Below, in pieces: positions 1-64,000 of a DNA stretch of 64,000 bases. The stretch is from assembly GCF_035918235.1 (NCBI RefSeq), contig NZ_CP109485.1, positions 7,851,001-7,915,000 on the forward strand. The letters run 5' to 3'. Origin of the DNA: Streptomyces sp. NBC_01445 (lineage in GTDB: Bacteria; Actinomycetota; Actinomycetes; Streptomycetales; Streptomycetaceae). How positions within the stretch are numbered: the first letter of the stretch is position 1; every line of letters starts with the position of its first letter. The position numbers and the translations under genes are program-made. The notes under the pieces are model-generated. The model was not told where the DNA came from. It saw only the letters and a program-made list of their open reading frames with translations, and did no database searches.

Positions 1-144
1 ACATTACCAGGCCCGAAGGGGTGCCAGATCCCGCCACCCCTCCGCTGTGAACGGCCGATGACGACCCCCGCCCGCCCTTGGGCCGCGGCCCCCGGAGAGA
101 GAGGATGAGGGGGACCACCAGCAACGACAGTGGGAGGAACAGGC

Positions 145-1470
145 GTGAGCGAGTCGAGCACGGGCAGGACGGTCTCGGGCGAGGACGAGGTCGTCGACCT
201 CTGTCGTGAGCTGATCCAGATCGACACCAGCAACTACGGCGACCACTCCGGTCCCGGCGAGCGCAAAGCCGCCGAGTACGTGGCGGAGAAGCTCGCCGAG
301 GTGGGCCTCGAGCCCCAGATCTTCGAGTCGCACCCGGGCCGGGCCTCGACGGTCGCCCGCATCCAGGGCGAGGACCCCTCGCGGCCCGCGCTCCTGATCC
401 ACGGCCACACCGACGTGGTACCGGCCAACGCGGCGGACTGGACCCACCACCCCTTCTCCGGCGAGATCGCCGACGGGTGCGTCTGGGGCCGCGGCGCCGT
501 CGACATGAAGGACATGGACGCGATGACCCTCGCGGTCGTCCGCGACCGGCTGCGCAGCGGCCGCAAGCCCCCGCGCGACATCGTCCTGGCCTTCCTCGCC
601 GACGAGGAGGCGGGCGGCACGTACGGCGCGCGACACCTCGTCGACAAGCACCCGGACCTCTTCGAGGGCTGCACGGAGGCGATCAGCGAGGTGGGCGGGT
701 TCTCCTTCACCGTCAACGAGAAGCTGCGGCTCTACCTCGTCGAGACGGCCCAGAAGGGCATGCACTGGATGAAGCTGACCGTGGACGGCACGGCCGGACA
801 CGGTTCGATGATCCACAAGGACAACGCGATCACCGAGCTGTCCGAGGCCGTCGGCCGCCTGGGGCGCCACAAGTTCCCGGTGCGGGTCACCAAGACGCTG
901 CGGCACTTCCTCGACGAGCTCGGCGACGCGCTCGGCACCGAGCTCGACCCGGAGAACATGGACGAGACGCTCGCCAAGCTCGGCGGCATCGCCAAGCTGA
1001 TCGGCGCCTCGCTGCAGAACACCGCCAACCCGACCCAGCTCGGCGCCGGCTACAAGGTGAACGTGATCCCCGGGCAGGCCACCGCGCACATCGACGGCCG
1101 CTATCTGCCGGGCTACGAGGAGGAGTTCCTCGCCGACCTCGACCGCATCCTCGGCCCGAACGTCCAGCGCGAGGACGTGCACGCGGACAAGGCCCTGGAG
1201 ACCACCTTCGACGGCGCGCTCGTCGACGCCATGCAGACGGCGCTCCGGGCCGAGGACCCGATCGCCCGCGCGGTGCCGTACATGCTCTCCGCCGGCACCG
1301 ACGCCAAGTCCTTCGACGACCTCGGCATCCGCGGGTTCGGCTTCGCTCCGCTGAAGCTGCCGCCGGAGCTGGACTTCGCGGGCATGTTCCACGGCGTTGA
1401 CGAGCGGGTTCCGGTCGACGGACTCAAGTTCGGCGTGCGCGTGCTCGACCGGTTCATCGACGCGTCCTGA
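145..1470 (+). CDS. M20 family zinc metallopeptidase (ArgE/DapE-like)
   Basis: A 441-residue cytoplasmic metallopeptidase of the M20 dipeptidase/deacylase family. The metal and catalytic signature is clear: LLIHGHTDVVPA near the first third, then WGRGAVDMKD, then a DEEAGG stretch carrying the catalytic glutamate, with a later HGVDE segment supplying a final histidine. A GTG at 130 is in frame, but GGAGG at 133-137 lies 7 bases before the GTG at 145, so 145 is the better start. The family hydrolyses peptide or N-acyl amide bonds; the substrate cannot be told. A hairpin at 1482-1507 follows, so it is probably monocistronic. Confidence 0.85.
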   Translation: MSESSTGRTVSGEDEVVDLCRELIQIDTSNYGDHSGPGERKAAEYVAEKLAEVGLEPQIFESHPGRASTVARIQGEDPSRPALLIHGHTDVVPANAADWTHHPFSGEIADGCVWGRGAVDMKDMDAMTLAVVRDRLRSGRKPPRDIVLAFLADEEAGGTYGARHLVDKHPDLFEGCTEAISEVGGFSFTVNEKLRLYLVETAQKGMHWMKLTVDGTAGHGSMIHKDNAITELSEAVGRLGRHKFPVRVTKTLRHFLDELGDALGTELDPENMDETLAKLGGIAKLIGASLQNTANPTQLGAGYKVNVIPGQATAHIDGRYLPGYEEEFLADLDRILGPNVQREDVHADKALETTFDGALVDAMQTALRAEDPIARAVPYMLSAGTDAKSFDDLGIRGFGFAPLKLPPELDFAGMFHGVDERVPVDGLKFGVRVLDRFIDAS

Positions 1471-1481
1471 CCCGAGGGGCC

Positions 1482-1507
1482 CGCGCGGCCGGTTATTCGG
1501 CCGCGCG
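1482..1507 (+). terminator. Hairpin after M20 peptidase
   Basis: A 10-bp perfect GC stem around the six-base loop GTTATT, 11 bases after the peptidase stop. It is a likely intrinsic-type terminator separating the peptidase from the chaplin genes. No strong U-tract follows, as is common in high-GC actinobacteria. Confidence 0.6.
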
Positions 1508-1622
1508 TGCGTACTGGACTGAGAAGAGTGAAAGGAAACATAGGCTCGTAGCCTCATCAGTCCCTCCTCGTTACAGGGAGTGCAGTCCGCGGCTGGGACT
1601 GCATTGCCAACAAGGAGGAATA

Positions 1623-1856
1623 ATGATCAAGAAGGTCGTCGCTGCTGCGGCTGCCACTGGTGGTCTCGTGCTCGCTGGTGCGGGCATCGCCGCTGCCGAC
1701 GCCGGGGCTCAGGGTGCCGCCGTGAAGTCTCCCGGCGTCATCTCGGGCAACGTCATCCAGGTTCCGGTCCACATCCCGGTGAACGCCTGTGGCAACACGG
1801 TGTCCGTGATCGGGCTGCTGAACCCCGCCTTCGGCAACGCCTGCGTCAACAAGTGA
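1623..1856 (+). CDS. chpH: Short chaplin (ChpH-like)
   Basis: A 77-residue secreted protein with a signal peptide (MIKKVV, an Ala/Gly-rich core, AxA-type site near residue 25) and one chaplin domain: SPGVISGN, then VPVHIPVNACGN, then GLLNPAFGN. Two cysteines in the NACGN and NACVN contexts can form the domain's disulfide. Short chaplins assemble into the amyloid-like hydrophobic sheath of aerial hyphae and spores. AAGGAGG lies 7-8 bases before the ATG. Gene order with the next gene matches chpH-chpC of S. coelicolor, which supports the symbol. A strong hairpin follows the stop. Confidence 0.93.
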   Translation: MIKKVVAAAAATGGLVLAGAGIAAADAGAQGAAVKSPGVISGNVIQVPVHIPVNACGNTVSVIGLLNPAFGNACVNK

Positions 1857-1891
1857 CGTCGTTGTGCATCGCCCCGTGAGGGCCTGAGTCC

Positions 1892-1930
1892 ATCGGCCCC
1901 GGAGTGCGCGCCATGCGCTCCGGGGCCGAT
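1892..1930 (+). terminator. Hairpin after chpH
   Basis: A 13-bp perfect outer stem (1892-1904 with 1918-1930), extended inward by GCGC pairing past one bulged T. It lies between chpH and chpC and would separate transcription of the two chaplins, which may therefore be dosed independently. Confidence 0.6.
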
Positions 1931-1996
1931 TGGTCATTCCGCGCACGTGTATGGATGCCCGTGCGCATTCTGCAAGGCATAAGGCAGGTTAAAGCT

Positions 1997-2692
1997 ATGC
2001 GACAGGTCACGCGCAAAGGCCTGATCACCGTGGCGGCCGCGACCGGCGTACTCGCCGTGTCCGGGGGCTACGCACACGCAGACTCCGGTGCCGAGGGAGG
2101 CTCGTCGGGATCGCCCGGCGTCCTCTCCGGCAACACGATCCAGCTCCCTGTGGACGTCCCGGTCAACGCGTGTGGCAACACCGTGAACGTCGTCGGGCTG
2201 CTCAACCCCACGGCGGGCAACGACTGTGCCAACACGTCGAAGCCGGGAGGTGGCCACCCCGGTGGGAGCCATCACGGCGGCGGCGCCACGGCCGAGGGGG
2301 GCACGAGCGATTCGCCCGGTGTCGGCTCCGGCAACCATGTGCAGGTCCCGGTCCATGTGCCGGTCAACGCCTGCGGCAACAGCGTCTCGGTCATCGGGCT
2401 GCTCAACCCCGCGGGGGGCAACGACTGCGCGAACTCGCCGGGAGGCGACGAGCCGACGACCCCGCCGACCAAGCCGCCGACGCAGCCGGAGCCGAACACG
2501 CCCGCGCCGCCGAAGCCGGTGACCCCCAGCACCCCGAACCACCCGGGGACGCAGACCGTCACCCAGCCCGAGGGTTCGGAGCAGCTCGCCGAGACCGGCA
2601 GCTCGATGCCGCTGGGAACGGTCCTGCCGGCCGGTGCGGGCGCCCTGCTCGCAGGCGCGCTCCTCTACCGGCGGGCGCGGGCAGGCGTGTGA
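1997..2692 (+). CDS. chpC: Long chaplin with two chaplin domains and sortase signal (ChpC-like)
   Basis: A 231-residue wall-anchored chaplin. The ATG at 1997 is preferred over in-frame ATGs at 1904 and 1955 because it gives a clean signal peptide (MRQVTRKG, hydrophobic core, AHADS). Two chaplin domains follow at about residues 36-80 and 105-147, each with the VPVNACGN and GLLNP signatures and paired cysteines. A Gly/His-rich spacer separates them. A Pro/Thr-rich wall-spanning region then leads to LAETG, a hydrophobic segment and a YRRARAGV tail. LAxTG is the class E sortase signal of streptomycetes. Long chaplins anchor the short chaplins to peptidoglycan. Confidence 0.92.
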   Translation: MRQVTRKGLITVAAATGVLAVSGGYAHADSGAEGGSSGSPGVLSGNTIQLPVDVPVNACGNTVNVVGLLNPTAGNDCANTSKPGGGHPGGSHHGGGATAEGGTSDSPGVGSGNHVQVPVHVPVNACGNSVSVIGLLNPAGGNDCANSPGGDEPTTPPTKPPTQPEPNTPAPPKPVTPSTPNHPGTQTVTQPEGSEQLAETGSSMPLGTVLPAGAGALLAGALLYRRARAGV

Positions 2693-2731
2693 CCGCCGTG
2701 TGACACGGCGTGACCGAGCAGGTGCGGAACG

Positions 2732-2761
2732 GAGCGGGCCCAGCAGTGACGGGGCCCGCTC
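2732..2761. terminator. Hairpin between convergent chpC and DUF5703 gene
   Basis: A perfect 10-bp GC stem with a ten-base loop lies between the chpC stop at 2692 and the stop of the opposite-strand small gene at 2769. It could end transcription in both directions. Confidence 0.55.
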
Positions 2762-2768
2762 CGCTCAC

Positions 2769-2957
2769 TCACCACGTGGCGCGAAGCTGGCGGATGATCC
2801 GCCGGCGCAACCGCACCCTGCGGCTGCCGTCGCGCAACAGGCTCAGGCGGTCCAACTCCCAGTGTCCGTACTCGGCATGGTCGGTCAGCAGGCGTGTGGC
2901 GTCCTTGCGGGAGACCCCGCGCGGGACGTACACGTCGACAAATTCGTATTCCGGCAT
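2769..2957 (-). CDS. Small conserved basic protein (DUF5703-like)
   Basis: A 62-residue protein with an acidic/aromatic start (MPEYEFVDVYVPRGVSR), a middle HAEYGHWELDRLSLLRDG segment and a very basic tail (RRVRLRRRIIRQ). I recognise it as the DUF5703-type small protein conserved in streptomycetes; no function is known to me. It has no signal peptide, membrane segment or catalytic motif. It is transcribed away from the 3005 gene, so the short gap at 2958-3004 must hold both promoters. The basic tail could suit nucleic-acid or membrane contact, but that is only inference. Confidence 0.8.
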   Translation of the reverse strand: MPEYEFVDVYVPRGVSRKDATRLLTDHAEYGHWELDRLSLLRDGSRRVRLRRRIIRQLRATW

Positions 2958-3004
2958 CGCATCTATTGTGCGGGCACGGGCCGTGTACGGATAGCGTCTG
3001 CACT

Positions 3005-3706
3005 ATGTCTGATGCTGCGCAGCCCACCGCTGCCGAGGTACGCGCCGCCGCCGAGGCGGTCAAGGCTGCGCTCGACCGCCACCTGGCGGCTGTCGAGCGC
3101 AGGTCGGGTGAGGACGATCCGGCCGTCTACGAAGCGTTCAACGAACTGGCCGCGGCGGCCGAGGAGTACGACGAGCTCCTCTACGACCGCTACGACGAGG
3201 TCACCCCCTTCGAGATTCCCGGTACGGAGGACTCGCTGCCCCCGTACACCGGCCCCGAGGAACCGAACGCCCTGAGCGTGCTCATCCGCCGCGACTACGC
3301 CGTGGTGGAGCCGCAGCGACTGCTCGCGCAGGCCCAGCGGGTCGCCGACGTGGAGGCCGACTCGGATCTCGTCGACGGGGCCGCGGCGGCCGTCGGGACC
3401 ATCGGGAACAGCGTGCACGCTGCTCTCGGTGTCCTCTTCGGAGAGTTCGAACCCGACGAGATCGCCTCCCGGCACAAGGAGTTCGGCCTGGAGGAGGGCG
3501 ACTCCACACTGTGGGTGACGGCCTCGGACGAACCGGCTGAGCCGGGGGAGTGGCTGGACGCGCCGTTCGACCAGGCCGATCCGCAGCAGGTCGTCTGCCG
3601 CTTCGACGTGAGCTCCGTCTTCGACGACGAGCTGGACGGCGACCTCGCGGACGACGGGCCCGGCGCGGTCGCGGGCGCGACGGAGGACGAGCTGGAACCG
3701 ACCTGA
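3005..3706 (+). CDS. Conserved actinobacterial hypothetical protein
   Basis: A 233-residue, strongly acidic soluble protein without signal peptide or membrane segment. The start MSDAAQPTAAEVRAAAEAV is an alpha-helical, coiled-coil-like region (about residues 8-55). A middle part contains LIRRDYAVVEPQRLL, and the tail is Asp/Glu-rich. No enzyme motif is visible. The ATG at 3005 is preferred to upstream in-frame starts because those read through the divergent promoter and give an arginine-rich, non-family-like leader. It ends convergently with the RecD2-like gene across a very strong hairpin. I cannot assign a function. Confidence 0.8.
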   Translation: MSDAAQPTAAEVRAAAEAVKAALDRHLAAVERRSGEDDPAVYEAFNELAAAAEEYDELLYDRYDEVTPFEIPGTEDSLPPYTGPEEPNALSVLIRRDYAVVEPQRLLAQAQRVADVEADSDLVDGAAAAVGTIGNSVHAALGVLFGEFEPDEIASRHKEFGLEEGDSTLWVTASDEPAEPGEWLDAPFDQADPQQVVCRFDVSSVFDDELDGDLADDGPGAVAGATEDELEPT

Positions 3707-3748
3707 CGCGGTCCGCACACGCGGGCCGGTGACGGTGTGAGCGAGTGA

Positions 3749-3790
3749 GCGGGAGGGGCGGGCGGACTTCGGTCCGCCCGCCCCTCCCGC
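3749..3790. terminator. Bidirectional UUCG-loop terminator
   Basis: A perfect 19-bp GC stem capped by C(TTCG)G, the extra-stable tetraloop context. It sits midway between the convergent genes ending at 3706 and 3805 and can stop transcription from either side. Confidence 0.8.
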
Positions 3791-3804
3791 TTGCCGCTGT
3801 GTGC

Positions 3805-6084
3805 CTACTGTGCCGTGGGGACCTGCGCGCGCAGCAGGGTCTGCAGACGCGTCGTACGCGGCTTGGCCGGGACCTCGGCCACGGCGCGCGGCAGGGCCGC
3901 GTCGGCGCCGTGCACCACCGAGAGATGCCGCTCACCGCGGCCGAACGCCGTGTACACCCACGGGCGGCTCAGGGCCTGCGTCGCGTCGCCCGGCAGTACG
4001 ACCACCGCCGCGGGCCACCGCAGCCCCACCGCCTGGTGCGCGGTCAGCGCCCACCCGTGCCGTACGGTCCGCTCCACCGCGTCCTGCGGCACGACGACCG
4101 GGGTCCCGGCGCAGTCCAGGTGCAGGCCCTCAGCGTCGGCCCGCACGACCCGGCCGGGCACGGTACGGCCTGGGGTCGGTGCGTACGCGACCCGGTCGTC
4201 CGGGTCGAAGCCGCCGAAGCGGCCGGGGCCGGGGTTGAGGCGCTCCTTGAGGGCCGCGTTCAGCGCGCGCGTCCCGGCGGCGCCCCCGTGGCCCGGGGTG
4301 ATGACCTGGGTCTGTTCGGAGGGCACACCGATCGCGCGCGGCACCGAGTCGGCGACCAGCTGTACGGCACGGTGGATCGCCTCGGCGGCGTCGCGCACCG
4401 GCACGATCACCACCTCCTTGCCGGGGGCCTCCACCTGGTTCAGCTCGCCCACGCCGATGCCGGAGACCAGCTCGCCGACCGGGCCGGGGTCCGGGGTGCG
4501 GGAGGCGATCTGAGGGCACACGCGGGCCGCCAGGAGGTCCGCGAAGACCCGGCCGGGGCCCGCGGACCACAGGACGGACGGGTCACCGCTGAGGACGAGC
4601 CGCGCGCCGTCCGGGAGCGACTCGGCGAGCATCGCGGCCGTCTCCACGTCCAGCTGCGGCGCGTCCAGGACGACCAGGAGGTCCACCGCGAGCGCGCCGT
4701 CCCGGTCCCGGCCCGGGCCCTCGGCGCCGGACAGCAGGCCGGACACGGTGACCGCAGTGCCCTCCGGGGCGCCGGGGCCGAAGTGCTCGGCGAGGCGGCG
4801 CCGCCCGTCGACGGTGTGCGCCGCGGCGCACACGCGCAGGCCGAGGCGGGCCGCGGCCTGGACGAGTGCGGCGGGTTCGGCGCGGGCCGCCTCGGCGCCC
4901 GTGTGCAGCACGAGGCCGTGTCCGGCGGACGCCCTGATCAGCTCGGCGGTGGAACCGGACGCGGCCGCCGCGGCAGGCTCCCAGTCCGCGAGGGCCTGTG
5001 AACTGTCTTCCTTGGAGAGAGAGTTGACCAGCCGGGCGAGTCCGTCGGCGAGGCTCTCCTCGGCGAGCGCGTACCGCTCGAGGCCGACGAGCACCCGGAC
5101 CGGCCGCGCGGCTTCCTCACCGTCCTCAGGGCCGTCTTCCGAGCCGTCCTCGGCCCCGTCCTCCGCGGCGGTCTTCCGGGCGCTCTCCGGGGCGCGGTCC
5201 GGACCGCCGGGCGGCTCTTCCAGCGCGTCCTGGAATACGAGCGCGTCGCCCTCCGCGATGGCGCTCTGCACCGCCTCGTCCGGATCGGGCACGGCGCGCT
5301 TGCCCAGCGCCTGAGTGAGCAGCGGCGCGTCCAGGGCGGTGTGCCCCGCGACCGCGGCCTGTTCCAGCAGCCATACGGTGACGGCGCGGCCCCTGCGCTC
5401 GTCGTCGGGGCCGCACTCGGCGCCGAGCAGCGCGCGGGCGAAGCCGTCCGCCTGCTCGGGGCGCACGCCAGGGATCCGCAGAAGCTGCCAGGGGTCGTCC
5501 CGGAGCGCGCTGTCCGCGCCCTCGCCGAGTGTCGCGGCGGCGGGAGCGGCGAGCGAGACGGGGGCGCCGCCCTCGGTCAGGACGGCCCGCACGGCGTCGA
5601 CGGCCGCCACGGCCGGTTCGGCACGCCCCGCGGGCGCGGCGGCCGGCGCACGGCGGACAGGCTCGGCGACGACCTTGCGGGGAGCCGGTGCCGGCTCGCT
5701 GAACACGGCGGCGGGCCGCTCACCGCTCTCGACGGCCCGGACCGCGGCGAGGAGATCGGCGGCCGTACCGCTCAGCTTCCCCCCGGCCGCGATGGGCCCT
5801 TCCTTGGCCGCCTTCCGCTGGGCGATCCGCTCCTGCAACTCACGTTGCGCGGCGATCTCGGCGGCGGCCTCGGACGCGCCTTCGTCTTTGCCTTCGGCGG
5901 TGGCTCCGTCCTGATCCGCGGCGGCGCCGGAGCCTTCGTCCGTCTCGTCCGGATCAGGTGTGCCGGTCCCTTCCTCGGGGCCGGTCTCCTCGGGGCCGGT
6001 GGCCTCCGCGCCTTGCCCGGCGCGGGGCGCGTCGGTGTCGGCCGGGCCCGGGTGGCCCTCCGCGGCAGCGGGCTCCGTACTCAC
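3805..6084 (-). CDS. RecD2-like helix-hairpin-helix protein with degenerate ATPase motifs
   Basis: A 759-residue protein. Residues 1-100 are an acidic, low-complexity Ala/Glu tail region. An HHH-type region (about 195-280, LLRIPGVRPEQADGFARALL) matches the layout of RecD2 helicases. The helicase core follows: VVLDAPQLD (about 471-479) where RecD2 has the Walker B DEAS motif, LVLSGDPSVL and AGPGRVFADLL (about 497-517), and a C-terminal UvrD/RecD motif region, ALTAHQAVGLRWPAAVVVLP with YTAFGRGERH (about 679-720). Oddly, no GxxxxGK[ST] Walker A is present; the expected place reads VLHTGAEAAR (about 392-401), and the Walker B glutamate is replaced. It is probably a DNA-binding, ATPase-dead paralogue. 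Its ATG overlaps the upstream aldo/keto reductase stop (ATGA). Confidence 0.75.
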   Translation of the reverse strand: MSTEPAAAEGHPGPADTDAPRAGQGAEATGPEETGPEEGTGTPDPDETDEGSGAAADQDGATAEGKDEGASEAAAEIAAQRELQERIAQRKAAKEGPIAAGGKLSGTAADLLAAVRAVESGERPAAVFSEPAPAPRKVVAEPVRRAPAAAPAGRAEPAVAAVDAVRAVLTEGGAPVSLAAPAAATLGEGADSALRDDPWQLLRIPGVRPEQADGFARALLGAECGPDDERRGRAVTVWLLEQAAVAGHTALDAPLLTQALGKRAVPDPDEAVQSAIAEGDALVFQDALEEPPGGPDRAPESARKTAAEDGAEDGSEDGPEDGEEAARPVRVLVGLERYALAEESLADGLARLVNSLSKEDSSQALADWEPAAAAASGSTAELIRASAGHGLVLHTGAEAARAEPAALVQAAARLGLRVCAAAHTVDGRRRLAEHFGPGAPEGTAVTVSGLLSGAEGPGRDRDGALAVDLLVVLDAPQLDVETAAMLAESLPDGARLVLSGDPSVLWSAGPGRVFADLLAARVCPQIASRTPDPGPVGELVSGIGVGELNQVEAPGKEVVIVPVRDAAEAIHRAVQLVADSVPRAIGVPSEQTQVITPGHGGAAGTRALNAALKERLNPGPGRFGGFDPDDRVAYAPTPGRTVPGRVVRADAEGLHLDCAGTPVVVPQDAVERTVRHGWALTAHQAVGLRWPAAVVVLPGDATQALSRPWVYTAFGRGERHLSVVHGADAALPRAVAEVPAKPRTTRLQTLLRAQVPTAQ

Positions 6085-7064
6085 AGCGTGCTCCAGTCCT
6101 GATCGGGATATCGGTGCACGGGCGCCGACACATCGTCGAGCGCCTGGCAGATCTCGTCAGGAAGACTAAGGGCCTCCACTGACAATGCCGCCGTGAGCTG
6201 CTGCGAGTTGCGCGCGCCGATGATGGGGGCGGCCACGCCCGGCCGGTCGCGGACCCATGCGAGGGCGACCTGGAGCGGCGTCACCGCGAGGCCGTCCGCC
6301 GCCGTGATGACCGCGTCGACGATGCGGGTCGCGGCGTCGTCGAGGTACGGCGCGACGAAGGGCGCCATGTGGTCGGACGCGCCCCGCGAGTCGGCGGGCG
6401 TGGCCTTGCGGTACTTGCCCGTGAGAACCCCGCGGCCGAGCGGCGACGACGGGAGCAGGCCGATGCCGAGGTCGAGCGCGGCCGGCAGCACTTCCCGTTC
6501 GACCCCGCGCTGGAGCAGCGAGTACTCCATCTGCGTACTGGCGAGCCGGGTGCGTATCCCCGGTGCGGCGAGCTGCCACGTGCCGGCCTTGGCCAGCTGC
6601 CAGCCGCAGAAGTTGGAGACGCCCGCGTACCGGGCGCGGCCGCTGCTCACGGCGATGTCGAGGGCCTGGAGCGTCTCGTCGAGCGGGGTGGCCGTATCGA
6701 AGGCGTGGACCTGCCACAGGTCGACGTAGTCCGTGCCGAGGCGGGCGAGGGACGCGTCGAGGGCGGCGAGGAGATGTCCGCGGGAGCCGTCGAAGCGGCG
6801 GTCCGGGTCGGGCACGCTGCCCGCCTTCGTCGAGATGACCAGATCGCGCCGCGGCACGAGGCCCTCGACGAGCTGCCCGAGGAGATACTCGGCCTCCCCG
6901 CCCCCGTAGACATCGGCCGTGTCGACGAGTGTGCCGCCCGCTTCCCAGAAGGTCTTCAACAGGTCCGCGGCGTCGTGCTCGTCGGTGTCGCGGCCCCATG
7001 TGAGGGTGCCGAGCCCGATCCGGGACACTCGCAGGCCGGTGCGGCCGAGATGCCTCTGCTCCAT
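6081..7064 (-). CDS. Aldo/keto reductase
   Basis: A 327-residue NADPH-dependent TIM-barrel oxidoreductase. It starts MEQRHLGRTGLRVSRIGLG and has the family tetrad: D in DTADVYGGGEAEYLLG with its tyrosine, K in STKAG, and H in DLWQVHAFD. The C-terminal cofactor part contains PIIGARNSQQL. The physiological substrate is unknown. The ATG has no Shine-Dalgarno sequence; a TAATCT hexamer ends 8 bases upstream, so the mRNA may be leaderless. Its stop overlaps the start of the RecD2-like gene by four bases, implying one transcript and coupled translation of two functionally unrelated proteins. Confidence 0.88.
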   Translation of the reverse strand: MEQRHLGRTGLRVSRIGLGTLTWGRDTDEHDAADLLKTFWEAGGTLVDTADVYGGGEAEYLLGQLVEGLVPRRDLVISTKAGSVPDPDRRFDGSRGHLLAALDASLARLGTDYVDLWQVHAFDTATPLDETLQALDIAVSSGRARYAGVSNFCGWQLAKAGTWQLAAPGIRTRLASTQMEYSLLQRGVEREVLPAALDLGIGLLPSSPLGRGVLTGKYRKATPADSRGASDHMAPFVAPYLDDAATRIVDAVITAADGLAVTPLQVALAWVRDRPGVAAPIIGARNSQQLTAALSVEALSLPDEICQALDDVSAPVHRYPDQDWSTL

Positions 7065-7167
7065 GGGCGCTGAGATTACTGGCCGGAAGTCGGTTATTGG
7101 GGGCCTGTGGACAACCGGCCTGCGCCGACCGCCGAACCGGCGCGCTAGGGTGCCCGGACAAAGGACG

Positions 7168-7181
7168 TTACTGAGCAGTAA
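7168..7181. promoter_or_regulatory. TTACTGAGCAGTAA palindrome, candidate TetR-type operator
   Basis: A perfect 14-bp palindrome directly before the AGGGG ribosome site of the F420-dependent oxidoreductase gene. TTACT-N4-AGTAA palindromes resemble operators of actinobacterial TetR-family regulators of acyl-CoA metabolism (from memory). A bound repressor here would block transcription elongation or initiation. Confidence 0.5.
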
Positions 7182-7192
7182 GGGGATCGGCC

Positions 7193-8248
7193 ATGGAGCT
7201 CGGCATCAACCTCGGCTACTGGGGCGCCGGAATGGACGCGGACAACCTGGCCGTCGCGCGGGAGGCCGACAAGCTCGGCTACGCCGTCTGCTGGGCCGCG
7301 GAGGCCTACGGCTCGGACGCGCCCACGGTGCTCGCCTACGTCGCCGCGCAGACCGAGCGCATCGACATCGGCTCCGCGATCATGCAGATCCCCGCCCGCC
7401 AGCCCGCGATGACCGCGATGACGGCCGCGACCCTCGACTCCCTGTCCGGCGGCCGCTTCCGCCTCGGCCTCGGCGTCTCGGGCCCGCAGGTCTCCGAGGG
7501 CTGGTACGGCGTGAAGTTCGACAAGCCGCTCGCCCGCACCCGCGAGTACGTCGACATCGTGCGCCGCGCGATGAGCCGCGAGCGGCTGTCGTACGAGGGC
7601 GAGCACTGGACGCTGCCGCTGCCGGGCGGCCCGGGCAAGCCGCTCAAGCTGACCGTGCACCCCGAGCGCGAGCACATCCCGCTCTACATCGCGGCGATCG
7701 GCCCGAAGAACCTGGAGCAGACCGGCGAGATCGCCGACGGCGCCCTGCTGATCTTCCCGGCCGCCGAGCACCTGGAGGAGACCGCCCTGACGCACCTGCG
7801 GGCGGGGCGCGAGAAGGCCGGCAAGACGCTGGAGGGCTTCGACGTCGTCCCGACGCTGCCCCTCGCGCTCGGCGCCGACAAGGACGTGCCGGCGCTCGCC
7901 GACATGTTCCGCCCGTACACCGCCCTGTACGTCGGCGGCATGGGCAGCCGGAAGCAGAACTTCTACAACCAGCTCGCCCAGCGCATGGGCTACGAGAAGG
8001 AAGCCGCCGAGATCCAGGACAAGTACCTGGGCGGCGACAAGGAGGGTGCGGGGGCCGCGGTGCCGCACCAGCTCATCGACTCGACGACGCTGCTCGGCTC
8101 CGTGGAGCGGATCGCCGAGCGGATGCAGGCCTACGCGGCTGCCGGGGTGACGACACTGACGCTGGCCCCCGCCGGCTTCACGCTCGACGAGCGGATCGCG
8201 GCCCTGCGGGCCGGTACCGAGGCCCTGGAGCGGGCCGGACTGGCGTAA
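7193..8248 (+). CDS. F420-dependent LLM-class oxidoreductase (Rv3520c-like)
   Basis: A 351-residue luciferase-like TIM-barrel enzyme. The start MELGINLGYWGAGMDADNLA, the IDIGSAIMQIPARQPAMTAM segment and the SGGRFRLGLGVSGPQV segment are typical of the F420-using Rv3520c-type subfamily, which transfers hydride with coenzyme F420. The substrate is unknown. AGGGG lies just before the ATG, immediately after the 14-bp palindrome. A hairpin at 8270-8310 follows, so it is probably a single-gene transcript under local repression. Confidence 0.87.
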   Translation: MELGINLGYWGAGMDADNLAVAREADKLGYAVCWAAEAYGSDAPTVLAYVAAQTERIDIGSAIMQIPARQPAMTAMTAATLDSLSGGRFRLGLGVSGPQVSEGWYGVKFDKPLARTREYVDIVRRAMSRERLSYEGEHWTLPLPGGPGKPLKLTVHPEREHIPLYIAAIGPKNLEQTGEIADGALLIFPAAEHLEETALTHLRAGREKAGKTLEGFDVVPTLPLALGADKDVPALADMFRPYTALYVGGMGSRKQNFYNQLAQRMGYEKEAAEIQDKYLGGDKEGAGAAVPHQLIDSTTLLGSVERIAERMQAYAAAGVTTLTLAPAGFTLDERIAALRAGTEALERAGLA

Positions 8249-8269
8249 CCGCGGGGGAGGAAAGTTCTG

Positions 8270-8310
8270 CGGCCGTGGTGGGGGCTCGGGGGTCTTCCCC
8301 GCCACGGCCG
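8270..8310 (+). terminator. Hairpin after F420 oxidoreductase
   Basis: A 9-bp perfect stem CGGCCGTGG/CCACGGCCG encloses a G/C-rich loop that can itself pair (GGGG with CCCC). It starts 22 bases after the stop codon. It separates this gene from the ferritin-like gene. Confidence 0.5.
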
Positions 8311-8483
8311 TCACGGGTAACAACGCCTCATCGGGCACCTGGTTACGCCCAAGGACCCTCTCCCGGGGTCCTTCCTTCGGCCGACTGGCCCCATACAGCT
8401 GTTGCCTGGTCCGGCATGCCGTATTTGACTCGTTTTCGGCGGAACCCCGCACGGAATGCGCGGCGCGCACGGAGGTGCCAGAG

Positions 8484-9272
8484 ATGCTGTCGGCCAAGAG
8501 CCTGTTCCAGGAGATCCTCGACGACGACGAGTCCTTCCGGCTCTTCTGCTCCATCGCGGCGAGCGGGGAGTCGCAGGGAGGCTGGGAGAACGGCCGTATC
8601 GCCGCGCTCGTCCCCGCCGGCGAGCGTGACCTCGCGCCCAAGGTGGCGCGGCACGGTGCCGACGAGGACAAACACGGGCGGATCTTCAACGCCCTGATGA
8701 AGAAGCGCGGCCTGAAGCCCGTGGACGTCCCGCCGGAGACCGACTACACGATGCTCCTGGAGAAGCACGGCATCGGCCTCGCGCACGAGCAGCTCAAGGC
8801 CGACGAACCGCTCACCGTGCGGGACATCGTCACGTATCTCGCCCACAGCCGGGTCACCGAGCAGCGGGCCTCCGAGCAGATGGACCTGCTGCGCAAGTAC
8901 TTCGCGGACGACCCGGACATCGGCCGCGCGGTGAAGATGATCTCGGCCGACGAGGACAACCATCTCGCGTACTGCCACGAGGAGCTGCTGCGCTTCGCGT
9001 ACGCGGGCCACGGCCGCGACATCCAGCGCATCCTGCGCGAGTGCGCCCTGGAGGAGATCCGCGTCTACCGCGGCGTCAGCCTCGCCGTGATGCACCACAT
9101 GGGGCACATCCTGCGCTGGCCGAAGCCCAAGGCGGCCCTGCTCGCGGCGGGTATCCACGCCATGTACGCGTACGAACGTCTGGTCGGCTGGCGGCGGATG
9201 GTGTCCCTGGAGATGCCGGAGCGGCGCAACGCGCTGGGCGGGCCCGCGACGAGCGCGGTCGAGTTCGCGTAG
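8484..9272 (+). CDS. Ferritin-like diiron-domain protein
   Basis: A 262-residue helical protein with two iron-ligand motifs of the ferritin-like fold: DEDKHGRIFNAL early and ADEDNHLAYCHEELL in the second half, each giving ExxH. The ATG at 8484 has GGAGG 8 bases upstream; a GTG at 8475 overlaps that site and is rejected. There are no membrane segments, although FAYAGHGRDIQR and the C-terminal helix are amphipathic. A diiron oxidase or hydroxylase role is likely; the substrate is unknown. Its stop lies only 20 bases from the convergent corA stop, with no separate terminator visible. Confidence 0.8.
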   Translation: MLSAKSLFQEILDDDESFRLFCSIAASGESQGGWENGRIAALVPAGERDLAPKVARHGADEDKHGRIFNALMKKRGLKPVDVPPETDYTMLLEKHGIGLAHEQLKADEPLTVRDIVTYLAHSRVTEQRASEQMDLLRKYFADDPDIGRAVKMISADEDNHLAYCHEELLRFAYAGHGRDIQRILRECALEEIRVYRGVSLAVMHHMGHILRWPKPKAALLAAGIHAMYAYERLVGWRRMVSLEMPERRNALGGPATSAVEFA

Positions 9273-9292
9273 GCCCCCGCGGGAGGCGCGCG

Positions 9293-10300
9293 CTACAGCC
9301 AGCCGCGCCGCTTGAACGTCCGGAACAGCAGCAGCTCCAGGGAGATCATCAGGAGGATCACCAGCGGATACGACCACGTCCAGTGCAGCTCCGGCATGTG
9401 GTCGAAGTTCATGCCGTAGACGCCCGCGATCAGTGTCGGGACCGCGACCATGGCGGCGTACGCCGAGATCTTCCGCATGTCGTCGTTCTGCCGCACGCCC
9501 ATCTGTGCCAGATGCGCCGACAGGATGTCCGAGACGAGCCGGTCCAGGGAGTCCACGGACTCGTTGACGCGCAGGAGGTGGTCGCTGACGTCGCGGAAGA
9601 ACGGCCGCGCCGATTCGTTCACGAAGGGCACGGGTCCCATGGACGGGCCGGTTCCGGAAAGCTTGGCCAAGGGGGGCATCAGCGGGCCCGTGGCCCTGCG
9701 GAACTCCAGGATCTGGCGCTTGAACGTGTAGATCCTGGACGCCGTGTTGCGCGAGCCGCCCCCCTCCGGCGAGAACACCTCAGCCTCCAGCTCCTCCATG
9801 TCGGTCTGGAGCTCGGTCGCGACCTCCAGGTAGTGGTCGACGGTCGCGTCGGCGATCGAGTACAGGACCGCGGTGGGCCCGTGCCGCAGCACATCGGGAT
9901 CGGCTTCGAGCCGCTTGCGTACGGCTTTAAGGGGCGCGCCCTCGCCGTGCCGGACGGTCACCACGAACGAGTCGCCCATGAAGAGCATGACCTCACCGGA
10001 GGACACCTTGTCGCTGTCCGGCTCGTACACGACCGGCTTGAGCACCACGAACAGCGAGTCGTCGTACACGTCCAGCTTCGGCCGCTGATGCGCCTTGAGC
10101 GCGTCCTCGACGGCCAGCGGATGCAGCCCGAACTCGTCGCTGACCCGCGCGAACTCGTCCTCCGTCGGTTCGTAGAGGCCGATCCAGACGAAGGAGTGAC
10201 CCTCGACCCTGGCCTCGGCGAGCGCGTCGGAGAAGTCCGCGGGCCCTTCGGTCCTGCGCCCGTCGCGATAGATGCCGCAGTCGACGATCACCCTTCGCAT
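9293..10300 (-). CDS. corA: CorA-family magnesium/cobalt transporter
   Basis: A 335-residue inner-membrane channel. A long cytoplasmic N-terminal domain carries helical heptad-rich segments (ELQTDMEELEAEVF). Two C-terminal membrane helices follow: ISAYAAMVAVPTLIAGVYGMNF, ending in the family GMN selectivity motif, and YPLVILLMISLELLLF, with a basic KRRGWL tail. It works as a pentamer for Mg2+ influx. The chosen ATG at 10300 gives the usual MRRVIVDC start; an in-frame ATG at 10327 is possible and neither has an ideal ribosome site. A long inverted repeat lies upstream (10339-10415). Confidence 0.88.
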   Translation of the reverse strand: MRRVIVDCGIYRDGRRTEGPADFSDALAEARVEGHSFVWIGLYEPTEDEFARVSDEFGLHPLAVEDALKAHQRPKLDVYDDSLFVVLKPVVYEPDSDKVSSGEVMLFMGDSFVVTVRHGEGAPLKAVRKRLEADPDVLRHGPTAVLYSIADATVDHYLEVATELQTDMEELEAEVFSPEGGGSRNTASRIYTFKRQILEFRRATGPLMPPLAKLSGTGPSMGPVPFVNESARPFFRDVSDHLLRVNESVDSLDRLVSDILSAHLAQMGVRQNDDMRKISAYAAMVAVPTLIAGVYGMNFDHMPELHWTWSYPLVILLMISLELLLFRTFKRRGWL

Positions 10301-10338
10301 TCTTCCCAGGTGGCGCCGGGCCCGCATGTCGCGAGGCG

Positions 10339-10415
10339 AGGGGGCGTCTGAAAGTTCCCGTGGAGCAAGGAGTGCCGGTCGTCGGGACGCCGCGGGGAAC
10401 CTTCAGACACCCCCT
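10339..10415. repeat. Long inverted repeat in the corA / phosphomutase divergent promoter
   Basis: Arms 10339-10359 and 10395-10415 pair at 19 of 21 positions; the two mismatches are both A/C. The arm core is GTCTGAA-R-GTTCCC. The repeat lies between two divergently transcribed genes, ending 12 bases before the plus-strand start codon. It could be a paired operator or an RNA stem-loop. Confidence 0.7.
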
Positions 10416-10427
10416 AGGCTTGCCCGC

Positions 10428-11114
10428 ATGCCCACGCTGATTCTCGTCCGGCACGGACGCTCCACCGCCAACACCGCGGGCCTGCTCGCCGGCTGGACCC
10501 CCGGTGTGTCCCTCGACGAGCGCGGCGCCGCGCAGGCCGCCGCGCTGCCGGGGCGGCTGGCCGCGGTGCCCCTCGCCGAGATCGTCACCAGCCCCCTCCA
10601 GCGCTGTCAGGAGACCCTGGCCCCGCTCCTCGCCGCCCGCCCGGAGCTCACCCCCCACACCGAGGACCGCATCGGCGAGTGCCACTACGGCGACTGGTCG
10701 GGCCGCAAGCTCGCCGAGCTCGTCGACGACCCGCTGATGGAGGTCGTGCAGCAGCACCCGTCGGCCGCCGCGTTCCCCGGCGGCGAGTCCATGCGGGCCA
10801 TGCAGCACCGGGCCGCAGAGGCCGTACGCGAGTGGAACGCGCGCGTGGAGCGCGACCACGGCCCCGACGCCACCTACCTGATGTGCTCGCACGGCGACAT
10901 CATCAAGTCGCTCGTCGCGGACGCCATAGGGCTTCATCTGGACCTCTTCCAGCGCATCTCCGTGGAGCCCTGCTCCGTCACCGCGATCCGTTACACCCGG
11001 CTCCGCCCCTATCTCGTACGCCTCGGCGACACCGGCGACTTCGCGTCGCTCGCCCCGCGCGAGAAGCCGGCCGAGGGGGACGCACCGGTCGGGGGCGGTG
11101 CGGGCGCCCCGTGA
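10428..11114 (+). CDS. Histidine phosphatase, MSMEG_4193-type phosphomutase-like protein
   Basis: A 228-residue histidine phosphatase-fold protein. The catalytic LVRHGRST motif is at residues 5-12, the second histidine is in MCSHGDII, and the partner acidic region is ECHYGDW. The ATG at 10428 puts the RHG motif at the usual extreme N-terminus. This subfamily (TIGR03848 type) is found next to the DUF3090 and SCO1664-type genes and mshC in actinobacteria, exactly as here. The shared biochemical role of this set is not established. A TAGGCT hexamer is 8 bases upstream of the ATG, so a very short leader is possible. Confidence 0.85.
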   Translation: MPTLILVRHGRSTANTAGLLAGWTPGVSLDERGAAQAAALPGRLAAVPLAEIVTSPLQRCQETLAPLLAARPELTPHTEDRIGECHYGDWSGRKLAELVDDPLMEVVQQHPSAAAFPGGESMRAMQHRAAEAVREWNARVERDHGPDATYLMCSHGDIIKSLVADAIGLHLDLFQRISVEPCSVTAIRYTRLRPYLVRLGDTGDFASLAPREKPAEGDAPVGGGAGAP

Positions 11115-11214
11115 TCGTCCGCCGCAGTAGGGTGAAGCCGTCGCAGTAACTGCAGTTGTTGCCGCGCCCGATCAAGCGGTCGGTCCCAGCAGTCGATTCC
11201 AATGGAGACAGGAC

Positions 11215-11805
11215 GTGTCCCGTCAGGTGTTCCTCTACGACCCCCCGGAGCGCTTCGTGGCCGGCACGGTCGGGCTCCCCGGGCGCCGCACCTTCTTCCT
11301 CCAGGCCTCGGACGGCGCCCGTGTGACGAGTGTGGCCCTGGAGAAGACCCAGGTCGCCGCGCTGGCCGAGCGCATGGACGAGCTCCTCGACGAGGTCGTG
11401 CGCCGCAGCGGCGGGAACGCGCCCGTGCCCGCCGTCGTGCCCACGGAGATCCACGACACCGCGCCCCTGGAGTCGCCCGTCGACGAGGAGTTCCGGGTCG
11501 GCACGATGGCCCTCGCCTGGGACGGCGAGGAGGAGCGGATGATCGTCGAGGCGCAGGCGCTCGTCGAGCTCGACGCGGACACCGACGAGGACCTCGCGGA
11601 GGCCGAGGAACGGCTGCTCCAGGACGAGGAGAACGGCCCCCCGATGCTGCGGGTCCGGCTCACCGGCGTACAGGCGCGCGCGTTCGCCAAGCGCGCCCTG
11701 GACGTCGTGAACGCCGGGCGTCCGCCGTGCCCCCTGTGCAGTCTGCCGCTCGACCCGGAGGGACACGTATGCCCGCGTCAGAACGGATACCGGCGAGGAG
11801 CGTGA
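11215..11805 (+). CDS. DUF3090 family protein
   Basis: A 196-residue conserved actinobacterial protein that starts with GTG and reads RQVFLYDPPERFVAGTVGLPG, the usual DUF3090 start. A helical middle (ALAERMDELLDEVVRRSGG) is followed by an acidic segment. The C-terminus is a zinc-ribbon-like end, CPLCSLPLDPEGHVCP, with three cysteines and a histidine that could bind a metal. No catalytic residues are recognised. It overlaps the next gene by 37 bases, so the two are translationally coupled. Its constant company with the phosphomutase-like and kinase-like genes suggests a joint, still undefined, role. Confidence 0.85.
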   Translation: MSRQVFLYDPPERFVAGTVGLPGRRTFFLQASDGARVTSVALEKTQVAALAERMDELLDEVVRRSGGNAPVPAVVPTEIHDTAPLESPVDEEFRVGTMALAWDGEEERMIVEAQALVELDADTDEDLAEAEERLLQDEENGPPMLRVRLTGVQARAFAKRALDVVNAGRPPCPLCSLPLDPEGHVCPRQNGYRRGA

Positions 11806-12605
11806 CCGTCTCGGACACGGACCTCCTCATCAGGGGCGAGCTGGCGGTCCGGGGGCGCATCCGCGAGGCGTCGAACGCGGTGCTCCTGTGCACGGTCACC
11901 CACGAGGGCCGCGAGGCGTCCTGCGTGTACAAGCCCGTCGCCGGTGAGCGCCCCCTGTGGGACTTCCCCGACGGCAATCTCGCCCGGCGCGAGGTCGCCG
12001 CCTACGAGGTGTCCCAGGCCCTCGGCTGGAGCCTCGTACCGCCGACCGTCCTGCGCGACGGGCCCTACGGCGAAGGCATGTGCCAGCTGTGGATCGACCA
12101 GCCCGACGAGCCCGTCGAAGGCGGTGAGCTGCTCGCCCTCGTGGAGGGCGAGGAGCCGGGCGACGGCTGGAAGGCCGTCGGGTTCGCGGAGGTCGGCGAG
12201 GGGCGCACCGCGCTGCTCGTGCACTCCGACGACGTACGGCTGCGGCGCCTCGCCGTGCTCGACGCGGTGATCAACAACGGCGACCGCAAGGGCGGCCACC
12301 TCCTCGTCGACGCCGAAGGGCGCCTGTTCGGCATCGACCACGGCGTCTCCTTCAACACCGAGGACAAGCTGCGCACGCTTCTGTGGGGCTGGGCGGGGGA
12401 GCCCCTGACCGGGGAGGCGACCGAGGCCCTCAAGACGCTCACGGGCGCTCTGGGGACCGGGAAACCCCTCGCGCTGCGGCTCGCGGAGCTGATCACCGAG
12501 GCCGAGCTGCAGGCCGTACGCGCACGGGTCGACGCGATGCTCACGACCGGGAAGCACCGGGAGCCGAGCGGGGAGTGGCCCGCCATCCCCTGGCCGCCCG
12601 TCTGA
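11769..12605 (+). CDS. SCO1664 family protein, atypical kinase-like fold
   Basis: A 278-residue protein of the TIGR03843 (SCO1664) type. GGAGGG at 11757-11762 precedes the ATG at 11769; a GTG at 11802 is an alternative with poor spacing. The segment VINNGDRKGGHLLVD (about residues 155-169), followed by LFGIDHGVSFN, resembles the catalytic loop and metal-binding motif of PI3/4-kinase and HipA-type folds, and CVYKPVAGERP could carry the ATP-binding lysine. That makes a phosphotransferase role likely, but the substrate is unknown. It is the last gene of the phosphomutase-like/DUF3090 set, about 640 bases before mshC. Confidence 0.82.
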   Translation: MPASERIPARSVTVSDTDLLIRGELAVRGRIREASNAVLLCTVTHEGREASCVYKPVAGERPLWDFPDGNLARREVAAYEVSQALGWSLVPPTVLRDGPYGEGMCQLWIDQPDEPVEGGELLALVEGEEPGDGWKAVGFAEVGEGRTALLVHSDDVRLRRLAVLDAVINNGDRKGGHLLVDAEGRLFGIDHGVSFNTEDKLRTLLWGWAGEPLTGEATEALKTLTGALGTGKPLALRLAELITEAELQAVRARVDAMLTTGKHREPSGEWPAIPWPPV

Positions 12606-12712
12606 GCCCACCCTTGTGCGCCCTGCGGTCCGCGCTGTCCGGGGGCGCATGTCAGCGGCTGCGGCTACGTTCGAAGAGACCCTCGAGGGGTCCCTGGAAC
12701 GGAGGCCATGCC

Positions 12713-13153
12713 GTGAAACTGATCGTCGAGGACCGGATCGACCGGCCCGTGAAGGACGTGTTCAACTCCATCGTGAGCCCGGAGGGGCTGTCCAGTTTCT
12801 TCACGGCTGACGCCTCCGCCCCGATGATCCCCAACACCACGGTGACCTGGCGTTTCGGCCATGTCGACGCGACGTTCGACGTCGCGGTCGGGCCCGTGGA
12901 GACGGACCGGCTGATCTCGTGGAGCTGGCCCGGGGGAGACGTGACCATCGAGCTGGAGCGGGCCGACGACGGCGCGGCCACCCTTCTCACGATCACCGAG
13001 CAGCCCATGGGGCAGAGCCTGGAGGGCGCCGCGCGCGCCGTCGGGCAGACCCAGGGGTGGACATACTTCGTGACGGGGCTCAGAGCCCATCTGCTGCACG
13101 GCATCCGCCACTTCGGACTCTCGGGATCCATCCGTGCCACCGTCGAGGCCTGA
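12713..13153 (+). CDS. SRPBCC (AHSA1-like) protein
   Basis: A 146-residue START/AHSA1-fold protein. It starts with GTG at 12713, GGAGG lying 7 bases upstream, and reads KLIVEDRIDRPVKDVFNSIVSPEGLSSFF, the usual first strand and helix of the hydrophobic-cavity fold. It ends in a long helix containing GWTYFVTGLRAHLLHG. Such proteins bind lipids or hydrophobic ligands or act as chaperone partners; no ligand can be deduced. It stands alone between the SCO1664-type gene and mshC. Confidence 0.78.
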   Translation: MKLIVEDRIDRPVKDVFNSIVSPEGLSSFFTADASAPMIPNTTVTWRFGHVDATFDVAVGPVETDRLISWSWPGGDVTIELERADDGAATLLTITEQPMGQSLEGAARAVGQTQGWTYFVTGLRAHLLHGIRHFGLSGSIRATVEA

Positions 13154-13245
13154 CATGGCACCCCGGCGGACCGCAAGAGGGCCTTCCCGGCCATCGGACC
13201 AGGTCCGGTTCGTATGCGGAAGCTCCGTCCGGTTAGGCTCATGGC

Positions 13246-14475
13246 ATGCATGCCTGGCCCGCTTCTGAGGTCCCCGTCCTGCCTGGCAAGGGCCGCGACC
13301 TGAGGATCCACGACACCGCGACCGATGGCCTCGTCACCCTCGAGCCCGGTCCCGTCGCCCGTATCTACGTCTGCGGGATCACCCCGTACGACGCGACCCA
13401 TATGGGTCACGCGGCGACCTACAACGCGTTCGACCTCGTTCAGCGCGTGTGGCTCGACACCAAGCGGCAGGTTCATTACGTCCAGAACGTGACGGACGTC
13501 GACGATCCGCTGCTCGAGCGCGCGATCCGTGACGGCGTCGACTGGACCGGACTCGCAGAGCGCGAGACCGCCCTCTTCCGCGAGGACATGACCGCCCTGC
13601 GGATGCTGCCGCCGCAGCACTACATCGGAGCCGTCGAGGCGATACCCGGCATCGTGCCGCTCGTCGAACGGCTCCGGGACATGGGCGCCGCCTACGAACT
13701 CGAGGGCGACGTCTACTTCTCCGTCGAGTCCGACCCCCACTTCGGCCAGGTCTCCCGCCTGGACGCCGCGGCGATGCGGCTGCTGTCCGCCGAGCGCGGC
13801 GGCGACCCGGACCGCCCGGGCAAGAAGAACCCGCTCGACCCGATGCTGTGGATGGCCGCCCGCGAGGGCGAGCCCAGCTGGGACGGCGGCTCGCTGGGCC
13901 AGGGGCGTCCCGGCTGGCACATCGAATGTGTCGCCATCGCCCTCGACCACCTCGGCATGGGCTTCGACGTCCAGGGCGGAGGGTCCGATCTGGCCTTTCC
14001 GCACCACGAGATGGGCGCCTCGCACGCGCAGGTGCTCACCGGCGAGTTCCCGATGGCCAAGGCGTACGTCCACGCCGGCATGGTCGCGCTCGACGGCGAG
14101 AAGATGTCCAAGTCCAAGGGCAACCTCGTCTTCGTCTCGAAGCTGCGACGCGACGGGACCGACCCGGCCGCGATCCGCCTCGCGCTCCTCGCGCACCACT
14201 ACCGGGCCGACTGGGAGTGGACCGACCAGGTCCTGAGCGACGCTGTCGAGCGGCTTGGCCGGTGGCGTGCCGCCGTCTCCCGGCCCGACGGACCGTCCGC
14301 CGCGGCGCTCGTCGAGGAGATCCGCGAAGCGCTGTCGAGCGACCTCGACGCACCGGCGGCGCTGCTCGCCGTGGACCGCTGGGCCGCCCTTCAGGCGGAG
14401 CAGGGCGGTACGGACGAGGGGGCGCCCGGCGTGGTGTCCCGCGCGGTCGACGCCCTGCTCGGAGTGGCGCTCTAG
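13246..14475 (+). CDS. mshC: L-cysteine:1D-myo-inositol 2-amino-2-deoxy-alpha-D-glucopyranoside ligase
   Basis: MshC makes the cysteine-glucosamine-inositol amide of mycothiol with ATP; it is the penultimate mycothiol step, in the cytosol. The protein has 409 residues and a cysteinyl-tRNA-synthetase-like catalytic core: [16 protein letters not shown] with zinc ligand C43 and the HIGH-type HMGH, a zinc-ligand cysteine in WHIECVA, HHEMG, and KMSKSKGN for ATP. The short C-terminal domain, without a tRNA anticodon-binding region, and the starting [14 protein letters not shown] separate it from true CysS. The neighbouring MSMEG_4193/DUF3090/SCO1664 genes match the usual mshC context. A strong hairpin follows. 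Confidence 0.95.
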
Positions 14476-14519
14476 ACACCCGGGTCCCGGGCCCGGCCCC
14501 GGGATGCAAACAACCCCAA

Positions 14520-14551
14520 CCGCCCCCGAACTCCACGGAGTTCGGGGGCGG
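14520..14551 (+). terminator. mshC terminator hairpin
   Basis: A 14-bp perfect stem with a CACG loop, 44 bases after the mshC stop. It lies between the convergent mshC and parJ genes. Confidence 0.75.
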
Positions 14552-14587
14552 TCACCTTTGCCCCGGGCCATGGCGGTCACAGTTAAA

Positions 14588-14616
14588 GGGCGGTGCACAC
14601 CGTGTGTGCACCGCCC
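14588..14616 (-). terminator. parJ terminator hairpin
   Basis: A 13-bp perfect stem with a three-base loop, 19 bases beyond the parJ stop on the minus strand. Together with the mshC hairpin it forms a double barrier between convergent transcripts. Confidence 0.7.
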
Positions 14617-14635
14617 CTGCTGAGCCGTCGTCGCG

Positions 14636-15676
14636 CTACTCCGGCGAGTCCTCGGAGGAATCGTCCCCGGAGTCCGAGGACGTGTCCGTGTCATCCGTTC
14701 CGCCGGGGGTGTCCGTGCCCGGATCGGGGCGCTGGGGCCGCGGCGGCCGGGTGCGCTCGCTCGGGGTGTCCCGCAGGTACGACGCCGTGTCGCCACCGTC
14801 CGTCGCGTGGCCGGCCGGACCGCCCGGAGGGCCGCCGCCGTCCCTGCGCCGCAGATAGCGCTCGAACTCACGGGCGATCGCCTCACCGGACGCCTCGGGA
14901 AGCTCCGCCGTGTCCCGGGCCTCCTCCAGCGACTGCACGTACTCGGCGACCTCGCTGTCCTCCGCCGCCAGCTGGTCCACGCCCAGCTGCCACGCCCGGG
15001 AGTCCTCGGCCAGCTCGCCCAGCGGGATACGCAGGTCGATCAGGTCCTCCAGCCGGTTGAGCAGCGCCAGCGTCGCCTTCGGGTTCGGCGGCTGCGACAC
15101 GTAGTGGGGCACCGCCGCCCACAGGGAGACCGCGGGGACGCCCGCGTGTGTGCAGGCCTCCTGGAGGATGCCGACGATGCCCGTCGGACCCTCGTACTTG
15201 GTCTCCTCCAGGTCCATGGTGCGCGCCAGGTCCGCGTCGGACGTGACGCCGCTGACCGGCACGGGCCGTGTGTGCGGGGTGTCGCCGAGCAGCGCGCCCA
15301 GGATGACGACCAGCTCGACGCCCAGCTCGTGCGCGAACCCGAGCAGCTCGTTGCAGAACGAACGCCACCGCATCGACGGCTCGATGCCCCGGACCAGGAC
15401 CAGGTCGCGCGGCTTGTCGCCGCCGACCCTGACCACGGAGAGCCGGGTCGTCGGCCAAGTGATCTTGCGCACGCCGCCGTCGAGCCACACCGTCGGCCGG
15501 TTGACCTGGAAGTCGTAGTAGTCCTCGGCGTCGAGCGCCGCGAACACCTCGCCCTTCCACTCCTTGTCGAGATGCGCGACCGCGGCAGAGGCGGCGTCAC
15601 CGGCATCGTTCCAGCCTTCGAACGCGGCCACCATGACCGGGTCGACCAGCTCGGGAACCCCCTCGAGCTCGATCAC
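14636..15676 (-). CDS. parJ: PAC2 family protein ParJ, ParA-interacting chromosome segregation factor
   Basis: A 346-residue PAC2-family protein starting VIELEGVPELVDPVMVAAFEGWND. The GTG at 15676 has AAGGAGG 6 bases upstream, which decides the start over the long upstream in-frame extension. The PAC2 core includes RWRSFCNELLGFAHELG and LGALLGDTPHTRPVPV. The C-terminus is an acidic Ser/Asp-rich tail. In S. coelicolor ParJ binds ParA and modulates its polymerisation during sporulation septation (established for SCO1662). Position beside mshC supports the name. A 15-base GC palindrome at 15718-15732 lies in its promoter region. Confidence 0.88.
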   Translation of the reverse strand: MIELEGVPELVDPVMVAAFEGWNDAGDAASAAVAHLDKEWKGEVFAALDAEDYYDFQVNRPTVWLDGGVRKITWPTTRLSVVRVGGDKPRDLVLVRGIEPSMRWRSFCNELLGFAHELGVELVVILGALLGDTPHTRPVPVSGVTSDADLARTMDLEETKYEGPTGIVGILQEACTHAGVPAVSLWAAVPHYVSQPPNPKATLALLNRLEDLIDLRIPLGELAEDSRAWQLGVDQLAAEDSEVAEYVQSLEEARDTAELPEASGEAIAREFERYLRRRDGGGPPGGPAGHATDGGDTASYLRDTPSERTRPPRPQRPDPGTDTPGGTDDTDTSSDSGDDSSEDSPE

Positions 15677-15860
15677 CCAGCGCCTCCTTCCGACGTTCCC
15701 CCAGTGCCCTGATGGCCTGGGGGGACCCCCCATCGCGTACCTGCCCACCTTACGGCGTCCGCGAGGGCCATCCGCAGCCCCCTTGTACGGGGGAGTGACC
15801 GGATCACTGCCCCACGATCCGCCCTCGCACTCCCCCTTCACGCCCGTAGCGGAACCCGTA

Positions 15861-16532
15861 TCAGAGTGTCGAGCGCAGCCACTGCTCCACGCTCGCGATG
15901 TGCACCGTCGCCCACGACCGGGCCGCCTCCGCGTCACCGTCGCGCAGCGCCGCCAGGATCGCCCGGTGCTCGTGCAGGGTCCGGCTGACCGCGTCCTCCT
16001 GCGTCAGGCCACGCCAGACGCGGGCCCGGGTCGTCGGGCCGGACAGGCCGTCGAGGAGCGAGCACAGGACCGAGTTGCCCGAGCTCTGCACGATGCCGCG
16101 GTGGAACTCCAGGTCGGAGGCGACGAGTTCCTCCACCGAGGGCGCGGGGCCGAGCGCGTCCAGCTGGGCCGCGAGCGCGTCGAGCCGCGCCTCGTCGATC
16201 CGGGTCGCGGCCATCGCGGTCGCGGCCGGCTCCAGGATGCGGCGCACCGCGAGGAATTCGAGGACGGTGTCGTCGCGGTGGAAGTCGACGACGAAACTCA
16301 GGGCTTCGAGGAGGAGTTGGGGGTCGAGGCTCGTGACGTACGTCCCGTCGCCCTGCCGCACGTCGAGGATGCGGATGAGGGACAGGGCGCGGACGGCCTC
16401 GCGCAGGGAGTTGCGGGAGAGGCCGAGGTCGGCGGCGAGTTCGCTCTCCTTCGGGAGGCGGTCGCCCGGGCGCAGGGCGCCGGAGACGATCATGCCTTTG
16501 ATCTTCTCGATGGCCTCGTCGGTGACGGCCAT
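15861..16532 (-). CDS. FadR/FCD-type GntR family transcriptional regulator
   Basis: A 223-residue regulator. The N-terminal winged HTH reads GALRPGDRLPKESELAADLGLSRNSLREAVRAL, followed by the wing GDGTYV (about residues 1-68). The C-terminal all-helical FCD effector domain has metal-ligand-type positions in SDLEFHRGIVQSSGN and LHEHRAIL. GGGAGG lies 6 bases before the ATG at 16532. It sits directly downstream of the Rieske operon on the same strand, with its own promoter holding the palindrome CCGATGTATCGG. An identical 11-mer in the operon/importer promoter suggests it represses both itself and the pathway until it binds a substrate or intermediate. Confidence 0.85.
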   Translation of the reverse strand: MAVTDEAIEKIKGMIVSGALRPGDRLPKESELAADLGLSRNSLREAVRALSLIRILDVRQGDGTYVTSLDPQLLLEALSFVVDFHRDDTVLEFLAVRRILEPAATAMAATRIDEARLDALAAQLDALGPAPSVEELVASDLEFHRGIVQSSGNSVLCSLLDGLSGPTTRARVWRGLTQEDAVSRTLHEHRAILAALRDGDAEAARSWATVHIASVEQWLRSTL

Positions 16533-16554
16533 GGCGGCCTCCCTGTCCTCGGTT

Positions 16555-16596
16555 GGAGCGCCACCGTCTGGAGCGCCAATACCTCCGATGTATCGG
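16555..16596 (-). promoter_or_regulatory. Promoter region of FCD regulator with direct repeat and palindrome
   Basis: Two direct GGAGCGCCA copies (16555-16563 and 16570-16578) are followed by the perfect palindrome CCGATGTATCGG (16585-16596), 53 bases before the start codon. TCCGATGTATC (16584-16594) recurs exactly at 26851-26861, so this is the predicted operator of the adjacent regulator. Confidence 0.55.
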
Positions 16597-16668
16597 CCCA
16601 TTATGTGGGTAGTGAGGGGGTGCGCGGTGCCGGTGCCGGCGTACTCGTACCGGCACCGCGCCCGGACG

Positions 16669-17697
16669 TCAGCCCGCGGCGCCCGCCTGGGCCTGCGCGG
16701 CCGCCCGGTACATGCGGCGCAGGCGCACCACGCCCAGGTCGTGCTGGTAGAGGTTCTCGCGCTGGTCGGCGTCCGCCGGCATGGCCTCCAGCATCACGCG
16801 GTCCTGTTCGAGCACCTCCCAGTGGCGCTCCTCGATGAGGGTCTTGTAGAGGAAGCGCCAGGTGTCGCGCTGCCAGCCCTCGACCCGGCGGTAGCGCCAG
16901 AAGAAGACACCGCAGCGCTGCTCGTCGACCGGGCAGACCATGCCGACGATCCCGAACGGGCCGCCGGGACCGGCCGACGGCGGGTACGGAATCGACAGGT
17001 CGACCCAGTCGATGCCGGTGTGGCACAGCTCGACCCAGTCGAAGTTGACGCCCCGCTGGTCGGTCTTCTCGAAGAAGTAGCCCCGGTCGGTCTCCCGGAT
17101 GCGGAACTTGGCGGTGGTGTCACCGTCGTACATGGTGTGCGAGTCGTGGTGCAGGAAGGCGCCGTGCATCGGGTCGAGGAGGTTCTCGACGGCGTAGCGC
17201 CACGGCACCTCCCACTCCGCGTAGCACAGGATCGCGTCGGTGCCGGGGTCGGTGAGCGGCTCGGGGAGCGTCAACTCGGCCGATTCCGGGTGCTGTTCGT
17301 CGCCGAAGTAGGCGAGGATCGCACCGCCGACCTCGCGCACGGGCAGCGACCTGACGAGCTTCTTGCCCTCCAGGTTGCAGCCGGGCAGGCCGGGCACCGA
17401 GGAGACGGTGCCGTCCCCCTCGACCTCGACGCCGTGGTACCAGCACGCCACCCGGTCGCCGAGGTGTTTGCCGAGCGACAGGGGCGCGCCGCGGTGCGGG
17501 CAGCGGTCCGCGAGCATGGACAGCGTGCCGTCGGAGCGGCGGAACAGGAGCCACTGCTCGCCGAGCGCGGTCACCTTGCGCATGGCGCCGGGCGCGACGA
17601 ACGAGGACGGCACGACGGGGTGCCACTGGTTGCGCAGGCCCGTCGCATAGATGTGATCGGCGGTGGAAGCTGCCGAAGCGGTCGTCGTGGCGGTCAT
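16669..17697 (-). CDS. Rieske non-heme iron aromatic oxygenase, alpha-type subunit
   Basis: A 342-residue oxygenase that hydroxylates or demethylates an aromatic ring using O2 and electrons from a partner reductase. The [2Fe-2S] Rieske site is C66-x-H68 (CPHRG) and C85-x2-H88 (CWYHG). The mononuclear iron site is D175-x2-H178-x4-H183 in ENLLDPMHGAFLHH. The length and lack of a beta-subunit gene fit the VanA/OxoO/CarAa-type single-subunit oxygenases. It ends an operon with the 74-residue gene 4 bases upstream and the VanB-type reductase before that. The substrate is not predictable from sequence alone. Confidence 0.88.
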   Translation of the reverse strand: MTATTTASAASTADHIYATGLRNQWHPVVPSSFVAPGAMRKVTALGEQWLLFRRSDGTLSMLADRCPHRGAPLSLGKHLGDRVACWYHGVEVEGDGTVSSVPGLPGCNLEGKKLVRSLPVREVGGAILAYFGDEQHPESAELTLPEPLTDPGTDAILCYAEWEVPWRYAVENLLDPMHGAFLHHDSHTMYDGDTTAKFRIRETDRGYFFEKTDQRGVNFDWVELCHTGIDWVDLSIPYPPSAGPGGPFGIVGMVCPVDEQRCGVFFWRYRRVEGWQRDTWRFLYKTLIEERHWEVLEQDRVMLEAMPADADQRENLYQHDLGVVRLRRMYRAAAQAQAGAAG

Positions 17698-17701
17698 CAG
17701 G

Positions 17702-17926
17702 TCACGCTCCCAGTCGGTGCATCTCGGCGCGGAACGAGTCCTCGGTCCACGGGGCGCCGTCGGGGGCGTGGACCTGACGGGCGTTCAGCCCGCGGATGAC
17801 ATCAGCGAGTTCGTGGCCGTCCTTGGTGAAGACCTCTTCGAGGGTGGCGGCCAGCTTGTACTCGTAGGGGGTGGGTTCGTGCGTACGGGACTGGTGGACG
17901 TCCAGGTACGGCCAGGTGGTGGTCAC
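17702..17926 (-). CDS. Small conserved protein of the Rieske operon, function unknown
   Basis: A 74-residue protein starting with GTG at 17926 (GGAGG 5 bases upstream). It begins TTTWPYLDVHQSRTHEPTPYEYKLA, followed by a helical stretch with VFTKDGHELADVIRGLN and a segment GAPWTEDSFRAEMHRLGA. The last part reads like the recognition-helix region of a recombinase/resolvase-type helix-turn-helix, but the protein is too short for a catalytic domain. No cysteines, signal peptide or membrane helix are seen. Its tight placement between reductase and oxygenase suggests an accessory or small subunit-like role with the oxygenase; this is inference. Confidence 0.7.
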   Translation of the reverse strand: MTTTWPYLDVHQSRTHEPTPYEYKLAATLEEVFTKDGHELADVIRGLNARQVHAPDGAPWTEDSFRAEMHRLGA

Positions 17927-17946
17927 ACGTGCCTCCAGGGAAGGGG

Positions 17947-18891
17947 TTACAGGTCGAGGGCCAGGCGGCCGGAGGCGCAGCGCGAGACGCAGATCATCAT
18001 CGAGGCGCCCGCGGCCCGCTCGGCATCGGAGAGCAGGAAGTCGCGGTGGTCGGGCGTGCCGTCGAGCACCCGGGTCTCGCAGGACCCGCAGATCCCGTCG
18101 CGGCAGGAGCTGGCCACATCCAGGCCCGCCGCCTCCGCCGCCTCCAGGATCGAGGTATCCGCGCCGACCGTGAGGGTGAGCCCGGAGGCGCGGCACTCGA
18201 CCTCGAAGCCCTCGTCGTCCGCGGAGCGCTCGACGACCGGGGCCGCGAACCGCTCGACGCGCAGCCGGTCCGCCGGGCAGAGGGCCTCGATGGCGGCGAG
18301 CAGCGGCTCGGGCCCGCAGCAGTAGACGAGCGTCCCGTCCGGCAGCCCGTCGAGAGTGGACGCGAGGTCGATGTGGCCCTGCTCGTCCTGCGGCACCACC
18401 GTCAGATCGCCGCCCAGCGCGGCGAGTTCGTCGACGAACGCCATCGACGCACGGCTGCGACCGCCGTACACCATGCGCCACGCGGCACCCCGGCGCGCGG
18501 CCTCGCGGGCCATCGCGAGGATCGGCGTCACACCGATGCCGCCCGCGACGAAGACGTAGCCCGGCGCGTCCTGAAGCGCGAAGTGGTTGCGCGGCGCCGA
18601 CACCGTGACCCGCCCGCCGGGGCGCAGCTTCGTGTGCACATGGCGCGAACCCCCGCGTGACGACGGTTCGTTGAGGACACCGATGCGGTACGACGTCGGG
18701 GTGCGCGGGTCTGAGCACAGGCTGTACTGGCGGACCTGCCCGCCCACGTGGACGTCGAGGTGCGCGCCGGGCTCCCACGCGGGCAGGGGCTTGCCGTCCG
18801 GGTGGGTCAGTTCGACGGACAGGACGCCGTCGGCCTCCCAGGTCATGCGGTGTACGAGGAGGTCCAGGAGGGTCTCGTCGGTTGCGGTCAT
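17947..18891 (-). CDS. PDR/VanB family oxidoreductase (Rieske oxygenase reductase)
   Basis: A 314-residue electron-transfer protein in the phthalate dioxygenase reductase order: an FMN-binding barrel (RQYSLCSDP at residues 54-62), an NAD-binding domain with GGIGVTP (117-123) and CCGPEP (191-196), and a C-terminal plant-type [2Fe-2S] ferredoxin with C263, C268, C271 and C301. It passes electrons from NAD(P)H to the Rieske oxygenase encoded two genes downstream. The gap to the ThDP gene upstream is 15 bases, so it is part of the same transcript. Confidence 0.9.
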   Translation of the reverse strand: MTATDETLLDLLVHRMTWEADGVLSVELTHPDGKPLPAWEPGAHLDVHVGGQVRQYSLCSDPRTPTSYRIGVLNEPSSRGGSRHVHTKLRPGGRVTVSAPRNHFALQDAPGYVFVAGGIGVTPILAMAREAARRGAAWRMVYGGRSRASMAFVDELAALGGDLTVVPQDEQGHIDLASTLDGLPDGTLVYCCGPEPLLAAIEALCPADRLRVERFAAPVVERSADDEGFEVECRASGLTLTVGADTSILEAAEAAGLDVASSCRDGICGSCETRVLDGTPDHRDFLLSDAERAAGASMMICVSRCASGRLALDL

Positions 18892-18906
18892 GGCTGCGGG
18901 GCCTCC

Positions 18907-20535
18907 CTACGCGGTGGGGATCTTCACGGGCGGGGTGAACGGGTTCTTCATCGGGCCGAGCGACGCGAGGTCGACCTCGACGAGCGTCGGCCCCTCGGAG
19001 GCGACGGCCTCGGCGATGACGGGCTCCGCGTGCTCGGCGGCGGCGATCCGCAGATACGGCAACCCGCAGGCCCGGGCGAGGAGTTCGAAGTCGGGCGTGG
19101 CGAGGTCGACACCGGAGCGGCGGTCGCTGTGCCGGTCCTGCATGTTGCGCAGGACGCCGTAGCCGCCGTCGTTGAACACGAGGAGGGTCAGGCGCGGGCG
19201 CTCCTGGGCGAGGGTGAGCAGTTCGCCGAGGTGCACGGCCAGCCCGCCGTCACCGGCGATGACGACCGTGGGCGCGTCGGGCCTCGCGAGCGCGGCCCCG
19301 ATGCCCATGCCGAGGCCCTGCCCGATGCCGCCGCCGCGCGGGAAGACGTTGTCGCGCGGGTCGTACATGTCGAGGAGCCGGTTGCCCCAGCTGCTGGACG
19401 GGATGGTGACGTCGCGGGCGACGACGGCCTCGCGTGGGAGCGCGTCCCGGATCGCGTCGCAGATGGCCGCCTGCGGGCCGATGTTGTCGTGCAGGGTGGC
19501 GCGCACGTCGTCGCGGACGGCGGTGACCCGCGCCGTCCAGCCCGGCTCGGCGGGCTTCGCGTACGGGAGGAGCCGTTCCAGTACGTCGGCGGCGTCGCCG
19601 TGGAGCGCGTGCCGGGCCGGGTACACGCGGCCGAGCGCGGCCGCGTCCAGGTCGATCTGGATGTGGGCGGCGGGGAGTTCGAGGCCGTAGTCGGCTGTCT
19701 CGTTGGACCGGAAGTGGGTGCCGATCGTGAGCAGCACGTCGGCGTCGGCGAGCAGGGCGCGCCCGGCCGGCGTCGTCGCGAAGTTGCCGACGACCTGCGG
19801 GTGGTCCTCGGGGACGGCGCCACGGCCGGAGTTCGACGTCAGGAGAGCGGCGCCGGTCGCGGCGAGCAGGTCCGCGAGCTGGGTACGGGCGCGCGTGGCA
19901 CCGCCACCGGCCCAGATCACCGGGCGCTCGGCCGAGGCCAGCAGGGCGCCCGCGGCGGCGAGTTCGTCGTCACCCGGCGCGGGCACGGCGGCCTCCGTGA
20001 ACTCCTCGACGGCGGTGTCGGTCTGGGCCGCGTACTGGAGGTCGACCGGCCACTCCACGCTCGCGGGGCCGCCCGGCGCGGTGAGCGCGGCGCGGGCCGC
20101 CTCGCGCAGGACGCGGCCCGCCGCGTCGGCGGACGGCACGGTCGCGGCGTACTTGGAGACCGCCGTCAGCATGCCCAGCTGGTCCTTGGTCTCGTGGATG
20201 AAACCGCGCCCGCTGCCCAGGAACTCCGACTCGACCTGCCCGGTGATGTGCAGGACGGACGTGCCGGACGCCAGCGACTCGATCAGGGAGCCGGCCGCGT
20301 TGCCCGCGCCCGTCCCGGTCGAGGTGAGGGCGCAGCCGAGCGTGCCGCGGGCCCTGCCGTAGGCGTCGGCCGCGTTGACGGCGGACGCCTCGTGGCGCAC
20401 GGGCACGAACCGCAGCTCGCGGTCGACGGCCTCGACGAGCGGCAGGTTGTGCACGCTGACGATCCCGAAGACCGTGTCGATGCCCAGTTCCCGCAGAACG
20501 GCGACGAGGAGATCGCCTCCGGTGTCGTAACGCAT
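18907..20535 (-). CDS. Thiamine-diphosphate-dependent enzyme (acetolactate synthase/decarboxylase-like)
   Basis: A 542-residue ThDP enzyme with three-domain POX architecture. The catalytic glutamate is E49 in VRHEASAVNAADAYG; the ThDP/Mg motif is GDGGLAVHLGE leading to the asparagine of VFNDGGYGVLRN. GAGGAG lies 5-6 bases before the ATG at 20535; longer upstream in-frame starts run into the preceding SDR. Family members decarboxylate or ligate 2-oxo acids. In this operon it may process a 2-oxo acid or aldehyde produced by ring cleavage. Assignment as acetolactate synthase itself is unlikely because there is no regulatory subunit and no biosynthetic context. Confidence 0.82.
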   Translation of the reverse strand: MRYDTGGDLLVAVLRELGIDTVFGIVSVHNLPLVEAVDRELRFVPVRHEASAVNAADAYGRARGTLGCALTSTGTGAGNAAGSLIESLASGTSVLHITGQVESEFLGSGRGFIHETKDQLGMLTAVSKYAATVPSADAAGRVLREAARAALTAPGGPASVEWPVDLQYAAQTDTAVEEFTEAAVPAPGDDELAAAGALLASAERPVIWAGGGATRARTQLADLLAATGAALLTSNSGRGAVPEDHPQVVGNFATTPAGRALLADADVLLTIGTHFRSNETADYGLELPAAHIQIDLDAAALGRVYPARHALHGDAADVLERLLPYAKPAEPGWTARVTAVRDDVRATLHDNIGPQAAICDAIRDALPREAVVARDVTIPSSSWGNRLLDMYDPRDNVFPRGGGIGQGLGMGIGAALARPDAPTVVIAGDGGLAVHLGELLTLAQERPRLTLLVFNDGGYGVLRNMQDRHSDRRSGVDLATPDFELLARACGLPYLRIAAAEHAEPVIAEAVASEGPTLVEVDLASLGPMKNPFTPPVKIPTA

Positions 20536-20545
20536 GGTGGTCTCC

Positions 20546-21328
20546 TCAGAGGATGGAGCGGCCGACTCCGCCGCAGACGTCGATGCTGGTTCCGGTGATG
20601 TACGAGGCACGCGGCGAGAGCAGCGCGACGATCGCGTACGCGACCTCCTCGGCCCGGCCGAGCCGGCCGAGCGCGATCCCGCGGTCGGCGGCGAGCTCCG
20701 CCTGCCAGTCCTCGTAGGAGAGCCCGGACTCCGCGGCGGCGTGCCGGCGGGTCCACTGGCCCGTGTCGACGAGGCCGAGGCAGACCGAGTTGACGCGGAT
20801 CCCCTCGGGGGCGAGCTCGGTGGCGAGGGACTTGGAGAGGTTGAGGATGCCCGCGCGGGCGGCGCTCGTCGTGATCAGCCGGGTCTCGGGCTGCTTGGCG
20901 AGGACGGCGTTGACGTTCACGACGGACGCGGCGTCCGAGGCGGCGAGGTGTGGGCGGGCGGCGTGCAGCGGGTTGAGGACGCCGGAGAACTTCAGCTCCA
21001 GCTCGTCGCGCCAGTCGTCGGCGGTCGACTCGTCGAGGCTCTTCATGCGGGACTGGCCCGCGTTGTTGACGAGCCCGTCGAGGCCCCCGAAGGTGTCGGC
21101 GGCATGCCGGACGAAGCCCTGTACGGCCGTCGCGTCCCGCACGTCGCAGACGCCGGTCAGGAGGCGGTCGCTGCCGAGGCGCGCCGCCGCCTTCGCGAGG
21201 CGGTCGGCGTCACGGCCACAGGTCGCGACGCGCGCGCCCTCGTCGAGCAGGGCGCGGACCGTGGCCAGGCCGACGCCCGAGCTGCCGCCGGTGACCAGGA
21301 CGGTCCGGTCGGCGAGGCCCAGATCCAT
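20546..21328 (-). CDS. Short-chain dehydrogenase/reductase with non-canonical active site
   Basis: A 260-residue SDR. The cofactor motif VTGGSSGVG and the LVNNAGQ motif are intact. Where the family normally has Tyr-x3-Lys, this protein reads TTSAARAG, with Thr in place of Tyr and Arg in place of Lys; the following GILNLSKSLATELAP and the end YITGTSIDVCGG are typical. I recall an SDR subgroup carrying the TSAARAG motif, so this may be a subfamily feature. A changed mechanism or non-redox role is possible. It lies 10 bases upstream of the ThDP gene in the operon. Confidence 0.83.
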   Translation of the reverse strand: MDLGLADRTVLVTGGSSGVGLATVRALLDEGARVATCGRDADRLAKAAARLGSDRLLTGVCDVRDATAVQGFVRHAADTFGGLDGLVNNAGQSRMKSLDESTADDWRDELELKFSGVLNPLHAARPHLAASDAASVVNVNAVLAKQPETRLITTSAARAGILNLSKSLATELAPEGIRVNSVCLGLVDTGQWTRRHAAAESGLSYEDWQAELAADRGIALGRLGRAEEVAYAIVALLSPRASYITGTSIDVCGGVGRSIL

Positions 21329-21347
21329 GATTGTGCACTCCTGTGGG

Positions 21348-22109
21348 TCAGTTCATCGTGAAGCCGCCGTTGACGGCGATCACTTGTCCGGTGAGATAGC
21401 GGGACTCCTCGCCGAGCAGGAAGGCGACGAGACCGATGAGGTCGCCGGGCTCCTGCGGCCGCGAGATGGCCCGGCCCGAGCGGTAAAGCTCGTGCCGTTC
21501 CTCGGGCACGGTCTCGGTGGCCTCGCACTCGGTGAGGCCGGGCGCCACCGCGTTGACGGTGATGCCCTTGTCGCCGAGCTCCCTGGCCATCGCCCGGGTC
21601 AGCGCGATGACCGCGCCCTTCGAGGCGATGTAGTGGGCGAGGCGGGGCGAGCCGTAGAGCGCGGCGTCCGACGCGACGTTCACGATCCGGCCCGGCGAGC
21701 CGAAGAGCGGGTACAGGGCCTTGGACACCAGCCAGGGGCTGCGGGCGTTGACCGTCATCAGGCGGTCCCACACCTCGACGTCGATGTCCTGGAACTCCTT
21801 GCCGCCGACGCCGTTGGCGAGAGCCGCGTTGTTGATCAGGCCGTACAGCGGACCCAGTTCCCGTACGCGAACGGCGAGTTCGTCGACCGACTCGGGGTCG
21901 GCCACGTCGCAGCGCACGAAGTGGGCGTCGAGTCCGTCACCACGCAGTTCCTCGGCCGCGTGGGTCCCGCGCTCGGTGTCGAGCTCGGCGACCACGACGC
22001 GGAAGCCGTCCTCGGCCGCCCGGCGGGCCATGGCCAGTCCCAGGCCACGGCCCGCCCCGGTGACGACGACGGTGCCGGCGCCCCCTGAGGGGTCAGTCAC
22101 GGGTGACAC
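21348..22109 (-). CDS. Short-chain dehydrogenase/reductase
   Basis: A 253-residue classical SDR with VVTGAGRGLGLAMA for NAD(P), LINNAAL, the catalytic Ser-Tyr-Lys set (VNVASDAALYGSPRLAHYIASKGAV) and C-terminal YLTGQVIAVNGG. It would oxidise or reduce a hydroxy/keto intermediate, for example a dihydrodiol or side-chain alcohol. The start may be GTG at 22109 or 22100; both overlap or nearly touch the cupin stop at 22093, showing translational coupling. Unlike the neighbouring SDR its catalytic residues are complete. Confidence 0.86.
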   Translation of the reverse strand: MSPVTDPSGGAGTVVVTGAGRGLGLAMARRAAEDGFRVVVAELDTERGTHAAEELRGDGLDAHFVRCDVADPESVDELAVRVRELGPLYGLINNAALANGVGGKEFQDIDVEVWDRLMTVNARSPWLVSKALYPLFGSPGRIVNVASDAALYGSPRLAHYIASKGAVIALTRAMARELGDKGITVNAVAPGLTECEATETVPEERHELYRSGRAISRPQEPGDLIGLVAFLLGEESRYLTGQVIAVNGGFTMN

Positions 22110-22614
22110 CGTGCATCGGCGAGTGCTCCGGGTACGTCGGGACCTGCGGCTTCTGCGTGCCGATGACGACGCAGAACAGGGCGTCGGTGTCGCCCTCGTT
22201 CTTCAGGGACCGGGCCACGCCCGCCGGGACGACGATCATGTCGCGGTAGCCGAGGGTGCGGTACTCGACCTCGTCGGCGCCGCGGTGGATACCCACGCGG
22301 ACCTGGCCCTCCAGGACGAAGAAGGCCTCCTCGACGTCGTGGTGGGTGTGCTCGGGGCCCTCGGCGCCGGGCGGGAGCAGCATGTTGGAGAAGGTGAAGC
22401 CGCCGGACGGGAGGATCCGGGAGTCGTTCTCGTGGTTGCCGGTGGCGCCGGAGCCGACGTAGCGGATCTGGCCGCGGCGGTACTGCGGGCCCGCCTTCTC
22501 CTGGAAGGAGAGCGTGTTGAAGTCCGCGACACGGGACTCCTTGGTGGCGATGAGCGAGTCGGTGTACTTGCCGAGGTCGCTGCCGTTGTCGTAGTCGGTG
22601 GTGGTCAGAGGCAT
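22093..22614 (-). CDS. Cupin-domain protein
   Basis: A 173-residue single-cupin protein. Motif 1 is GAEGPEHTHHDVEEAFFVLEG, with the His-x-His and Glu metal ligands; motif 2 is GYRDMIVVPAGVARSLKNEG, in which the usual His is absent. It could be a metal-dependent isomerase, dioxygenase or ligand-binding protein; the partly altered motif 2 makes a catalytic role less sure. It lies 10 bases from the hydrolase gene upstream and overlaps the SDR start downstream, so it belongs to the catabolic operon. Confidence 0.8.
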   Translation of the reverse strand: MPLTTTDYDNGSDLGKYTDSLIATKESRVADFNTLSFQEKAGPQYRRGQIRYVGSGATGNHENDSRILPSGGFTFSNMLLPPGAEGPEHTHHDVEEAFFVLEGQVRVGIHRGADEVEYRTLGYRDMIVVPAGVARSLKNEGDTDALFCVVIGTQKPQVPTYPEHSPMHGVTRD

Positions 22615-22624
22615 GGCTGGACTC

Positions 22625-23404
22625 CTACTCGGGGATGCGGGCGGTGATGCGGAGGTGGGACAGGACCCAGGCGTCGAAGCGCGCGGGCTGTTCCTGGTTG
22701 GCCAGGTGACCGGCGTCCTTGACGATCACGTAGGCGGTCTTGTGAAGGGCGCCGGCGAGGACCTGAGAGGCCTCGACGCCGGTGACCTGGTCCTGGTCGC
22801 CGCACAGGACGAGGGTGGGCGCGGCGATCTCGGGCAGTTCGGGCCGCAGGTCGGCCGAGGCCATGGACTCGGCGGCGTAGGCGTAGCCGGGCAGCCGCAC
22901 GGACGAGGCCATGGTGTCGACGACGCGCTGTACGAGTTCCTCGGGCGCCCCGCCGGACACGAGCCGCGGCCCGCGCTTCTCGGCGAAGGCGCGCGGTCCG
23001 AGCTCGGCCAGCTCGGCGGCCCGCGCCCGCATGCCCTCGGCCTTGGCGGGGTCGGTGCCGGAGCCCGCGCTGGAGTCGGCGACGACGAGGGACTCGACCA
23101 GATCCGGGTGGCGGGCCGCGAGCCGCAGCGCGATCACCCCGCCCCAGGAGACACCGAGGACGTGCGCGCGTCCGCCGCGCTCCCGGATGACCTCGGCCGC
23201 CGCGTCCGCGAACCCGTCCAGGTCCAACGGCCCTTCAGGATCCGGCGACTTGGCGTAGCCGGGCGCGTCCCAGGCCACGACCCGCGCGTACGCGGACAGC
23301 TCGGCGAGCTGCGGGGCGAACGCCGCCGACGAGGAGCCGATGCCGTGCAGGCACAGCAGCAGGGGGCCGTGGTCGCCCGCCTCCTCGACATGGACGGCGC
23401 TCAC
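22625..23404 (-). CDS. Alpha/beta hydrolase, meta-cleavage-product-hydrolase-like
   Basis: A 259-residue alpha/beta-fold hydrolase. The oxyanion region is LCLHGIGSS, the nucleophile elbow GVSWGG, the acid LCGDQDQVTG and the catalytic histidine DAGHLANQEQP. Size and motif layout match C-C bond hydrolases of the meta-cleavage pathways, and an extradiol dioxygenase is encoded two genes upstream. It could instead be an esterase or enol-lactonase. Its start codon overlaps the stop of the aspartate-dehydrogenase-like gene by 4 bases. Confidence 0.85.
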   Translation of the reverse strand: MSAVHVEEAGDHGPLLLCLHGIGSSSAAFAPQLAELSAYARVVAWDAPGYAKSPDPEGPLDLDGFADAAAEVIRERGGRAHVLGVSWGGVIALRLAARHPDLVESLVVADSSAGSGTDPAKAEGMRARAAELAELGPRAFAEKRGPRLVSGGAPEELVQRVVDTMASSVRLPGYAYAAESMASADLRPELPEIAAPTLVLCGDQDQVTGVEASQVLAGALHKTAYVIVKDAGHLANQEQPARFDAWVLSHLRITARIPE

Positions 23405-24198
23405 AGGATCTGGCCCGTCCGCCCGGCCAGCGCCGCCAGGCTGCGCAGCACCGCGTACGGCACGACCTGGCTGGTCGCGGGGTTGCCCGGGTCCGGCAGG
23501 TGCGCGACGTCGAAGCGGTACGCGCCGTGCGCGCCGGACGCCTCGACGACGTGCCGCGTGTGGCGGGCGCCGGGGTCGGCGACGACCCGGACCCGCACAG
23601 CGTCCAGGTCGCCGACGGCGAGGGCGACCGAGGCGGCCACGTTCGTCGACTTGGGGAACTTCACGGGGATGTCGCGCGCCGTGCCGGACATGACCTCGAC
23701 GGGCCCGGTCGCCGTCCGCAGCCTGGACAGCAACTCCTCGTCCATCCAGGGCTGTTCGAGGGTGGACGGCAGCTTGGTGGTGGTGAGCCGCACCTCGTCG
23801 AGGGGGCCGAGGGAGCGCACCGCCTGGAGAAGGTCGAGGCCGCCGACCGCGCCGCCGGTGAAGTAGACCCGGCCGGGGCCCGCCGCGAGCAGCCGCTTGG
23901 ACAGCTCGTCGTCGGTCAGCGCCCCGGTCGACGCGACGAGCAGATCGGTGCCGGAGGCGAGGACCCGCTCACCCCATTCCCGTACGACACCCTGCCCGGC
24001 CGCCTCGACGATGAGGTCGCAGCACTCCAGGGCCTCGTCGAAGGTCCGCTGGGGCGCGGGCGCCGTGTCGCCGAGGGGGCGGTTGTCGATGATGCACGTC
24101 AACTCGGCGCCGGGAACCTGCTGTTCGGCGAGTGCGGTGCCGACGACGCGACCGATCGCGCCCCAGCCGACGAGGCCGACCTTGCGTACCGTGCTCAT
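23401..24198 (-). CDS. Aspartate-dehydrogenase-like (NadX family) oxidoreductase
   Basis: A 265-residue protein with an N-terminal Rossmann domain (VGLVGWGAIGRVVG) and the C-terminal DUF108 domain typical of L-aspartate dehydrogenase, including FPKSTNVAASVALA and DPGARHTRHVVEASG. True NadX feeds NAD synthesis, but here the gene is locked in a catabolic operon by four-base overlaps on both sides (ATGA at 24195-24198 and 23401-23404). It may therefore act on an amine/imine or other carbonyl intermediate. GGAGG lies 7 bases before the ATG. Substrate unknown. Confidence 0.82.
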   Translation of the reverse strand: MSTVRKVGLVGWGAIGRVVGTALAEQQVPGAELTCIIDNRPLGDTAPAPQRTFDEALECCDLIVEAAGQGVVREWGERVLASGTDLLVASTGALTDDELSKRLLAAGPGRVYFTGGAVGGLDLLQAVRSLGPLDEVRLTTTKLPSTLEQPWMDEELLSRLRTATGPVEVMSGTARDIPVKFPKSTNVAASVALAVGDLDAVRVRVVADPGARHTRHVVEASGAHGAYRFDVAHLPDPGNPATSQVVPYAVLRSLAALAGRTGQIL

Positions 24199-25139
24199 GC
24201 GGGGACCTCCTGGGAGACGGATGTGTGCGGGCCGGGGTCCGGGGAGCCGGCCATGTGACAGCGGATCTCCTTCGACGGCGGGCCCGCCGTGCCCCACAGG
24301 TCGGACAGCTCGGGCACGCGCCGCCACACCCGCGCGATCCAGGCGTCCTCGACGATCTGCGCGACCTCGGACGTGTACTCGCACACGAGGCCGGACGGGT
24401 CGGTGAAGTAGGAGAAGGTGTTGTTGCCGGGGCCGTGGCGGCCCGGGCCCCACTGCGGGTCGATGCCGTGGTGCTTGAGCCGGCCGAGCCCCCGCATGAA
24501 GTGGTCGACCGAACTCATCTCGTACGCCACGTGGTTGAGGGAAGCCCACTCGGCCTGGTTGAACGCGATGCAGTGGTGGTCGGCGTTGCAGCGCAGGAAC
24601 GCCATCTGGTGCTCGGACCAGTCGGAGACGCGCAGGCCGAGGACGTCGCAGTAGAACGCGACGGAGGCGTCGATGTCGGCGGTGTTCAGGACGGCGTGTG
24701 TGACGCCGACGGGTACGGCGGCGTCCCTGCCGCGCGGCGCGACCGCCTCCACCTGCGCGCTGATCTCCACGAGCCGCTGCTCGGGGTCGGTGAAGCGCAG
24801 GCCGTAGCCGCCGCCCACCTGGTCGAGCGGTCCGGGGCCGAAGACCGGGGCGATCCCGCGGGCCTCCAGACGCCGGGCCGCCTCGTCGACCTCGGCGGGC
24901 GTGGCGACGGCGAACGCGAGCCGGCCGAGCCCCGTGCGGTCCGCGCGGGTGAGGTGCAGGACGTGGTGCTCCTCGCCGGTGCCGCGCAGCCAGGCCGCCG
25001 CGCCGCGCTCCGCCTCGACGGTCCGCAGGCCCCAGACCTCCTCGTAGAAGTCGGCGGCCTCGGTGAAGGCGGGGGTGAGCAGCTCGACGTAGCGCAGGGA
25101 GCGCAGGCGGGCGACGGGTCCTGGCGATGGGTGGGGCAT
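24195..25139 (-). CDS. Type I extradiol ring-cleavage dioxygenase (VOC family)
   Basis: A 314-residue two-domain vicinal-oxygen-chelate protein. The C-terminal catalytic domain has the three Fe(II) ligands H148 (GVTHAVLN), H203 (LNHVAYE) and E254 (LVCEYTSE), together with the conserved HHGIDPQWGPGRHGPGNN region that holds second-shell residues. The N-terminal domain (about 15-130) is the non-catalytic repeat. This is the layout of catechol 2,3-dioxygenase and related enzymes, which open a catechol ring next to one hydroxyl. It is the ring-opening step of this operon. The substrate could be a substituted catechol or a bicyclic catechol. Confidence 0.87.
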   Translation of the reverse strand: MPHPSPGPVARLRSLRYVELLTPAFTEAADFYEEVWGLRTVEAERGAAAWLRGTGEEHHVLHLTRADRTGLGRLAFAVATPAEVDEAARRLEARGIAPVFGPGPLDQVGGGYGLRFTDPEQRLVEISAQVEAVAPRGRDAAVPVGVTHAVLNTADIDASVAFYCDVLGLRVSDWSEHQMAFLRCNADHHCIAFNQAEWASLNHVAYEMSSVDHFMRGLGRLKHHGIDPQWGPGRHGPGNNTFSYFTDPSGLVCEYTSEVAQIVEDAWIARVWRRVPELSDLWGTAGPPSKEIRCHMAGSPDPGPHTSVSQEVPA

Positions 25140-25163
25140 GAGTGTCTCCAGACGACGGGGCGG

Positions 25164-26648
25164 TCAGTTGGCCCAGGGCAGGGGCGCGTCCGAAGTGCCC
25201 CAGTACAGGGACTTCTGGCGCTGGTAGGCGCGGATGGCGTCGCGGCCCTTCTCCGTACCGAGACCGCTGTCCTTCATCCCGCTGAACGGGGTGGACGCGC
25301 TGAACTGCTTGTACGTGTTGATCCAGACCGTCCCCGCCTCGATCCGGCGGGCCAGGCGCCACGCGGCCCGGTGGTCACGGGTCCAGATCCCGCAGGCGAG
25401 CCCGTAGACGGAGTCGTTGGCCTGGCGGACCAGGTCGTCCTCGTCGTCGTAGGGCAGGGCGACCAGGACGGGTCCGAAGATCTCCTCCTGGCAGGTCCGT
25501 GAGGTGTTGGGGAGCCCGTCGAGGACGGTGGGCAGGTAGTACGCGCCGTCCCGGTACGTGTCGCCCTCGGGCGCCCGGCCGCCGCACAGCACCCGGGCGC
25601 CCTCGGAGCGGGCCAGATCGACATAGGCGGCGACGGAGTCCCGGTGCCGGTGGTGGACCAGCGGCCCGACCTGGGTTCCGGGGTCCGTGCCGGGACCGAC
25701 GCGCAACTTGCTCACCCGCTCGACGAGTTCGCCGACGAAGCTGTCGTAGATCTCGCGTGCCACGAAGAGCCGCGAACCCGCGATGCACGACTGGCCGCTG
25801 GACGAGAAGATCCCGAACATCACGCCCGCCAGTGCCTGCTCGACGTCCGCGTCCGCGCGCACGATCGTCGGCGACTTGCCGCCGAGTTCGAGGGAGGCGG
25901 GGATCAGCTTCGAGGCCGCCACGGCCGCGATGGACCGGCCGGTCTCCGTGCCGCCGGTGAAGCCGATCCTGGTCACCAGGGGGTGGTGCACGATCGCGTC
26001 CCCGACGACCCGGCCGCTGCCGGGCAGGACCGACAGCAGGGCGGTCGGCAGTCCGAGTTCGCCGAGCGCCTGGTGGATCAGGCGCCCGAGCGCGAGGGAG
26101 ACCAGCGGGGTCCAGGCGGCGGGCTTCAGCAGGACGGCGTTGCCGCCGGCGAGGGCGGGCGCGATCTTCTGCGCGTCGCTGGCGACCGGCGAGTTCCAGG
26201 GGTTGATCGCGCCCACGACGCCGATCGGCTCGTACACGCTCATCGTCACGTACGGGCCGCGGGACGGGGTGAGGGTCTCCTCGGCCGTCTCCAGGGCCGC
26301 CGCCATGTACCGGAAGGTGCCGGCCGCGCTGAGCGCGAGGGCCTTCGTCTCGGTGAGGGTCTTGCCGGTGTCGGCGGTCTGGAGGGCCGCGAGCTCGCCG
26401 GCGGCCTCCTCGGTCAACTCCGCGATCCGGTACAGGAGTCGGGCCCGCTGGTGGGGGAGGAGATCGCGCCAGGCCGGGTCGGCCACGGCGCGCGCGGCGG
26501 CCCGAGCGGCTTCGTCGACCTCGTCGGCGGACGCGGAGTGGACGGTGGCGAGCACCTCTCCGGTCGCCGGGTCGACGGTCTCGACCGCCTCGCCCGCGCC
26601 GCGTCGCCACTGGCCCGCGATCAGGATGTCGGTGGGGTGGTGAGGCAC
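25164..26648 (-). CDS. NAD-dependent aldehyde dehydrogenase (semialdehyde dehydrogenase type)
   Basis: A 494-residue ALDH. The cofactor region is INPWNSPVASDAQKIAPALA, the general base is in LELGGKSP, the catalytic cysteine is in SSGQSCIAGSR, and the C-terminal PFSGMKDSGLG is typical. The GTG at 26648 has GGAGG 8 bases upstream and starts the protein at PHHPTDILIAGQW; an in-frame GTG at 26714 lacks a good site. Similarity is to hydroxymuconic semialdehyde/betaine-aldehyde-type dehydrogenases, fitting oxidation of the ring-cleavage aldehyde. It is the first gene of the minus-strand catabolic operon. Confidence 0.87.
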   Translation of the reverse strand: MPHHPTDILIAGQWRRGAGEAVETVDPATGEVLATVHSASADEVDEAARAAARAVADPAWRDLLPHQRARLLYRIAELTEEAAGELAALQTADTGKTLTETKALALSAAGTFRYMAAALETAEETLTPSRGPYVTMSVYEPIGVVGAINPWNSPVASDAQKIAPALAGGNAVLLKPAAWTPLVSLALGRLIHQALGELGLPTALLSVLPGSGRVVGDAIVHHPLVTRIGFTGGTETGRSIAAVAASKLIPASLELGGKSPTIVRADADVEQALAGVMFGIFSSSGQSCIAGSRLFVAREIYDSFVGELVERVSKLRVGPGTDPGTQVGPLVHHRHRDSVAAYVDLARSEGARVLCGGRAPEGDTYRDGAYYLPTVLDGLPNTSRTCQEEIFGPVLVALPYDDEDDLVRQANDSVYGLACGIWTRDHRAAWRLARRIEAGTVWINTYKQFSASTPFSGMKDSGLGTEKGRDAIRAYQRQKSLYWGTSDAPLPWAN

Positions 26649-26947
26649 GGGCGGGACCTCCAGGCGGTCTACGGCCAACGGGTACGGGGGAGTTGGGCTC
26701 ACCGAGGCGCTCACTCACGTTGGTTGCGCCTACCGGCTTGCTCAGTGCTAGAAATCTAAGCGCTTAAGTATTTTCCCGCAAGACCCTGCGGCGAAGTCGT
26801 CGCGCGACGGTGTCCGAGGTGGGTTACGTAAGGGTGACGGTGAGGTCACTTCCGATGTATCTAAGCCATTAATCATTGACCCCTTAGATAAGTCCTCTTA
26901 GTGTCTGCGCAACTCCTCTGTTCGCGTTGTCGCGGAAGGACCCCCTC
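26649..26947. promoter_or_regulatory. Divergent control region of the catabolic operon and the MFS importer
   Basis: An AT-rich gap between divergent genes. It holds the palindrome TAAGCGCTTA (26757-26766, inside AATCTAAGCGC), the 11-mer TCCGATGTATC (26851-26861) shared with the FCD-regulator promoter, and a perfect 8-bp inverted repeat TATCTAAG (26858-26865) / CTTAGATA (26883-26890). AATCATT and TTAGATA in it recur with one base different spacing before the molybdenum hydroxylase genes. These are probably overlapping operators and core promoters. Confidence 0.6.
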
Positions 26948-28312
26948 ATGACGACTGTGGCCGGCAAGTCAGGCCTCGGCTCGATAGCAGCCCGACTCGA
27001 ACGACTCCCGCAATCCCGCTGGCACGTGAAGGTCCGGTTCCTGATCGGCGCCGTGACGTTCTTCGAGGCGTTCGACCAGCTCCTTGCCGCGTCCGCGCTG
27101 CCCGTCCTGATCAAGGACTGGCACCTGAGCACGGGCCAGGCCACCTTCGCGGTGACCACGGGCTCCGTCGGCATGCTGCTGGGCGCCCTGGTCGCCGGGT
27201 GGCTGGGCGACCGGATCGGCCGGGTGCGGACCGTGGCCCTCGGTGTCGCCGTCACCGCGCTCGGGAGCCTCGCCGTGGCCTTCTCGAACGGCATCGAGCT
27301 CTTCTCGCTCTTCCGCTTCGTCCAGGGTCTCGGCATCGGCGGAGTCGTCCCCGTGGCGGCCACGTACATCAACGAGATCGCCCGCTCCGACAAGCGCGGG
27401 CGCTTCGTACTGATCTACGAGATGATCTTCCCGGCCGGTCTGGCCGCGGCCACCCTCGTCGCCGTGTGGGTGGTGCCGAACCTCGGCTGGCGCGCGATGT
27501 TCGTGATCGGCGCCCTGCCCGTCCTGCTCGCCGCCGCCCTGCCCAAGCACGTCGCCGAATCACCGCGGTGGCTGCTCTCCCAGGGCCGCACCGAGGAGGC
27601 CGAGCGGGCCATCGCACGGATCGAGGAGGAGGTCGCCGCCGCCACCGGGGAACCCCTGCCGCAACCGGCCGCGGACCGGGCGGAGGAGACCTCCCGGGGC
27701 CGCCTGCGCGAGCTGTTCACCGGCCGCTACCTGCGCCGCACGACCGTGGTCTCCGGGCTCTGGTTCGTCGCGTACTACGTCAACCACGGCATCTCCACCT
27801 GGCTGCCGTCGCTCTACACCAAGAACTTCGGGCTCGACCTGACCACCGCGCTCGTCTACACGCTGCTCAGCAATGTGACGGGACTCCTCGGCACCCTCGC
27901 CGTCGCCCTCGTCATCGACCGCGTGGGCCGGCGCCCCGCCCTCGTGGCCGCACTCGGCGGCACCACCTTCACCCTCGCGACGCTCGCCCTGGTCGGCGTG
28001 ACATCGGGCAGCCAGGTCGCGATCTTCGCCTCCTGCACGACGTTCTTCGTGTACGCGATCAACGCGGGCCTCTACCTCTACTCGCCCGAGCTGTACCCGA
28101 CGCGCAACCGCGCCAAGGGCGCCGCGTTCGGCGGCCTCTGGAACCGCCTCGGCGTCATCCTGGGCCCGATCACGGTCGGCGCGATCATCGGCGGGGGCGG
28201 CAGCCTGACCCTTGTCTTCGCCCAGCTCGCCGGGGTGGCCGCGGTGGGTGCGGTGATCGCGCTGTTCGCGGTGGAGACGAAGGGGAAGACGCTGGAGGAG
28301 CTCAACTCCTGA
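26948..28312 (+). CDS. MFS transporter (aromatic acid/metabolite:H+ symporter-like)
   Basis: A 454-residue 12-helix permease. The TM1 segment holds FFEAFDQLLAASALPVL with an acidic residue, loop 2-3 the MFS signature GDRIGRVRT, and loop 8-9 a second copy IDRVGRRPAL. The central loop is charged. The ATG at 26948 with GAAGGA 7 bases upstream is chosen over an upstream in-frame TTG. Being divergent from the catabolic operon across a shared operator region, it most likely imports the pathway's aromatic acid or related substrate in symport with protons. Confidence 0.87.
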   Translation: MTTVAGKSGLGSIAARLERLPQSRWHVKVRFLIGAVTFFEAFDQLLAASALPVLIKDWHLSTGQATFAVTTGSVGMLLGALVAGWLGDRIGRVRTVALGVAVTALGSLAVAFSNGIELFSLFRFVQGLGIGGVVPVAATYINEIARSDKRGRFVLIYEMIFPAGLAAATLVAVWVVPNLGWRAMFVIGALPVLLAAALPKHVAESPRWLLSQGRTEEAERAIARIEEEVAAATGEPLPQPAADRAEETSRGRLRELFTGRYLRRTTVVSGLWFVAYYVNHGISTWLPSLYTKNFGLDLTTALVYTLLSNVTGLLGTLAVALVIDRVGRRPALVAALGGTTFTLATLALVGVTSGSQVAIFASCTTFFVYAINAGLYLYSPELYPTRNRAKGAAFGGLWNRLGVILGPITVGAIIGGGGSLTLVFAQLAGVAAVGAVIALFAVETKGKTLEELNS

Positions 28313-28383
28313 GGGATGGTCAGGTGTTCGGCGTCGGTCTGTCGCGCGGGGGGTGCGACGGGGCCGGCGCCGTTCGCGTGCCC

Positions 28384-28431
28384 GCCGTGCGGGCTCAGCC
28401 CTGTTCCGCCGTGCGGGCTCAGCCTTGTCCC
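28384..28431. repeat. 24-bp tandem duplication at the 3' end of the TetR-MarR gene
   Basis: Two 24-base copies (28384-28407 and 28408-28431) that differ at only a few final bases. The copy at 28408-28431 contains the stop codon of the fusion regulator; the other lies just beyond it. As 24 is a multiple of three, the duplication left the reading phase unchanged and only repeats the C-terminal codons outside the gene. Confidence 0.7.
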
Positions 28432-29549
28432 TCCGTCATCGACCGTCCCAAGCCGTCCAGCAGCGCCGCGAGTTGCCGCTGTTCGCCCGGCACCAGCCCC
28501 GCGAGCAGCTCCCGTTCGTGTGCGCGGCGCTCCTCGGCCACCCGGCCGACCAGGTCGGCCCCGGCCGGGGTGAGGCGGAGATGGACGATGCGGCGGTCCT
28601 GGCCGTCACGTTCGCGTTCGATGAGGCCGGCCTCCACGAGGCGGTCGGCCTGCTGGGTGACACCGCCCGCGCTGACCGCGCCGGCCGCAGCGATCTCGCC
28701 CATCGTGCGCCGGTACGGGGCGCTCGTCGCGTGCAGCGCGGACAGCACTTCGAAGGCGGCCAGGCTGATGCCGTGCCGCTTCACGACGCGGCCGATCAGG
28801 GTCCGGTAGTGCGCGGCGCAGGCGTTGAGCGCGGCGAACACGGCGGGGCCGGACGCGCCGGGGGCCTCGCGCACAAGCGGGCGGGGGGCTGCCGCGGGAT
28901 CCGGTTCCGGGGCCCGCCGCTCCGGGATCCGCCCGGTCAGCGCCGCTGTCAGGACGTCCGCGAGGACGGGCTCCAGGGTGCCCGTCGGCACCGAAGTGGC
29001 CGGTTCGTGGGCGAACAGATAGCGCTCCATGATCACGCCGAAGAGGATGCTGCGGATCATGGCGATCCGTGCGTCCGCCGCGTCGCAGTCGCCGAGCAGT
29101 CGCCGCAGGGGCTCGCTCACCTGCCGGTCGAGGATCGTGGACAGCAGCTCGGCGCTGGGGGGATGGCTGAGCCCCGAGCGGATCAGCGCCGGCCAGGGGT
29201 CGTGCGCGGGGAGCCGGTCCCAGCGGTCGAGATAGTCGTGGGCGAGCGCGTGCGGCAGCTCCTCCCGGCCGACCGAGGGGTCGTCGAGCACGCCCTCGGT
29301 GACCCCGGTCCCGCCGCCGACCACCTCGCGGAACAGTCCGTCCTTCGAGCCGAAGTACGCCATGACCAGGCCGGGGGTGACGCCTGCCTCAGCGGCGATG
29401 GCCCGGATGCCGACCCCCTTGTAGCCCTGGGCCGCGAAAAGCCGACGCGCCGCCTCCAGCACGGCGCTGCGCCGACCCTCGGGGTCGTGGGAGCGGCCGC
29501 GACGGGGCTCGGGGGCGGTCCGGTCCGGGGTGCTGTGCTCTGCGTCCAC
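28419..29549 (-). CDS. TetR-MarR fusion transcriptional regulator
   Basis: A 376-residue protein with two complete DNA-binding regulator types in one chain. Residues 26-72 are a TetR HTH (RRSAVLEAARRLFAAQGYKG, then AAEAGVTPGLVMAYFGSKDGLF), followed by a TetR ligand domain to about 205. After a Pro/Arg-rich linker (207-237) residues 245-370 form a MarR winged helix (GEIAAAGAVSAGGVTQQADRLVEAGLIERE, DGQDRRIVHLRLT). The MarR half resembles the separate MarR protein at 35500-36036 at about half of aligned positions by eye. The GTG at 29549 is preferred. Three operator-like repeats lie upstream, suggesting autoregulation. Confidence 0.85.
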   Translation of the reverse strand: MDAEHSTPDRTAPEPRRGRSHDPEGRRSAVLEAARRLFAAQGYKGVGIRAIAAEAGVTPGLVMAYFGSKDGLFREVVGGGTGVTEGVLDDPSVGREELPHALAHDYLDRWDRLPAHDPWPALIRSGLSHPPSAELLSTILDRQVSEPLRRLLGDCDAADARIAMIRSILFGVIMERYLFAHEPATSVPTGTLEPVLADVLTAALTGRIPERRAPEPDPAAAPRPLVREAPGASGPAVFAALNACAAHYRTLIGRVVKRHGISLAAFEVLSALHATSAPYRRTMGEIAAAGAVSAGGVTQQADRLVEAGLIERERDGQDRRIVHLRLTPAGADLVGRVAEERRAHERELLAGLVPGEQRQLAALLDGLGRSMTEGQG

Positions 29550-29560
29550 GTGCCTCAGAT

Positions 29561-29574
29561 TAAACGAGTGTTCA
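29561..29574 (-). promoter_or_regulatory. Candidate operator of TetR-MarR regulator, proximal copy
   Basis: TAAACGAGTGTTCA, an imperfect TetR-type palindrome starting 12 bases upstream of the GTG. Its NNAACGNNYGTTCA-like form (with one deviation) is shared with two tandem copies at 29684-29711. Confidence 0.5.
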
Positions 29575-29683
29575 GAATGGGGTGTTCGGGCCGGTCGTGG
29601 CGGGCGACCGCCCAGGCCGCCGCCGTCGCCGTCGCCCGCCACTGCCGACGTGCCTGTCCGGAGCACTCTCGCGGGGTACGACC

Positions 29684-29711
29684 GGAACGGCCGTTCAAAA
29701 ACGCCCGTTCA
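29684..29711 (-). promoter_or_regulatory. Tandem pair of candidate TetR-type operators
   Basis: Two directly adjacent 14-mers, GGAACGGCCGTTCA (29684-29697) and AAAACGCCCGTTCA (29698-29711). The first contains the perfect 12-bp palindrome GAACGGCCGTTC. They lie upstream of the TetR-MarR gene and just after the xdhC stop. Confidence 0.55.
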
Positions 29712-29719
29712 AAAATGGC

Positions 29720-30814
29720 TCACGACGCGTGCACCGGCCCCGCGAGGCCGCTCAGCGCCCGCCCGCTGCCGCCCCGCCGCACCGCGATGAGCTCCGCCGC
29801 GATGGACACGGCCGTCTCCTCCGGCCCGCGCCCGCCCAGATCGAGGCCGATCGGAGAGCGCAGTCGAGCGAGTTCGGCCTCGCCGAGTCCGGCGGCCCGC
29901 AGCCGTGCCAGCCGGTCCTCGTGGGTGCGCCGGCTGCCCATGGCGCCCACGTACCCGGCCCGACTGCGCAGCGCCAGTTCGAGGACGGGCACGTCGAACC
30001 GGGCGTCATGGGTCAGCACGCACACGGCGGTGGCCGCGTCCACCTGGTCCTCGTGTGCCGCGAACCAGCGGTCCGGCCAGTCCACGACGACCTCGTGCGC
30101 GTCGGGGAAACGGGCGGCCGTCGCGAAGGTCGGGCGGGCGTCGCACACGGTCACCCGGTGTCCGAGCAGCGCTCCGATCCGTACGAGGGGGCGTGCGAAC
30201 TCGACCGCCCCGCACACCAGGAGGTGCGGTGGCACCCCGAAGGCCTGCACGAACAGTTCCCGCTCGGGCGCGCACGACGGGTCCGAGCCCGGCTCGCCGA
30301 CGCGTATGAGGCCGCTCGTGCCGCGGGCGAGCAGCGCTTCGGCCGCCTGAGCCGCAGCCCGGTCGAGCCGTGCGTCGCCCAGCGTCCCGCTCACCCCGGA
30401 CGCACCGGCGGCGAGGCTTCCCGGCCCGCCCTCCGCCGGCGTCACCAGCGCCACCGGGACATGGGCCGCGAGGTCGGCGGCCACCCGGGCGAGCGGTGCG
30501 TCGCCGGTGACCTCGCGTATCAGCACCTCTATGGTTCCGCCGCAGGTCAGACCCACCGAGAAGGCGTCGTCATCGCTGACCCCGTACGTCTCGCGGGCGG
30601 GCCCCGCACCGGCGAGGACGTCCTCCGCGACCGCGCACACCGCGGCCTCCACACAGCCGCCGGAGACGCTGCCGACGACGCGGCCGTCCTCGGCGACCAG
30701 CATCGACGTGCCCGCAGCGTGCGGGGCGGAGCCCCAGGTGCGGACGACCGTCGCCATCGCGAAGCGGGTCGTGGAGGCCTGCCACGCGGCTGCCTGGTCG
30801 ATCACGTGTCGCAT
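29720..30814 (-). CDS. XdhC/CoxI family molybdenum-cofactor insertion factor
   Basis: A 364-residue XdhC-type protein. The N-terminal XdhC/CoxI domain has VVRTWGSAPHAAGTSM and GSVSGGCVEAAV; the C-terminal Rossmann domain has GAVEFARPLVRIGALLGHRV and VGAMGSRRTHEDRLARL. Such proteins bind Moco, protect it and deliver its sulfurated form to molybdenum hydroxylases. It is divergent from the CoxM/S/L-type genes and should serve them. The ATG at 30814 has GAGG 8 bases upstream; longer starts enter the divergent promoter. Confidence 0.87.
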   Translation of the reverse strand: MRHVIDQAAAWQASTTRFAMATVVRTWGSAPHAAGTSMLVAEDGRVVGSVSGGCVEAAVCAVAEDVLAGAGPARETYGVSDDDAFSVGLTCGGTIEVLIREVTGDAPLARVAADLAAHVPVALVTPAEGGPGSLAAGASGVSGTLGDARLDRAAAQAAEALLARGTSGLIRVGEPGSDPSCAPERELFVQAFGVPPHLLVCGAVEFARPLVRIGALLGHRVTVCDARPTFATAARFPDAHEVVVDWPDRWFAAHEDQVDAATAVCVLTHDARFDVPVLELALRSRAGYVGAMGSRRTHEDRLARLRAAGLGEAELARLRSPIGLDLGGRGPEETAVSIAAELIAVRRGGSGRALSGLAGPVHAS

Positions 30815-30876
30815 GTCGCTCACCTCGAGCACATCGAATCGGCTGCACCCTCTTGCCAAGAAGAAACTTTAGTGTA

Positions 30877-30897
30877 AATCATTTTAGGCGTTAGATA
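30877..30897. promoter_or_regulatory. AT-rich element in xdhC / coxM divergent promoter
   Basis: AATCATT (30877-30883) followed by TTAGATA (30891-30897) in an otherwise GC-rich setting. The same two words occur in the same order in the catabolic operon promoter (26871-26877 and 26884-26890), with 7 and 6 bases between them respectively. It is a candidate shared operator. Confidence 0.45.
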
Positions 30898-30931
30898 GAT
30901 GCGTCGACCCGAGAGGCCTGGTGGAAGCCGG

Positions 30932-31801
30932 TTGAAACCGACACCCTTTGACTACAGCGCTCCAGGCAGCGTCGCCGAGGTGCTCGCCCTCCTCGCCGAC
31001 GAGGAGCGGGAGGCCAAGGTCCTGGCCGGCGGCCAGTCCCTGATCCCCATGCTCAGCATGCGCCTCGCCCGCCCGGGACTGCTCGTCGACATCACGCGGG
31101 TCCCCTGCCTCGACCGCCTCTACGTCGACGCGTCGGGCGCCCTGCACGTCGGCGCCGCCGTCCGCCAGTCCCGGGCCGCGGACGACCCCGCGGTGCACGA
31201 CGGGTGGCCCCTGCTCGCGGCGGCGATCCGGCGCATCGGGCACCCGCAGATCCGCCACCGCGGCACGGTCTGCGGCAGCCTCGCGCACCACGACCCCGCC
31301 GCCGAACTGCCGACCGCCGCGCTCGCCCTCGACGCCCGCTTCGTGATCGCCGGACCCGGCGGCACCCGTACCGTCGGCGCCGCCGACTTCTTCGTGGCCA
31401 CTTTCCAGACCGCCGTGGCACCGGACGAGCTCCTCACCGAGGTGGTCCTGCCGCCGCGGGCCGGTGACGGCTGGGCCTTCGAGGAACTCGCCCGCAGACA
31501 TGGTGACTTCGCCACAGTCGGCGTCGCGGTCACCCTGCGCCGGGCGCCGGACCGGCGCACGGTCGCAGCCGCCCGCGCGGTCTTCTGCGGCGCGGGCCCC
31601 GTCCCCGTCCGCCTGCCCGCCGTCGAGGAGGCGCTGACCGGGACCGACGCGGGAGCGGCGGCCCTCGACGCGGCCGCGTCCGCCGCGCTCGCCGGGCTCA
31701 CACCCGCCGACGACGTCCACGCCACGGCCGCCTACCGCCGCGAGGCCGCCGCCCATCTCCTCGTCCGTGCCTGCACCCTCGCCTGGGAGCGCTGCTCATG
31801 A
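30932..31801 (+). CDS. Molybdenum hydroxylase FAD-binding medium subunit (CoxM-like)
   Basis: A 289-residue FAD subunit. FAD contacts appear in AKVLAGGQSLIPMLSMRLA and IGHPQIRHRGTVCGSLAHHDPAAELP, both family signatures. It passes electrons from the small iron-sulfur subunit to FAD and then to an acceptor. The start is uncertain: TTG at 30932 gives the standard KPTPFDYSAPGS start, while an ATG at 30899 adds eleven atypical residues, lacks a ribosome site and touches the AT-rich element. It overlaps the small subunit gene by 4 bases (ATGA). Confidence 0.83.
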   Translation: MKPTPFDYSAPGSVAEVLALLADEEREAKVLAGGQSLIPMLSMRLARPGLLVDITRVPCLDRLYVDASGALHVGAAVRQSRAADDPAVHDGWPLLAAAIRRIGHPQIRHRGTVCGSLAHHDPAAELPTAALALDARFVIAGPGGTRTVGAADFFVATFQTAVAPDELLTEVVLPPRAGDGWAFEELARRHGDFATVGVAVTLRRAPDRRTVAAARAVFCGAGPVPVRLPAVEEALTGTDAGAAALDAAASAALAGLTPADDVHATAAYRREAAAHLLVRACTLAWERCS

Positions 31802-32370
31802 CCACCTACCTCGCCACCCCCGACCCGGCGACGGCCACCCACGCCGCCCCGCCGCCGCTCGCCGAACCCTCCGGCTGGCACGAGATCCGCCTCACCGTCA
31901 ACGGCGCGCCCGTGACCGCCCAGGTGGAGTCCCGGCTGCTGCTCAGCGACTTCCTGCGGGACCGGTTGCGCCTCACCGGCACCCACGTCGGCTGCGAGCA
32001 CGGTGTCTGCGGTGCCTGCACCGTCCTCGTCGACGGGGAGCCGGCCCGCTCCTGCCTGACCCTGGCCGTGCAGTGCACGGGCGCCGAGCTGCGCACGGTC
32101 GAGGGCCTCGCCCCCGGTGACGCCCCGCTCACCCCCGTACAGCGGGCGTTCCACGAGTGCCACGGGATGCAGTGCGGCTTCTGCACCCCCGGATTCGTGA
32201 TGACGGCGACCGCGCTGACCGAACAGCCCGAGCGGCCCGACGCTGCTGATGTCGCCGACGCCCTCAGCGGACACCTGTGCCGCTGCACGGGGTACCGCAA
32301 CATCCGCCGTGCCGTGTGCCAGGCGCTGGACGAGCGCTTCGCCGGCGGCCCCGCCGGGCGGGGGGAGTGA
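31798..32370 (+). CDS. Molybdenum hydroxylase [2Fe-2S] small subunit (CoxS-like)
   Basis: A 190-residue iron-sulfur subunit with two [2Fe-2S] clusters. The distal plant-type cluster is in HVGCEHGVCGACTVLVDG plus a later cysteine (RSCLTLA); the proximal cluster is in CHGMQCGFCTPG and HLCRCTGYRNI. An N-terminal extension of about 25 residues is Pro/Ala-rich. It carries electrons from the Mo site of the large subunit to the FAD subunit. Four-base overlap with the medium subunit and a near overlap with the large subunit show one operon. Confidence 0.88.
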   Translation: MTTYLATPDPATATHAAPPPLAEPSGWHEIRLTVNGAPVTAQVESRLLLSDFLRDRLRLTGTHVGCEHGVCGACTVLVDGEPARSCLTLAVQCTGAELRTVEGLAPGDAPLTPVQRAFHECHGMQCGFCTPGFVMTATALTEQPERPDAADVADALSGHLCRCTGYRNIRRAVCQALDERFAGGPAGRGE

Positions 32371-32375
32371 CCCGT

Positions 32376-34775
32376 ATGTCCCACGGACCCCAGCAGCCCA
32401 CGCCGGACGGCGGCCCCTGGACCGGCCGCCCCGTTCCGCGCGTCGAGGACGACCGCCTCCTGCGGGGCAACGGCCGCTACGTCGACGACGTCGCCCTGCC
32501 CGGTGCCGCCGAGGCCGCCTTCCTGCGCAGCCCGCACGCCCACGCCCGCATCCGGTCGGTCGACGTCACCGCCGCGCTCGCCGCCCCCGGGGTCGTCGCC
32601 GTCTGGACCGGCGCCGACGTGGCCCACCTGCCCGCCATGCTCAACAGGGAGGAGCTGCGCACCCCGCCCGGCCTCGCCGAACTCCTCGACCCGTACGTCG
32701 CGATCACCCCGATGCCGCTCCTCGCCACGGACAGGGTCCTCTACGTCGGCCAGCCCGTCGCGGTCGTCCTGGCCGAGAACCGCTACCTCGCCGAGGACGC
32801 CCTCGAACTCGTCGACGTCCGCTACGCGCCCCTGCCCGTCCTCGTCGACCCCGACCAGGCGCTGACCGACGGCGCGCCGCTGCTCCACGACGAGCTGCGC
32901 GACAACACCGCCGTCGCCGTGGCCACCAAGGTGGGCGACCCCGACGCGGCGTTCGCCTCGGCCCACACCGTCGTCAGTGAGGAGTTCCGGGCCCACCGCT
33001 ATGTCGCCTCGCCCATCGAGACCCGCGCGGTCTCGGCCCAGGTCGACCCGTACAGCGGCGAGCTGACCGTCTGGTCCAACACCCAGACCCCGCACCGGGT
33101 GCGGGAGGCCACGGCGCACACGCTCGGCCTCGACGCGGAACGCGTCCGCGTCATCGCCACCGATGTCGGCGGCGGCTTCGGACAGAAGGGCATCCTCTAC
33201 GTCGAGGAGATGCTCGTCCCGTACGCGGCCCGCGTCCTGGGCCGCCCCGTGCTCTGGCGCGAGGACCGCAACGAGAACCTGACGGCCTCCTCGCACGCCC
33301 GAGAGCAGATCCACCGCATCGAACTGGCCGCGGACGCGCAGGGCCACCTCCTCGCCGTACGCGACCGCATCACCGTCAACTTCGGCGCGTACAACATGAC
33401 CGGCCTGGTCGTGCCCTACAACTCGGTGTGCCACCTCCTGGGGCCCTACCGCGTGCCGCACGTGGACATCGACGTCGTCGGCGTCCTCACCAACACCACC
33501 TTCGCCACTCCCTACCGGGGAGCGGGCCGCCCCGAGACCGTCTTCGCGATGGAGCGTGCGATGGACCGCCTCGCCGCCGAACTCGGCCTCGAACCCGCCG
33601 AGTTGAGGGCCCGCAACCTCGTGGGTCCCGACGAGATGCCCTACGCGACGGGCCTCGTCGACCGCTCCGGCAAGCCGCAGTCGTACGACTCCGGGGACTT
33701 CCCCGAGCTGCTGCGGCGCGCCGTCGCCAAGGCCGATGTCGAAGGGGTGCGCGCCCGGCAGCGCGAGGGCGCCCGCGACGGCAGGCTCGTCGGGGTCGGC
33801 TTCGCGATGTACATCGAGGCGACGGGACTCGGCCCGTTCGAGACCGCGCGCATCGACATCGCGCCCAGTGGCCGGGTCAAGCTGGCGATCGGCGCGCCTT
33901 CCCAGGGGCAGGGACATCGCACGTCCATGGCGCAGATCGCCGCCGACGCGATAGGGGTGCCCTTCGACGTCGTCGACGTGGTGGGCGGGGACACCTCCGC
34001 CACCCCGTTCGGCGTCGGCACCATCGCCAGCCGGGCCCTCGTCAACGCGGGCAACGCCACGCACCGGGCCGGCCGCCTCGTCCGCGAGAAGATCATCGAG
34101 GCCGCGGCCCGCCGGCTCGGTGTCCCCGCCGACGCCCTCGACCTGCGCGAGGGCGTCATCACGTCCAAGACCGCCGAGGAGCCGGCCCTCACCCTGTCCG
34201 AACTCGCCGGCCGGGCCCCCCTCCCCGGCACCCCCGAGCCCACCGACGGCCGGCACGGCACCGAGCTCAGCGAGACCGTGCACTTCCGCCCGCCCGGCTT
34301 CGCCGTCTCGAGCGGCGCGCACGCCGTCGTCGTCGAGGTCGACGAACACACCGGCGAGACCGAGATCCTGCACTACGTGGCCGTCCACGACGCGGGCGTC
34401 ATCGTCAACCCGATGATCGCCGAGGGTCAGGTCACCGGCGGTATCGCCCAGGGCATCGGCGGCGCGCTCTACGAGGAGATGGTCTACGGCCCCGACGGCC
34501 AGCCCCGTACCGGCACCTACATGGACTACCTGGTGCCGACCTCGTCCGAGATACCCGACCTCGACCTCGACGAGATCCACTCCCCGAGCCCGATGAACGA
34601 CCTCGGCGTCAAGGGTCTCGGCGAGGGCGGCGCCATCGCCCCGCAGGCCGTCATCGCAAACGCCGTCGAGGACGCGCTGCGCCCCTTCGGCGTGGTGGTC
34701 CGGCGCGGTCCCCTCTCACCCAGCCGCGTACGCGACCTGCTCCGCGAGGCCGGCCGGCCCACGGCCGCCCGCTGA
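32376..34775 (+). CDS. Molybdenum hydroxylase large Mo-binding subunit (xanthine dehydrogenase family, not form I CODH)
   Basis: A 799-residue Moco subunit. It has GRPVPRVEDDRLLRGNGRYVDD at the start, DVGGGFGQKG for Moco, PYRGAGRPE at about residues 379-387, and KGLGEGGAIAP at about 744-754 with the catalytic glutamate. Form I aerobic CO dehydrogenases carry AYxCSFR at the YRGAGR position; this protein does not, so CO oxidation is unlikely. Hydroxylation of an N-heterocycle or oxidation of an aldehyde is more likely. GGGGGAG lies 8 bases before the ATG at 32376. Confidence 0.86.
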   Translation: MSHGPQQPTPDGGPWTGRPVPRVEDDRLLRGNGRYVDDVALPGAAEAAFLRSPHAHARIRSVDVTAALAAPGVVAVWTGADVAHLPAMLNREELRTPPGLAELLDPYVAITPMPLLATDRVLYVGQPVAVVLAENRYLAEDALELVDVRYAPLPVLVDPDQALTDGAPLLHDELRDNTAVAVATKVGDPDAAFASAHTVVSEEFRAHRYVASPIETRAVSAQVDPYSGELTVWSNTQTPHRVREATAHTLGLDAERVRVIATDVGGGFGQKGILYVEEMLVPYAARVLGRPVLWREDRNENLTASSHAREQIHRIELAADAQGHLLAVRDRITVNFGAYNMTGLVVPYNSVCHLLGPYRVPHVDIDVVGVLTNTTFATPYRGAGRPETVFAMERAMDRLAAELGLEPAELRARNLVGPDEMPYATGLVDRSGKPQSYDSGDFPELLRRAVAKADVEGVRARQREGARDGRLVGVGFAMYIEATGLGPFETARIDIAPSGRVKLAIGAPSQGQGHRTSMAQIAADAIGVPFDVVDVVGGDTSATPFGVGTIASRALVNAGNATHRAGRLVREKIIEAAARRLGVPADALDLREGVITSKTAEEPALTLSELAGRAPLPGTPEPTDGRHGTELSETVHFRPPGFAVSSGAHAVVVEVDEHTGETEILHYVAVHDAGVIVNPMIAEGQVTGGIAQGIGGALYEEMVYGPDGQPRTGTYMDYLVPTSSEIPDLDLDEIHSPSPMNDLGVKGLGEGGAIAPQAVIANAVEDALRPFGVVVRRGPLSPSRVRDLLREAGRPTAAR

Positions 34776-34813
34776 CCCGGCTCCGCTCCACCCCGACGAT
34801 CGGACACCCACCC

Positions 34814-35443
34814 ATGCGACTCGACCACTCCTTCACCGTCCCGGCCGCGCCGGACGACGCGTGGAAACTCTTCCTCGACCTCGGCCGTGTGGCCCCCTGC
34901 ATGCCGGGCGCCGTGCTCGACACCCTCGACGGCGACGCGTTCACCGGACGCGTCAAGGTGAAGGTCGGCGCCGTGCAGATGAGCTACCGCGGCGAGGGCA
35001 CCGTGACCCGCGACGAGAGCGGCCGCTCGATGGTCCTCGACCTCAGCGGCAGCGAGACCCGGGGCGCGGGCACCGCGTCCGCCACCGTCACCGCGTCCCT
35101 CACCGCCGACCCGGCGGGCACCCGGGTCCGCGTCCGCACCGACCTCGACATCACCGGCCGCCCCGCCCAGTTCGGCCGCGGCATCATGACCGAGGTGGGC
35201 GACCGCATCGTGCGGCAATTCGCCGACCGCCTGCAGGAGTTGCTGAGGGAACCGGCCACCATGGAACCGGCGGCGGCGCTCTCGTCCCCGGCCCGCGAGC
35301 CCGAGGCGGTGGATCTCGGCGCGGCCGCGCTGCCCGTCCTCCTTCGGAAGGCCGCCGTCCCGGCCGCGGCCGTGCTCGTCACGATCGCCGTGATCCGCCT
35401 CTTCGCCCGACGCGCTTCCACCCCCCGATCCCTTCAGGGGTAG
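34814..35443 (+). CDS. CoxG-like SRPBCC protein with C-terminal membrane anchor
   Basis: A 209-residue protein. Residues 1-150 are a CoxG-type START fold (MRLDHSFTVPAAPDDAWKLFLDLGRVAPCMPGA). The C-terminal part has a hydrophobic segment, AAVPAAAVLVTIAVIRLF, followed by basic RRAS, a tail anchor. CoxG is known to recruit the CO dehydrogenase complex to the membrane and can bind quinone, so this protein probably couples the molybdenum hydroxylase to the respiratory chain. It is the last gene of that operon, 38 bases after the large subunit. Confidence 0.83.
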   Translation: MRLDHSFTVPAAPDDAWKLFLDLGRVAPCMPGAVLDTLDGDAFTGRVKVKVGAVQMSYRGEGTVTRDESGRSMVLDLSGSETRGAGTASATVTASLTADPAGTRVRVRTDLDITGRPAQFGRGIMTEVGDRIVRQFADRLQELLREPATMEPAAALSSPAREPEAVDLGAAALPVLLRKAAVPAAAVLVTIAVIRLFARRASTPRSLQG

Positions 35444-35499
35444 GATTTTCAGGGGCGTAGGACATCGCGTCACGCCCGGGAGCGGCCGAGGGGACGGGG

Positions 35500-36036
35500 A
35501 TGACTGAACGGAAGGCGGCACGGCGTGATGCCGTGGCGGAGGTCATCGAGGACTGGGCGCGTGAGCGGCCCGAGCTGGACACGACCCCACTGGAGGTCCT
35601 CGCCCGGCTGCACCGCTCGTTCCTGCGGTACAACACCAAGCTCATCGCGTCGATAGAGCGGCACGGGCTCTCCGTCGCCGGATTCGACGTGCTGACCGCG
35701 CTGCGCCGCTCCGGCGAGCCGTACCGCCTGACCGCGGGGCAGCTCGCCGACCAGGGGCTCGTCTCGTCGGCCGGGGTCACGCTGCGCATAGACCGCCTGG
35801 AGAAGGACGGCCTGATCGTCCGGGAGCGCGACGCCGGTGACCGCAGGGTCGTCTACTCGCGGCTCACGGACGAAGGGCTCGCCAAGGTCGACGAGGTCTT
35901 CACCGAGCACCTCGACAACGAACGCCGGATGCTCGGCGAGCTCTCCCCGGCAGAGCGCCGCCAGCTCGCGCGGCTCCTGCGCAAGCTGGAGAACTCCATC
36001 CTCGCCTCGGACACCCCGGACGAAGCGGCTTCTTAG
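35500..36036 (+). CDS. MarR family transcriptional regulator
   Basis: A 178-residue winged-helix regulator: HGLSVAGFDVLTALRR, then the recognition region LADQGLVSSAGVTLRIDRLEKDGLI and the wing RERDAGDRRVVYSRLT, flanked by dimerisation helices. It follows the CoxG-like gene by 56 bases on the same strand and probably controls the molybdenum hydroxylase or flavin oxidoreductase genes in response to an aromatic ligand. Its core closely resembles the MarR half of the TetR-MarR fusion, so the two may bind related DNA sites. Confidence 0.86.
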   Translation: MTERKAARRDAVAEVIEDWARERPELDTTPLEVLARLHRSFLRYNTKLIASIERHGLSVAGFDVLTALRRSGEPYRLTAGQLADQGLVSSAGVTLRIDRLEKDGLIVRERDAGDRRVVYSRLTDEGLAKVDEVFTEHLDNERRMLGELSPAERRQLARLLRKLENSILASDTPDEAAS

Positions 36037-36085
36037 CGACGAAGCGGTTTCCCGGCGACGATGCGGTTTCCCGGAACGGGGGCGC

Positions 36086-37144
36086 TCACTCCCACAGGGA
36101 GCTGGGCGCCTCCCTCCTGATCACCGGCGCGATCTCCTCGGCGAACCGCTGGAGCGTCTCGACCTGCTCGCCCGTCCCCTGCCCGAAGGTGTCGACGGTG
36201 ACCGACTGGAGGTCGTGCCGGTACACCTCGTGGTAGCCGAGGATCTTGTCGATGATCTGCTGCGGCGAACCGATCAGCTGGGGCCCGTCCGCGATGGCCT
36301 CCTCGATCGTGCGGAACGGCGTGTTGTACCCCGCCCTGCCCTCCAGGTGCGGCTTGAAGGACTGCGCGACCTTGGCCTCGTACAGCTCCTTGAAGCGCGC
36401 CACCGCCCGCTCGTGCGAGTCCGCGATGAGCAGGCCGCCCGAGCCCGCCGCGACGTGCGCCCGTGCCGGATCGTGCCCGTACGCCTCGAACCGCTCCCGG
36501 TAGTGGTCGATGAGCTTCGCGTAGGCCGCCCGCGGCTGGATGGCGTTGGCCGTGAACAGTGGATCACCGTGCCGGGCCGCCAGCTCGGGGGAGTTGAGCG
36601 AGGTCGCCGAGCCGTGCCAGACGCGCGGCCGTCCGTCGTACGGGCGCGGCACCGTCGTCACGTTCTTCAGGGCGGGCCTGAACTCCCCTTCCCAGTCGAC
36701 GCCTTCCTCGCTCCACAGCCGCCGAAGGAGCTCGTACTTCTCCCTCTGGAGGTCCCACTGCCGCTCCTCGTCGAGCCCGAAGAGGTCGAAGTGGCCGGCT
36801 TCGGCGCCCTTGCCGATGACCAGCTCGACGCGACCGCGGGAGAGTTGGTCCAACGTCGCGTAGTCCTCGGCGACCCGCACCGGATCGAGGATCGCGACGA
36901 CCGTCACGCCGGTCAGCAGCCTGATACGGGACGTACGGGCGGCCAGCGCACCGAGGATCACCGTCGGGCTCGACGAAAGGAACGCCCCCGCGTGCCGCTC
37001 GCCGACCGCGTACGCGTCGAAGCCGAACTCCTCCGCCGCGACACCGACGTCGACGACCTGCGTCAACCGGTCGGCGGCGGAGGGGAGTTCACCGGTGAGG
37101 GGGTGCGGCGCATGGCCGATGATCGACAGGACCTGGAACTTCAT
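36086..37144 (-). CDS. LLM-class flavin-dependent oxidoreductase
   Basis: A 352-residue luciferase-like TIM-barrel protein. The start is MKFQVLSIIGHAPHPLTGELPSA from the ATG at 37144, followed by ERHAGAFLSSSPTVILGALAA, GVTVVAILDPVRVAEDYATLDQLSRGRVELVIGKGAE and PQQIIDKI near the end. These are typical of FMNH2-dependent monooxygenases. In this setting it may oxygenate a pathway intermediate or a related xenobiotic. It ends convergently with the MarR gene and marks the right edge of the accessory region. Confidence 0.84.
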   Translation of the reverse strand: MKFQVLSIIGHAPHPLTGELPSAADRLTQVVDVGVAAEEFGFDAYAVGERHAGAFLSSSPTVILGALAARTSRIRLLTGVTVVAILDPVRVAEDYATLDQLSRGRVELVIGKGAEAGHFDLFGLDEERQWDLQREKYELLRRLWSEEGVDWEGEFRPALKNVTTVPRPYDGRPRVWHGSATSLNSPELAARHGDPLFTANAIQPRAAYAKLIDHYRERFEAYGHDPARAHVAAGSGGLLIADSHERAVARFKELYEAKVAQSFKPHLEGRAGYNTPFRTIEEAIADGPQLIGSPQQIIDKILGYHEVYRHDLQSVTVDTFGQGTGEQVETLQRFAEEIAPVIRREAPSSLWE

Positions 37145-37212
37145 GCGTCCACTCTCGCGCCCGGGCATTGCGGGCGTATGTACGCGGCATGGCAGTGCAC
37201 CAGGACATGCGA

Positions 37213-37245
37213 GAGGGGCGGCACCCCCCGTGGGAGCCGCCCCTC
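37213..37245 (-). terminator. glpD operon terminator hairpin
   Basis: A perfect 10-bp GC stem with a 13-base loop, 24 bases past the glpD stop on the minus strand. It ends the glycerol operon and separates it from the flavin oxidoreductase. Confidence 0.7.
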
Positions 37246-37268
37246 AAGTCACGTGAATCCAGGGGTGC

Positions 37269-38891
37269 CTACTTCTTGTCGAGCACGTCCTGGACCTTGG
37301 CGCGCACGTCGTCCGTGGCCAGGCCGCGGATCGTCAGCGTGGTGCGGCGGCGCAGCACGTCGTCCGCCGTCTCGGCCCACTCGTGGTCGCGGGCGTAGGC
37401 GACCTGCGCCCAGATCTCCGGGGCGTCCGGGTGGACCCGCCGGCCGAGCTCCGGGTTCTCGTTGGCCATCCGCGCGATGTCGAAGGCCAGCGAACCGTAG
37501 TGCGTGGCCAGGTGCTTGGCCGTGTCGGCCGCCATGCGCGGACCCGGGGCCGGGTTGTCGACCAGGAGGCGGTGCGCGACGGCGCGCGGGTTGGCGACAC
37601 CCGGCAGCGGCATCCGCTTCGGCAGCTCCTTGACCGGCTCGAAGTCCTCGCCCAGCGGGTGGCCCGGCAGGGACTCCAGCTTCTTCATCACCGTGCGGCC
37701 GATGTGGCGGAACGTCGTCCACTTGCCGCCGGCGACGGACAGCATGCCGCCGCGGCCCTCGGTGACGACCGTCTCGCGCTTGGCCTTCGACGTGTCCCCG
37801 GGCCCGCCGGGCAGCACGCGCAGACCCGCGAACGAGTACGTGATCAGATCCCGCTTCAGCTGCTGGTCCCGTACCGAGAAGGCCGCCTCGTCGAGTATCT
37901 GGTCGGTGTCCTTCTCGGTGACCGACACGTCGCGCGGGTCACCCTCGTACTCCTCGTCGGTCGTGCCGAGGAGCAGCATGTCCTCCCACGGCAGAGCGAA
38001 CGTGATGCGGTACTTGTCGATCGGCGTCGCGAGCGCGGCCTTCCACGGGGAGGTGCGCTTGAGGACGAGGTGCGCGCCCTTGGAGAGGCGGATGGAGGGG
38101 GCCGCGTTCGGGTCCTCCATGGCGCGCAGGTGGTCGACCCAGGGGCCGGTCGCGTTCAGCACGAGCCGGGCGTTCACGCCGAACTCCTCGCCGTCGACGC
38201 GGTCCTTGAGGTCCGCGCCCGTGACCCGGCCCCGGGTGAAGCGCAGGCCCGTGACCTCGGCGTGGTTGAGGACCACGGCGCCCGAGTCGACGGCCGCGCG
38301 GACCGTCATCAGGGCCATGCGCGCGTCGTTCATCTGGTCGTCGCCGTACACGGCCACGGCCTTGAGGTTCTCCGTCCGCAGCTCGGGCACGTCCTGCTGT
38401 GCCTTCGCGGGGGAGAGCAGGTGCCCGACACCGTCACCGAACGCCGACAGGGCGCTGTACGCGAACACGCCCGCGCCCAGCTTCGCGGCGCCGTGCGGGC
38501 CGCCCTTGTAGACGGGCAGGTAGAAGGTGAGCGGGTTGGCGAGGTGCGGTGCCACCTGACGCGACACCGCACGCCGCTCGAAGTGGTTCTCCGCCACCAG
38601 CTTCACCGCGCCGGTCTGCAGGTAGCGCAGACCGCCGTGGAGGAGCTTGGAGGAGGCGGAGGAGGTGGCGCCGGCGAAGTCACCGGCGTCCACCAGGGCC
38701 ACCCGCAGTCCCGACTGCGCGGCATGCCAGGCGGTGGAGATGCCCAGGATTCCGCCGCCGATCACCAGGAGGTCGTACTGCGCCTTGGAGAGCTGCTCCC
38801 GGGTCTCGGCGCGGCTCGCTGCCTTGAACGACGCAGTCGAGCCGACGGCCGGATGCGTCCCGAGGGCAGGGACGCTCTGCAGGGTGGTCAT
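37269..38891 (-). CDS. glpD: Aerobic glycerol-3-phosphate dehydrogenase
   Basis: A 540-residue FAD enzyme that oxidises sn-glycerol 3-phosphate to dihydroxyacetone phosphate at the membrane, passing electrons to quinone. The FAD dinucleotide motif is VIGGGILGISTAWHAAQSG; the DAGDFAGATSSASSKLLHGG segment and FAGLRVLPGG are GlpD signatures. It is the last gene of the glycerol operon, 3 bases after glpK. In S. coelicolor this is gylB of gylCABX (established). No gylX follows; instead comes a terminator and then the accessory region. Confidence 0.93.
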   Translation of the reverse strand: MTTLQSVPALGTHPAVGSTASFKAASRAETREQLSKAQYDLLVIGGGILGISTAWHAAQSGLRVALVDAGDFAGATSSASSKLLHGGLRYLQTGAVKLVAENHFERRAVSRQVAPHLANPLTFYLPVYKGGPHGAAKLGAGVFAYSALSAFGDGVGHLLSPAKAQQDVPELRTENLKAVAVYGDDQMNDARMALMTVRAAVDSGAVVLNHAEVTGLRFTRGRVTGADLKDRVDGEEFGVNARLVLNATGPWVDHLRAMEDPNAAPSIRLSKGAHLVLKRTSPWKAALATPIDKYRITFALPWEDMLLLGTTDEEYEGDPRDVSVTEKDTDQILDEAAFSVRDQQLKRDLITYSFAGLRVLPGGPGDTSKAKRETVVTEGRGGMLSVAGGKWTTFRHIGRTVMKKLESLPGHPLGEDFEPVKELPKRMPLPGVANPRAVAHRLLVDNPAPGPRMAADTAKHLATHYGSLAFDIARMANENPELGRRVHPDAPEIWAQVAYARDHEWAETADDVLRRRTTLTIRGLATDDVRAKVQDVLDKK

Positions 38892-38894
38892 GTC

Positions 38895-40439
<1,545 letters not shown>

Positions 40440-40500
40440 GGTCTGCTCCTGGAAGTTCTCGGTGCGGCTCTGGCGGAGGGTGCGTAGGGGGGTCTGTCGC

Positions 40501-41292
40501 CTACTTGAAGGCGATGTTGTAGAGACCGCCCGCTATGGCGCCGCCGATGAGAGGGCCGGCGACCGGGATCCAGGCGTACGTCCAGTCGGAGCCGCCCTTG
40601 TTCGGCAGGGGCAGCAGGGAGTGCACGATGCGGGGTCCGAGGTCGCGGACCGGGTTGATCGCGTAGCCCGTGGGCCCGCCGAGGGAGAGGCCGATACCGA
40701 CCACGACGAACGCGGTGACCATGGCGCCGAGGACGCCCAGGCCGTTGCCTCCGTCATTGAGGCCCTGCGTGAGGATGGCCAGGACGAGCACGACCGTGGC
40801 GATGATCTCCGTGATGAGGTTCTGCGCCACGTTCCGGATCTCAGGACCGGTCGAGAAGATGCCGAGCACCGGGCCCGCCTTGGGCGAGACCTTCTCCTGG
40901 ATCATGCCTTCCTCGGCCGGCGGGGCGGCGAGGATCTCCGGGTCGGTCAGATGCGCGTGGAACTGGCCGTAGTACGTCGCCCAGACCAGCAGGGCACCGA
41001 TCATCGCGCCCAGGAGCTGCGAGCCCAGGTAGAGCGGAACATCGCTCCACTTGGTGCCGCCCTCGATGGCGAGACCGATGGTGACCGCCGGGTTCAGGTG
41101 GGCGCCTGACACGCCCCCTGCCAGGTAGGCGCCGGTCAGTACGGCGAAGCCCCACCCGAAGGTGATCGCGAGCCAGCCGGCGTTGCGCGCCTTTGAGTTC
41201 TTCAGCGTGACGGCGGCGCACACGCCACCGCCGAGCAGGATGAGTACGGCGGTACCGATGGTCTCGCCGATGAAGATGTCGGAGCTGGACAC
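40501..41292 (-). CDS. glpF: Glycerol uptake facilitator (MIP/aquaglyceroporin)
   Basis: A 263-residue six-helix membrane channel for glycerol. The first NPA box is HLNPAVTIG. The second reads [11 protein letters not shown], so the alanine of NPA is a valine here, while the arginine of the selectivity filter is kept. An extended loop after helix 3 (about residues 103-135) holds [14 protein letters not shown]. It is the first gene of the operon (gylC in S. coelicolor naming). A candidate GylR operator lies 126 bases upstream of the start codon. Confidence 0.92.
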
Positions 41293-41417
41293 CCGCGACT
41301 CCTTTGTCCTTCGTCCAGGGAAGCCGAACCCCGGGTCCCTCTCCGGTGGTTCGCGCCCTCAGGTGAGGGCGTTTTCGGCCCTGGCTTGCCACACTCTAAC
41401 GCCTGTTGCCGGTAGGT

Positions 41418-41434
41418 GTTCGACAATGCCGACC
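41418..41434. promoter_or_regulatory. Candidate GylR operator upstream of glpF
   Basis: GTTCG-ACAATGC-CGACC, an imperfect palindrome with one mismatch. The 12-mer GTTCGACAATGC is repeated exactly in front of gylR (42460-42471). Two sites sharing spacer and left arm next to the two GylR-controlled units make this the likely IclR-type operator. Confidence 0.6.
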
Positions 41435-41593
41435 GATGGACGCGAGTCTCACCCCGGGGTTACTTACTAGTCAATGGTTTCGGTTATCGAAAACTCGATC
41501 GTTATTGATCGGGTCGGGCTATCGGTTGCGTGTCTGGACTGCACGTCCGTCGATCGTGGCCCGTAAAGCTGCGGCCTGCACGCTGAAACGGCG

Positions 41594-41619
41594 AAGGCCC
41601 CGCCGGGAAGCGGGGCCTT
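41594..41619 (-). terminator. gylR terminator hairpin
   Basis: A perfect 9-bp stem AAGGCCCCG/CGGGGCCTT with an eight-base loop, 39 bases past the gylR stop. It explains why gylR can be transcribed separately from glpF. Confidence 0.7.
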
Positions 41620-41658
41620 GCGTTCGTCCGGAGTGCGCCCTCGAGGCGGCGCGGGCGC

Positions 41659-42423
41659 TCAGAAGCGGCTGGCGCCCAGGTCCCGGGAGACGGCGCGGGC
41701 GCAGTCCCGCACGGCGGCGACGAGCTCGGGGCGCAGGTCTCCGTCGACGCACACGCGCTCCACGGCGCCGGTTATGCCGACCGCGCCGACCGGCATGCGC
41801 CGCCGGTCGTGGATCGGGGCCGCGACGGAGGCGACGCCCTCCCAGGTCTCCTCGACGTCGTCCGCGTAGCCGCGCGCGCGGGTCAGGTCGAGGAGCGTCT
41901 CGAACTCCACGATGTCGCTCACGGTCCGCCCGGTGAACGCCTTGCGGTCCACCTCGACCACCTCGCTGTGCGCCACCGGGTCGTACGCCGAGAGGACCTT
42001 GCCGAGCGCCGTGGAGTGCAGCGGCTGCATCGCCCCGACCTCCAGGACCTGACGGCTGTCGTCGGGCCGGAACACGTGGTGCACGATCAGTACGCCCTGC
42101 TGGTGCAGTACGCCGAGATAGACGCTCTCGCCGCTGGAGCGCGCCAGGTCGTCCGTCCACACCAGCGCGCGCGCCCGCAGCTCGTGCACGTCCAGATAGC
42201 TGTTGCCCAGGCGCAGCAGCTCCGCGCCCAGCTGGTAGCGGCCCGACGGGGCGTCCTGCTCGACGAAGCCCTCGTGCTGCAGCGTCCGCAGGATGCCGTG
42301 CGCCGTGCCCTTGGCCAGCCCCAGTGCGGAGGCGATGTCCGAGAGGCCGAGCCGGCGCTCACCGCCCGCAAGGAGCCGCAGCATGGCGGCTGCCCGCTCG
42401 AGTGACTGGATGTTCCGTGCCAT
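41659..42423 (-). CDS. gylR: IclR-family glycerol operon regulator GylR
   Basis: A 254-residue repressor. The N-terminal winged HTH includes LGLSDIASALGLAKGTAHGILRTLQHEGFVEQD. The IclR effector domain includes LGVLHQQGVLIVHHV and AMQPLHSTALGKVL, ending CVDGDLRPELVAAVRDCA. The ATG at 42423 gives MARNIQSLERAAAMLRLL, which I recognise as the GylR start. In S. coelicolor GylR represses the glycerol operon and itself until glycerol 3-phosphate or glycerol is present. A matching operator-like palindrome occurs before both transcription units. Confidence 0.93.
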   Translation of the reverse strand: MARNIQSLERAAAMLRLLAGGERRLGLSDIASALGLAKGTAHGILRTLQHEGFVEQDAPSGRYQLGAELLRLGNSYLDVHELRARALVWTDDLARSSGESVYLGVLHQQGVLIVHHVFRPDDSRQVLEVGAMQPLHSTALGKVLSAYDPVAHSEVVEVDRKAFTGRTVSDIVEFETLLDLTRARGYADDVEETWEGVASVAAPIHDRRRMPVGAVGITGAVERVCVDGDLRPELVAAVRDCARAVSRDLGASRF

Positions 42424-42459
42424 CCCAGCCCTTCCTCCTCGATCCTCTCGCCGAGCAAC

Positions 42460-42476
42460 GTTCGACAATGCTGAAC
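42460..42476. promoter_or_regulatory. Candidate GylR operator upstream of gylR
   Basis: GTTCG-ACAATGC-TGAAC, a 17-bp imperfect palindrome 37 bases before the gylR start codon; its first 12 bases equal those of the glpF-proximal site. It would give autorepression. Confidence 0.6.
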
Positions 42477-42648
42477 ACTATCGGTCGTTGCCGACCTCGT
42501 GCGAATACGCGAGGAGCCTATATTTCGCCCCGTTTGGCTCGACGCCCCGGTTCGGGTCACTCCTGTGCGCACCCGCACCCTGCGCCACATGGTGTTCCGT
42601 CCAGTGGACGCCTCCGCGGAGAAACCACCGGCCCGGCTACCCTGGCCG

Positions 42649-42694
42649 GGTGCGCCTCCTCCATGGGAGCCGCAAAGCCGACAGCCGTCGCACC
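42649..42694 (+). promoter_or_regulatory. Possible structured leader of metH
   Basis: GGTGCG (42649-42654) can pair with CGCACC (42689-42694), closing a region with an inner CTCC/GGAG and CGAC/GTCG pairing, right before the AGGGAG ribosome site. It does not match the cobalamin or SAM riboswitch consensus that I can recall. It might be a translational control element. Confidence 0.3.
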
Positions 42695-42709
42695 TCAGGG
42701 AGCACTTTC

Positions 42710-45700
42710 ATGGCCTCGTTGCCAACGCCCGTCCCGTCCACCGACCCCGCCGGCCGGACCCGAGCCGACGCCCTCCGTGAAGCCCTGGCCACCCGTGTGG
42801 TCGTGGCCGACGGTGCGATGGGCACGATGCTCCAGGCGCAGGACCCGACTCTCGAGGACTTCGAGAACCTCGAGGGCTGCAACGAGATCCTGAACGTCAC
42901 CCGCCCCGACATCGTGCGTTCCGTCCACGAGGAGTACTTCGCGGTCGGCGTCGACTGCGTCGAGACGAACACGTTCGGCGCAAACCTCGCGGCCCTGGGG
43001 GAGTACGACATCCCCGAACGCGTCTTCGAGCTCTCCGAGGCCGGCGCGCGTATCGCCCGCGAGGTCGCCGACGAGTTCACGACGAGCACCGGTCAGCAGC
43101 GCTGGGTGCTCGGCTCGATGGGCCCCGGCACCAAGCTGCCCACCCTCGGCCACGCCGCGTACACCGCGCTGCGCGACGCCTACCAGCAGAACGCCGAGGG
43201 CATGATCGCCGGCGGCGCTGACGCGCTCCTCGTCGAGACCACGCAGGACCTGCTCCAGACCAAGGCCTCGATCATCGGCGCCCGCCGCGCCCTCGACGCC
43301 ACCGGCGCGAACCTCCCGCTGATCTGCTCGGTCACGGTCGAGACCACCGGCACGATGCTCCTCGGCTCCGAGATCGGCGCGGCGCTGACCGCCCTGGAGC
43401 CCCTCGGCATCGACATGATCGGCCTGAACTGCGCCACCGGCCCGGCCGAGATGAGCGAGCACCTGCGCTACCTCGCCCGCCACTCCCGCATCCCGCTGTC
43501 CTGCATGCCCAACGCCGGCCTGCCCGTCCTCGGCAAGAACGGCGCGCACTACCCGCTGACCGCTCCCGAGCTGGCCGACGCCCAGGAGACGTTCGTCCGC
43601 GAGTACGGGCTCTCGCTCGTCGGCGGCTGCTGCGGTACCACGCCCGAGCACCTGCGCCAGGTCGTCGAGCGCGTCCGCGACCTGACGCCCGCCGTTCGCG
43701 AGCCGCGTCCCGAGCCGGGTGCCGCCTCGCTGTACCAGACGGTCCCGTTCCGTCAGGACACCGCGTACATGGCGATCGGGGAGCGGACGAACGCGAACGG
43801 CTCGAAGAAGTTCCGCGAGGCGATGCTGGAGGCCCGTTGGGACGACTGCGTGGAGATGGCTCGCGACCAGATCCGCGAGGGCGCGCACATGCTGGATCTG
43901 TGCGTGGACTATGTGGGCCGTGACGGCGTCGCCGACATGGAGGAGTTGGCCGGCCGCTTCGCGACGGCGTCGACGCTGCCGATCGTCCTGGACTCCACGG
44001 AGGTCGAGGTCCTGCGGGCCGGGTTGGAGAAGCTCGGTGGTCGCGCGGTCATCAACTCGGTGAACTACGAGGACGGTGACGGTCCCGAGTCCCGTTTCGC
44101 GAAGGTCACCCGGCTCGCGCAGGAGCACGGCGCGGCGCTGATCGCGCTGACGATCGACGAGGAGGGTCAGGCTCGCACCGTCGAGCACAAGGTCGCCATC
44201 GCCGAGCGTCTGATCGACGACCTGACCGGCAATTGGGGTATCCATGAGTCGGACATCCTCATCGACTGCCTGACCTTCACGATCTGCACGGGTCAGGAGG
44301 AGTCCCGCAAGGACGGTATCGCGACCATTGGCGCGATCCGTGAGCTGAAGAAGCGCCATCCGGACGTGCAGACGACGCTCGGTCTGTCGAACATCTCCTT
44401 CGGTCTCAATCCGGCCGCCCGTATCCTCCTCAACTCGGTGTTCCTGGACGAGTGTGTGAAGGCGGGCCTGGACTCGGCGATCGTGCACGCGTCGAAGATC
44501 TTGCCGATCGCGCGGTTCAGCGAGGAGGAGGTGCAGACGGCGCTCGACCTGATCCATGACCGTCGTGCCGAGGGTTACGACCCGCTGCAGAAGTTGATGG
44601 CGCTGTTCGAGGGCGCCACCGCGAAGTCTCTCAAGGCCGGCAAGGCGGAGGAGCTGGCCGCGCTGCCGCTGGACGAGCGCCTCAAGCGCCGCATCATCGA
44701 CGGTGAGAAGAACGGCCTGGAGGCCGATCTCGACGAGGCCTTGCAGTCCCGCCCGGCGCTGGGAATCGTCAACGAGACGCTTCTGGACGGTATGAAGGTT
44801 GTCGGCGAGCTCTTCGGGTCGGGCCAGATGCAGTTGCCGTTCGTTCTCCAGTCCGCCGAGGTCATGAAGAACGCGGTGGCGTATCTGGAGCCGCACATGG
44901 AGAAGTCCGATGCCGAGGGCAAGGGGACCATCGTCCTGGCCACCGTGCGTGGCGACGTTCACGACATCGGCAAGAACCTCGTCGACATCATCCTGTCGAA
45001 CAACGGCTACAACGTGGTGAATCTGGGCATCAAGCAGCCCGTCTCCGCGATCCTGGAGGCCGCCGAGGAGCACCGGGCCGACGTCATCGGTATGTCCGGA
45101 CTCCTCGTCAAGTCGACGGTGATCATGAAGGAGAACCTGGAGGAGCTCAACCAGCGCAAGATGGCCGCCGACTTCCCCGTCATTCTGGGTGGCGCGGCGC
45201 TGACGAGGGCGTATGTCGAGCAGGACCTCCACGAGATCTATGAGGGCGAAGTCCGTTACGCGCGCGACGCGTTCGAGGGCCTGCGTCTGATGGATGCCCT
45301 GATCGCCGTCAAGCGGGGCGTGCCGGGTGCGACACTGCCGGAGCTCAAGCAGCGTCGGGTGAAGGCGGGCAACGTACAGATCGAGGAGCGGCCCGAAGAG
45401 GGGCCCGCACGCTCCGACACGTCCACCGACAACCCGGTCCCCGAGCCGCCCTTCTGGGGCACCCGCGTCATCAAGGGCATCCAGCTCAAGGAGTACGCCT
45501 CCTGGCTCGACGAGGACGCGCTGTTCAAGGGCCAGTGGGGCCTCAAGCAGGCACGCACCGGCGACGGGCCCACGTACGAGGAGCTCGTGGAGACCGAGGG
45601 CCGCCCGCGCCTGCGCGGCTGGCTCGACGAGCTGCACACCAAGAACCTGCTGGAAGCGGCCGTCGTCTACGGCTACTTCCCGTGCGTGTCCAAGGGCGAG

Positions 45701-46231
45701 GATCTGATCCTCCTCGACGACCAGGGCAATGAGCGCACCCGCTTCACGTTCCCGCGCCAGCGCCGCGGCCGCCGCCTGTGCCTCGCGGACTTCTTCCGCC
45801 CGGAGGAGTCGGGCGAGACCGATGTCGTCGGCCTCCAGGTCGTCACCGTCGGCTCCCGGATCGGCGAGGAGACCGCCAAGCTCTTCGAGTCGAACTCGTA
45901 CCGCGACTACCTCGAACTGCACGGCCTGTCCGTCCAGTTGGCCGAGGCGCTCGCCGAGTACTGGCACGCACGCGTCCGCTCCGAGCTGGGCTTCTCCGGC
46001 GAGGACCCCTCCGAGATGGAGGACATGTTCGCGCTGAAGTACCGCGGCGCCCGCTTCTCGCTCGGCTACGGAGCGTGCCCGGACCTCGAGGACCGCGCCA
46101 AGATCGCTCAGCTCTTGGAGCCCGAGCGCATCGGTGTCCAGCTCTCCGAGGAGTTCCAGCTCCACCCGGAGCAGTCCACGGACGCGATCGTCATCCACCA
46201 CCCGGAGGCGAAGTACTTCAACGCGCGGTAG
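42710..46231 (+). CDS. metH: Cobalamin-dependent methionine synthase
   Basis: A 1173-residue modular enzyme that methylates homocysteine with 5-methyltetrahydrofolate through cobalamin. The order is complete. The homocysteine domain has ETNTFGAN and the zinc-ligand GGCCGTTPEH. The folate domain has AIGERTNANGSKKF. The cobalamin cap and binding domains include DVHDIGKNLV with the cobalt-ligand histidine. The reactivation domain covers about the last 300 residues and ends near EAKYFNAR. AGGGAG lies 7 bases before the ATG at 42710; the long upstream in-frame region belongs to the divergent gylR side. A hairpin at 46316-46354 follows. Confidence 0.95.
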   Translation: MASLPTPVPSTDPAGRTRADALREALATRVVVADGAMGTMLQAQDPTLEDFENLEGCNEILNVTRPDIVRSVHEEYFAVGVDCVETNTFGANLAALGEYDIPERVFELSEAGARIAREVADEFTTSTGQQRWVLGSMGPGTKLPTLGHAAYTALRDAYQQNAEGMIAGGADALLVETTQDLLQTKASIIGARRALDATGANLPLICSVTVETTGTMLLGSEIGAALTALEPLGIDMIGLNCATGPAEMSEHLRYLARHSRIPLSCMPNAGLPVLGKNGAHYPLTAPELADAQETFVREYGLSLVGGCCGTTPEHLRQVVERVRDLTPAVREPRPEPGAASLYQTVPFRQDTAYMAIGERTNANGSKKFREAMLEARWDDCVEMARDQIREGAHMLDLCVDYVGRDGVADMEELAGRFATASTLPIVLDSTEVEVLRAGLEKLGGRAVINSVNYEDGDGPESRFAKVTRLAQEHGAALIALTIDEEGQARTVEHKVAIAERLIDDLTGNWGIHESDILIDCLTFTICTGQEESRKDGIATIGAIRELKKRHPDVQTTLGLSNISFGLNPAARILLNSVFLDECVKAGLDSAIVHASKILPIARFSEEEVQTALDLIHDRRAEGYDPLQKLMALFEGATAKSLKAGKAEELAALPLDERLKRRIIDGEKNGLEADLDEALQSRPALGIVNETLLDGMKVVGELFGSGQMQLPFVLQSAEVMKNAVAYLEPHMEKSDAEGKGTIVLATVRGDVHDIGKNLVDIILSNNGYNVVNLGIKQPVSAILEAAEEHRADVIGMSGLLVKSTVIMKENLEELNQRKMAADFPVILGGAALTRAYVEQDLHEIYEGEVRYARDAFEGLRLMDALIAVKRGVPGATLPELKQRRVKAGNVQIEERPEEGPARSDTSTDNPVPEPPFWGTRVIKGIQLKEYASWLDEDALFKGQWGLKQARTGDGPTYEELVETEGRPRLRGWLDELHTKNLLEAAVVYGYFPCVSKGEDLILLDDQGNERTRFTFPRQRRGRRLCLADFFRPEESGETDVVGLQVVTVGSRIGEETAKLFESNSYRDYLELHGLSVQLAEALAEYWHARVRSELGFSGEDPSEMEDMFALKYRGARFSLGYGACPDLEDRAKIAQLLEPERIGVQLSEEFQLHPEQSTDAIVIHHPEAKYFNAR

Positions 46232-46315
46232 CGCGGTAGCGCGGCGCGACGGGTGCCCCGGAGGCGTCGTCGCGCGCATTGATCCGTATGCGACGTACAC
46301 TGGTCGGTCCAGTGC

Positions 46316-46354
46316 AGGCCGGTTGCCTTCCCGTCAAAAGGAGGCAGCCGGCCT
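46316..46354 (+). terminator. Hairpin between metH and the HAD gene
   Basis: A 12-bp stem (one G-U pair) with further inner CCTT/AAGG pairing. It ends transcription of metH or forms a leader structure for the HAD gene, whose ATG is 28 bases downstream. Its loop-side sequence CCTTCCCGTCAA recurs in the hairpin at 49061-49092. Confidence 0.6.
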
Positions 46355-46381
46355 TCTCGTCCCTCACGGAGGTGTGCCCGG

Positions 46382-47077
46382 ATGACCAGTACGGTCCCCG
46401 CTCTCGGTACCCGAACGGCCGAAGGCTCCGCCCTGCAGGCTGTGCTCCTCGACATGGACGGCACTCTGGTGGACACCGAAGGCTTCTGGTGGGACGCCGA
46501 GGTCGCCGTCTTCGGCTCGCTGGGGCACGCGCTCGACGAGGCGTGGCGCGAAGTCGTCGTCGGTGGCCCCATGACCCGCAGTGCCGGCTTCCTCATCGAG
46601 GCGACCGGCGCGGACATCACGCTCCCCGAGCTGACCGTGCTGCTCAACGACGGCTTCGAGGAGCGCATCAGCAGCGTCCTGCCGCTCATGCCGGGCGCCG
46701 CGCGGCTGCTCGCCGAACTCGCCGCCCACGAGGTGCCCATGGCCCTCGTGTCCGCCTCCCACCGGCGCATCATCGACCGGGTCCTGACCTCGCTCGGTCC
46801 CGAGCACTTCGCGCTCACCGTCGCAGGTGACGAGGTCGAGCGGACGAAGCCGTACCCCGACCCGTATCTGCTCGCGGCCGCGGGTCTTGGTGCGGATCCG
46901 GCCAGATGTGCCGTCATCGAGGACACCGCGACCGGTGTCGCCGCCGCCGAGGCTGCCGGCTGTCATGTGGTCGCCGTACCCTCCGTCGCCCCGATCGCAC
47001 CCGCCCACCGGCGCACCGTCGTCCCCTCGCTCGAACATGTCAACCTGCCTTTCCTGCATGGCCTGATGGGCTACTGA
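46382..47077 (+). CDS. HAD-superfamily phosphatase (beta-phosphoglucomutase-like)
   Basis: A 231-residue HAD hydrolase, subclass IA. Motif I is LDMDGTLVDTEGFW with the nucleophile and acid Asp pair, motif II is VSASHRR, and motifs III/IV are KPYPDPYLLAAAGLG with CAVIEDTATG. A helical cap lies between about residues 40 and 95. It hydrolyses or isomerises a phosphorylated metabolite; the substrate is unknown. GGAGG lies 8 bases before the ATG. It follows metH on the same strand after a hairpin. Confidence 0.88.
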   Translation: MTSTVPALGTRTAEGSALQAVLLDMDGTLVDTEGFWWDAEVAVFGSLGHALDEAWREVVVGGPMTRSAGFLIEATGADITLPELTVLLNDGFEERISSVLPLMPGAARLLAELAAHEVPMALVSASHRRIIDRVLTSLGPEHFALTVAGDEVERTKPYPDPYLLAAAGLGADPARCAVIEDTATGVAAAEAAGCHVVAVPSVAPIAPAHRRTVVPSLEHVNLPFLHGLMGY

Positions 47078-47446
47078 ACCTTCGGTAACACCGCTCGCGC
47101 GTGGCCGAAATGCAGCGCCCATCAACCCAGTTGAGCATGTGACCTTTCCCACTCGATGTGGGGTCGACAGGTATACGGACCTGTGCTGCGGCCCCACCCC
47201 CCACTGCACCCCTAGTGACCTTGTGTCCCGATTGGTCGGACCCTGAGCCGAAGAGACCCCTGTGGGGTTATCGGTGTGTCCACGCCCGGTTTCGCAGCGT
47301 GATGAAGCCGTGGCTCCGGCCCCTTCGGGACCCTTCGCCGTGCGCACTAATCTCGTGGCGAGAACATCGCCGTAACCCCTCGTGTCCCGTCGACACCACC
47401 CCCGTTGCCGGGCCCACGGGATCGACAGCTCTGGAGAACTTCGAGC
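47078..47446 (+). promoter_or_regulatory. Non-coding leader region of the first binding-protein gene
   Basis: 369 bases without a gene. A structured element at 47158-47197 pairs GTGGGG with CCCCAC around an inner CAGGT/ACCTG hairpin. The rest shows no motif I can name; it must contain the promoter of the lipoprotein gene. Confidence 0.4.
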
Positions 47447-49051
47447 ATGAACCGCAAGACTTTGGTGTTGCCGGCCGTCATCGGCCTGCTCGCGCCTGTG
47501 CTCGCCGCCTGCGGCGGGTCCGACAGCGGGGGCAAGGACGGCAACCCGATCGCCGTCGGTACCACCGACCGGTTCGTTGCCTCGAAGGCGGTCCCGGCCC
47601 CGTTCGACCCCGCGTACGCCTACGACGCGGGCTCCTGGAACGTGCTGCGCCAGACCATCCAGACCTTGATGGCCATGCCGCGCGGCGGCGGCGATCCGGT
47701 GCCCGAGGCCGCCCAGACCTGCGGCTTCACCGACACCGGCAACGAGCGCTTCTCCTGCACCCTGCGCAAGGGCCTCGCGTTCGCCGACGGCACCCCCGTC
47801 ACCGCCTCGGACGTGAAGTTCTCCATCGACCGTGTGCTCGGCATCAAGAGCGACAGCGGCTCCTCCGCGCTGCTCTCCAGCGTCGACACGATCGAGACCA
47901 AGGGCCGCAACGAGGTCATCTTCCACCTGAAGAGCCCCGACGCCACCTTCCCGTACAAGCTGGCCACACCCACCGCCGGCATCGTCAACCCCGACGACTA
48001 CACGAAGGGGAAGCTGCGCAACGGCTTCTCGGTCGACGGCTCCGGCCCGTACACCCTCGACGCCCAGGTCAAGAACAACACCCTCGTCAAGGCCGTCTTC
48101 ACCAAGAACCCCCACTACAAGGGGCAGTTGAAGCCGAAGAACGACAAGGTGGAGCTGGTCTCCTTCGCGGATGCCGACGCCATGGGCAAGGCCCTCGAAA
48201 AGGGCGACGTCGACATGATGACGCGCACCATGTCGCCGGAGCAGATCAAGCAGCTCTCGGACAACCCGAGCAAGAACATCAACCTGGTCGAGATGCCGGG
48301 CATGGAGATCCGCTACCTCGGATTCAACACCAGCGCACCCGTGGTCAAGAGCAAGGCCGTCCGCCAGGCCATGGCCCAGGTCGTCGACCGCGGCCAGCTC
48401 ACGGCCGACGTCTACGGCACCTCCGCCGAGCCGCTCTACTCGCTCGTGCCCGCCGGCATCACCGGCCACACGAACTCGTTCTTCAACAGGTACAGCGAGC
48501 CGAGCCGCTCCAAGGCCGCCTCGATCCTTTCCCGGGCCGACATCACCACGCCGGTGAAGCTGACCCTGCACTACACGACCGACCACTACGGCTCCGCCAC
48601 CAAGCGGGAGTTCGAGTTGCTCAAGCAGCAGCTCAACTCCAGCGGCCTGTTCAAGGTCGGCATCAAGGGCGACGCCTGGGACACGTACCGCGCCGCCGAA
48701 CTCAAGGGCAAGTACGACGTCTACGGCCTCGGCTGGTTCCCCGACTTCCCCGACGCCGACAACTTCATCGCGCCGTTCCTCGACAAGGACAACTTCCTCG
48801 CGTCCCCGTACGCGAACAGCACGATCCGGGACCAGCTCATCCCCGAGTCCCGTCGTGAGGCCGACCGGCTGACCGCCTCCAAGAGCCTCACGAGCATCCA
48901 GAACATCGTCGCCGACGACGTGCCGGTCCTCCCGCTCTGGCAGGGCAAGCAGTACGTCGCCGCCCGCGACGACATCACCGGAGTCGAGTGGGCGCTGAGC
49001 TCCTCCTCGATCCTTCAGCTCTGGGAGCTCGGCCGCGGAGTGAGCGGCTGA
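47447..49051 (+). CDS. ABC transporter substrate-binding lipoprotein (peptide type, family 5)
   Basis: A 534-residue exported lipoprotein. The signal peptide MNRKTLVLPAVIGLLAPVLAAC ends in the lipobox LAAC with C22 as the lipid-carrying cysteine. The mature part is SBP_bac_5-like: an early FDPAYAYDAGSWNVL segment, FSCTLRKGLAFADGTPVTASDVKFS as the family signature, and DFPDADNFIAPFL late. It captures oligopeptides, nickel or similar ligands outside the cell. No permease or ATPase genes are near, so it must use a transporter encoded elsewhere. The next gene is a paralogue. Confidence 0.9.
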   Translation: MNRKTLVLPAVIGLLAPVLAACGGSDSGGKDGNPIAVGTTDRFVASKAVPAPFDPAYAYDAGSWNVLRQTIQTLMAMPRGGGDPVPEAAQTCGFTDTGNERFSCTLRKGLAFADGTPVTASDVKFSIDRVLGIKSDSGSSALLSSVDTIETKGRNEVIFHLKSPDATFPYKLATPTAGIVNPDDYTKGKLRNGFSVDGSGPYTLDAQVKNNTLVKAVFTKNPHYKGQLKPKNDKVELVSFADADAMGKALEKGDVDMMTRTMSPEQIKQLSDNPSKNINLVEMPGMEIRYLGFNTSAPVVKSKAVRQAMAQVVDRGQLTADVYGTSAEPLYSLVPAGITGHTNSFFNRYSEPSRSKAASILSRADITTPVKLTLHYTTDHYGSATKREFELLKQQLNSSGLFKVGIKGDAWDTYRAAELKGKYDVYGLGWFPDFPDADNFIAPFLDKDNFLASPYANSTIRDQLIPESRREADRLTASKSLTSIQNIVADDVPVLPLWQGKQYVAARDDITGVEWALSSSSILQLWELGRGVSG

Positions 49052-49060
49052 TCCCAGCGC

Positions 49061-49092
49061 GAGCCGGCCTTCCCGTCAAGGGCGGCCGGCTC
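49061..49092 (+). terminator. Hairpin between the two binding-protein genes
   Basis: A perfect 9-bp stem GAGCCGGCC/GGCCGGCTC with the loop TTCCCGTCAAGGGC. It may reduce read-through, setting different levels for the two paralogues. Confidence 0.55.
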
Positions 49093-49128
49093 GCCCGACT
49101 TCCGCACCACTGACGACAAGGCACGTAC

Positions 49129-50718
49129 GTGAGAATGCGCAACCAGTGGCTGGTCCTGCCCCTCGGGACGGGACTCACCGCGGCCCTGCTGGCCGGCTGC
49201 GGCTCCGACCAGGGCGATGCCGCCGGGCAGGGCGGGGCCGTGGTCATGGGAATGTCCGACGACATCCAGGCCACCGATCCGGCGTCCGGCTACGACCCGG
49301 GGTCGTGGCTGCTGTTCAACAACGTGTTCCAGTCGCTCCTGAGCTTCCCCAAGGGCAGCACGGAGCCGGAACCCGAAGCCGCCAAGGAGTGCTCCTTCAC
49401 GGACTCCGGCACCCGCGTCTACTCCTGCACCCTGCGCGACGGCCTCACGTTCAGCAACGGCCACAAGCTCACCTCGAAGGACGTCAAGTTCTCCTTCGAC
49501 CGCATGATGAACATCGGTGACGACGCCGGCCCGGCGATCATGTTCCCCATGCTCGACAAGGTCGAGACGCCGAACGCCAAGACGGTCGTCTTCAAGCTGA
49601 AGCACGCGGACGCCACCTTCCCCAGCAAGATCGCGTCCGGCGCCGGATCCATCGTCGACCACGCCGCCTACTCCATGGACGGCTTGCGCACGGACGGCAA
49701 GGCCGTCGGCTCCGGCCCCTACAAGCTGGACTCCTTCGACAAGAAGAAGGCCGTCTTCTCGGTCAACCCGGGCTACAAGGGCACCGCGAAGGTCCAGAAC
49801 TCCGGCATGACCATCAAGTTCTTCCACGGCGACCAGGCGGGCCTGAAGAAGGCCCTCGTCGGCGGCGACATCGACCTCGCCTACCGCGGACTCGCCGCCA
49901 AGGACATCGCCGGCATCGAGAACTCCACCTCGACGAGCAAGCCCATGGACGTCGTCGAGGGCACCAGCGCCGAGGTCCAGCACCTGGTCTTCAACATGAA
50001 GGACCCCGTCGCCGGACGCCTGTCCGTGCGCAAGGCCATGGCCTACCTGATCGACCGGGACGCCCTGGTCGACGAGGTCTACCAGGACACCGCCACCCCG
50101 CTGTACTCGATCATCCCGGCGGGCATCAGCGGCCACAACACGGCCTTCTTCGACACCTACGGCGCCCACCCGTCGCCCGCCAAGGCCCGCGCCGCGCTGC
50201 GTGCCGACGGCATCACCGGCAAGGTGAAGATCACCCTCTGGTCGACGCCCTCGCGCTACGGCCCCGCCACCGACCAGGAACTCGCGGCCGTCGCCAAGCA
50301 GCTCAACGCGAGCGGTCTGTTCGAAGCCGACATGAAGTCCATCGAGTTCGGCCAGTACGAGAAGGACATCAAGACGGGCAAGTACGGCGTGTACGTGAAG
50401 GGCTGGGTCCCGGACTATCCGGACCCCGACAACTTCACCCAGCCGTTCTTCGGCGCCGGCAACGTGCTCGGGAACAACTACACCAACAGCACCATCACCG
50501 GGAAGATCATCCCGGAGACCGGGGCGCAGAGCGACCGTGCCTCCACCGACCGGGACTTCGAGCAGCTCCAGAACATCGTCGCCGACGAGCTGCCGGTCCT
50601 GCCCGTCTGGCAGGCCAAGCAGTACGCCGTCGTCCGCGACAGCGTCTACGGCCTGGAGTCGTGCCTCGACGCGTCGACCGTGTTCCGCTTCTGGGAGATC
50701 AGCAAGGGCACCGAGTGA
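49129..50718 (+). CDS. ABC transporter substrate-binding lipoprotein (peptide type, family 5), paralogue
   Basis: A 529-residue lipoprotein starting with GTG at 49129 (an ATG at 49135 is possible). The signal peptide ends in LLAGC with C24 lipidated. Signatures mirror the upstream gene: YDPGSWLLFNNVFQSLL, YSCTLRDGLTFSNGHKLTSKDVKFS and DYPDPDNFTQPFFGAGN. The pair is evidently a tandem duplication with divergence, giving two binding specificities. No membrane components are adjacent. A strong hairpin follows. Confidence 0.9.
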   Translation: MRMRNQWLVLPLGTGLTAALLAGCGSDQGDAAGQGGAVVMGMSDDIQATDPASGYDPGSWLLFNNVFQSLLSFPKGSTEPEPEAAKECSFTDSGTRVYSCTLRDGLTFSNGHKLTSKDVKFSFDRMMNIGDDAGPAIMFPMLDKVETPNAKTVVFKLKHADATFPSKIASGAGSIVDHAAYSMDGLRTDGKAVGSGPYKLDSFDKKKAVFSVNPGYKGTAKVQNSGMTIKFFHGDQAGLKKALVGGDIDLAYRGLAAKDIAGIENSTSTSKPMDVVEGTSAEVQHLVFNMKDPVAGRLSVRKAMAYLIDRDALVDEVYQDTATPLYSIIPAGISGHNTAFFDTYGAHPSPAKARAALRADGITGKVKITLWSTPSRYGPATDQELAAVAKQLNASGLFEADMKSIEFGQYEKDIKTGKYGVYVKGWVPDYPDPDNFTQPFFGAGNVLGNNYTNSTITGKIIPETGAQSDRASTDRDFEQLQNIVADELPVLPVWQAKQYAVVRDSVYGLESCLDASTVFRFWEISKGTE

Positions 50719-50723
50719 CAGAA

Positions 50724-50758
50724 CGGTGGCCGCCTCCTTTCGCGGGAGGCGGCCACCG
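50724..50758. terminator. Terminator between binding protein and response regulator genes
   Basis: A perfect 14-bp stem with a seven-base loop, between the convergent genes ending at 50718 and 50785. It can act on both strands. Confidence 0.75.
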
Positions 50759-50784
50759 GCCTGGTCTTTCAGCTGTTGCCGTTC

Positions 50785-51456
50785 CTACTGGGCGCCGGGA
50801 CGCACCAGACCGCTCTCGTACGCGTACACCGCCGCCTGCACGCGGTCGCGCAGCCCCAACTTCGTCAGCACATGGCCGACATGGGTCTTCACCGTCGTCT
50901 CACTGACGAACAGATCCGCCGCGATCTCCGCGTTCGACAGGCCGCGGGCCACGAGCTTGAGGACCTCGACCTCACGCTCGGTCAGCGTGTGCAGTGTGTC
51001 GGGCACCGGCTCGTCGCCGGACGGCAGATGGTCCGCGTACTTGTCGAGCAGCCGCCGCGTGATGCTCGGCGCGAGCATCGCCTCGCCCGCCGCGACCACC
51101 CGGATCGCCTGCACCAGCTCATTGGCCGGAGCGTCCTTCAGCAGGAAGCCACTGGCGCCGGCACGCAGCGCCTCCACCACGTACTCGTCGAGGTCGAACG
51201 TCGTCAGGACGAGCACCTTCGCCGGACCGTCCCGTCCGGGGCCCGTGATCTGCCGGGTCGCCTCGACACCGTCCATCCGCGGCATACGGATGTCCATCAA
51301 CACCACATCGGGCTGCAGGGCACGGACCTGGTCGAGCGCCTGCAGGCCGTCTCCGGCCTCGCCGACGACCGCGATGTCCTGCTCGGCCTCCAGAATCATC
51401 CGGAACCCGGTACGGAGCAGCGGCTGGTCGTCGACCAGTAGGACGCGGATCGCCAC
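50785..51456 (-). CDS. NarL/FixJ family response regulator (LuxR-type output)
   Basis: A 223-residue two-component regulator. The receiver domain has the acidic pair in LLVDDQPLLRTG, the phosphoacceptor in DVVLMDIRMPRMDG, the threonine in VLTTFD and the lysine in FLLKDAPANE. The C-terminal LuxR HTH has LTEREVEVLKLVARGLSNAEIA and VSETTVKTHVGHVLTKLGLRDR. AAGGAG precedes the GTG at 51456. No histidine kinase gene is nearby, so it is an orphan in this window; its targets are unknown. It lies 38 bases after the nuclease gene and may share its transcript. Confidence 0.9.
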   Translation of the reverse strand: MAIRVLLVDDQPLLRTGFRMILEAEQDIAVVGEAGDGLQALDQVRALQPDVVLMDIRMPRMDGVEATRQITGPGRDGPAKVLVLTTFDLDEYVVEALRAGASGFLLKDAPANELVQAIRVVAAGEAMLAPSITRRLLDKYADHLPSGDEPVPDTLHTLTEREVEVLKLVARGLSNAEIAADLFVSETTVKTHVGHVLTKLGLRDRVQAAVYAYESGLVRPGAQ

Positions 51457-51494
51457 GTAACTCTCCTTAGGTAGTCCGGGCCCATTCTGCCCTG

Positions 51495-52352
51495 CTAGCT
51501 GCTCTCCGACCCGGGCACCCCGATCTGAAGCGGATACGGCGGGGGAGTCCCACCGAACTCCGGGCAAACCGCCTGATGGTCGCACCATCCGCACAGCTTC
51601 GTCGGGCGCGGCCGCCACTCGCCCGTCTCCGTGGCCAGCTGGATCGCCTCCCACAGCGCGTGCAGCTTGCGCTCCACCCGCTCCAGGTCCGCCACCACCG
51701 GGTCGTACGTCAGCACATCACCGCTGCCCAGATAGACCAGCTGGAGCCGCCGCGGCACGACCCCCTTCAGGCGCCACACCACCAGCGCGTAGAACTTCAT
51801 CTGGAAGAGCGCGCCCTCCGCGTACTCGGGGCGCGGGGCCTTGCCCGTCTTGTAGTCGACGATCCGGACCTCGCCCGTCGGCGCCACGTCGACCCGGTCG
51901 ATGATGCCGCGCAGCTTCAGGCCCGAGTCCAGCTGGGCCTCGACGAACAGCTCCCGCTCGGCGGGCTCCAGACGCGTCGGGTCCTCCAGCGTGAACCAGC
52001 GCTCGACGAGCTGCTCGGCCTCACCGAGCCAGCGCGCCATCCGCTCGCCCTCGCCGTCGTCCGCGAACAGCTCGGCCAGCTCCGGCTTCACCTCACGCAG
52101 CCGATCCCACTGGCCGGGAATGAGCGACTTGGCCCGCGGGGCCGTCCGCTCGCCCGCGGGCGCGTCGAACAGTCTCTCCAGCACGGCGTGCACCAGCGTG
52201 CCGCGCGTCGCCGCCTCGCTCGGCTTCTCGGGCAGCTTGTCGATCACCCGGAACCGGTAGAGCAACGGGCACTGCATGAAGTCGCTCGCGCGCGACGGCG
52301 AGAGCGACGCAGGGCGAGCGGCCGCGGCGGCCCCTTCGGTGCTGGTTTCCAT
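51495..52352 (-). CDS. RecB-like PD-(D/E)XK nuclease with iron-sulfur cysteine motif
   Basis: A 285-residue single-domain nuclease. The first cysteine is in FMQCPLLYRFR, LRGIIDRVD and VRIVDYKTGKAP give the catalytic Asp and Asp-Tyr-Lys nuclease core, and the end holds KLCGWCDHQAVCPEF. Together these four cysteines match the iron-sulfur clasp of AddB/Cas4/RecB-type nucleases. No helicase domain or cas genes are present. It is probably a DNA repair exonuclease. The ATG at 52352 starts the protein just before the conserved PASLSPSRASDFMQC. Confidence 0.87.
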   Translation of the reverse strand: METSTEGAAAAARPASLSPSRASDFMQCPLLYRFRVIDKLPEKPSEAATRGTLVHAVLERLFDAPAGERTAPRAKSLIPGQWDRLREVKPELAELFADDGEGERMARWLGEAEQLVERWFTLEDPTRLEPAERELFVEAQLDSGLKLRGIIDRVDVAPTGEVRIVDYKTGKAPRPEYAEGALFQMKFYALVVWRLKGVVPRRLQLVYLGSGDVLTYDPVVADLERVERKLHALWEAIQLATETGEWRPRPTKLCGWCDHQAVCPEFGGTPPPYPLQIGVPGSESS

Positions 52353-52558
52353 GACGACAGACCTTACGGGCAGCCACTGACAGTCAGGTACGAACGCGTC
52401 ACGGGCGTCCTGGGAAGCGGAGCCCTGCGGTGCCGCAGGGGAGTCGACGAGGGCCGCGCCACACCGGACGCATACCATCGACGGCAGACCCCCTCGCCCT
52501 GCATGATCGTGCAACGGCAGGAGCGAGGGATTTCTAACGAGGGGACCGAGGGATCACC

Positions 52559-54085
52559 GTGGACGACAGCGGCCGGCCGCAGCCCGGCAGCGGCACGACG
52601 GACGACCACCAGGCCGCCCGCCCCGGCCCCACGCCCCCCGTGCCCCCAACACCCGTGAACGGCGCGGCCCGAGCGAACTCCGTGCCGCACGCGCCCCAGG
52701 ACCCGGAAGAGCCCCCGCACACGGAACACCCCGACCCCGCCGCCCCGGCCGACGGCGAGGACGCCACCCCGGCCGACCAGAGCGAGACCTCCGACAGCGC
52801 GCCTGACACCGCCCCCGGCCCGGACCCGTTCACCGAGCCCGCCTCCGCCGACGGCGACGACACGCGCCCGGCCGACCCCGAGCCCCCGGCCCGCACCCCC
52901 GCGACAAGCGGCCGCCGCCCCACCAAGGCACCCGAGCCCCGAGGCGGGCTGCTCATGGGCCGCCCCTTCGGCGTCCCCGTCTACGTCGCGCCCAGCTGGT
53001 TCCTCGTCGCCGCCCTCATCACCTGGGTCTTCGGTGGCCAGCTCGACCACGTCCTGCCCGAACTCGGCGCCGCCCGCTACCTCGTCTCCCTCTTCTTCGC
53101 GGTCGCGTTCTACGCGTCCGTACTCGTCCACGAACTCGCGCACACCGTCGCCGCGCTCCGCTTCAAGCTTCCGGTGCGCCGCATCCAGCTGCAGTTCTTC
53201 GGCGGCGTGTCCGAGATCGAGAAGGAGTCCGAGACACCGGGACGCGAGTTCGTGCTCGCCTTCGTCGGACCGCTGCTCTCCCTCGTCCTGGCCGGCGTCT
53301 TCTACCTCGGCATGCTCGCCGTGGAACCCGGCACCGTGCCCGGCGTCCTGCTCGCGGGACTGATGATCTCCAACCTCATCGTCGCCGCGTTCAACCTGCT
53401 GCCCGGCCTGCCCCTCGACGGCGGCCGCATGCTCCGCGCGATCGTCTGGAAGATCACCGGCAAGCCCATGAGCGGCACCGTCGCCGCCGCCTGGGTCGGC
53501 CGCGCCCTCGCCGTCACCGTCCTCCTCGGACTGCCCCTGCTCACCCAGTCCGGCGCCCTCGGCGAAGGCGCCGCGGACGTCAGCGGCATGGACACCGTCA
53601 CCGACGCCCTGCTCGCCGCCATCCTCGCCGCGATCATCTGGACCGGCGCCGGCAACAGTCTCCGCATGGCCCGCCTGCGCGAACACCTCCCGGAACTGCG
53701 CGCCCGCACCCTCACCCGCCGCGCCGTCCCCGTGGAGAGCGCCACCCCACTCTCCGAGGCCCTGCGCCGCGCCAACGAGGCGGGCGCCCGCGCCCTCGTC
53801 ATCGTCGACGCCGACGGAGAACCCAGGTCCCTCGTCCGCGAGGCCGCCATCGTCGGCGTACCGGAACACCGCCGCCCCTGGGTCGCGGTGAGCGGCCTCG
53901 CCCAGGACCTCACCGACGGCATGCGCGTCTCCGCGGAACTCGCCGGCGAGGAACTCCTCGACACCCTCCGTGCCACCCCCGCCACCGAGTACCTCGTCGT
54001 CGAGGAGAGCGGCGCCATCTACGGCGTCCTGTCCGCCGCCGACGTGGAGCGCGCCTTCGTCAAGGCCATGGCCCGCCCCTCCTGA
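52559..54085 (+). CDS. Site-2-type intramembrane metalloprotease with CBS domain
   Basis: A 508-residue membrane protease. The first 125 residues are a Pro/Ala/Glu-rich, disordered cytoplasmic region. Membrane helices follow, with the zinc motif VLVHELAHTVAAL (HELAH about 190-194) and NLLPGLPLDGGRMLRAIVW (DG about 286-287) supplying the third ligand. The C-terminal 120 residues form CBS-type repeats (VPVESATPLSEALRRANEAG and EYLVVEESGAIYGVLSAADVERAF) that bind adenine nucleotides and may gate activity. Such proteases release membrane-bound regulators such as anti-sigma factors. GTG start at 52559. Confidence 0.88.
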   Translation: MDDSGRPQPGSGTTDDHQAARPGPTPPVPPTPVNGAARANSVPHAPQDPEEPPHTEHPDPAAPADGEDATPADQSETSDSAPDTAPGPDPFTEPASADGDDTRPADPEPPARTPATSGRRPTKAPEPRGGLLMGRPFGVPVYVAPSWFLVAALITWVFGGQLDHVLPELGAARYLVSLFFAVAFYASVLVHELAHTVAALRFKLPVRRIQLQFFGGVSEIEKESETPGREFVLAFVGPLLSLVLAGVFYLGMLAVEPGTVPGVLLAGLMISNLIVAAFNLLPGLPLDGGRMLRAIVWKITGKPMSGTVAAAWVGRALAVTVLLGLPLLTQSGALGEGAADVSGMDTVTDALLAAILAAIIWTGAGNSLRMARLREHLPELRARTLTRRAVPVESATPLSEALRRANEAGARALVIVDADGEPRSLVREAAIVGVPEHRRPWVAVSGLAQDLTDGMRVSAELAGEELLDTLRATPATEYLVVEESGAIYGVLSAADVERAFVKAMARPS

Positions 54086-54146
54086 CCGGGCCCGCACCCC
54101 CGCGCCCCTGGTCCGCGGGCCCCCAGCGGACCGGTAGGCTGGTCAC

Positions 54147-55052
54147 ATGTCCGAACCGACCGGTGCCGCCCGCCGACGCGGGCCCTTCAAGGTCGGGGAC
54201 CAGGTACAGCTGACCGACCCCAAGGGCCGCCACTACACGTTCACGCTCGAGGCCGGGAAGAACTTCCACACCCACAAGGGTTCCTTCCCGCACGACGAGC
54301 TGATCGGCGCTCCCGAGGGCAGCGTTGTCCGCACCACCGGAAACGTCGCCTACCTCGCGCTGCGCCCCCTGCTCCCCGACTACGTCCTGTCCATGCCCCG
54401 CGGCGCCGCCGTGGTCTACCCCAAGGACGCGGGGCAGATCCTGGCCTTCGCCGACATCTTCCCCGGCGCACGCGTCGTCGAGGCAGGCGTCGGCTCCGGC
54501 TCGCTGAGCAGCTTCCTGCTGCGCGCCATCGGCGACGAGGGCATGCTGCACTCCTACGAGCGCCGCGAGGACTTCGCCGAGATCGCCACGCAGAACGTGG
54601 AGCGCTACTTCGGCGGCTCCCACCCCGCGTGGCAGCTCACCGTCGGCGACCTCCAGGACAACCTGAGCGACGCCGACGTGGACCGCGTCATCCTCGACAT
54701 GCTCGCCCCCTGGGAGTGCCTCGAGGTCGTCTCCAAGGCCCTCGTCCCCGGCGGCATCCTCTGCTGCTACGTCGCCACCACCACCCAGCTCGCACGGACC
54801 GTCGAGTCCATCCGCGAGATCGGCTGCTTCAACGAGCCGACGTCCTGGGAGTCGATGATCCGCAACTGGCACGTCGAGGGCCTGGCCGTCCGGCCGGACC
54901 ACCGCATGATCGGCCACACCGGCTTCCTCCTCACCGCCCGCCGCCTCGCGGACGGCGTCGAGCCGCCCATGCGCCGCCGCCGCCCCGCCAAGGGCGCGTA
55001 CGGCGAGGACTACTCGGGCCCGAACGCCGACGGCGGCAACGCCGGACGCTGA
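54147..55052 (+). CDS. trmI: tRNA (adenine-58-N1)-methyltransferase TrmI
   Basis: A 301-residue SAM-dependent enzyme that makes m1A58 in tRNA T-loops. An N-terminal beta domain (FKVGDQVQLTDPKGRHYTFTLEAG, with NFHTHKGSFPHDELIG) is followed by the Rossmann methyltransferase core: VVEAGVGSGSLSSFLLRAIG for SAM, YERREDFAEIA, and the catalytic-site DVDRVILDMLAPWE. It works as a tetramer. In actinobacteria it regularly lies just upstream of the proteasome ATPase gene, as here. A very strong hairpin follows the stop. Confidence 0.93.
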   Translation: MSEPTGAARRRGPFKVGDQVQLTDPKGRHYTFTLEAGKNFHTHKGSFPHDELIGAPEGSVVRTTGNVAYLALRPLLPDYVLSMPRGAAVVYPKDAGQILAFADIFPGARVVEAGVGSGSLSSFLLRAIGDEGMLHSYERREDFAEIATQNVERYFGGSHPAWQLTVGDLQDNLSDADVDRVILDMLAPWECLEVVSKALVPGGILCCYVATTTQLARTVESIREIGCFNEPTSWESMIRNWHVEGLAVRPDHRMIGHTGFLLTARRLADGVEPPMRRRRPAKGAYGEDYSGPNADGGNAGR

Positions 55053-55076
55053 CCCGAACACCCGAGACAACGCACA

Positions 55077-55126
55077 GGCGCCGCCGTCGAGTTCCCCGCA
55101 CACCCGGGGAACTCGACGGCGGCGCC
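55077..55126 (+). terminator. Strong trmI terminator
   Basis: A perfect 22-bp stem with a six-base loop beginning 25 bases after the trmI stop; the outer 21 bases pair as 55077-55097 with 55106-55126. It is one of the longest perfect hairpins in the window. Confidence 0.85.
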
Positions 55127-55271
55127 CGTTCGTTGAGAAGCGGCGCGCACGATACGGCAAGGACACGTGAGGAAGCTGAGAATCAGCGGACCCTGACGTT
55201 CCCCCACGGTGTGAGGTATGGCACGATGCTGGCCACCCCCACCGGCACAGCCCTCACAGGAGATACTCCTA

Positions 55272-55850
55272 GTGCAGCACCCCGCCGTCCCGGAACTGGC
55301 GCACACCACCACCCGTCCCATCCACTGGCTCGCGACCGCCGCGGCCGTATCGGCCGTCGTCGCGGTCTCCTCGTTCCTGCAGCCCGGCGCGGCCACCGCG
55401 GCCCAGCCGGCGACGCAGTCCGTCGGCACCAGAACCACCGCCGCACCGCCCGACCCGGCCGCCGTCCACTTCCCGCTCGAGTGCGGCCCCGCCAAGATCC
55501 TCGTGGTGAAGAAGGCCACCGGGGACCTCGACGGTGACGGCAGGCCGGAAACCGTCGCCGTGGTCCGCTGCGACGCCGGCTCCGGCACCCCGCCGAACGG
55601 CGTCTACGTCCTCACCCAGCCCCACGAGGCCAACGCCGCGCCGCGCATCGTCGCCACCCTCGTCGACCCGAAGGACCGGCTCACCGCCGACGACGTAGCG
55701 GTACGCGACAAGGCCGTCACCGCCACGCTCCTCGGCTACTCCAGCGCCGCCGTCCCCAGTTGCTGCCCCGACACCCAGGACAAGGCCAAGTGGCAGTGGA
55801 AGGGCGACGCGTTCGTGCGCTCCACTCCCGCGGAGGCCCGCAGCATCTGA
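55272..55850 (+). CDS. Secreted or membrane-anchored hypothetical protein
   Basis: A 192-residue protein. The GTG at 55272 has AGGAGA 8 bases upstream, preferred to an upstream ATG at 55218. After a 20-residue polar start comes a hydrophobic stretch, HWLATAAAVSAVVAVSSFL, then AATAAQPA, a likely export signal or anchor. The exterior part carries DLDGDGRPETVAVVRCDAG, an FG-GAP/EF-hand-like Asp-rich loop that could bind calcium, and two adjacent cysteines in VPSCCPDTQD. I do not recognise a named family. It stands alone between two strong hairpins. Confidence 0.75.
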   Translation: MQHPAVPELAHTTTRPIHWLATAAAVSAVVAVSSFLQPGAATAAQPATQSVGTRTTAAPPDPAAVHFPLECGPAKILVVKKATGDLDGDGRPETVAVVRCDAGSGTPPNGVYVLTQPHEANAAPRIVATLVDPKDRLTADDVAVRDKAVTATLLGYSSAAVPSCCPDTQDKAKWQWKGDAFVRSTPAEARSI

Positions 55851-55860
55851 CGCGCACCAT

Positions 55861-55909
55861 ACGAAAGGGGCCCGTGCCCGCCGGGAACGGCGGCACGGGC
55901 CCCTTTCGT
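55861..55909. terminator. Bidirectional terminator before the ferredoxin gene
   Basis: A perfect 18-bp outer stem (55861-55878 with 55892-55909) and further inner pairing. It lies between the plus-strand secreted protein gene and the convergent ferredoxin gene. Confidence 0.8.
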
Positions 55910-55950
55910 TGGCCCTTCCCTACGTCGAGTGACGCCCAGGAACCTCGCGG

Positions 55951-56265
55951 TCACTCCGCGTCAGGACCGTAGACCTCCACCCTGTCCGAAACACGACGTA
56001 CATGAATGCAGTCGCCCGGGCACTCCTTCGCGGAGTCCACGACATCGTTCAACAGCGGCAGCGGCACCGGGGTGGTGGCCCCCTGCGCCTGCAACAGCTC
56101 GTCCTCCGCGCCCTTCACATAGGCCAGTCCGTCGATGTCCAGCTCGAAGACCTCCGGCGCGTACTGCGCGCAGATCCCGTCGCCGGTGCAGAGGTCCTGG
56201 TCGATCCACACCTCAAGGGCGACACCGCTGTCGATGCCGGATCCGGCCTCCTGCTGCACGCTCAT
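55951..56265 (-). CDS. Ferredoxin ([3Fe-4S]/[4Fe-4S] type)
   Basis: A 104-residue electron carrier. Cluster ligands are in DQDLCTGDGICAQYAPEVFE (Cys-x5-Cys) and KECPGDCIHV; an aspartate-glycine sits where a further cysteine is found in two-cluster ferredoxins, which favours a single [3Fe-4S] or [4Fe-4S] cluster. It starts MSVQQEAGSGIDSG. Such ferredoxins serve P450s and other oxygenases. It is divergent from the proteasome ATPase gene, and from memory this neighbour is common in streptomycetes, though no functional link is known. Confidence 0.87.
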   Translation of the reverse strand: MSVQQEAGSGIDSGVALEVWIDQDLCTGDGICAQYAPEVFELDIDGLAYVKGAEDELLQAQGATTPVPLPLLNDVVDSAKECPGDCIHVRRVSDRVEVYGPDAE

Positions 56266-56519
56266 ATCTCCTGCCGTTTCCTGCCTCGAACCGCCCCGCG
56301 TACCAGCAAGTCGGGCCAGCTCCGACGGGTGTTGAACACTTCGACCCTACAACCGCCCGCTTCCCAATCATGTTGGGTGGGTATTCCCCTGGCGTGAGGG
56401 AGAGCGCAAGGGTGAAGATCGGACACACCCCCATCGTCTTTTTGATCTAGGGGTTTCAATCGACACCCACCCAGGTAGGGTCTGGAAGCGTCCAGCTCCC
56501 CTTGGAGGAGGTGAGGACC

Positions 56520-58286
56520 GTGGCAGCCCACGACGACGACATGAACCGCGGCATCCGCCCGGGAAGAGGGTCCGACGACCCCGCCGGTCAGATTGCCTAT
56601 CTTGAGCAGGAGATCGCCGTCCTGCGACGCAAGCTCGCCGACTCTCCGCGTCATACGAGGATTCTCGAGGAGCGGATCGTCGAGCTGCAGACCAACCTGG
56701 CCGGCGTGTCCGCACAGAACGAGCGGCTCGCCAACACGCTCAGGGAGGCCCGCGACCAGATCGTGGCCCTCAAGGAGGAAGTCGACCGGCTCGCACAGCC
56801 GCCGGCCGGCTTCGGAGTCTTCCTCGTGGCGAACGAGGACGGTACCGCCGACATCTTCACCGGCGGCCGCAAGCTCCGGGTGAACGTGAGCCCCAGCGTG
56901 GAGCTCGAAGAGCTCAGGCGCGGCCAGGAAGTGATGCTCAACGAAGCGCTCAACGTGGTCGAGGCCATGGAGTACGAGAGCGTCGGCGACATCGTCACCC
57001 TCAAGGAGATCCTCGAGGACGGCGAGCGCGCCCTGGTGGTGGGGCACACCGATGAAGAACGTGTGGTCCGGCTCGCCGAACCTCTCCTCGACATCAACAT
57101 CCGCCCCGGCGACGCCCTCCTGCTCGAACCCCGATCCGGCTATGTCTACGAAGTCGTACCCAAGAGCGAAGTCGAAGAGCTCGTCCTCGAAGAGGTCCCG
57201 GACATCGGCTACGAGCAGATCGGCGGCCTGGGCAACCAGATCGAACTGATCCGCGACGCGGTCGAGCTCCCCTACCTCTACCCGGACCTGTTCAAGGAGC
57301 ACGAGCTGCGGCCGCCCAAGGGCGTCCTGCTCTACGGGCCTCCCGGCTGCGGCAAGACCCTGATCGCCAAGGCAGTGGCCAACTCCCTTGCCAAGAAGGT
57401 CGCGGAAGTGACCGGACAGGCCACGGGCAAGAGCTTCTTCCTCAACATCAAGGGTCCCGAACTGCTCAACAAGTACGTCGGCGAGACCGAGCGGCAGATC
57501 CGCCTCGTCTTCCAGCGAGCGCGTGAGAAGGCCAGCGAGGGCACACCCGTCATCGTCTTCTTCGACGAGATGGAGTCCCTCTTCCGCACCCGCGGATCCG
57601 GCGTCAGCTCGGACGTGGAGAACACCATCGTCCCCCAGCTGCTCGCCGAGATCGACGGCGTGGAAGGTCTGGAGAACGTGGTCGTGATCGGCGCCTCCAA
57701 CCGTGAGGACATGATCGACCCCGCGATCCTGCGGCCCGGACGACTCGACGTGAAGATCAAGATCGAGCGCCCGGACGCCGAAGCGGCCAAGGACATCTTC
57801 GCCAAGTACCTGACCGCCCGCCTCCCGCTGCACTCCGACGACCTCGGAGAGCACGGCGGCGACCGCGCCAGCACGGTCCACGGAATGATCCAGACCGCCG
57901 TGGAGCAGATGTACGCGGAAAGCGAGGAGAACCGCTTCCTCGAGGTCACGTACGCCAACGGCGACAAGGAAGTCCTGTACTTCAAGGACTTCAACTCGGG
58001 CGCCATGATCGAGAACATCGTCGGACGCGCCAAGAAGGCAGCCATCAAGGCCTTCCTCGAACACAACCAGAAGGGCCTCAGGGTCTCCCACCTCCTCCAG
58101 GCTTGCGTGGACGAGTTCAAGGAGAACGAGGACCTGCCGAACACCACGAACCCGGACGACTGGGCTCGCATCTCCGGTAAGAAGGGCGAACGGATCGTTT
58201 ACATCCGTACGCTCGTCACCGGAAAGCAGGGCGCAGACACCGGCCGCTCCATCGACACGGTGGCGAACACCGGGCAGTACCTGTAA
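56520..58286 (+). CDS. arc: Proteasome-associated AAA ATPase (ARC/Mpa)
   Basis: A 588-residue ring ATPase that recruits pupylated proteins, unfolds them and feeds the 20S proteasome. Residues about 20-85 are the coiled coil that binds Pup ([19 protein letters not shown]). Tandem OB domains follow, then the AAA module with Walker A GPPGCGKT, Walker [11 protein letters not shown] and the arginine finger region ILRPGRLDV. The end GQYL carries the penultimate tyrosine needed for docking on the proteasome. The GTG at 56520 has GGAGGAG 9 bases upstream and gives the family length of 588. Confidence 0.95.
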
Positions 58287-58296
58287 AAGGCAGGGC

Positions 58297-58329
58297 GGCT
58301 GCGGGTGCCTCTACCGGGTACCCGCAGCC
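58297..58329 (+). terminator. Hairpin after arc
   Basis: A perfect 10-bp stem GGCTGCGGGT/ACCCGCAGCC with a 13-base loop, 10 bases after the arc stop, within the 278-base gap before dop. It partly separates arc from dop-pup-prcBA. Confidence 0.65.
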
Positions 58330-58564
58330 AACTGTTTTCCAGGCAACAATTCCGGCCGACTTTCCGGTTTCCCGGCAACGGCCGACTCGCAGGCACAGCG
58401 ACAGCAATGACGGTAATGATCTCCCCACCGGCGCATAGGCGTTCTAGGCTCTTCGGTACCGCCGAGTCGCGCAGCGCGGGGACGGGCACCGCACGCGCAC
58501 TGGAGAACCAGCGGTACTTGAGCGCCGCCCCCGAACGGGGGCGCCGCCAGGCAAGGAGGGCCGC

Positions 58565-60076
58565 ATGACCGTACGGCGAGTAATGGGCATCGAGACGGAG
58601 TACGGGATCTCCGTCCCCGGCCACCCCAACGCCAATGCCATGCTCACCTCATCCCAGATCGTCAACGCCTACGCGGCGGCGATGCACCGGGCGCGCCGCG
58701 CCCGCTGGGACTTCGAGGAGGAGAATCCGCTGCGCGACGCGCGAGGCTTCGACCTCGCCCGTGAGGTCGCCGACTCCAGCCAGCTCACCGACGAGGACAT
58801 CGGCCTGGCCAATGTCATCCTCACCAACGGTGCCCGCCTGTACGTCGACCACGCACACCCCGAATACAGCGCCCCCGAGGTCACCAACCCGCGGGACGCC
58901 GTCCTGTGGGACAAGGCCGGCGAGCGCATCATGGCCGAGGCCGCCGAGCGCGCCGCCCAGCTCCCCGGCGCCCAGCCGATCCACCTCTACAAGAACAACA
59001 CCGACAACAAGGGCGCCTCCTACGGCACGCACGAGAACTACCTGATGAAGCGGGAGACCCCCTTCTCGGACATCGTGCGCCACCTGACGCCCTTCTTCGT
59101 CTCCCGCCAGGTCGTCACCGGTGCAGGCCGCGTCGGCATCGGCCAGGACGGCCACGAGCACGGCTTCCAGCTCAGCCAGCGCGCGGACTACTTCGAGGTC
59201 GAGGTCGGCCTGGAGACGACCCTCAAGCGCCCCATCATCAACACCAGGGACGAGCCGCACGCCGACGCGGAGAAGTACCGCCGCCTGCACGTGATCATCG
59301 GCGACGCGAACCTCTCCGAGATCTCCACCTATCTCAAGCTGGGCACGACGGCCCTGGTCCTCTCCATGATCGAGGACGGCTTCATCGCCGTCGACCTGGC
59401 CGTGGACCAGCCCGTACGCACCCTCCACCAGGTCTCCCACGACCCCGGCCTGCAACACCTGGTCACCCTCCGCAGCGGCCGCACACTCACCGCGGTGCAA
59501 CTCCAGATGGAGTACTTCGAGCTGGCCAGGAAGTACGTCGAGGAGCGCTACGGGGCGGACGCCGACGAGCAGACCAAGGACGTCCTGACCCGCTGGGAGG
59601 ACGTACTCGGCCGCCTGGAGACCGACCCGATGAGCCTGGCCGGAGAGCTCGACTGGGTCGCCAAGCGGCAGCTCATGGAGGGCTACCGTCGCCGCGACAA
59701 CCTCGACTGGGACGCCGCGCGGCTCCACCTCGTCGACCTGCAGTACGCCGACGTACGGGCCGAGAAGGGCCTGTACAACCGTCTCGTGGCCCGCGGCAGG
59801 ATGAAGCGGCTCCTGGACGAGTCGGACGTCGAGAGGGCCCGTACGAAGCCGCCGGAGGACACCAGGGCGTACTTCCGCGGGCGCTGCCTCGAGCAGTACG
59901 CGGACGACGTCGCCGCGGCCTCCTGGGACTCGGTGATCTTCGATCTCCCCGGCCGCGACTCCCTGCAGCGCGTCCCAACCCTCGAACCCCTTCGCGGAAC
60001 GCGTAATCACGTGAAGGAGCTGCTCGACCGGTGCCGCACGGCCGAAGATCTGGTCCGGGTGCTGTCCGGAGGCTGA
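58565..60076 (+). CDS. dop: Pup deamidase/depupylase
   Basis: A 503-residue glutamine-synthetase-like enzyme. It converts the C-terminal Gln of Pup to Glu and removes Pup from substrates. The start [19 protein letters not shown] carries the catalytic glutamates, [14 protein letters not shown] the Dop aspartate region, and [18 protein letters not shown] the nucleotide/Mg site. The insertion with [12 protein letters not shown] separates it from the ligase PafA, which is not in the window. GGAGG lies 6-7 bases before the ATG. Pup here ends in GGQ, so Dop activity is required. Confidence 0.93.
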
Positions 60077-60196
60077 AAAGCCGGCGGCAGGGGAATCACA
60101 TGGGTGGGCCTCGCACGTTGGACGAACTGCGGGGCCGATGTCGGACCCGGATTGTAGGGTCTGATCAAGAACGTCGAACCGAGCGGGGTGAGGTAG

Positions 60197-60415
60197 ATGG
60201 CGACCAAGGACACCGGCGGCGGACAGCAGAAGGCGACGCGTTCCACCGAGGAGGTCGAGGAGCAGGCGCAGGACGCGCAGGCTTCCGAGGACCTCAAGGA
60301 ACGCCAGGAGAAGCTGAGTGACGACGTCGACTCGGTTCTTGACGAGATTGACGATGTACTCGAGGAGAACGCAGAGGACTTCGTTCGCTCCTTCGTTCAG
60401 AAAGGTGGCCAGTAG
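60197..60415 (+). CDS. pup: Prokaryotic ubiquitin-like protein Pup
   Basis: A 72-residue, acidic, mostly disordered protein tag. The helix-forming ARC-binding part is about residues 33-60 (LKERQEKLSDDVDSVLDEID), and the end reads VRSFVQKGGQ. The C-terminal glutamine must be deamidated by Dop before PafA joins it to lysines. GGTGAGG stands just before the ATG. It lies 120 bases after dop and before the frame-disrupted endonuclease gene and prcB. Confidence 0.96.
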   Translation: MATKDTGGGQQKATRSTEEVEEQAQDAQASEDLKERQEKLSDDVDSVLDEIDDVLEENAEDFVRSFVQKGGQ

Positions 60416-60456
60416 GCCACTCTTTCCTTCGATTCGAAGGCGAACGGGGTGGATGT

Positions 60457-60935
60457 GTGACGGAGGTGGGGAGTGCGAAGCGCTGCGTGCGGTGTGGTGA
60501 GGTCAAGCCGCGCGCGTGCTTCGCAGCCAAGCGGTCGAACCTCGATGGGCTGCAACAGCGTTGCCGCCGCACGGTGAATGGCATCAGTACAGCTCCTCCT
60601 CGGATGGTCTGGCGTCACGCTGCAAAGCCTGCAAGGCCATCCAAGACCGTGTAAGTCACCTGAAGACGCAATACGGCATGACCGAAGCCGAGCGTGACGA
60701 GATGATCGCCTCCCAGATGGGGATCTGCGTGATCTGTCTCAAGGCCCCCGCAGTTCATGTGGATCACTGCCACGAGACGGGTAGGGTCCGTGGCGTACTG
60801 TGCTTCAACTGCAATTCGGCCATCGGCAAGTTGGGAGATGATCCCGACGCCATCCGTCGGGCCGCCGCCTACGTGGAAGGAATCGCGTGGAAGCCAACAC
60901 TCGTAGCACCGGGCGTCTACCAGCTGCCTTCCTGA
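60457..60935 (+). pseudogene. Endonuclease VII-like gene with a frame disruption
   Basis: The start (GTG at 60457) reads TEVGSAKRCVRCGEVKPRACF with a zinc-knuckle CxxC and continues as NLDGLQQRCR. The rest of the knuckle and the whole nuclease domain continue in another frame from about 60575: SSDGLASRCKACK, CVICLKAPAVHVDHCHETGRVRGVLCFNCN and [18 protein letters not shown], the recombination endonuclease VII fold. The first frame stops at 60654. A small deletion or insertion between about 60560 and 60590 explains it; a sequencing error or a truncated knuckle are alternatives. The end overlaps the prcB start by 49 bases. From memory S. coelicolor has an intact gene here. Confidence 0.7.
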
Positions 60936-61729
60936 CGCCCGGGTCGTCGTCCTTCGTGGACTTTCTGGCCGTGCACCAGCCTGAAATCCTGCCCGGGAAC
61001 CGCGCGTTGCCGGTGAAGGGCGCGATCGAGGCGCCGCACGGGACGACGATCGTGTCCGTCACGTTCCCCGGCGGTGTGGTCCTCGCCGGTGACCGTCGGG
61101 CCACCATGGGCAACATGATCGCTCAGCGCGACATCGAGAAGGTCTTTCCGGCGGACGAGTACTCGGCGGTGGGTATCGCCGGTACGGCCGGTCTGGCCGT
61201 GGAGATGGTGAAGCTCTTCCAGCTGGAGCTGGAGCACTTCGAGAAGGTGGAGGGCGCCCAGCTGTCGCTGGAGGGCAAGGCGAACCGGCTCTCGACCATG
61301 ATCCGGTCGAACCTCGGCATGGCCATGCAGGGCCTGGCCGTGGTGCCGCTGTTCGCGGGGTACGACGTGGACCGCGGCAAGGGCCGCATCTTCTCGTACG
61401 ACGTCACGGGCGGGCGGAGCGAGGAGCACGGGTACGCGTCGACGGGTTCCGGTTCGATCTTCGCGCGTGGGGCGATGAAGAAGCTCTACCGCGACGATCT
61501 GACGGAGTCGGAAGCGACGACGCTGGTCGTGCAGGCGCTCTACGACGCGGCGGACGACGACTCGGCGACGGGTGGTCCCGATGTGGCGCGCCGGATCTAT
61601 CCGATCGTCACGGTGATCACGGACGACGGGTTCCGCAGGCTCACCGATGAGGAGGGTTCGGAGATCGCCCGTTCCATCCTGGAGCGCCGGCTGGAGCAGC
61701 CCGACGGCCCGCGGGCCGCGCTTCTCTGA
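60887..61729 (+). CDS. prcB: 20S proteasome beta subunit
   Basis: A 280-residue catalytic subunit made as a precursor. The propeptide is residues 1-52; cleavage after Gly52 exposes Thr53 ([12 protein letters not shown]) as nucleophile. Conserved features of the mature chain are [14 protein letters not shown], with the catalytic acidic and basic positions, and [13 protein letters not shown]. The GTG start at 60887 lies inside the end of the endonuclease-like gene, so translation may depend on ribosomes reaching that region. It partners the downstream alpha subunit. Confidence 0.95.
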
Positions 61730-61791
61730 CTGGCCTGTATTCGCCGCAGACTTGAGTCACTGAGTCACTGACAGAAAGGGACGGTCAGCCG

Positions 61792-62550
61792 GTGTCGACG
61801 CCGTTCTATGTCTCACCCCAGCAGGCCATGGCCGACCGGGCGGAGTACGCCCGTAAGGGCATCGCCCGCGGTCGCAGCCTGGTTGTGCTGCAGTACGCCG
61901 ATGGCATCGTGTTCGTCGGCGAGAACCCGTCCCGTGCGCTGCACAAGTTCAGCGAGATCTATGACCGGATCGGTTTCGCGGCCGCCGGTAAGTACAACGA
62001 GTACGAGAATCTGCGGATCGGCGGTGTGCGCTACGCCGACCTGCGGGGTTACACCTACGACCGCGACGATGTGACGGCGCGTGGCCTGGCGAATGTGTAC
62101 GCGCAGACGCTGGGCACGATCTTCTCGAGCAGCGCCGAGAAGCCGTACGAGGTGGAGCTGGTGGTCGCCGAGGTCGGGTCCGAGCCCGAGGGTGACCAGA
62201 TCTACCGTCTTCCGCACGACGGCTCGATCGTCGACGAGCACGGCTCGGTCGCGGTCGGGGGTAATGCGGAGCAGATCAGTACCTATCTGGATCAGCGCCA
62301 TCGGGACGGGATGACTCTCGCGGAGGCGTTGAAGCTGGCGGTGCAGGCGCTGTCGCGGGACACCAGTGGCAGTGAGCGGGAGATCCCCGCGGAGCGGCTC
62401 GAGGTGGCGGTTCTTGACCGCACGCGCCCGCAGCAGCGGAAGTTCAAGCGCATTGTGGGGCCGCAGTTGTCGCGGCTGCTCGAGGCCGGTGCGGCGACGT
62501 CCGCGGAGCCGGTGGAGAGCAGTGACGCGGAGTCCGACGACGAGGAGTGA
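61792..62550 (+). CDS. prcA: 20S proteasome alpha subunit
   Basis: A 252-residue structural subunit that forms the outer rings and the gate of the proteasome and binds ARC. It starts with [31 protein letters not shown], the gating N-terminus and helix H0, followed by [32 protein letters not shown]. The C-terminus is acidic (AESDDEE). It follows prcB by 62 bases on the same strand and ends the proteasome operon before a convergent LacI gene and hairpin. Confidence 0.95.
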
Positions 62551-62573
62551 GCAGGGTTTCCTGCTGAAGTGTG

Positions 62574-62607
62574 CGGCGCCCCGATCGCAGTAGTGGTCGG
62601 GGCGCCG
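62574..62607. terminator. Terminator between prcA and the LacI gene
   Basis: A perfect 11-bp stem CGGCGCCCCGA/TCGGGGCGCCG with a 12-base loop, between convergent genes ending at 62550 and 62617. It can serve both. Confidence 0.75.
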
Positions 62608-62616
62608 TTCGTTGTA

Positions 62617-63651
62617 TCAGCGGGCGGGCGCGGCTGTGGAGCCGCGGACGACCAACTCGACGGGGAGTGCGGTGGTTTCCGGGGCACGGCCGTCCAGGAC
62701 GGCGAGGAGCGCGGCCATGCCTCGCTCGCCGAAGAGTTCCGCGGGGAGTCGGACGGTGGTGAGTTCGGGTTCGACGGCGGTGGCGAGGGAGAGGTCGTCG
62801 AAGCCGGTGACGGAGAGGTCGTCGGGGATGCGCAGGCCCAGTGTGCGGGCGGCTTTGTAGGCGCCGGTGGCGAGTTTGTCGTCGTCGCAGACGATGGCGG
62901 TGGGGCGGGGGCCGGGGGCGGCGAGTGCGGCCTGTGCGGCGGTGCGGGCTGCCTCGACTGTCAGGTGTGAGTGCACGGTGTGGACGTGGGTGTCGGGGAC
63001 GCGGGCGGTGCGGTCGGCGAGTTCGTGGGCGCGTACGTCGAAGGTCCAGGAGGGCACGGCGGACGCGAGGTGCAGGAACCGGCGGTGGCCGAGGGCGAGC
63101 AGATGGTCCGTCACCTGGCGCATTCCGTCGGCGATGTCGAGGTTGACGGTGGCGGCGCCGGTGGCGGCCGTGTCGTCGGGGTCACTGTCGAGCATGACGA
63201 GAGGGAGTCCGTCGCCGCGGATGGCGGTGACGGCGTCGGAGGCCATGGAGGAGGCGAGTACGCCGTCGAGGGCCGCGCGTGCGGAGTCGAAGGGGTCGCG
63301 GGCGGGGCCGATGCCTTCGGGGGAGGGGTAGAGCACGACGCCGAAGCCGTGCTGGGCTGCGACGCGGGCGGCGCCGGTGTAGACGCCGGCGAAGAATTCG
63401 TTGGTGAGGGCGGGGACCACGAGGAGGGCGGTGCGGGTGCGGCCGAGGCGGAGGTTGCGGGCGGCGAGGTTGGGGCGGTAGCCGAGGTCGCGGGCGGCGG
63501 TGCGGACGCGTTCGGCGGTGGCTTCGGCGACGCGGCCGCGCCATTTGTCGCCGAGCACGAGGGAGACGGCGGCCTGGGAGACTCCGGCGGCGCGGGCGAC
63601 GTCGCGGCTGGTGGGGCGCGCGGGGGCCGTCTCGTCTGACCCGGTCGTCAC
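62617..63651 (-). CDS. LacI family transcriptional regulator
   Basis: A 344-residue repressor. The HTH is SRDVARAAGVSQAAVSLVLGDKWRGRV, the hinge GYRPNLAARNLRLGRT, and the periplasmic-binding-protein-like effector domain includes LLVVPALTNEFFAGVY and TAIVCDDDKLATGAYKAA. GGAGG lies 5 bases before the GTG at 63651. It is divergent from an MFS gene, with an inverted repeat between them, so it probably controls itself and that transporter. The effector is unknown; a sugar is typical for the family. Confidence 0.9.
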   Translation of the reverse strand: MTTGSDETAPARPTSRDVARAAGVSQAAVSLVLGDKWRGRVAEATAERVRTAARDLGYRPNLAARNLRLGRTRTALLVVPALTNEFFAGVYTGAARVAAQHGFGVVLYPSPEGIGPARDPFDSARAALDGVLASSMASDAVTAIRGDGLPLVMLDSDPDDTAATGAATVNLDIADGMRQVTDHLLALGHRRFLHLASAVPSWTFDVRAHELADRTARVPDTHVHTVHSHLTVEAARTAAQAALAAPGPRPTAIVCDDDKLATGAYKAARTLGLRIPDDLSVTGFDDLSLATAVEPELTTVRLPAELFGERGMAALLAVLDGRAPETTALPVELVVRGSTAAPAR

Positions 63652-63711
63652 TCATGCCTCCGTGGGGTGTGTGGCGGGGCCTTCGGGTGGACCCGTGGCC
63701 TGCGGACATGG

Positions 63712-63738
63712 TACGTATGACCCTCGAAGTTATACGTA
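63712..63738. promoter_or_regulatory. Inverted repeat in LacI / MFS divergent promoter
   Basis: TACGTAT (63712-63718) and its exact complement ATACGTA (63732-63738), 13 bases apart, in the gap between the two divergent genes. The AT-rich half-sites may double as promoter elements or LacI-family operator halves. Confidence 0.55.
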
Positions 63739-63775
63739 AAACCTAGGGCGCCTCGGGGCGGCGAGAGGGCGGGCG

Positions 63776-64000
63776 ATGGCCGCGGGATATGCGGAGATCC
63801 TCAAGGCGCGGCACGCGACGCGGCTGCTGGTGGGCACCCTGGTGGGGCGGCTGCCGAACGCGACGGCCGCCATCGCGATCGTGCTGTTCGTCCGCGCGGA
63901 GGGCGGCACGTACAGCCTGGCCGGGGCGCTCGCCGCGGTGTACGGCGTCGCCAACGCGGTGGGGCAGCCGCTGCTCGGCCGGCTCGTGGACCTGCGGGGC
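63776..64000 (+). CDS. MFS transporter, N-terminal part (runs off the window)
   Basis: The first 75 residues of an open frame that continues past the window end. It starts MAAGYAEILKARHATRLLVG, with a first hydrophobic helix TAAIAIVLFVRAEG, a second SLAGALAAVYGVANAVGQPL and LLGRLVDLRG, which looks like the MFS loop 2-3 signature (GRLxDxRG). GAGAGGGCGGGCG precedes the ATG. It is probably an exporter-type MFS protein controlled by the divergent LacI regulator. Confidence 0.75.
   Translation, partial: MAAGYAEILKARHATRLLVGTLVGRLPNATAAIAIVLFVRAEGGTYSLAGALAAVYGVANAVGQPLLGRLVDLRG

Follow-up and report, generated by a model that had tools for sequence, protein, structure and literature searches.

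Classical meta-cleavage pathways (xyl, bph, mhp and hpa) combine Rieske- or flavin-dependent hydroxylation with extradiol cleavage, an HpaE-like aldehyde dehydrogenase and a hydrolase. Vitamin B6 and nicotinate catabolism are N-heterocycle pathways with flavin monooxygenases and an enamide-acting alpha/beta hydrolase. The kynurenate (quinoline) pathway of tryptophan breakdown was reportedly described in Pseudomonas by Hayaishi, Taniuchi and co-workers in the 1960s. Its steps run from an NAD(P)H-dependent dihydroxylation and the dehydrogenation of the dihydrodiol through extradiol cleavage, NAD(P)H-dependent reduction of a C=C bond, decarboxylation of the 2-oxo acid and oxidation of the aldehyde to the release of nitrogen, and the decarboxylation and then aldehyde oxidation after extradiol cleavage are distinctive of this pathway. 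We know of no genes for it, and, to our knowledge, the opening of its dihydroxypicolinate ring was never resolved.

In the Lum pathway of riboflavin and lumichrome catabolism, a Rieske oxygenase, an extradiol dioxygenase and a ThDP decarboxylase break down an N-heterocycle; the pathway has an alpha/beta-type Rieske oxygenase (LumC/LumD), two small ThDP subunits (LumK/LumL), a P450, a molybdenum hydroxylase and pyrimidine hydrolases, and the eleven genes described below include no counterpart of any of these (PMC12746152, PMC12752717). The locus analysed here shares the Rieske oxygenase, the extradiol dioxygenase and the ThDP enzyme, but has a single VanA-like oxygenase and one full-length ThDP enzyme, with no P450 among the scanned genes, and the term "aspartate dehydrogenase" occurs 0 times in the main text of the Lum paper (PMC12746152, PMC12752717). 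Because the gene set differs, identity with the lumichrome pathway was rejected (PMC12746152, PMC12752717). The preliminary description of this DNA would have given way to a close match with a characterised pathway; the one recent Rieske/extradiol/ThDP pathway that was found, this riboflavin/lumichrome route, is different in gene set.

Gene content and layout of the predicted operon

The window, a stretch of 64,000 nt from Streptomyces sp. NBC_01445 with a GC content of 71%, contains eleven minus-strand genes that run from 26648 to 16669. Most ORFs were picked by codon-position GC, whereas the frames of AspDH and of the 74-aa protein were located by hand within longer ORFs. In the order of transcription, the intergenic spacings are 24, −4, −4, 10, −17, 19, 10, 15, 20 and 4 nt. 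The GTG start of ALDH at 26648 has a GGAGG box upstream, and the frame stays open to 26714. Domain profiles and coordinates bore out the initial account of eleven tightly spaced or overlapping genes in the order listed there. The divergent MFS gene and the GntR gene, the latter separated by 136 nt from the last operon gene (Rieske), are probably part of the locus; the GntR/FCD regulator gene is also present in five other loci (L016, L017, L019, L025 and L031). The features are as follows.

26927..28312, plus strand: divergent MFS transporter, aromatic acid/H+ symport-like, likely for uptake (TIGR00895, 235 bits, below the cut-off of 419)
26756..26767, minus strand: operator-like, conserved TTAAGCGCTTAG within the promoter region between the divergent MFS and ALDH genes
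25164..26648, minus strand: ALDH, aldehyde dehydrogenase closest to HpaE/BADH; proposed formylethyl side-chain oxidation (PF00171, 532 bits)
24195..25139, minus strand: VOC, two-domain type I extradiol dioxygenase; proposed ring cleavage (PF00903)
23401..24198, minus strand: AspDH, NadX/aspartate-dehydrogenase-like; proposed final nitrogen step (PF01958, PF03447)
22625..23404, minus strand: ABH, PcaD-like alpha/beta hydrolase; proposed amide/ring-product hydrolase (PF00561)
22093..22614, minus strand: single-domain cupin; proposed pyridone ring-opening (PF07883)
21348..22109, minus strand: SDR1, canonical SDR; proposed cis-dihydrodiol dehydrogenase (N121, S147, Y160 and K164 in 89/89)
20546..21328, minus strand: SDR2, NF005468/PRK07062 family; proposed C=C reductase (354 bits, above the cut-off of 266)
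18907..20535, minus strand: ThDP enzyme, NF005470/PRK07064 family; proposed 2-oxo-acid decarboxylase (PF02776/PF00205/PF02775; 702 bits, above the cut-off of 495)
17947..18891, minus strand: VanB-type reductase serving the Rieske oxygenase (PF00175 and PF00111, FAD/2Fe-2S)
17702..17926, minus strand: 74-aa PF20552 "recombinase-like HTH" protein; proposed accessory of the Rieske system (112 bits)
16669..17697, minus strand: VanA-like Rieske non-haem iron oxygenase; proposed ring dihydroxylation (PF00355, VanA_C)
15861..16532, minus strand: GntR/FCD regulator, possibly local (PF00392 and PF07729, scanned as 15861-16601)

Like the xyl, bph, mhp and hpa pathways, the cluster has genes for hydroxylation, extradiol cleavage, an HpaE-like ALDH and a hydrolase, but the genes scanned include no 2-hydroxypentadienoate hydratase and have the ThDP enzyme, AspDH, the cupin and the PF20552 protein instead. 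A scan of the eleven genes together with eight flanking ones found no hydratase, aldolase or acylating acetaldehyde dehydrogenase, and the textbook meta-cleavage pathways were rejected because this hydratase/aldolase tail is missing there. The gene content supports a catabolic operon that would be none of these pathways. The gene set had already been placed outside them, and this placement held: the unusual combination with a ThDP enzyme is conserved in two phyla, with AspDH in 69 of the 79 full sets. The likeness to vitamin B6 and nicotinate catabolism is one of single enzymes, namely the flavin monooxygenase of some loci and ABH, which scores 59 bits against 3kxp, presumably the enamide-acting alpha/beta hydrolase type of those pathways; the gene sets differ. 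With the VanAB vanillate O-demethylase the cluster shares, judged from the genes alone, the domain architecture of the VanA-type oxygenase and the VanB reductase.

Conservation and modules of related loci

The related loci comprise the best 80 of 584 confirmed matches, 54 of them from Streptomyces, so that actinomycetes are over-represented, as well as plasmid records. A ThDP match occurred in 29 plasmid records, 19 of which were examined; 15 have the full core, the Caballeronia M1242 cluster runs off the end of its record, two Vibrio records lack the Rieske module, and Variovorax L101 has the ThDP gene alone. The resulting table of 97 loci omits L101 and the second Vibrio strain (L131), and L129, a longer version, stands in for L014. 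All nine core genes are present, in shuffled order, in 79 of the 97 loci, from many actinomycetes and from plasmid records of Proteobacteria; these counts are not independent, as close relatives may occur among the strains and records (for example, two loci come from Caballeronia NK8). The cluster search proposed at the outset recovered the same gene set in two phyla. Homologues of all eleven genes co-occur, with best-match identities of 26-65% in proteobacterial and 26-100% in actinomycete loci, mostly well above 40%. Because they recur together, chance assembly is excluded, and the recurrence indicates that the eleven-gene set is a conserved pathway.

The Rieske oxygenase, the PF20552 protein, the reductase and SDR1 appear to form a ring-hydroxylation unit. 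The Rieske residues C66, H68, C85, H88, D175, H178 and H183 are present in all 95 homologues among the matches listed, and no gene for an oxygenase beta subunit was found within the cluster. In 93 of the 96 loci with both genes, the PF20552 gene precedes the Rieske gene by no more than 200 bp; in the other three it lies 2.6-2.8 kb upstream. The predicted three-helix model of its product (pLDDT 87) had no match in the PDB with E ≤ 0.001, and a role as a DNA-binding recombinase was not adopted. Several Proteobacteria have swapped the VanB-type reductase for a Rieske ferredoxin plus FAD reductase, or for an FAD reductase plus flavodoxin. SDR1 directly follows the Rieske gene in 13 of the 15 proteobacterial loci with both genes, compared with 0 of the other 75; in actinomycete loci the two are not adjacent, which counts against the kynurenate reading given below. 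The Vibrio locus L103 lacks the Rieske, PF20552, SDR1 and reductase genes and keeps cupin-ABH-VOC-SDR2-ThDP-AspDH-ALDH together with a flavin monooxygenase; the Rieske profile matched neither of two whole Vibrio plasmids. In L095, VanB-SDR1-PF20552-Rieske stand together, with no VOC, ThDP, ALDH or cupin gene within the 21 kb covered. Such reshuffled and partial clusters argue that the modules are separable, and the joint absence of SDR1 and the Rieske gene in Vibrio favours ring dihydroxylation over demethylation.

The other operon genes would handle the catechol, outside the hydroxylation unit. VOC carries the full type I extradiol set (H148, H188, H189, H203, H235, Y244 and E254) in 82 of 82 homologues. 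In SDR2 the catalytic pair is lost, with Tyr replaced by Thr154 (88/90) and Lys by Arg158 (89/90), and the stretch AARAG is common to human peroxisomal trans-2-enoyl-CoA reductase; the proposed role as a C=C reductase rests on this non-canonical, enoyl-reductase-like active site. Its closest solved structure is the SDR Q9HYA2, which we take to be from P. aeruginosa, where PA3504-PA3511 presumably represent a Rieske-less version of the cluster. Among the matches listed, 87 of 91 loci have the SDR2 and ThDP genes side by side. The ThDP enzyme has H29, E49 and D429 in 89 of 89 sequences and N455 in 88 of 89. ALDH reaches 458 bits against the NCBIfam HpaE model (cut-off 638), and E254 and C288 are present in 78 of 78. 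The cupin has an HxH...E metal-site motif with Arg at the position expected for the fourth His; the top among 866 Foldseek matches of its AlphaFold model (mean pLDDT 85) include germin/oxalate oxidase, TM1459 and Ni-quercetinase. ABH, with G84-x-S86-x-G88 in 89 of 89 and D205 and H233 in 87 of 89, scores 160 bits for PcaDC, 128 bits for PcaD and 34.5 bits for the BphD type. The protein called C-C hydrolase-like in the preliminary description is therefore nearer to PcaD-type enol-lactonases than to BphD-type hydrolases. The roles proposed for the cupin and ABH are suggested by chemistry.

Nitrogen-handling genes and candidate substrates

AspDH (PF01958, 84 bits) aligns with the L-aspartate dehydrogenases 1j5p and 2dc1, has the NadX fold and C-terminal domain, and retains N186, D208 and H216 in 70 of 70 sequences. 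Eight NCBIfam aspartate dehydrogenase models matched, each below its own cut-off, and the activity is putative. AspDH and/or a RidA imine deaminase are present in 77 of the 79 full sets, two having neither, which points to a nitrogen-containing substrate. RidA was found in eight of the ten full sets without AspDH, but in only seven of the 69 with it; this complementarity has Fisher values of 9e-6 for all sets and 0.02 outside Streptomyces, with relatedness ignored.

Sequence evidence supports the set of proteins with its conserved catalytic residues, the division into modules and the conservation; from these we infer the substrate of the operon, the substrate of every step and the step order. 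We read the locus as a complete catabolic operon for an N-containing aromatic acid that is carboxylated and probably bicyclic, with kynurenate (4-hydroxyquinoline-2-carboxylate) as the most likely candidate, a reading for which we consider the case evenly balanced. Kynurenate is favoured because the combination of ThDP enzyme, ALDH and ene-reductase matches the 1960s pathway, for each activity of which the cluster has a suitable gene family. The Rieske oxygenase, with the PF20552 protein and the VanB-type reductase, would convert kynurenate to the 7,8-cis-dihydrodiol, which SDR1 would oxidise to 7,8-dihydroxykynurenate. Cleavage of C8-C8a by VOC would yield 4,6-dihydroxypicolinate bearing a 3-carboxy-3-oxopropenyl side chain. 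SDR2 would reduce the side-chain C=C bond, the ThDP enzyme would decarboxylate the 2-oxo acid to a formylethyl group, and ALDH would oxidise the latter to carboxyethyl. In the last three and most speculative steps, the cupin might open the pyridone ring, ABH might split the amide to a C5 acid (2-oxoglutarate or glutarate) and 2-iminosuccinate, and AspDH, or RidA in other genera, might convert the imine to aspartate or oxaloacetate. The lack of RidA in all 46 full Streptomyces sets counts against kynurenate.

Literature searches with the gene set, with kynurenate catabolism genes and with the PA3504-PA3511 and A1S_0956 tags found no paper on the cluster and none connecting its genes to kynurenate. 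The preliminary description assigned no substrate and suspected an undescribed route. The substrate is indeed inferred rather than proven, but AspDH/RidA and the ThDP-ALDH-ene-reductase combination narrow it to an N-containing aromatic compound, with kynurenate as the best fit; the genes were not found described in the literature searched, but the chemistry may be that of the 1960s pathway. The route may thus be chemically described yet genetically unassigned. It is doubtful, though conceivable, that this locus is the first to supply genes for the quinoline (kynurenate) pathway as a whole, combined with a new way of dismantling the dihydroxypicolinate ring and with PF20552 as a new Rieske accessory subunit. 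If so, a metal cupin would open the pyridone at the 1,3-dicarbonyl, ABH would split the amide and AspDH or RidA would handle 2-iminosuccinate; and PF20552 would be a new type of accessory subunit for Rieske oxygenases without a beta subunit. If kynurenate is the substrate, enzyme activities from the 1960s would gain sequences, and genomes would allow prediction of a pathway that occurs in soil actinomycetes as well as on Acinetobacter, Klebsiella and Burkholderia plasmid records. Kynurenate, which is formed from tryptophan, is neuroactive and immunoactive, and its level in soil or in an animal host could shift where bacteria remove it.

Another quinoline- or indole-type acid (quinaldate, xanthurenate or another hydroxyquinoline carboxylate), processed by the same reduce-decarboxylate-oxidise tail acting on a catechol, is a possible but rather unlikely substrate. 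The nitrogen and tail evidence applies to it equally, and xanthurenate (8-hydroxykynurenate) would yield the same catechol. A flavin monooxygenase takes the place of the Rieske module in Vibrio, and 14 of the 96 other loci have both (one of them a weak match, 29%), suggesting that an already hydroxylated relative is used, too. The best PDB match of this enzyme is 6-hydroxynicotinate 3-monooxygenase, but the best NCBIfam model, below its cut-off, is 3-hydroxybenzoate 6-monooxygenase, so that the enzyme alone is no argument for a heterocycle. No one alternative acid has specific positive evidence, whereas the described biochemistry with these steps is that of kynurenate. Even with another N-heteroaromatic acid as the substrate, the cluster would be a widespread pathway with clear modular logic and, within the literature searched, an undescribed one.

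An aromatic amino acid route is improbable. Here, the Rieske oxygenase and SDR1 would convert phenylalanine or a relative to 2,3-dihydroxyphenylalanine, VOC would cleave it, ABH would release L-aspartate and 2-hydroxypentadienoate, AspDH would deaminate the aspartate, and SDR2, the ThDP enzyme and ALDH would process the C5 fragment. On chemical grounds, aspartate would be the direct product if a C-C hydrolase split this meta-cleavage product, and AspDH retains features of true aspartate dehydrogenases. However, the hydrolase is PcaD-like rather than BphD-like, replacement of AspDH by RidA makes little sense with free aspartate, no hydratase/aldolase tail of the usual kind occurs among the scanned genes, and the ThDP enzyme and SDR2 would have no clear role.

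We give equally little credence to a lignin-type side-chain cleavage, in which the ThDP enzyme would act as a carboligase/lyase of the benzaldehyde lyase kind, the Rieske enzyme would be a VanA-like O-demethylase, VOC would cleave the demethylated catechol, and AspDH/RidA would be incidental. The VanA_C domain and a score of 129 bits for the ThDP enzyme against benzaldehyde lyase agree with this scheme, but BbmA and acetolactate synthases score higher, the loss of SDR1 along with the Rieske gene in Vibrio fits dihydrodiol formation but would not be predicted from demethylation, the catalytic pair of SDRs is missing from SDR2, and the nitrogen enzyme in nearly all full sets is left without explanation. 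A biphenyl-type or promiscuous aromatic degradation operon is highly improbable: VOC is 73% identical to P0105 of R. rhodochrous, named 2,3-dihydroxybiphenyl 1,2-dioxygenase by UniRef and itself 97.7% identical to the VOC of cluster L072, but the cluster has no oxygenase beta subunit, the Rieske profile matches biphenyl dioxygenases over the Rieske domain only (21-27 bits), the hydrolase is not BphD-like, and the biphenyl pathway has no place for a ThDP enzyme, AspDH or a cupin.

Tryptophan genes and the promoter motif

The gene for tryptophan 2,3-dioxygenase (TDO) was found in none of 11 plasmid records and in only ten of the 32 genomes or records searched, which counts against kynurenate, and its co-occurrence was set aside as weak support; since kynurenate can come from outside, TDO linkage is not strictly defining. 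In the genome of NBC_01445, the TDO gene lies 2.7 Mb from the cluster. None of the ten neighbour proteins scanned, which were chosen from recurrent neighbour families, belongs to the kynurenine genes. With up to one mismatch, TTAAGCNCTTAG occurs in two places only in the 11.47 Mb genome, one of them 3.6 kb from the TDO gene. However, this site is at the start of pyrE rather than in the TDO promoter, and none of the motif half-sites occurs in the 400 bases that precede the TDO start; the apparent regulatory link to tryptophan catabolism was therefore counted as coincidence. Nowhere else in the 11.47 Mb genome is the match perfect but at 26756..26767, and the motif is present in 32 of 37 MFS/ALDH divergent promoter regions, including that of the window.

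Layout and distribution of the gene set

According to the preliminary description, eleven tightly spaced or overlapping genes lie together, and this is borne out by gene calling, inspection of the starts, and the Pfam and NCBIfam profiles from which the products were identified. The genes run on the minus strand from 26648 to 16669, with intergenic gaps of at most 24 nt and three short overlaps, in a window with a GC content of 71% (the host genome comprises 11.47 Mb in two contigs). An MFS transporter gene diverges from the operon, and a GntR/FCD regulator gene follows 136 nt downstream of the run. Two of the operon products exceed curated NCBIfam cut-offs, namely SDR2, the SDR without catalytic Tyr and Lys (NF005468/PRK07062, 354 bits vs 266), and the ThDP enzyme (NF005470/PRK07064, 702 bits vs 495); the names of both models give no function.

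The search for the same gene set in other genomes, which had been proposed along with that description, was carried out and revealed a conserved set, with all nine core genes present in 79 of the 97 compared loci; several of the other 18 loci are cut at contig or flank ends. Named genomes were searched with a Rieske alignment, and the best 80 of 584 confirmed matches were taken. Among these best 80, Streptomyces accounts for 54 loci, and the others come from Rhodococcus, Gordonia, Nocardia, Tsukamurella, Corynebacterium, Geodermatophilus, Blastococcus, Aeromicrobium, Williamsia, Enemella, and further genera. Among the matches listed, those closest to the window are Streptomyces, and a genome from the species of G000 has the Rieske gene at 96%. 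At E <= 1e-80, the Rieske gene was detected in 31 of 199 Streptomyces genomes. In a phylum-wide sample of 296 genomes, 2 had a match above cut-off to the family of the 74-aa protein (PF20552). Proteobacteria were sampled through plasmid records, 29 of which were matched by the ThDP protein (Acinetobacter, Caballeronia, Burkholderia, Klebsiella, Novosphingobium, Cupriavidus, Paracoccus, Vibrio, and others). Altogether, 19 of the 29 were examined. The full set is present in 15; in one further record, the cluster runs into the end of the record, two from Vibrio lack the Rieske module, and one from Variovorax has the ThDP gene with the remaining genes absent. In two Klebsiella "plasmid" records (L012, 3911-16626; L130, 6912-19626), the cluster lies between speB and tkt; because these records contain chromosomal housekeeping genes, the Klebsiella copy is probably chromosomal.

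Persistent gene pairs and separable modules

Between lineages, the order of the genes is shuffled although the set itself is retained, and therefore the neighbor pairs that persist are informative. In 93 of the 96 loci with both, the PF20552 gene precedes the Rieske gene by no more than 200 bp; transporter genes separate the two in Paracoccus, Nitratireductor, and Pseudosulfitobacter. SDR2 adjoins the ThDP gene in 87 of 91 loci, and the gene of the PcaD-like alpha/beta hydrolase (ABH) adjoins the cupin gene in 75 of 89. The canonical SDR (SDR1) is encoded directly 3' of the Rieske gene in 13/15 proteobacterial loci with both genes, vs 0/75 other loci with both. The electron-transfer partner also varies: the window has a VanB-type reductase, Acinetobacter, Burkholderia, Klebsiella, and most Caballeronia loci have a Rieske ferredoxin with an FAD reductase, and Paracoccus, Nitratireductor, and Pseudosulfitobacter have an FAD reductase with a flavodoxin. 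In the latter three genera, the cupin is a related protein with two domains and about 315 residues. A 110-aa protein near the Rieske gene is conserved in 10 loci (L129, 10742-11074; L085-L094, after the Rieske gene) and has no Pfam or NCBIfam match at E <= 0.001.

Two partial clusters divide the set. The Vibrio nigripulchritudo plasmid retains the genes for the cupin, ABH, the two-domain extradiol dioxygenase (VOC), SDR2, the ThDP enzyme, the aspartate-dehydrogenase-like protein (AspDH), and the aldehyde dehydrogenase (ALDH), and the Rieske, PF20552, and SDR1 genes are absent from the 25.6 kb examined. The Rieske profile matched neither of the two whole Vibrio plasmids searched.

L103 (Vibrio plasmid locus) 8750-18322, also in L131: V. 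nigripulchritudo downstream module with flavin monooxygenase and TRAP transporter, without Rieske match

The ThDP gene of L131, the second Vibrio plasmid locus, is annotated as two pieces. Conversely, the partial Nocardioidaceae locus L095 has VanB, SDR1, PF20552, and Rieske genes, and VOC, ThDP, ALDH, and cupin genes were not found in its 21 kb. Because these partial clusters separate the modules, SDR1 seems to be part of the ring-hydroxylation module, as a cis-dihydrodiol dehydrogenase should be, and the genes outside this module seem to act after the catechol.

The Vibrio flavin monooxygenase gene lies downstream, and in that assembly its reading frame changes close to the end. The nearest solved structures are 6-hydroxynicotinate 3-monooxygenase, tropone 2-monooxygenase, and vanillate 1-hydroxylase, followed by salicylate hydroxylases; the top NCBIfam model, 3-hydroxybenzoate 6-monooxygenase, stays under its cut-off. 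The gene also occurs in 14 of 96 other loci, one of them a weak 29% match. On the simplest reading, the enzyme lets a phenolic compound related to the substrate enter the pathway at the same catechol; alternatively, it could act later in the pathway.

Active-site residues and a possible kynurenate pathway

For each protein listed below and for SDR2, we take the conserved residues to have the roles known from its family. On this basis, the residues agree with the proposed functions, with SDR2 as the exception.

Conserved residues in the aligned proteins
VOC: extradiol set H148, H203, E254 with H188/H189, H235, Y244 (82/82)
Rieske: C66/H68/C85/H88 and D175/H178/H183 (95/95)
SDR1: N121, S147, Y160, K164 (89/89)
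ABH: S86 (89/89); D205 and H233 (87/89)
ThDP: H29, E49, D429 (89/89)
ALDH: E254 and C288 (78/78)
AspDH: N186, D208, H216 (70/70)

In SDR2, the catalytic Tyr position is Thr in 88/90 proteins (L015 and L095 differ, the match in L095 being a distant SDR, 35%), and the catalytic Lys position is Arg in 89/90. Among solved structures, the SDR Q9HYA2 is the closest to SDR2; it contains an identical TSAARAG stretch, and the corresponding residues of human peroxisomal trans-2-enoyl-CoA reductase read GAARAG. This similarity suggests that SDR2 may be a C=C reductase, a role in keeping with the position of its gene beside that of the ThDP enzyme. The VOC of another cluster (L072) is 97.7% identical, and that of the window 73% identical, to a protein named 2,3-dihydroxybiphenyl 1,2-dioxygenase; therefore, the extradiol activity of this family may have experimental backing, with a substrate that is not necessarily the natural one.

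The proposed route would begin with ring dihydroxylation, dihydrodiol oxidation, extradiol cleavage, and C=C reduction, continue with decarboxylation of a 2-oxo acid by the ThDP enzyme, aldehyde oxidation, and opening of the nitrogen ring, the cupin opening this last ring at a 1,3-dicarbonyl and ABH then catalyzing hydrolysis. Oxidase- and quercetinase-type cupins among 866 structural matches of the predicted cupin model lend weak support to this ring opening. As reportedly described by Hayaishi, Taniuchi, and others, kynurenate is converted via the 7,8-dihydrodiol to 7,8-dihydroxykynurenate, which is cleaved at 8,8a; the resulting 3-carboxy-3-oxopropenyl dihydroxypicolinate is then reduced, decarboxylated to the formylethyl form, and oxidized to the carboxyethyl form. 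This pathway passes through the same steps as those proposed for the operon. The 1963 paper by Taniuchi and Hayaishi appears by title in the reference list of PMC5610271.

The nitrogen enzymes vary as well. Among the 79 full sets, 62 have AspDH alone (including 46/46 from Streptomyces), seven AspDH and RidA, eight RidA alone, and two neither. RidA is thus present in 8/10 full sets without AspDH vs 7/69 with it (Fisher 9e-6, kinship of the loci ignored), and outside Streptomyces in 8/10 vs 7/23 (p = 0.02, kinship likewise ignored). RidA proteins deaminate enamines and imines; the AspDH reaction links aspartate to oxaloacetate, in both directions, via iminosuccinate. The apparent exchange of the two makes most sense for a pathway that gives off a C4 imine, as would be formed from a pyridine ring carrying a carboxylate adjacent to the nitrogen. 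Taken together, it is well supported, and in our judgment quite likely, that the operon encodes a conserved route acting on an aromatic acid that contains nitrogen; kynurenate is our best guess for the substrate, with belief and doubt about evenly balanced.

Against kynurenate, no gene for tryptophan 2,3-dioxygenase (TDO) linked to the cluster was found, and none of ten scanned recurrent neighbor proteins is encoded by a kynurenine gene. An operator-like motif near the host TDO gene was dismissed as a regulatory link because the site adjoins pyrE. A literature search, mostly of titles and abstracts, found no paper naming the cluster or assigning genes to kynurenate dihydroxylation. According to PMC9162365, Acinetobacter baumannii uses kynurenine via kynureninase and anthranilate, a route different from the proposed one. 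A table of genes raised with mucin in PMC5757984 gives about 2.2 to 2.4 for A1S_0956-0958 (aspartate dehydrogenase, betaine-aldehyde dehydrogenase, and acetolactate synthase); judged from their names and order, they seem to correspond to genes of the cluster.

Regulators and flanking genes

Features flanking the operon in the window
26741-26890: two AT-rich elements, candidate operators, in the MFS/ALDH divergent promoter region
within 28419-32370: 415-aa ORF with TetR and MarR domains, beside the MFS gene
within 28419-32370: XdhC-type maturation factor and molybdenum hydroxylase FAD and 2Fe-2S subunits, near the MFS gene
32277-34775: long ORF, after the molybdenum hydroxylase subunits
13246-14475: MshC (mycothiol cysteine ligase; 677 bits vs cut-off 485), near the operon end

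The element near ALDH reads TTAAGC[GC]CTTAGA, and TTAAGCNCTTAG occurs in 32 of 37 regions; the element near the MFS gene is an imperfect repeat. Both elements are also present in L020, a locus in which no GntR gene was detected. A MarR-family regulator occurs in 53 loci (L009, 12884-13423, 179 aa, and 52 others), and its gene in L009 is convergent with the Rieske gene. This protein may be the usual regulator and the GntR protein of the window a local replacement. Molybdenum hydroxylases can hydroxylate N-heterocycles. The nearby MshC gene is an ordinary actinomycete gene.
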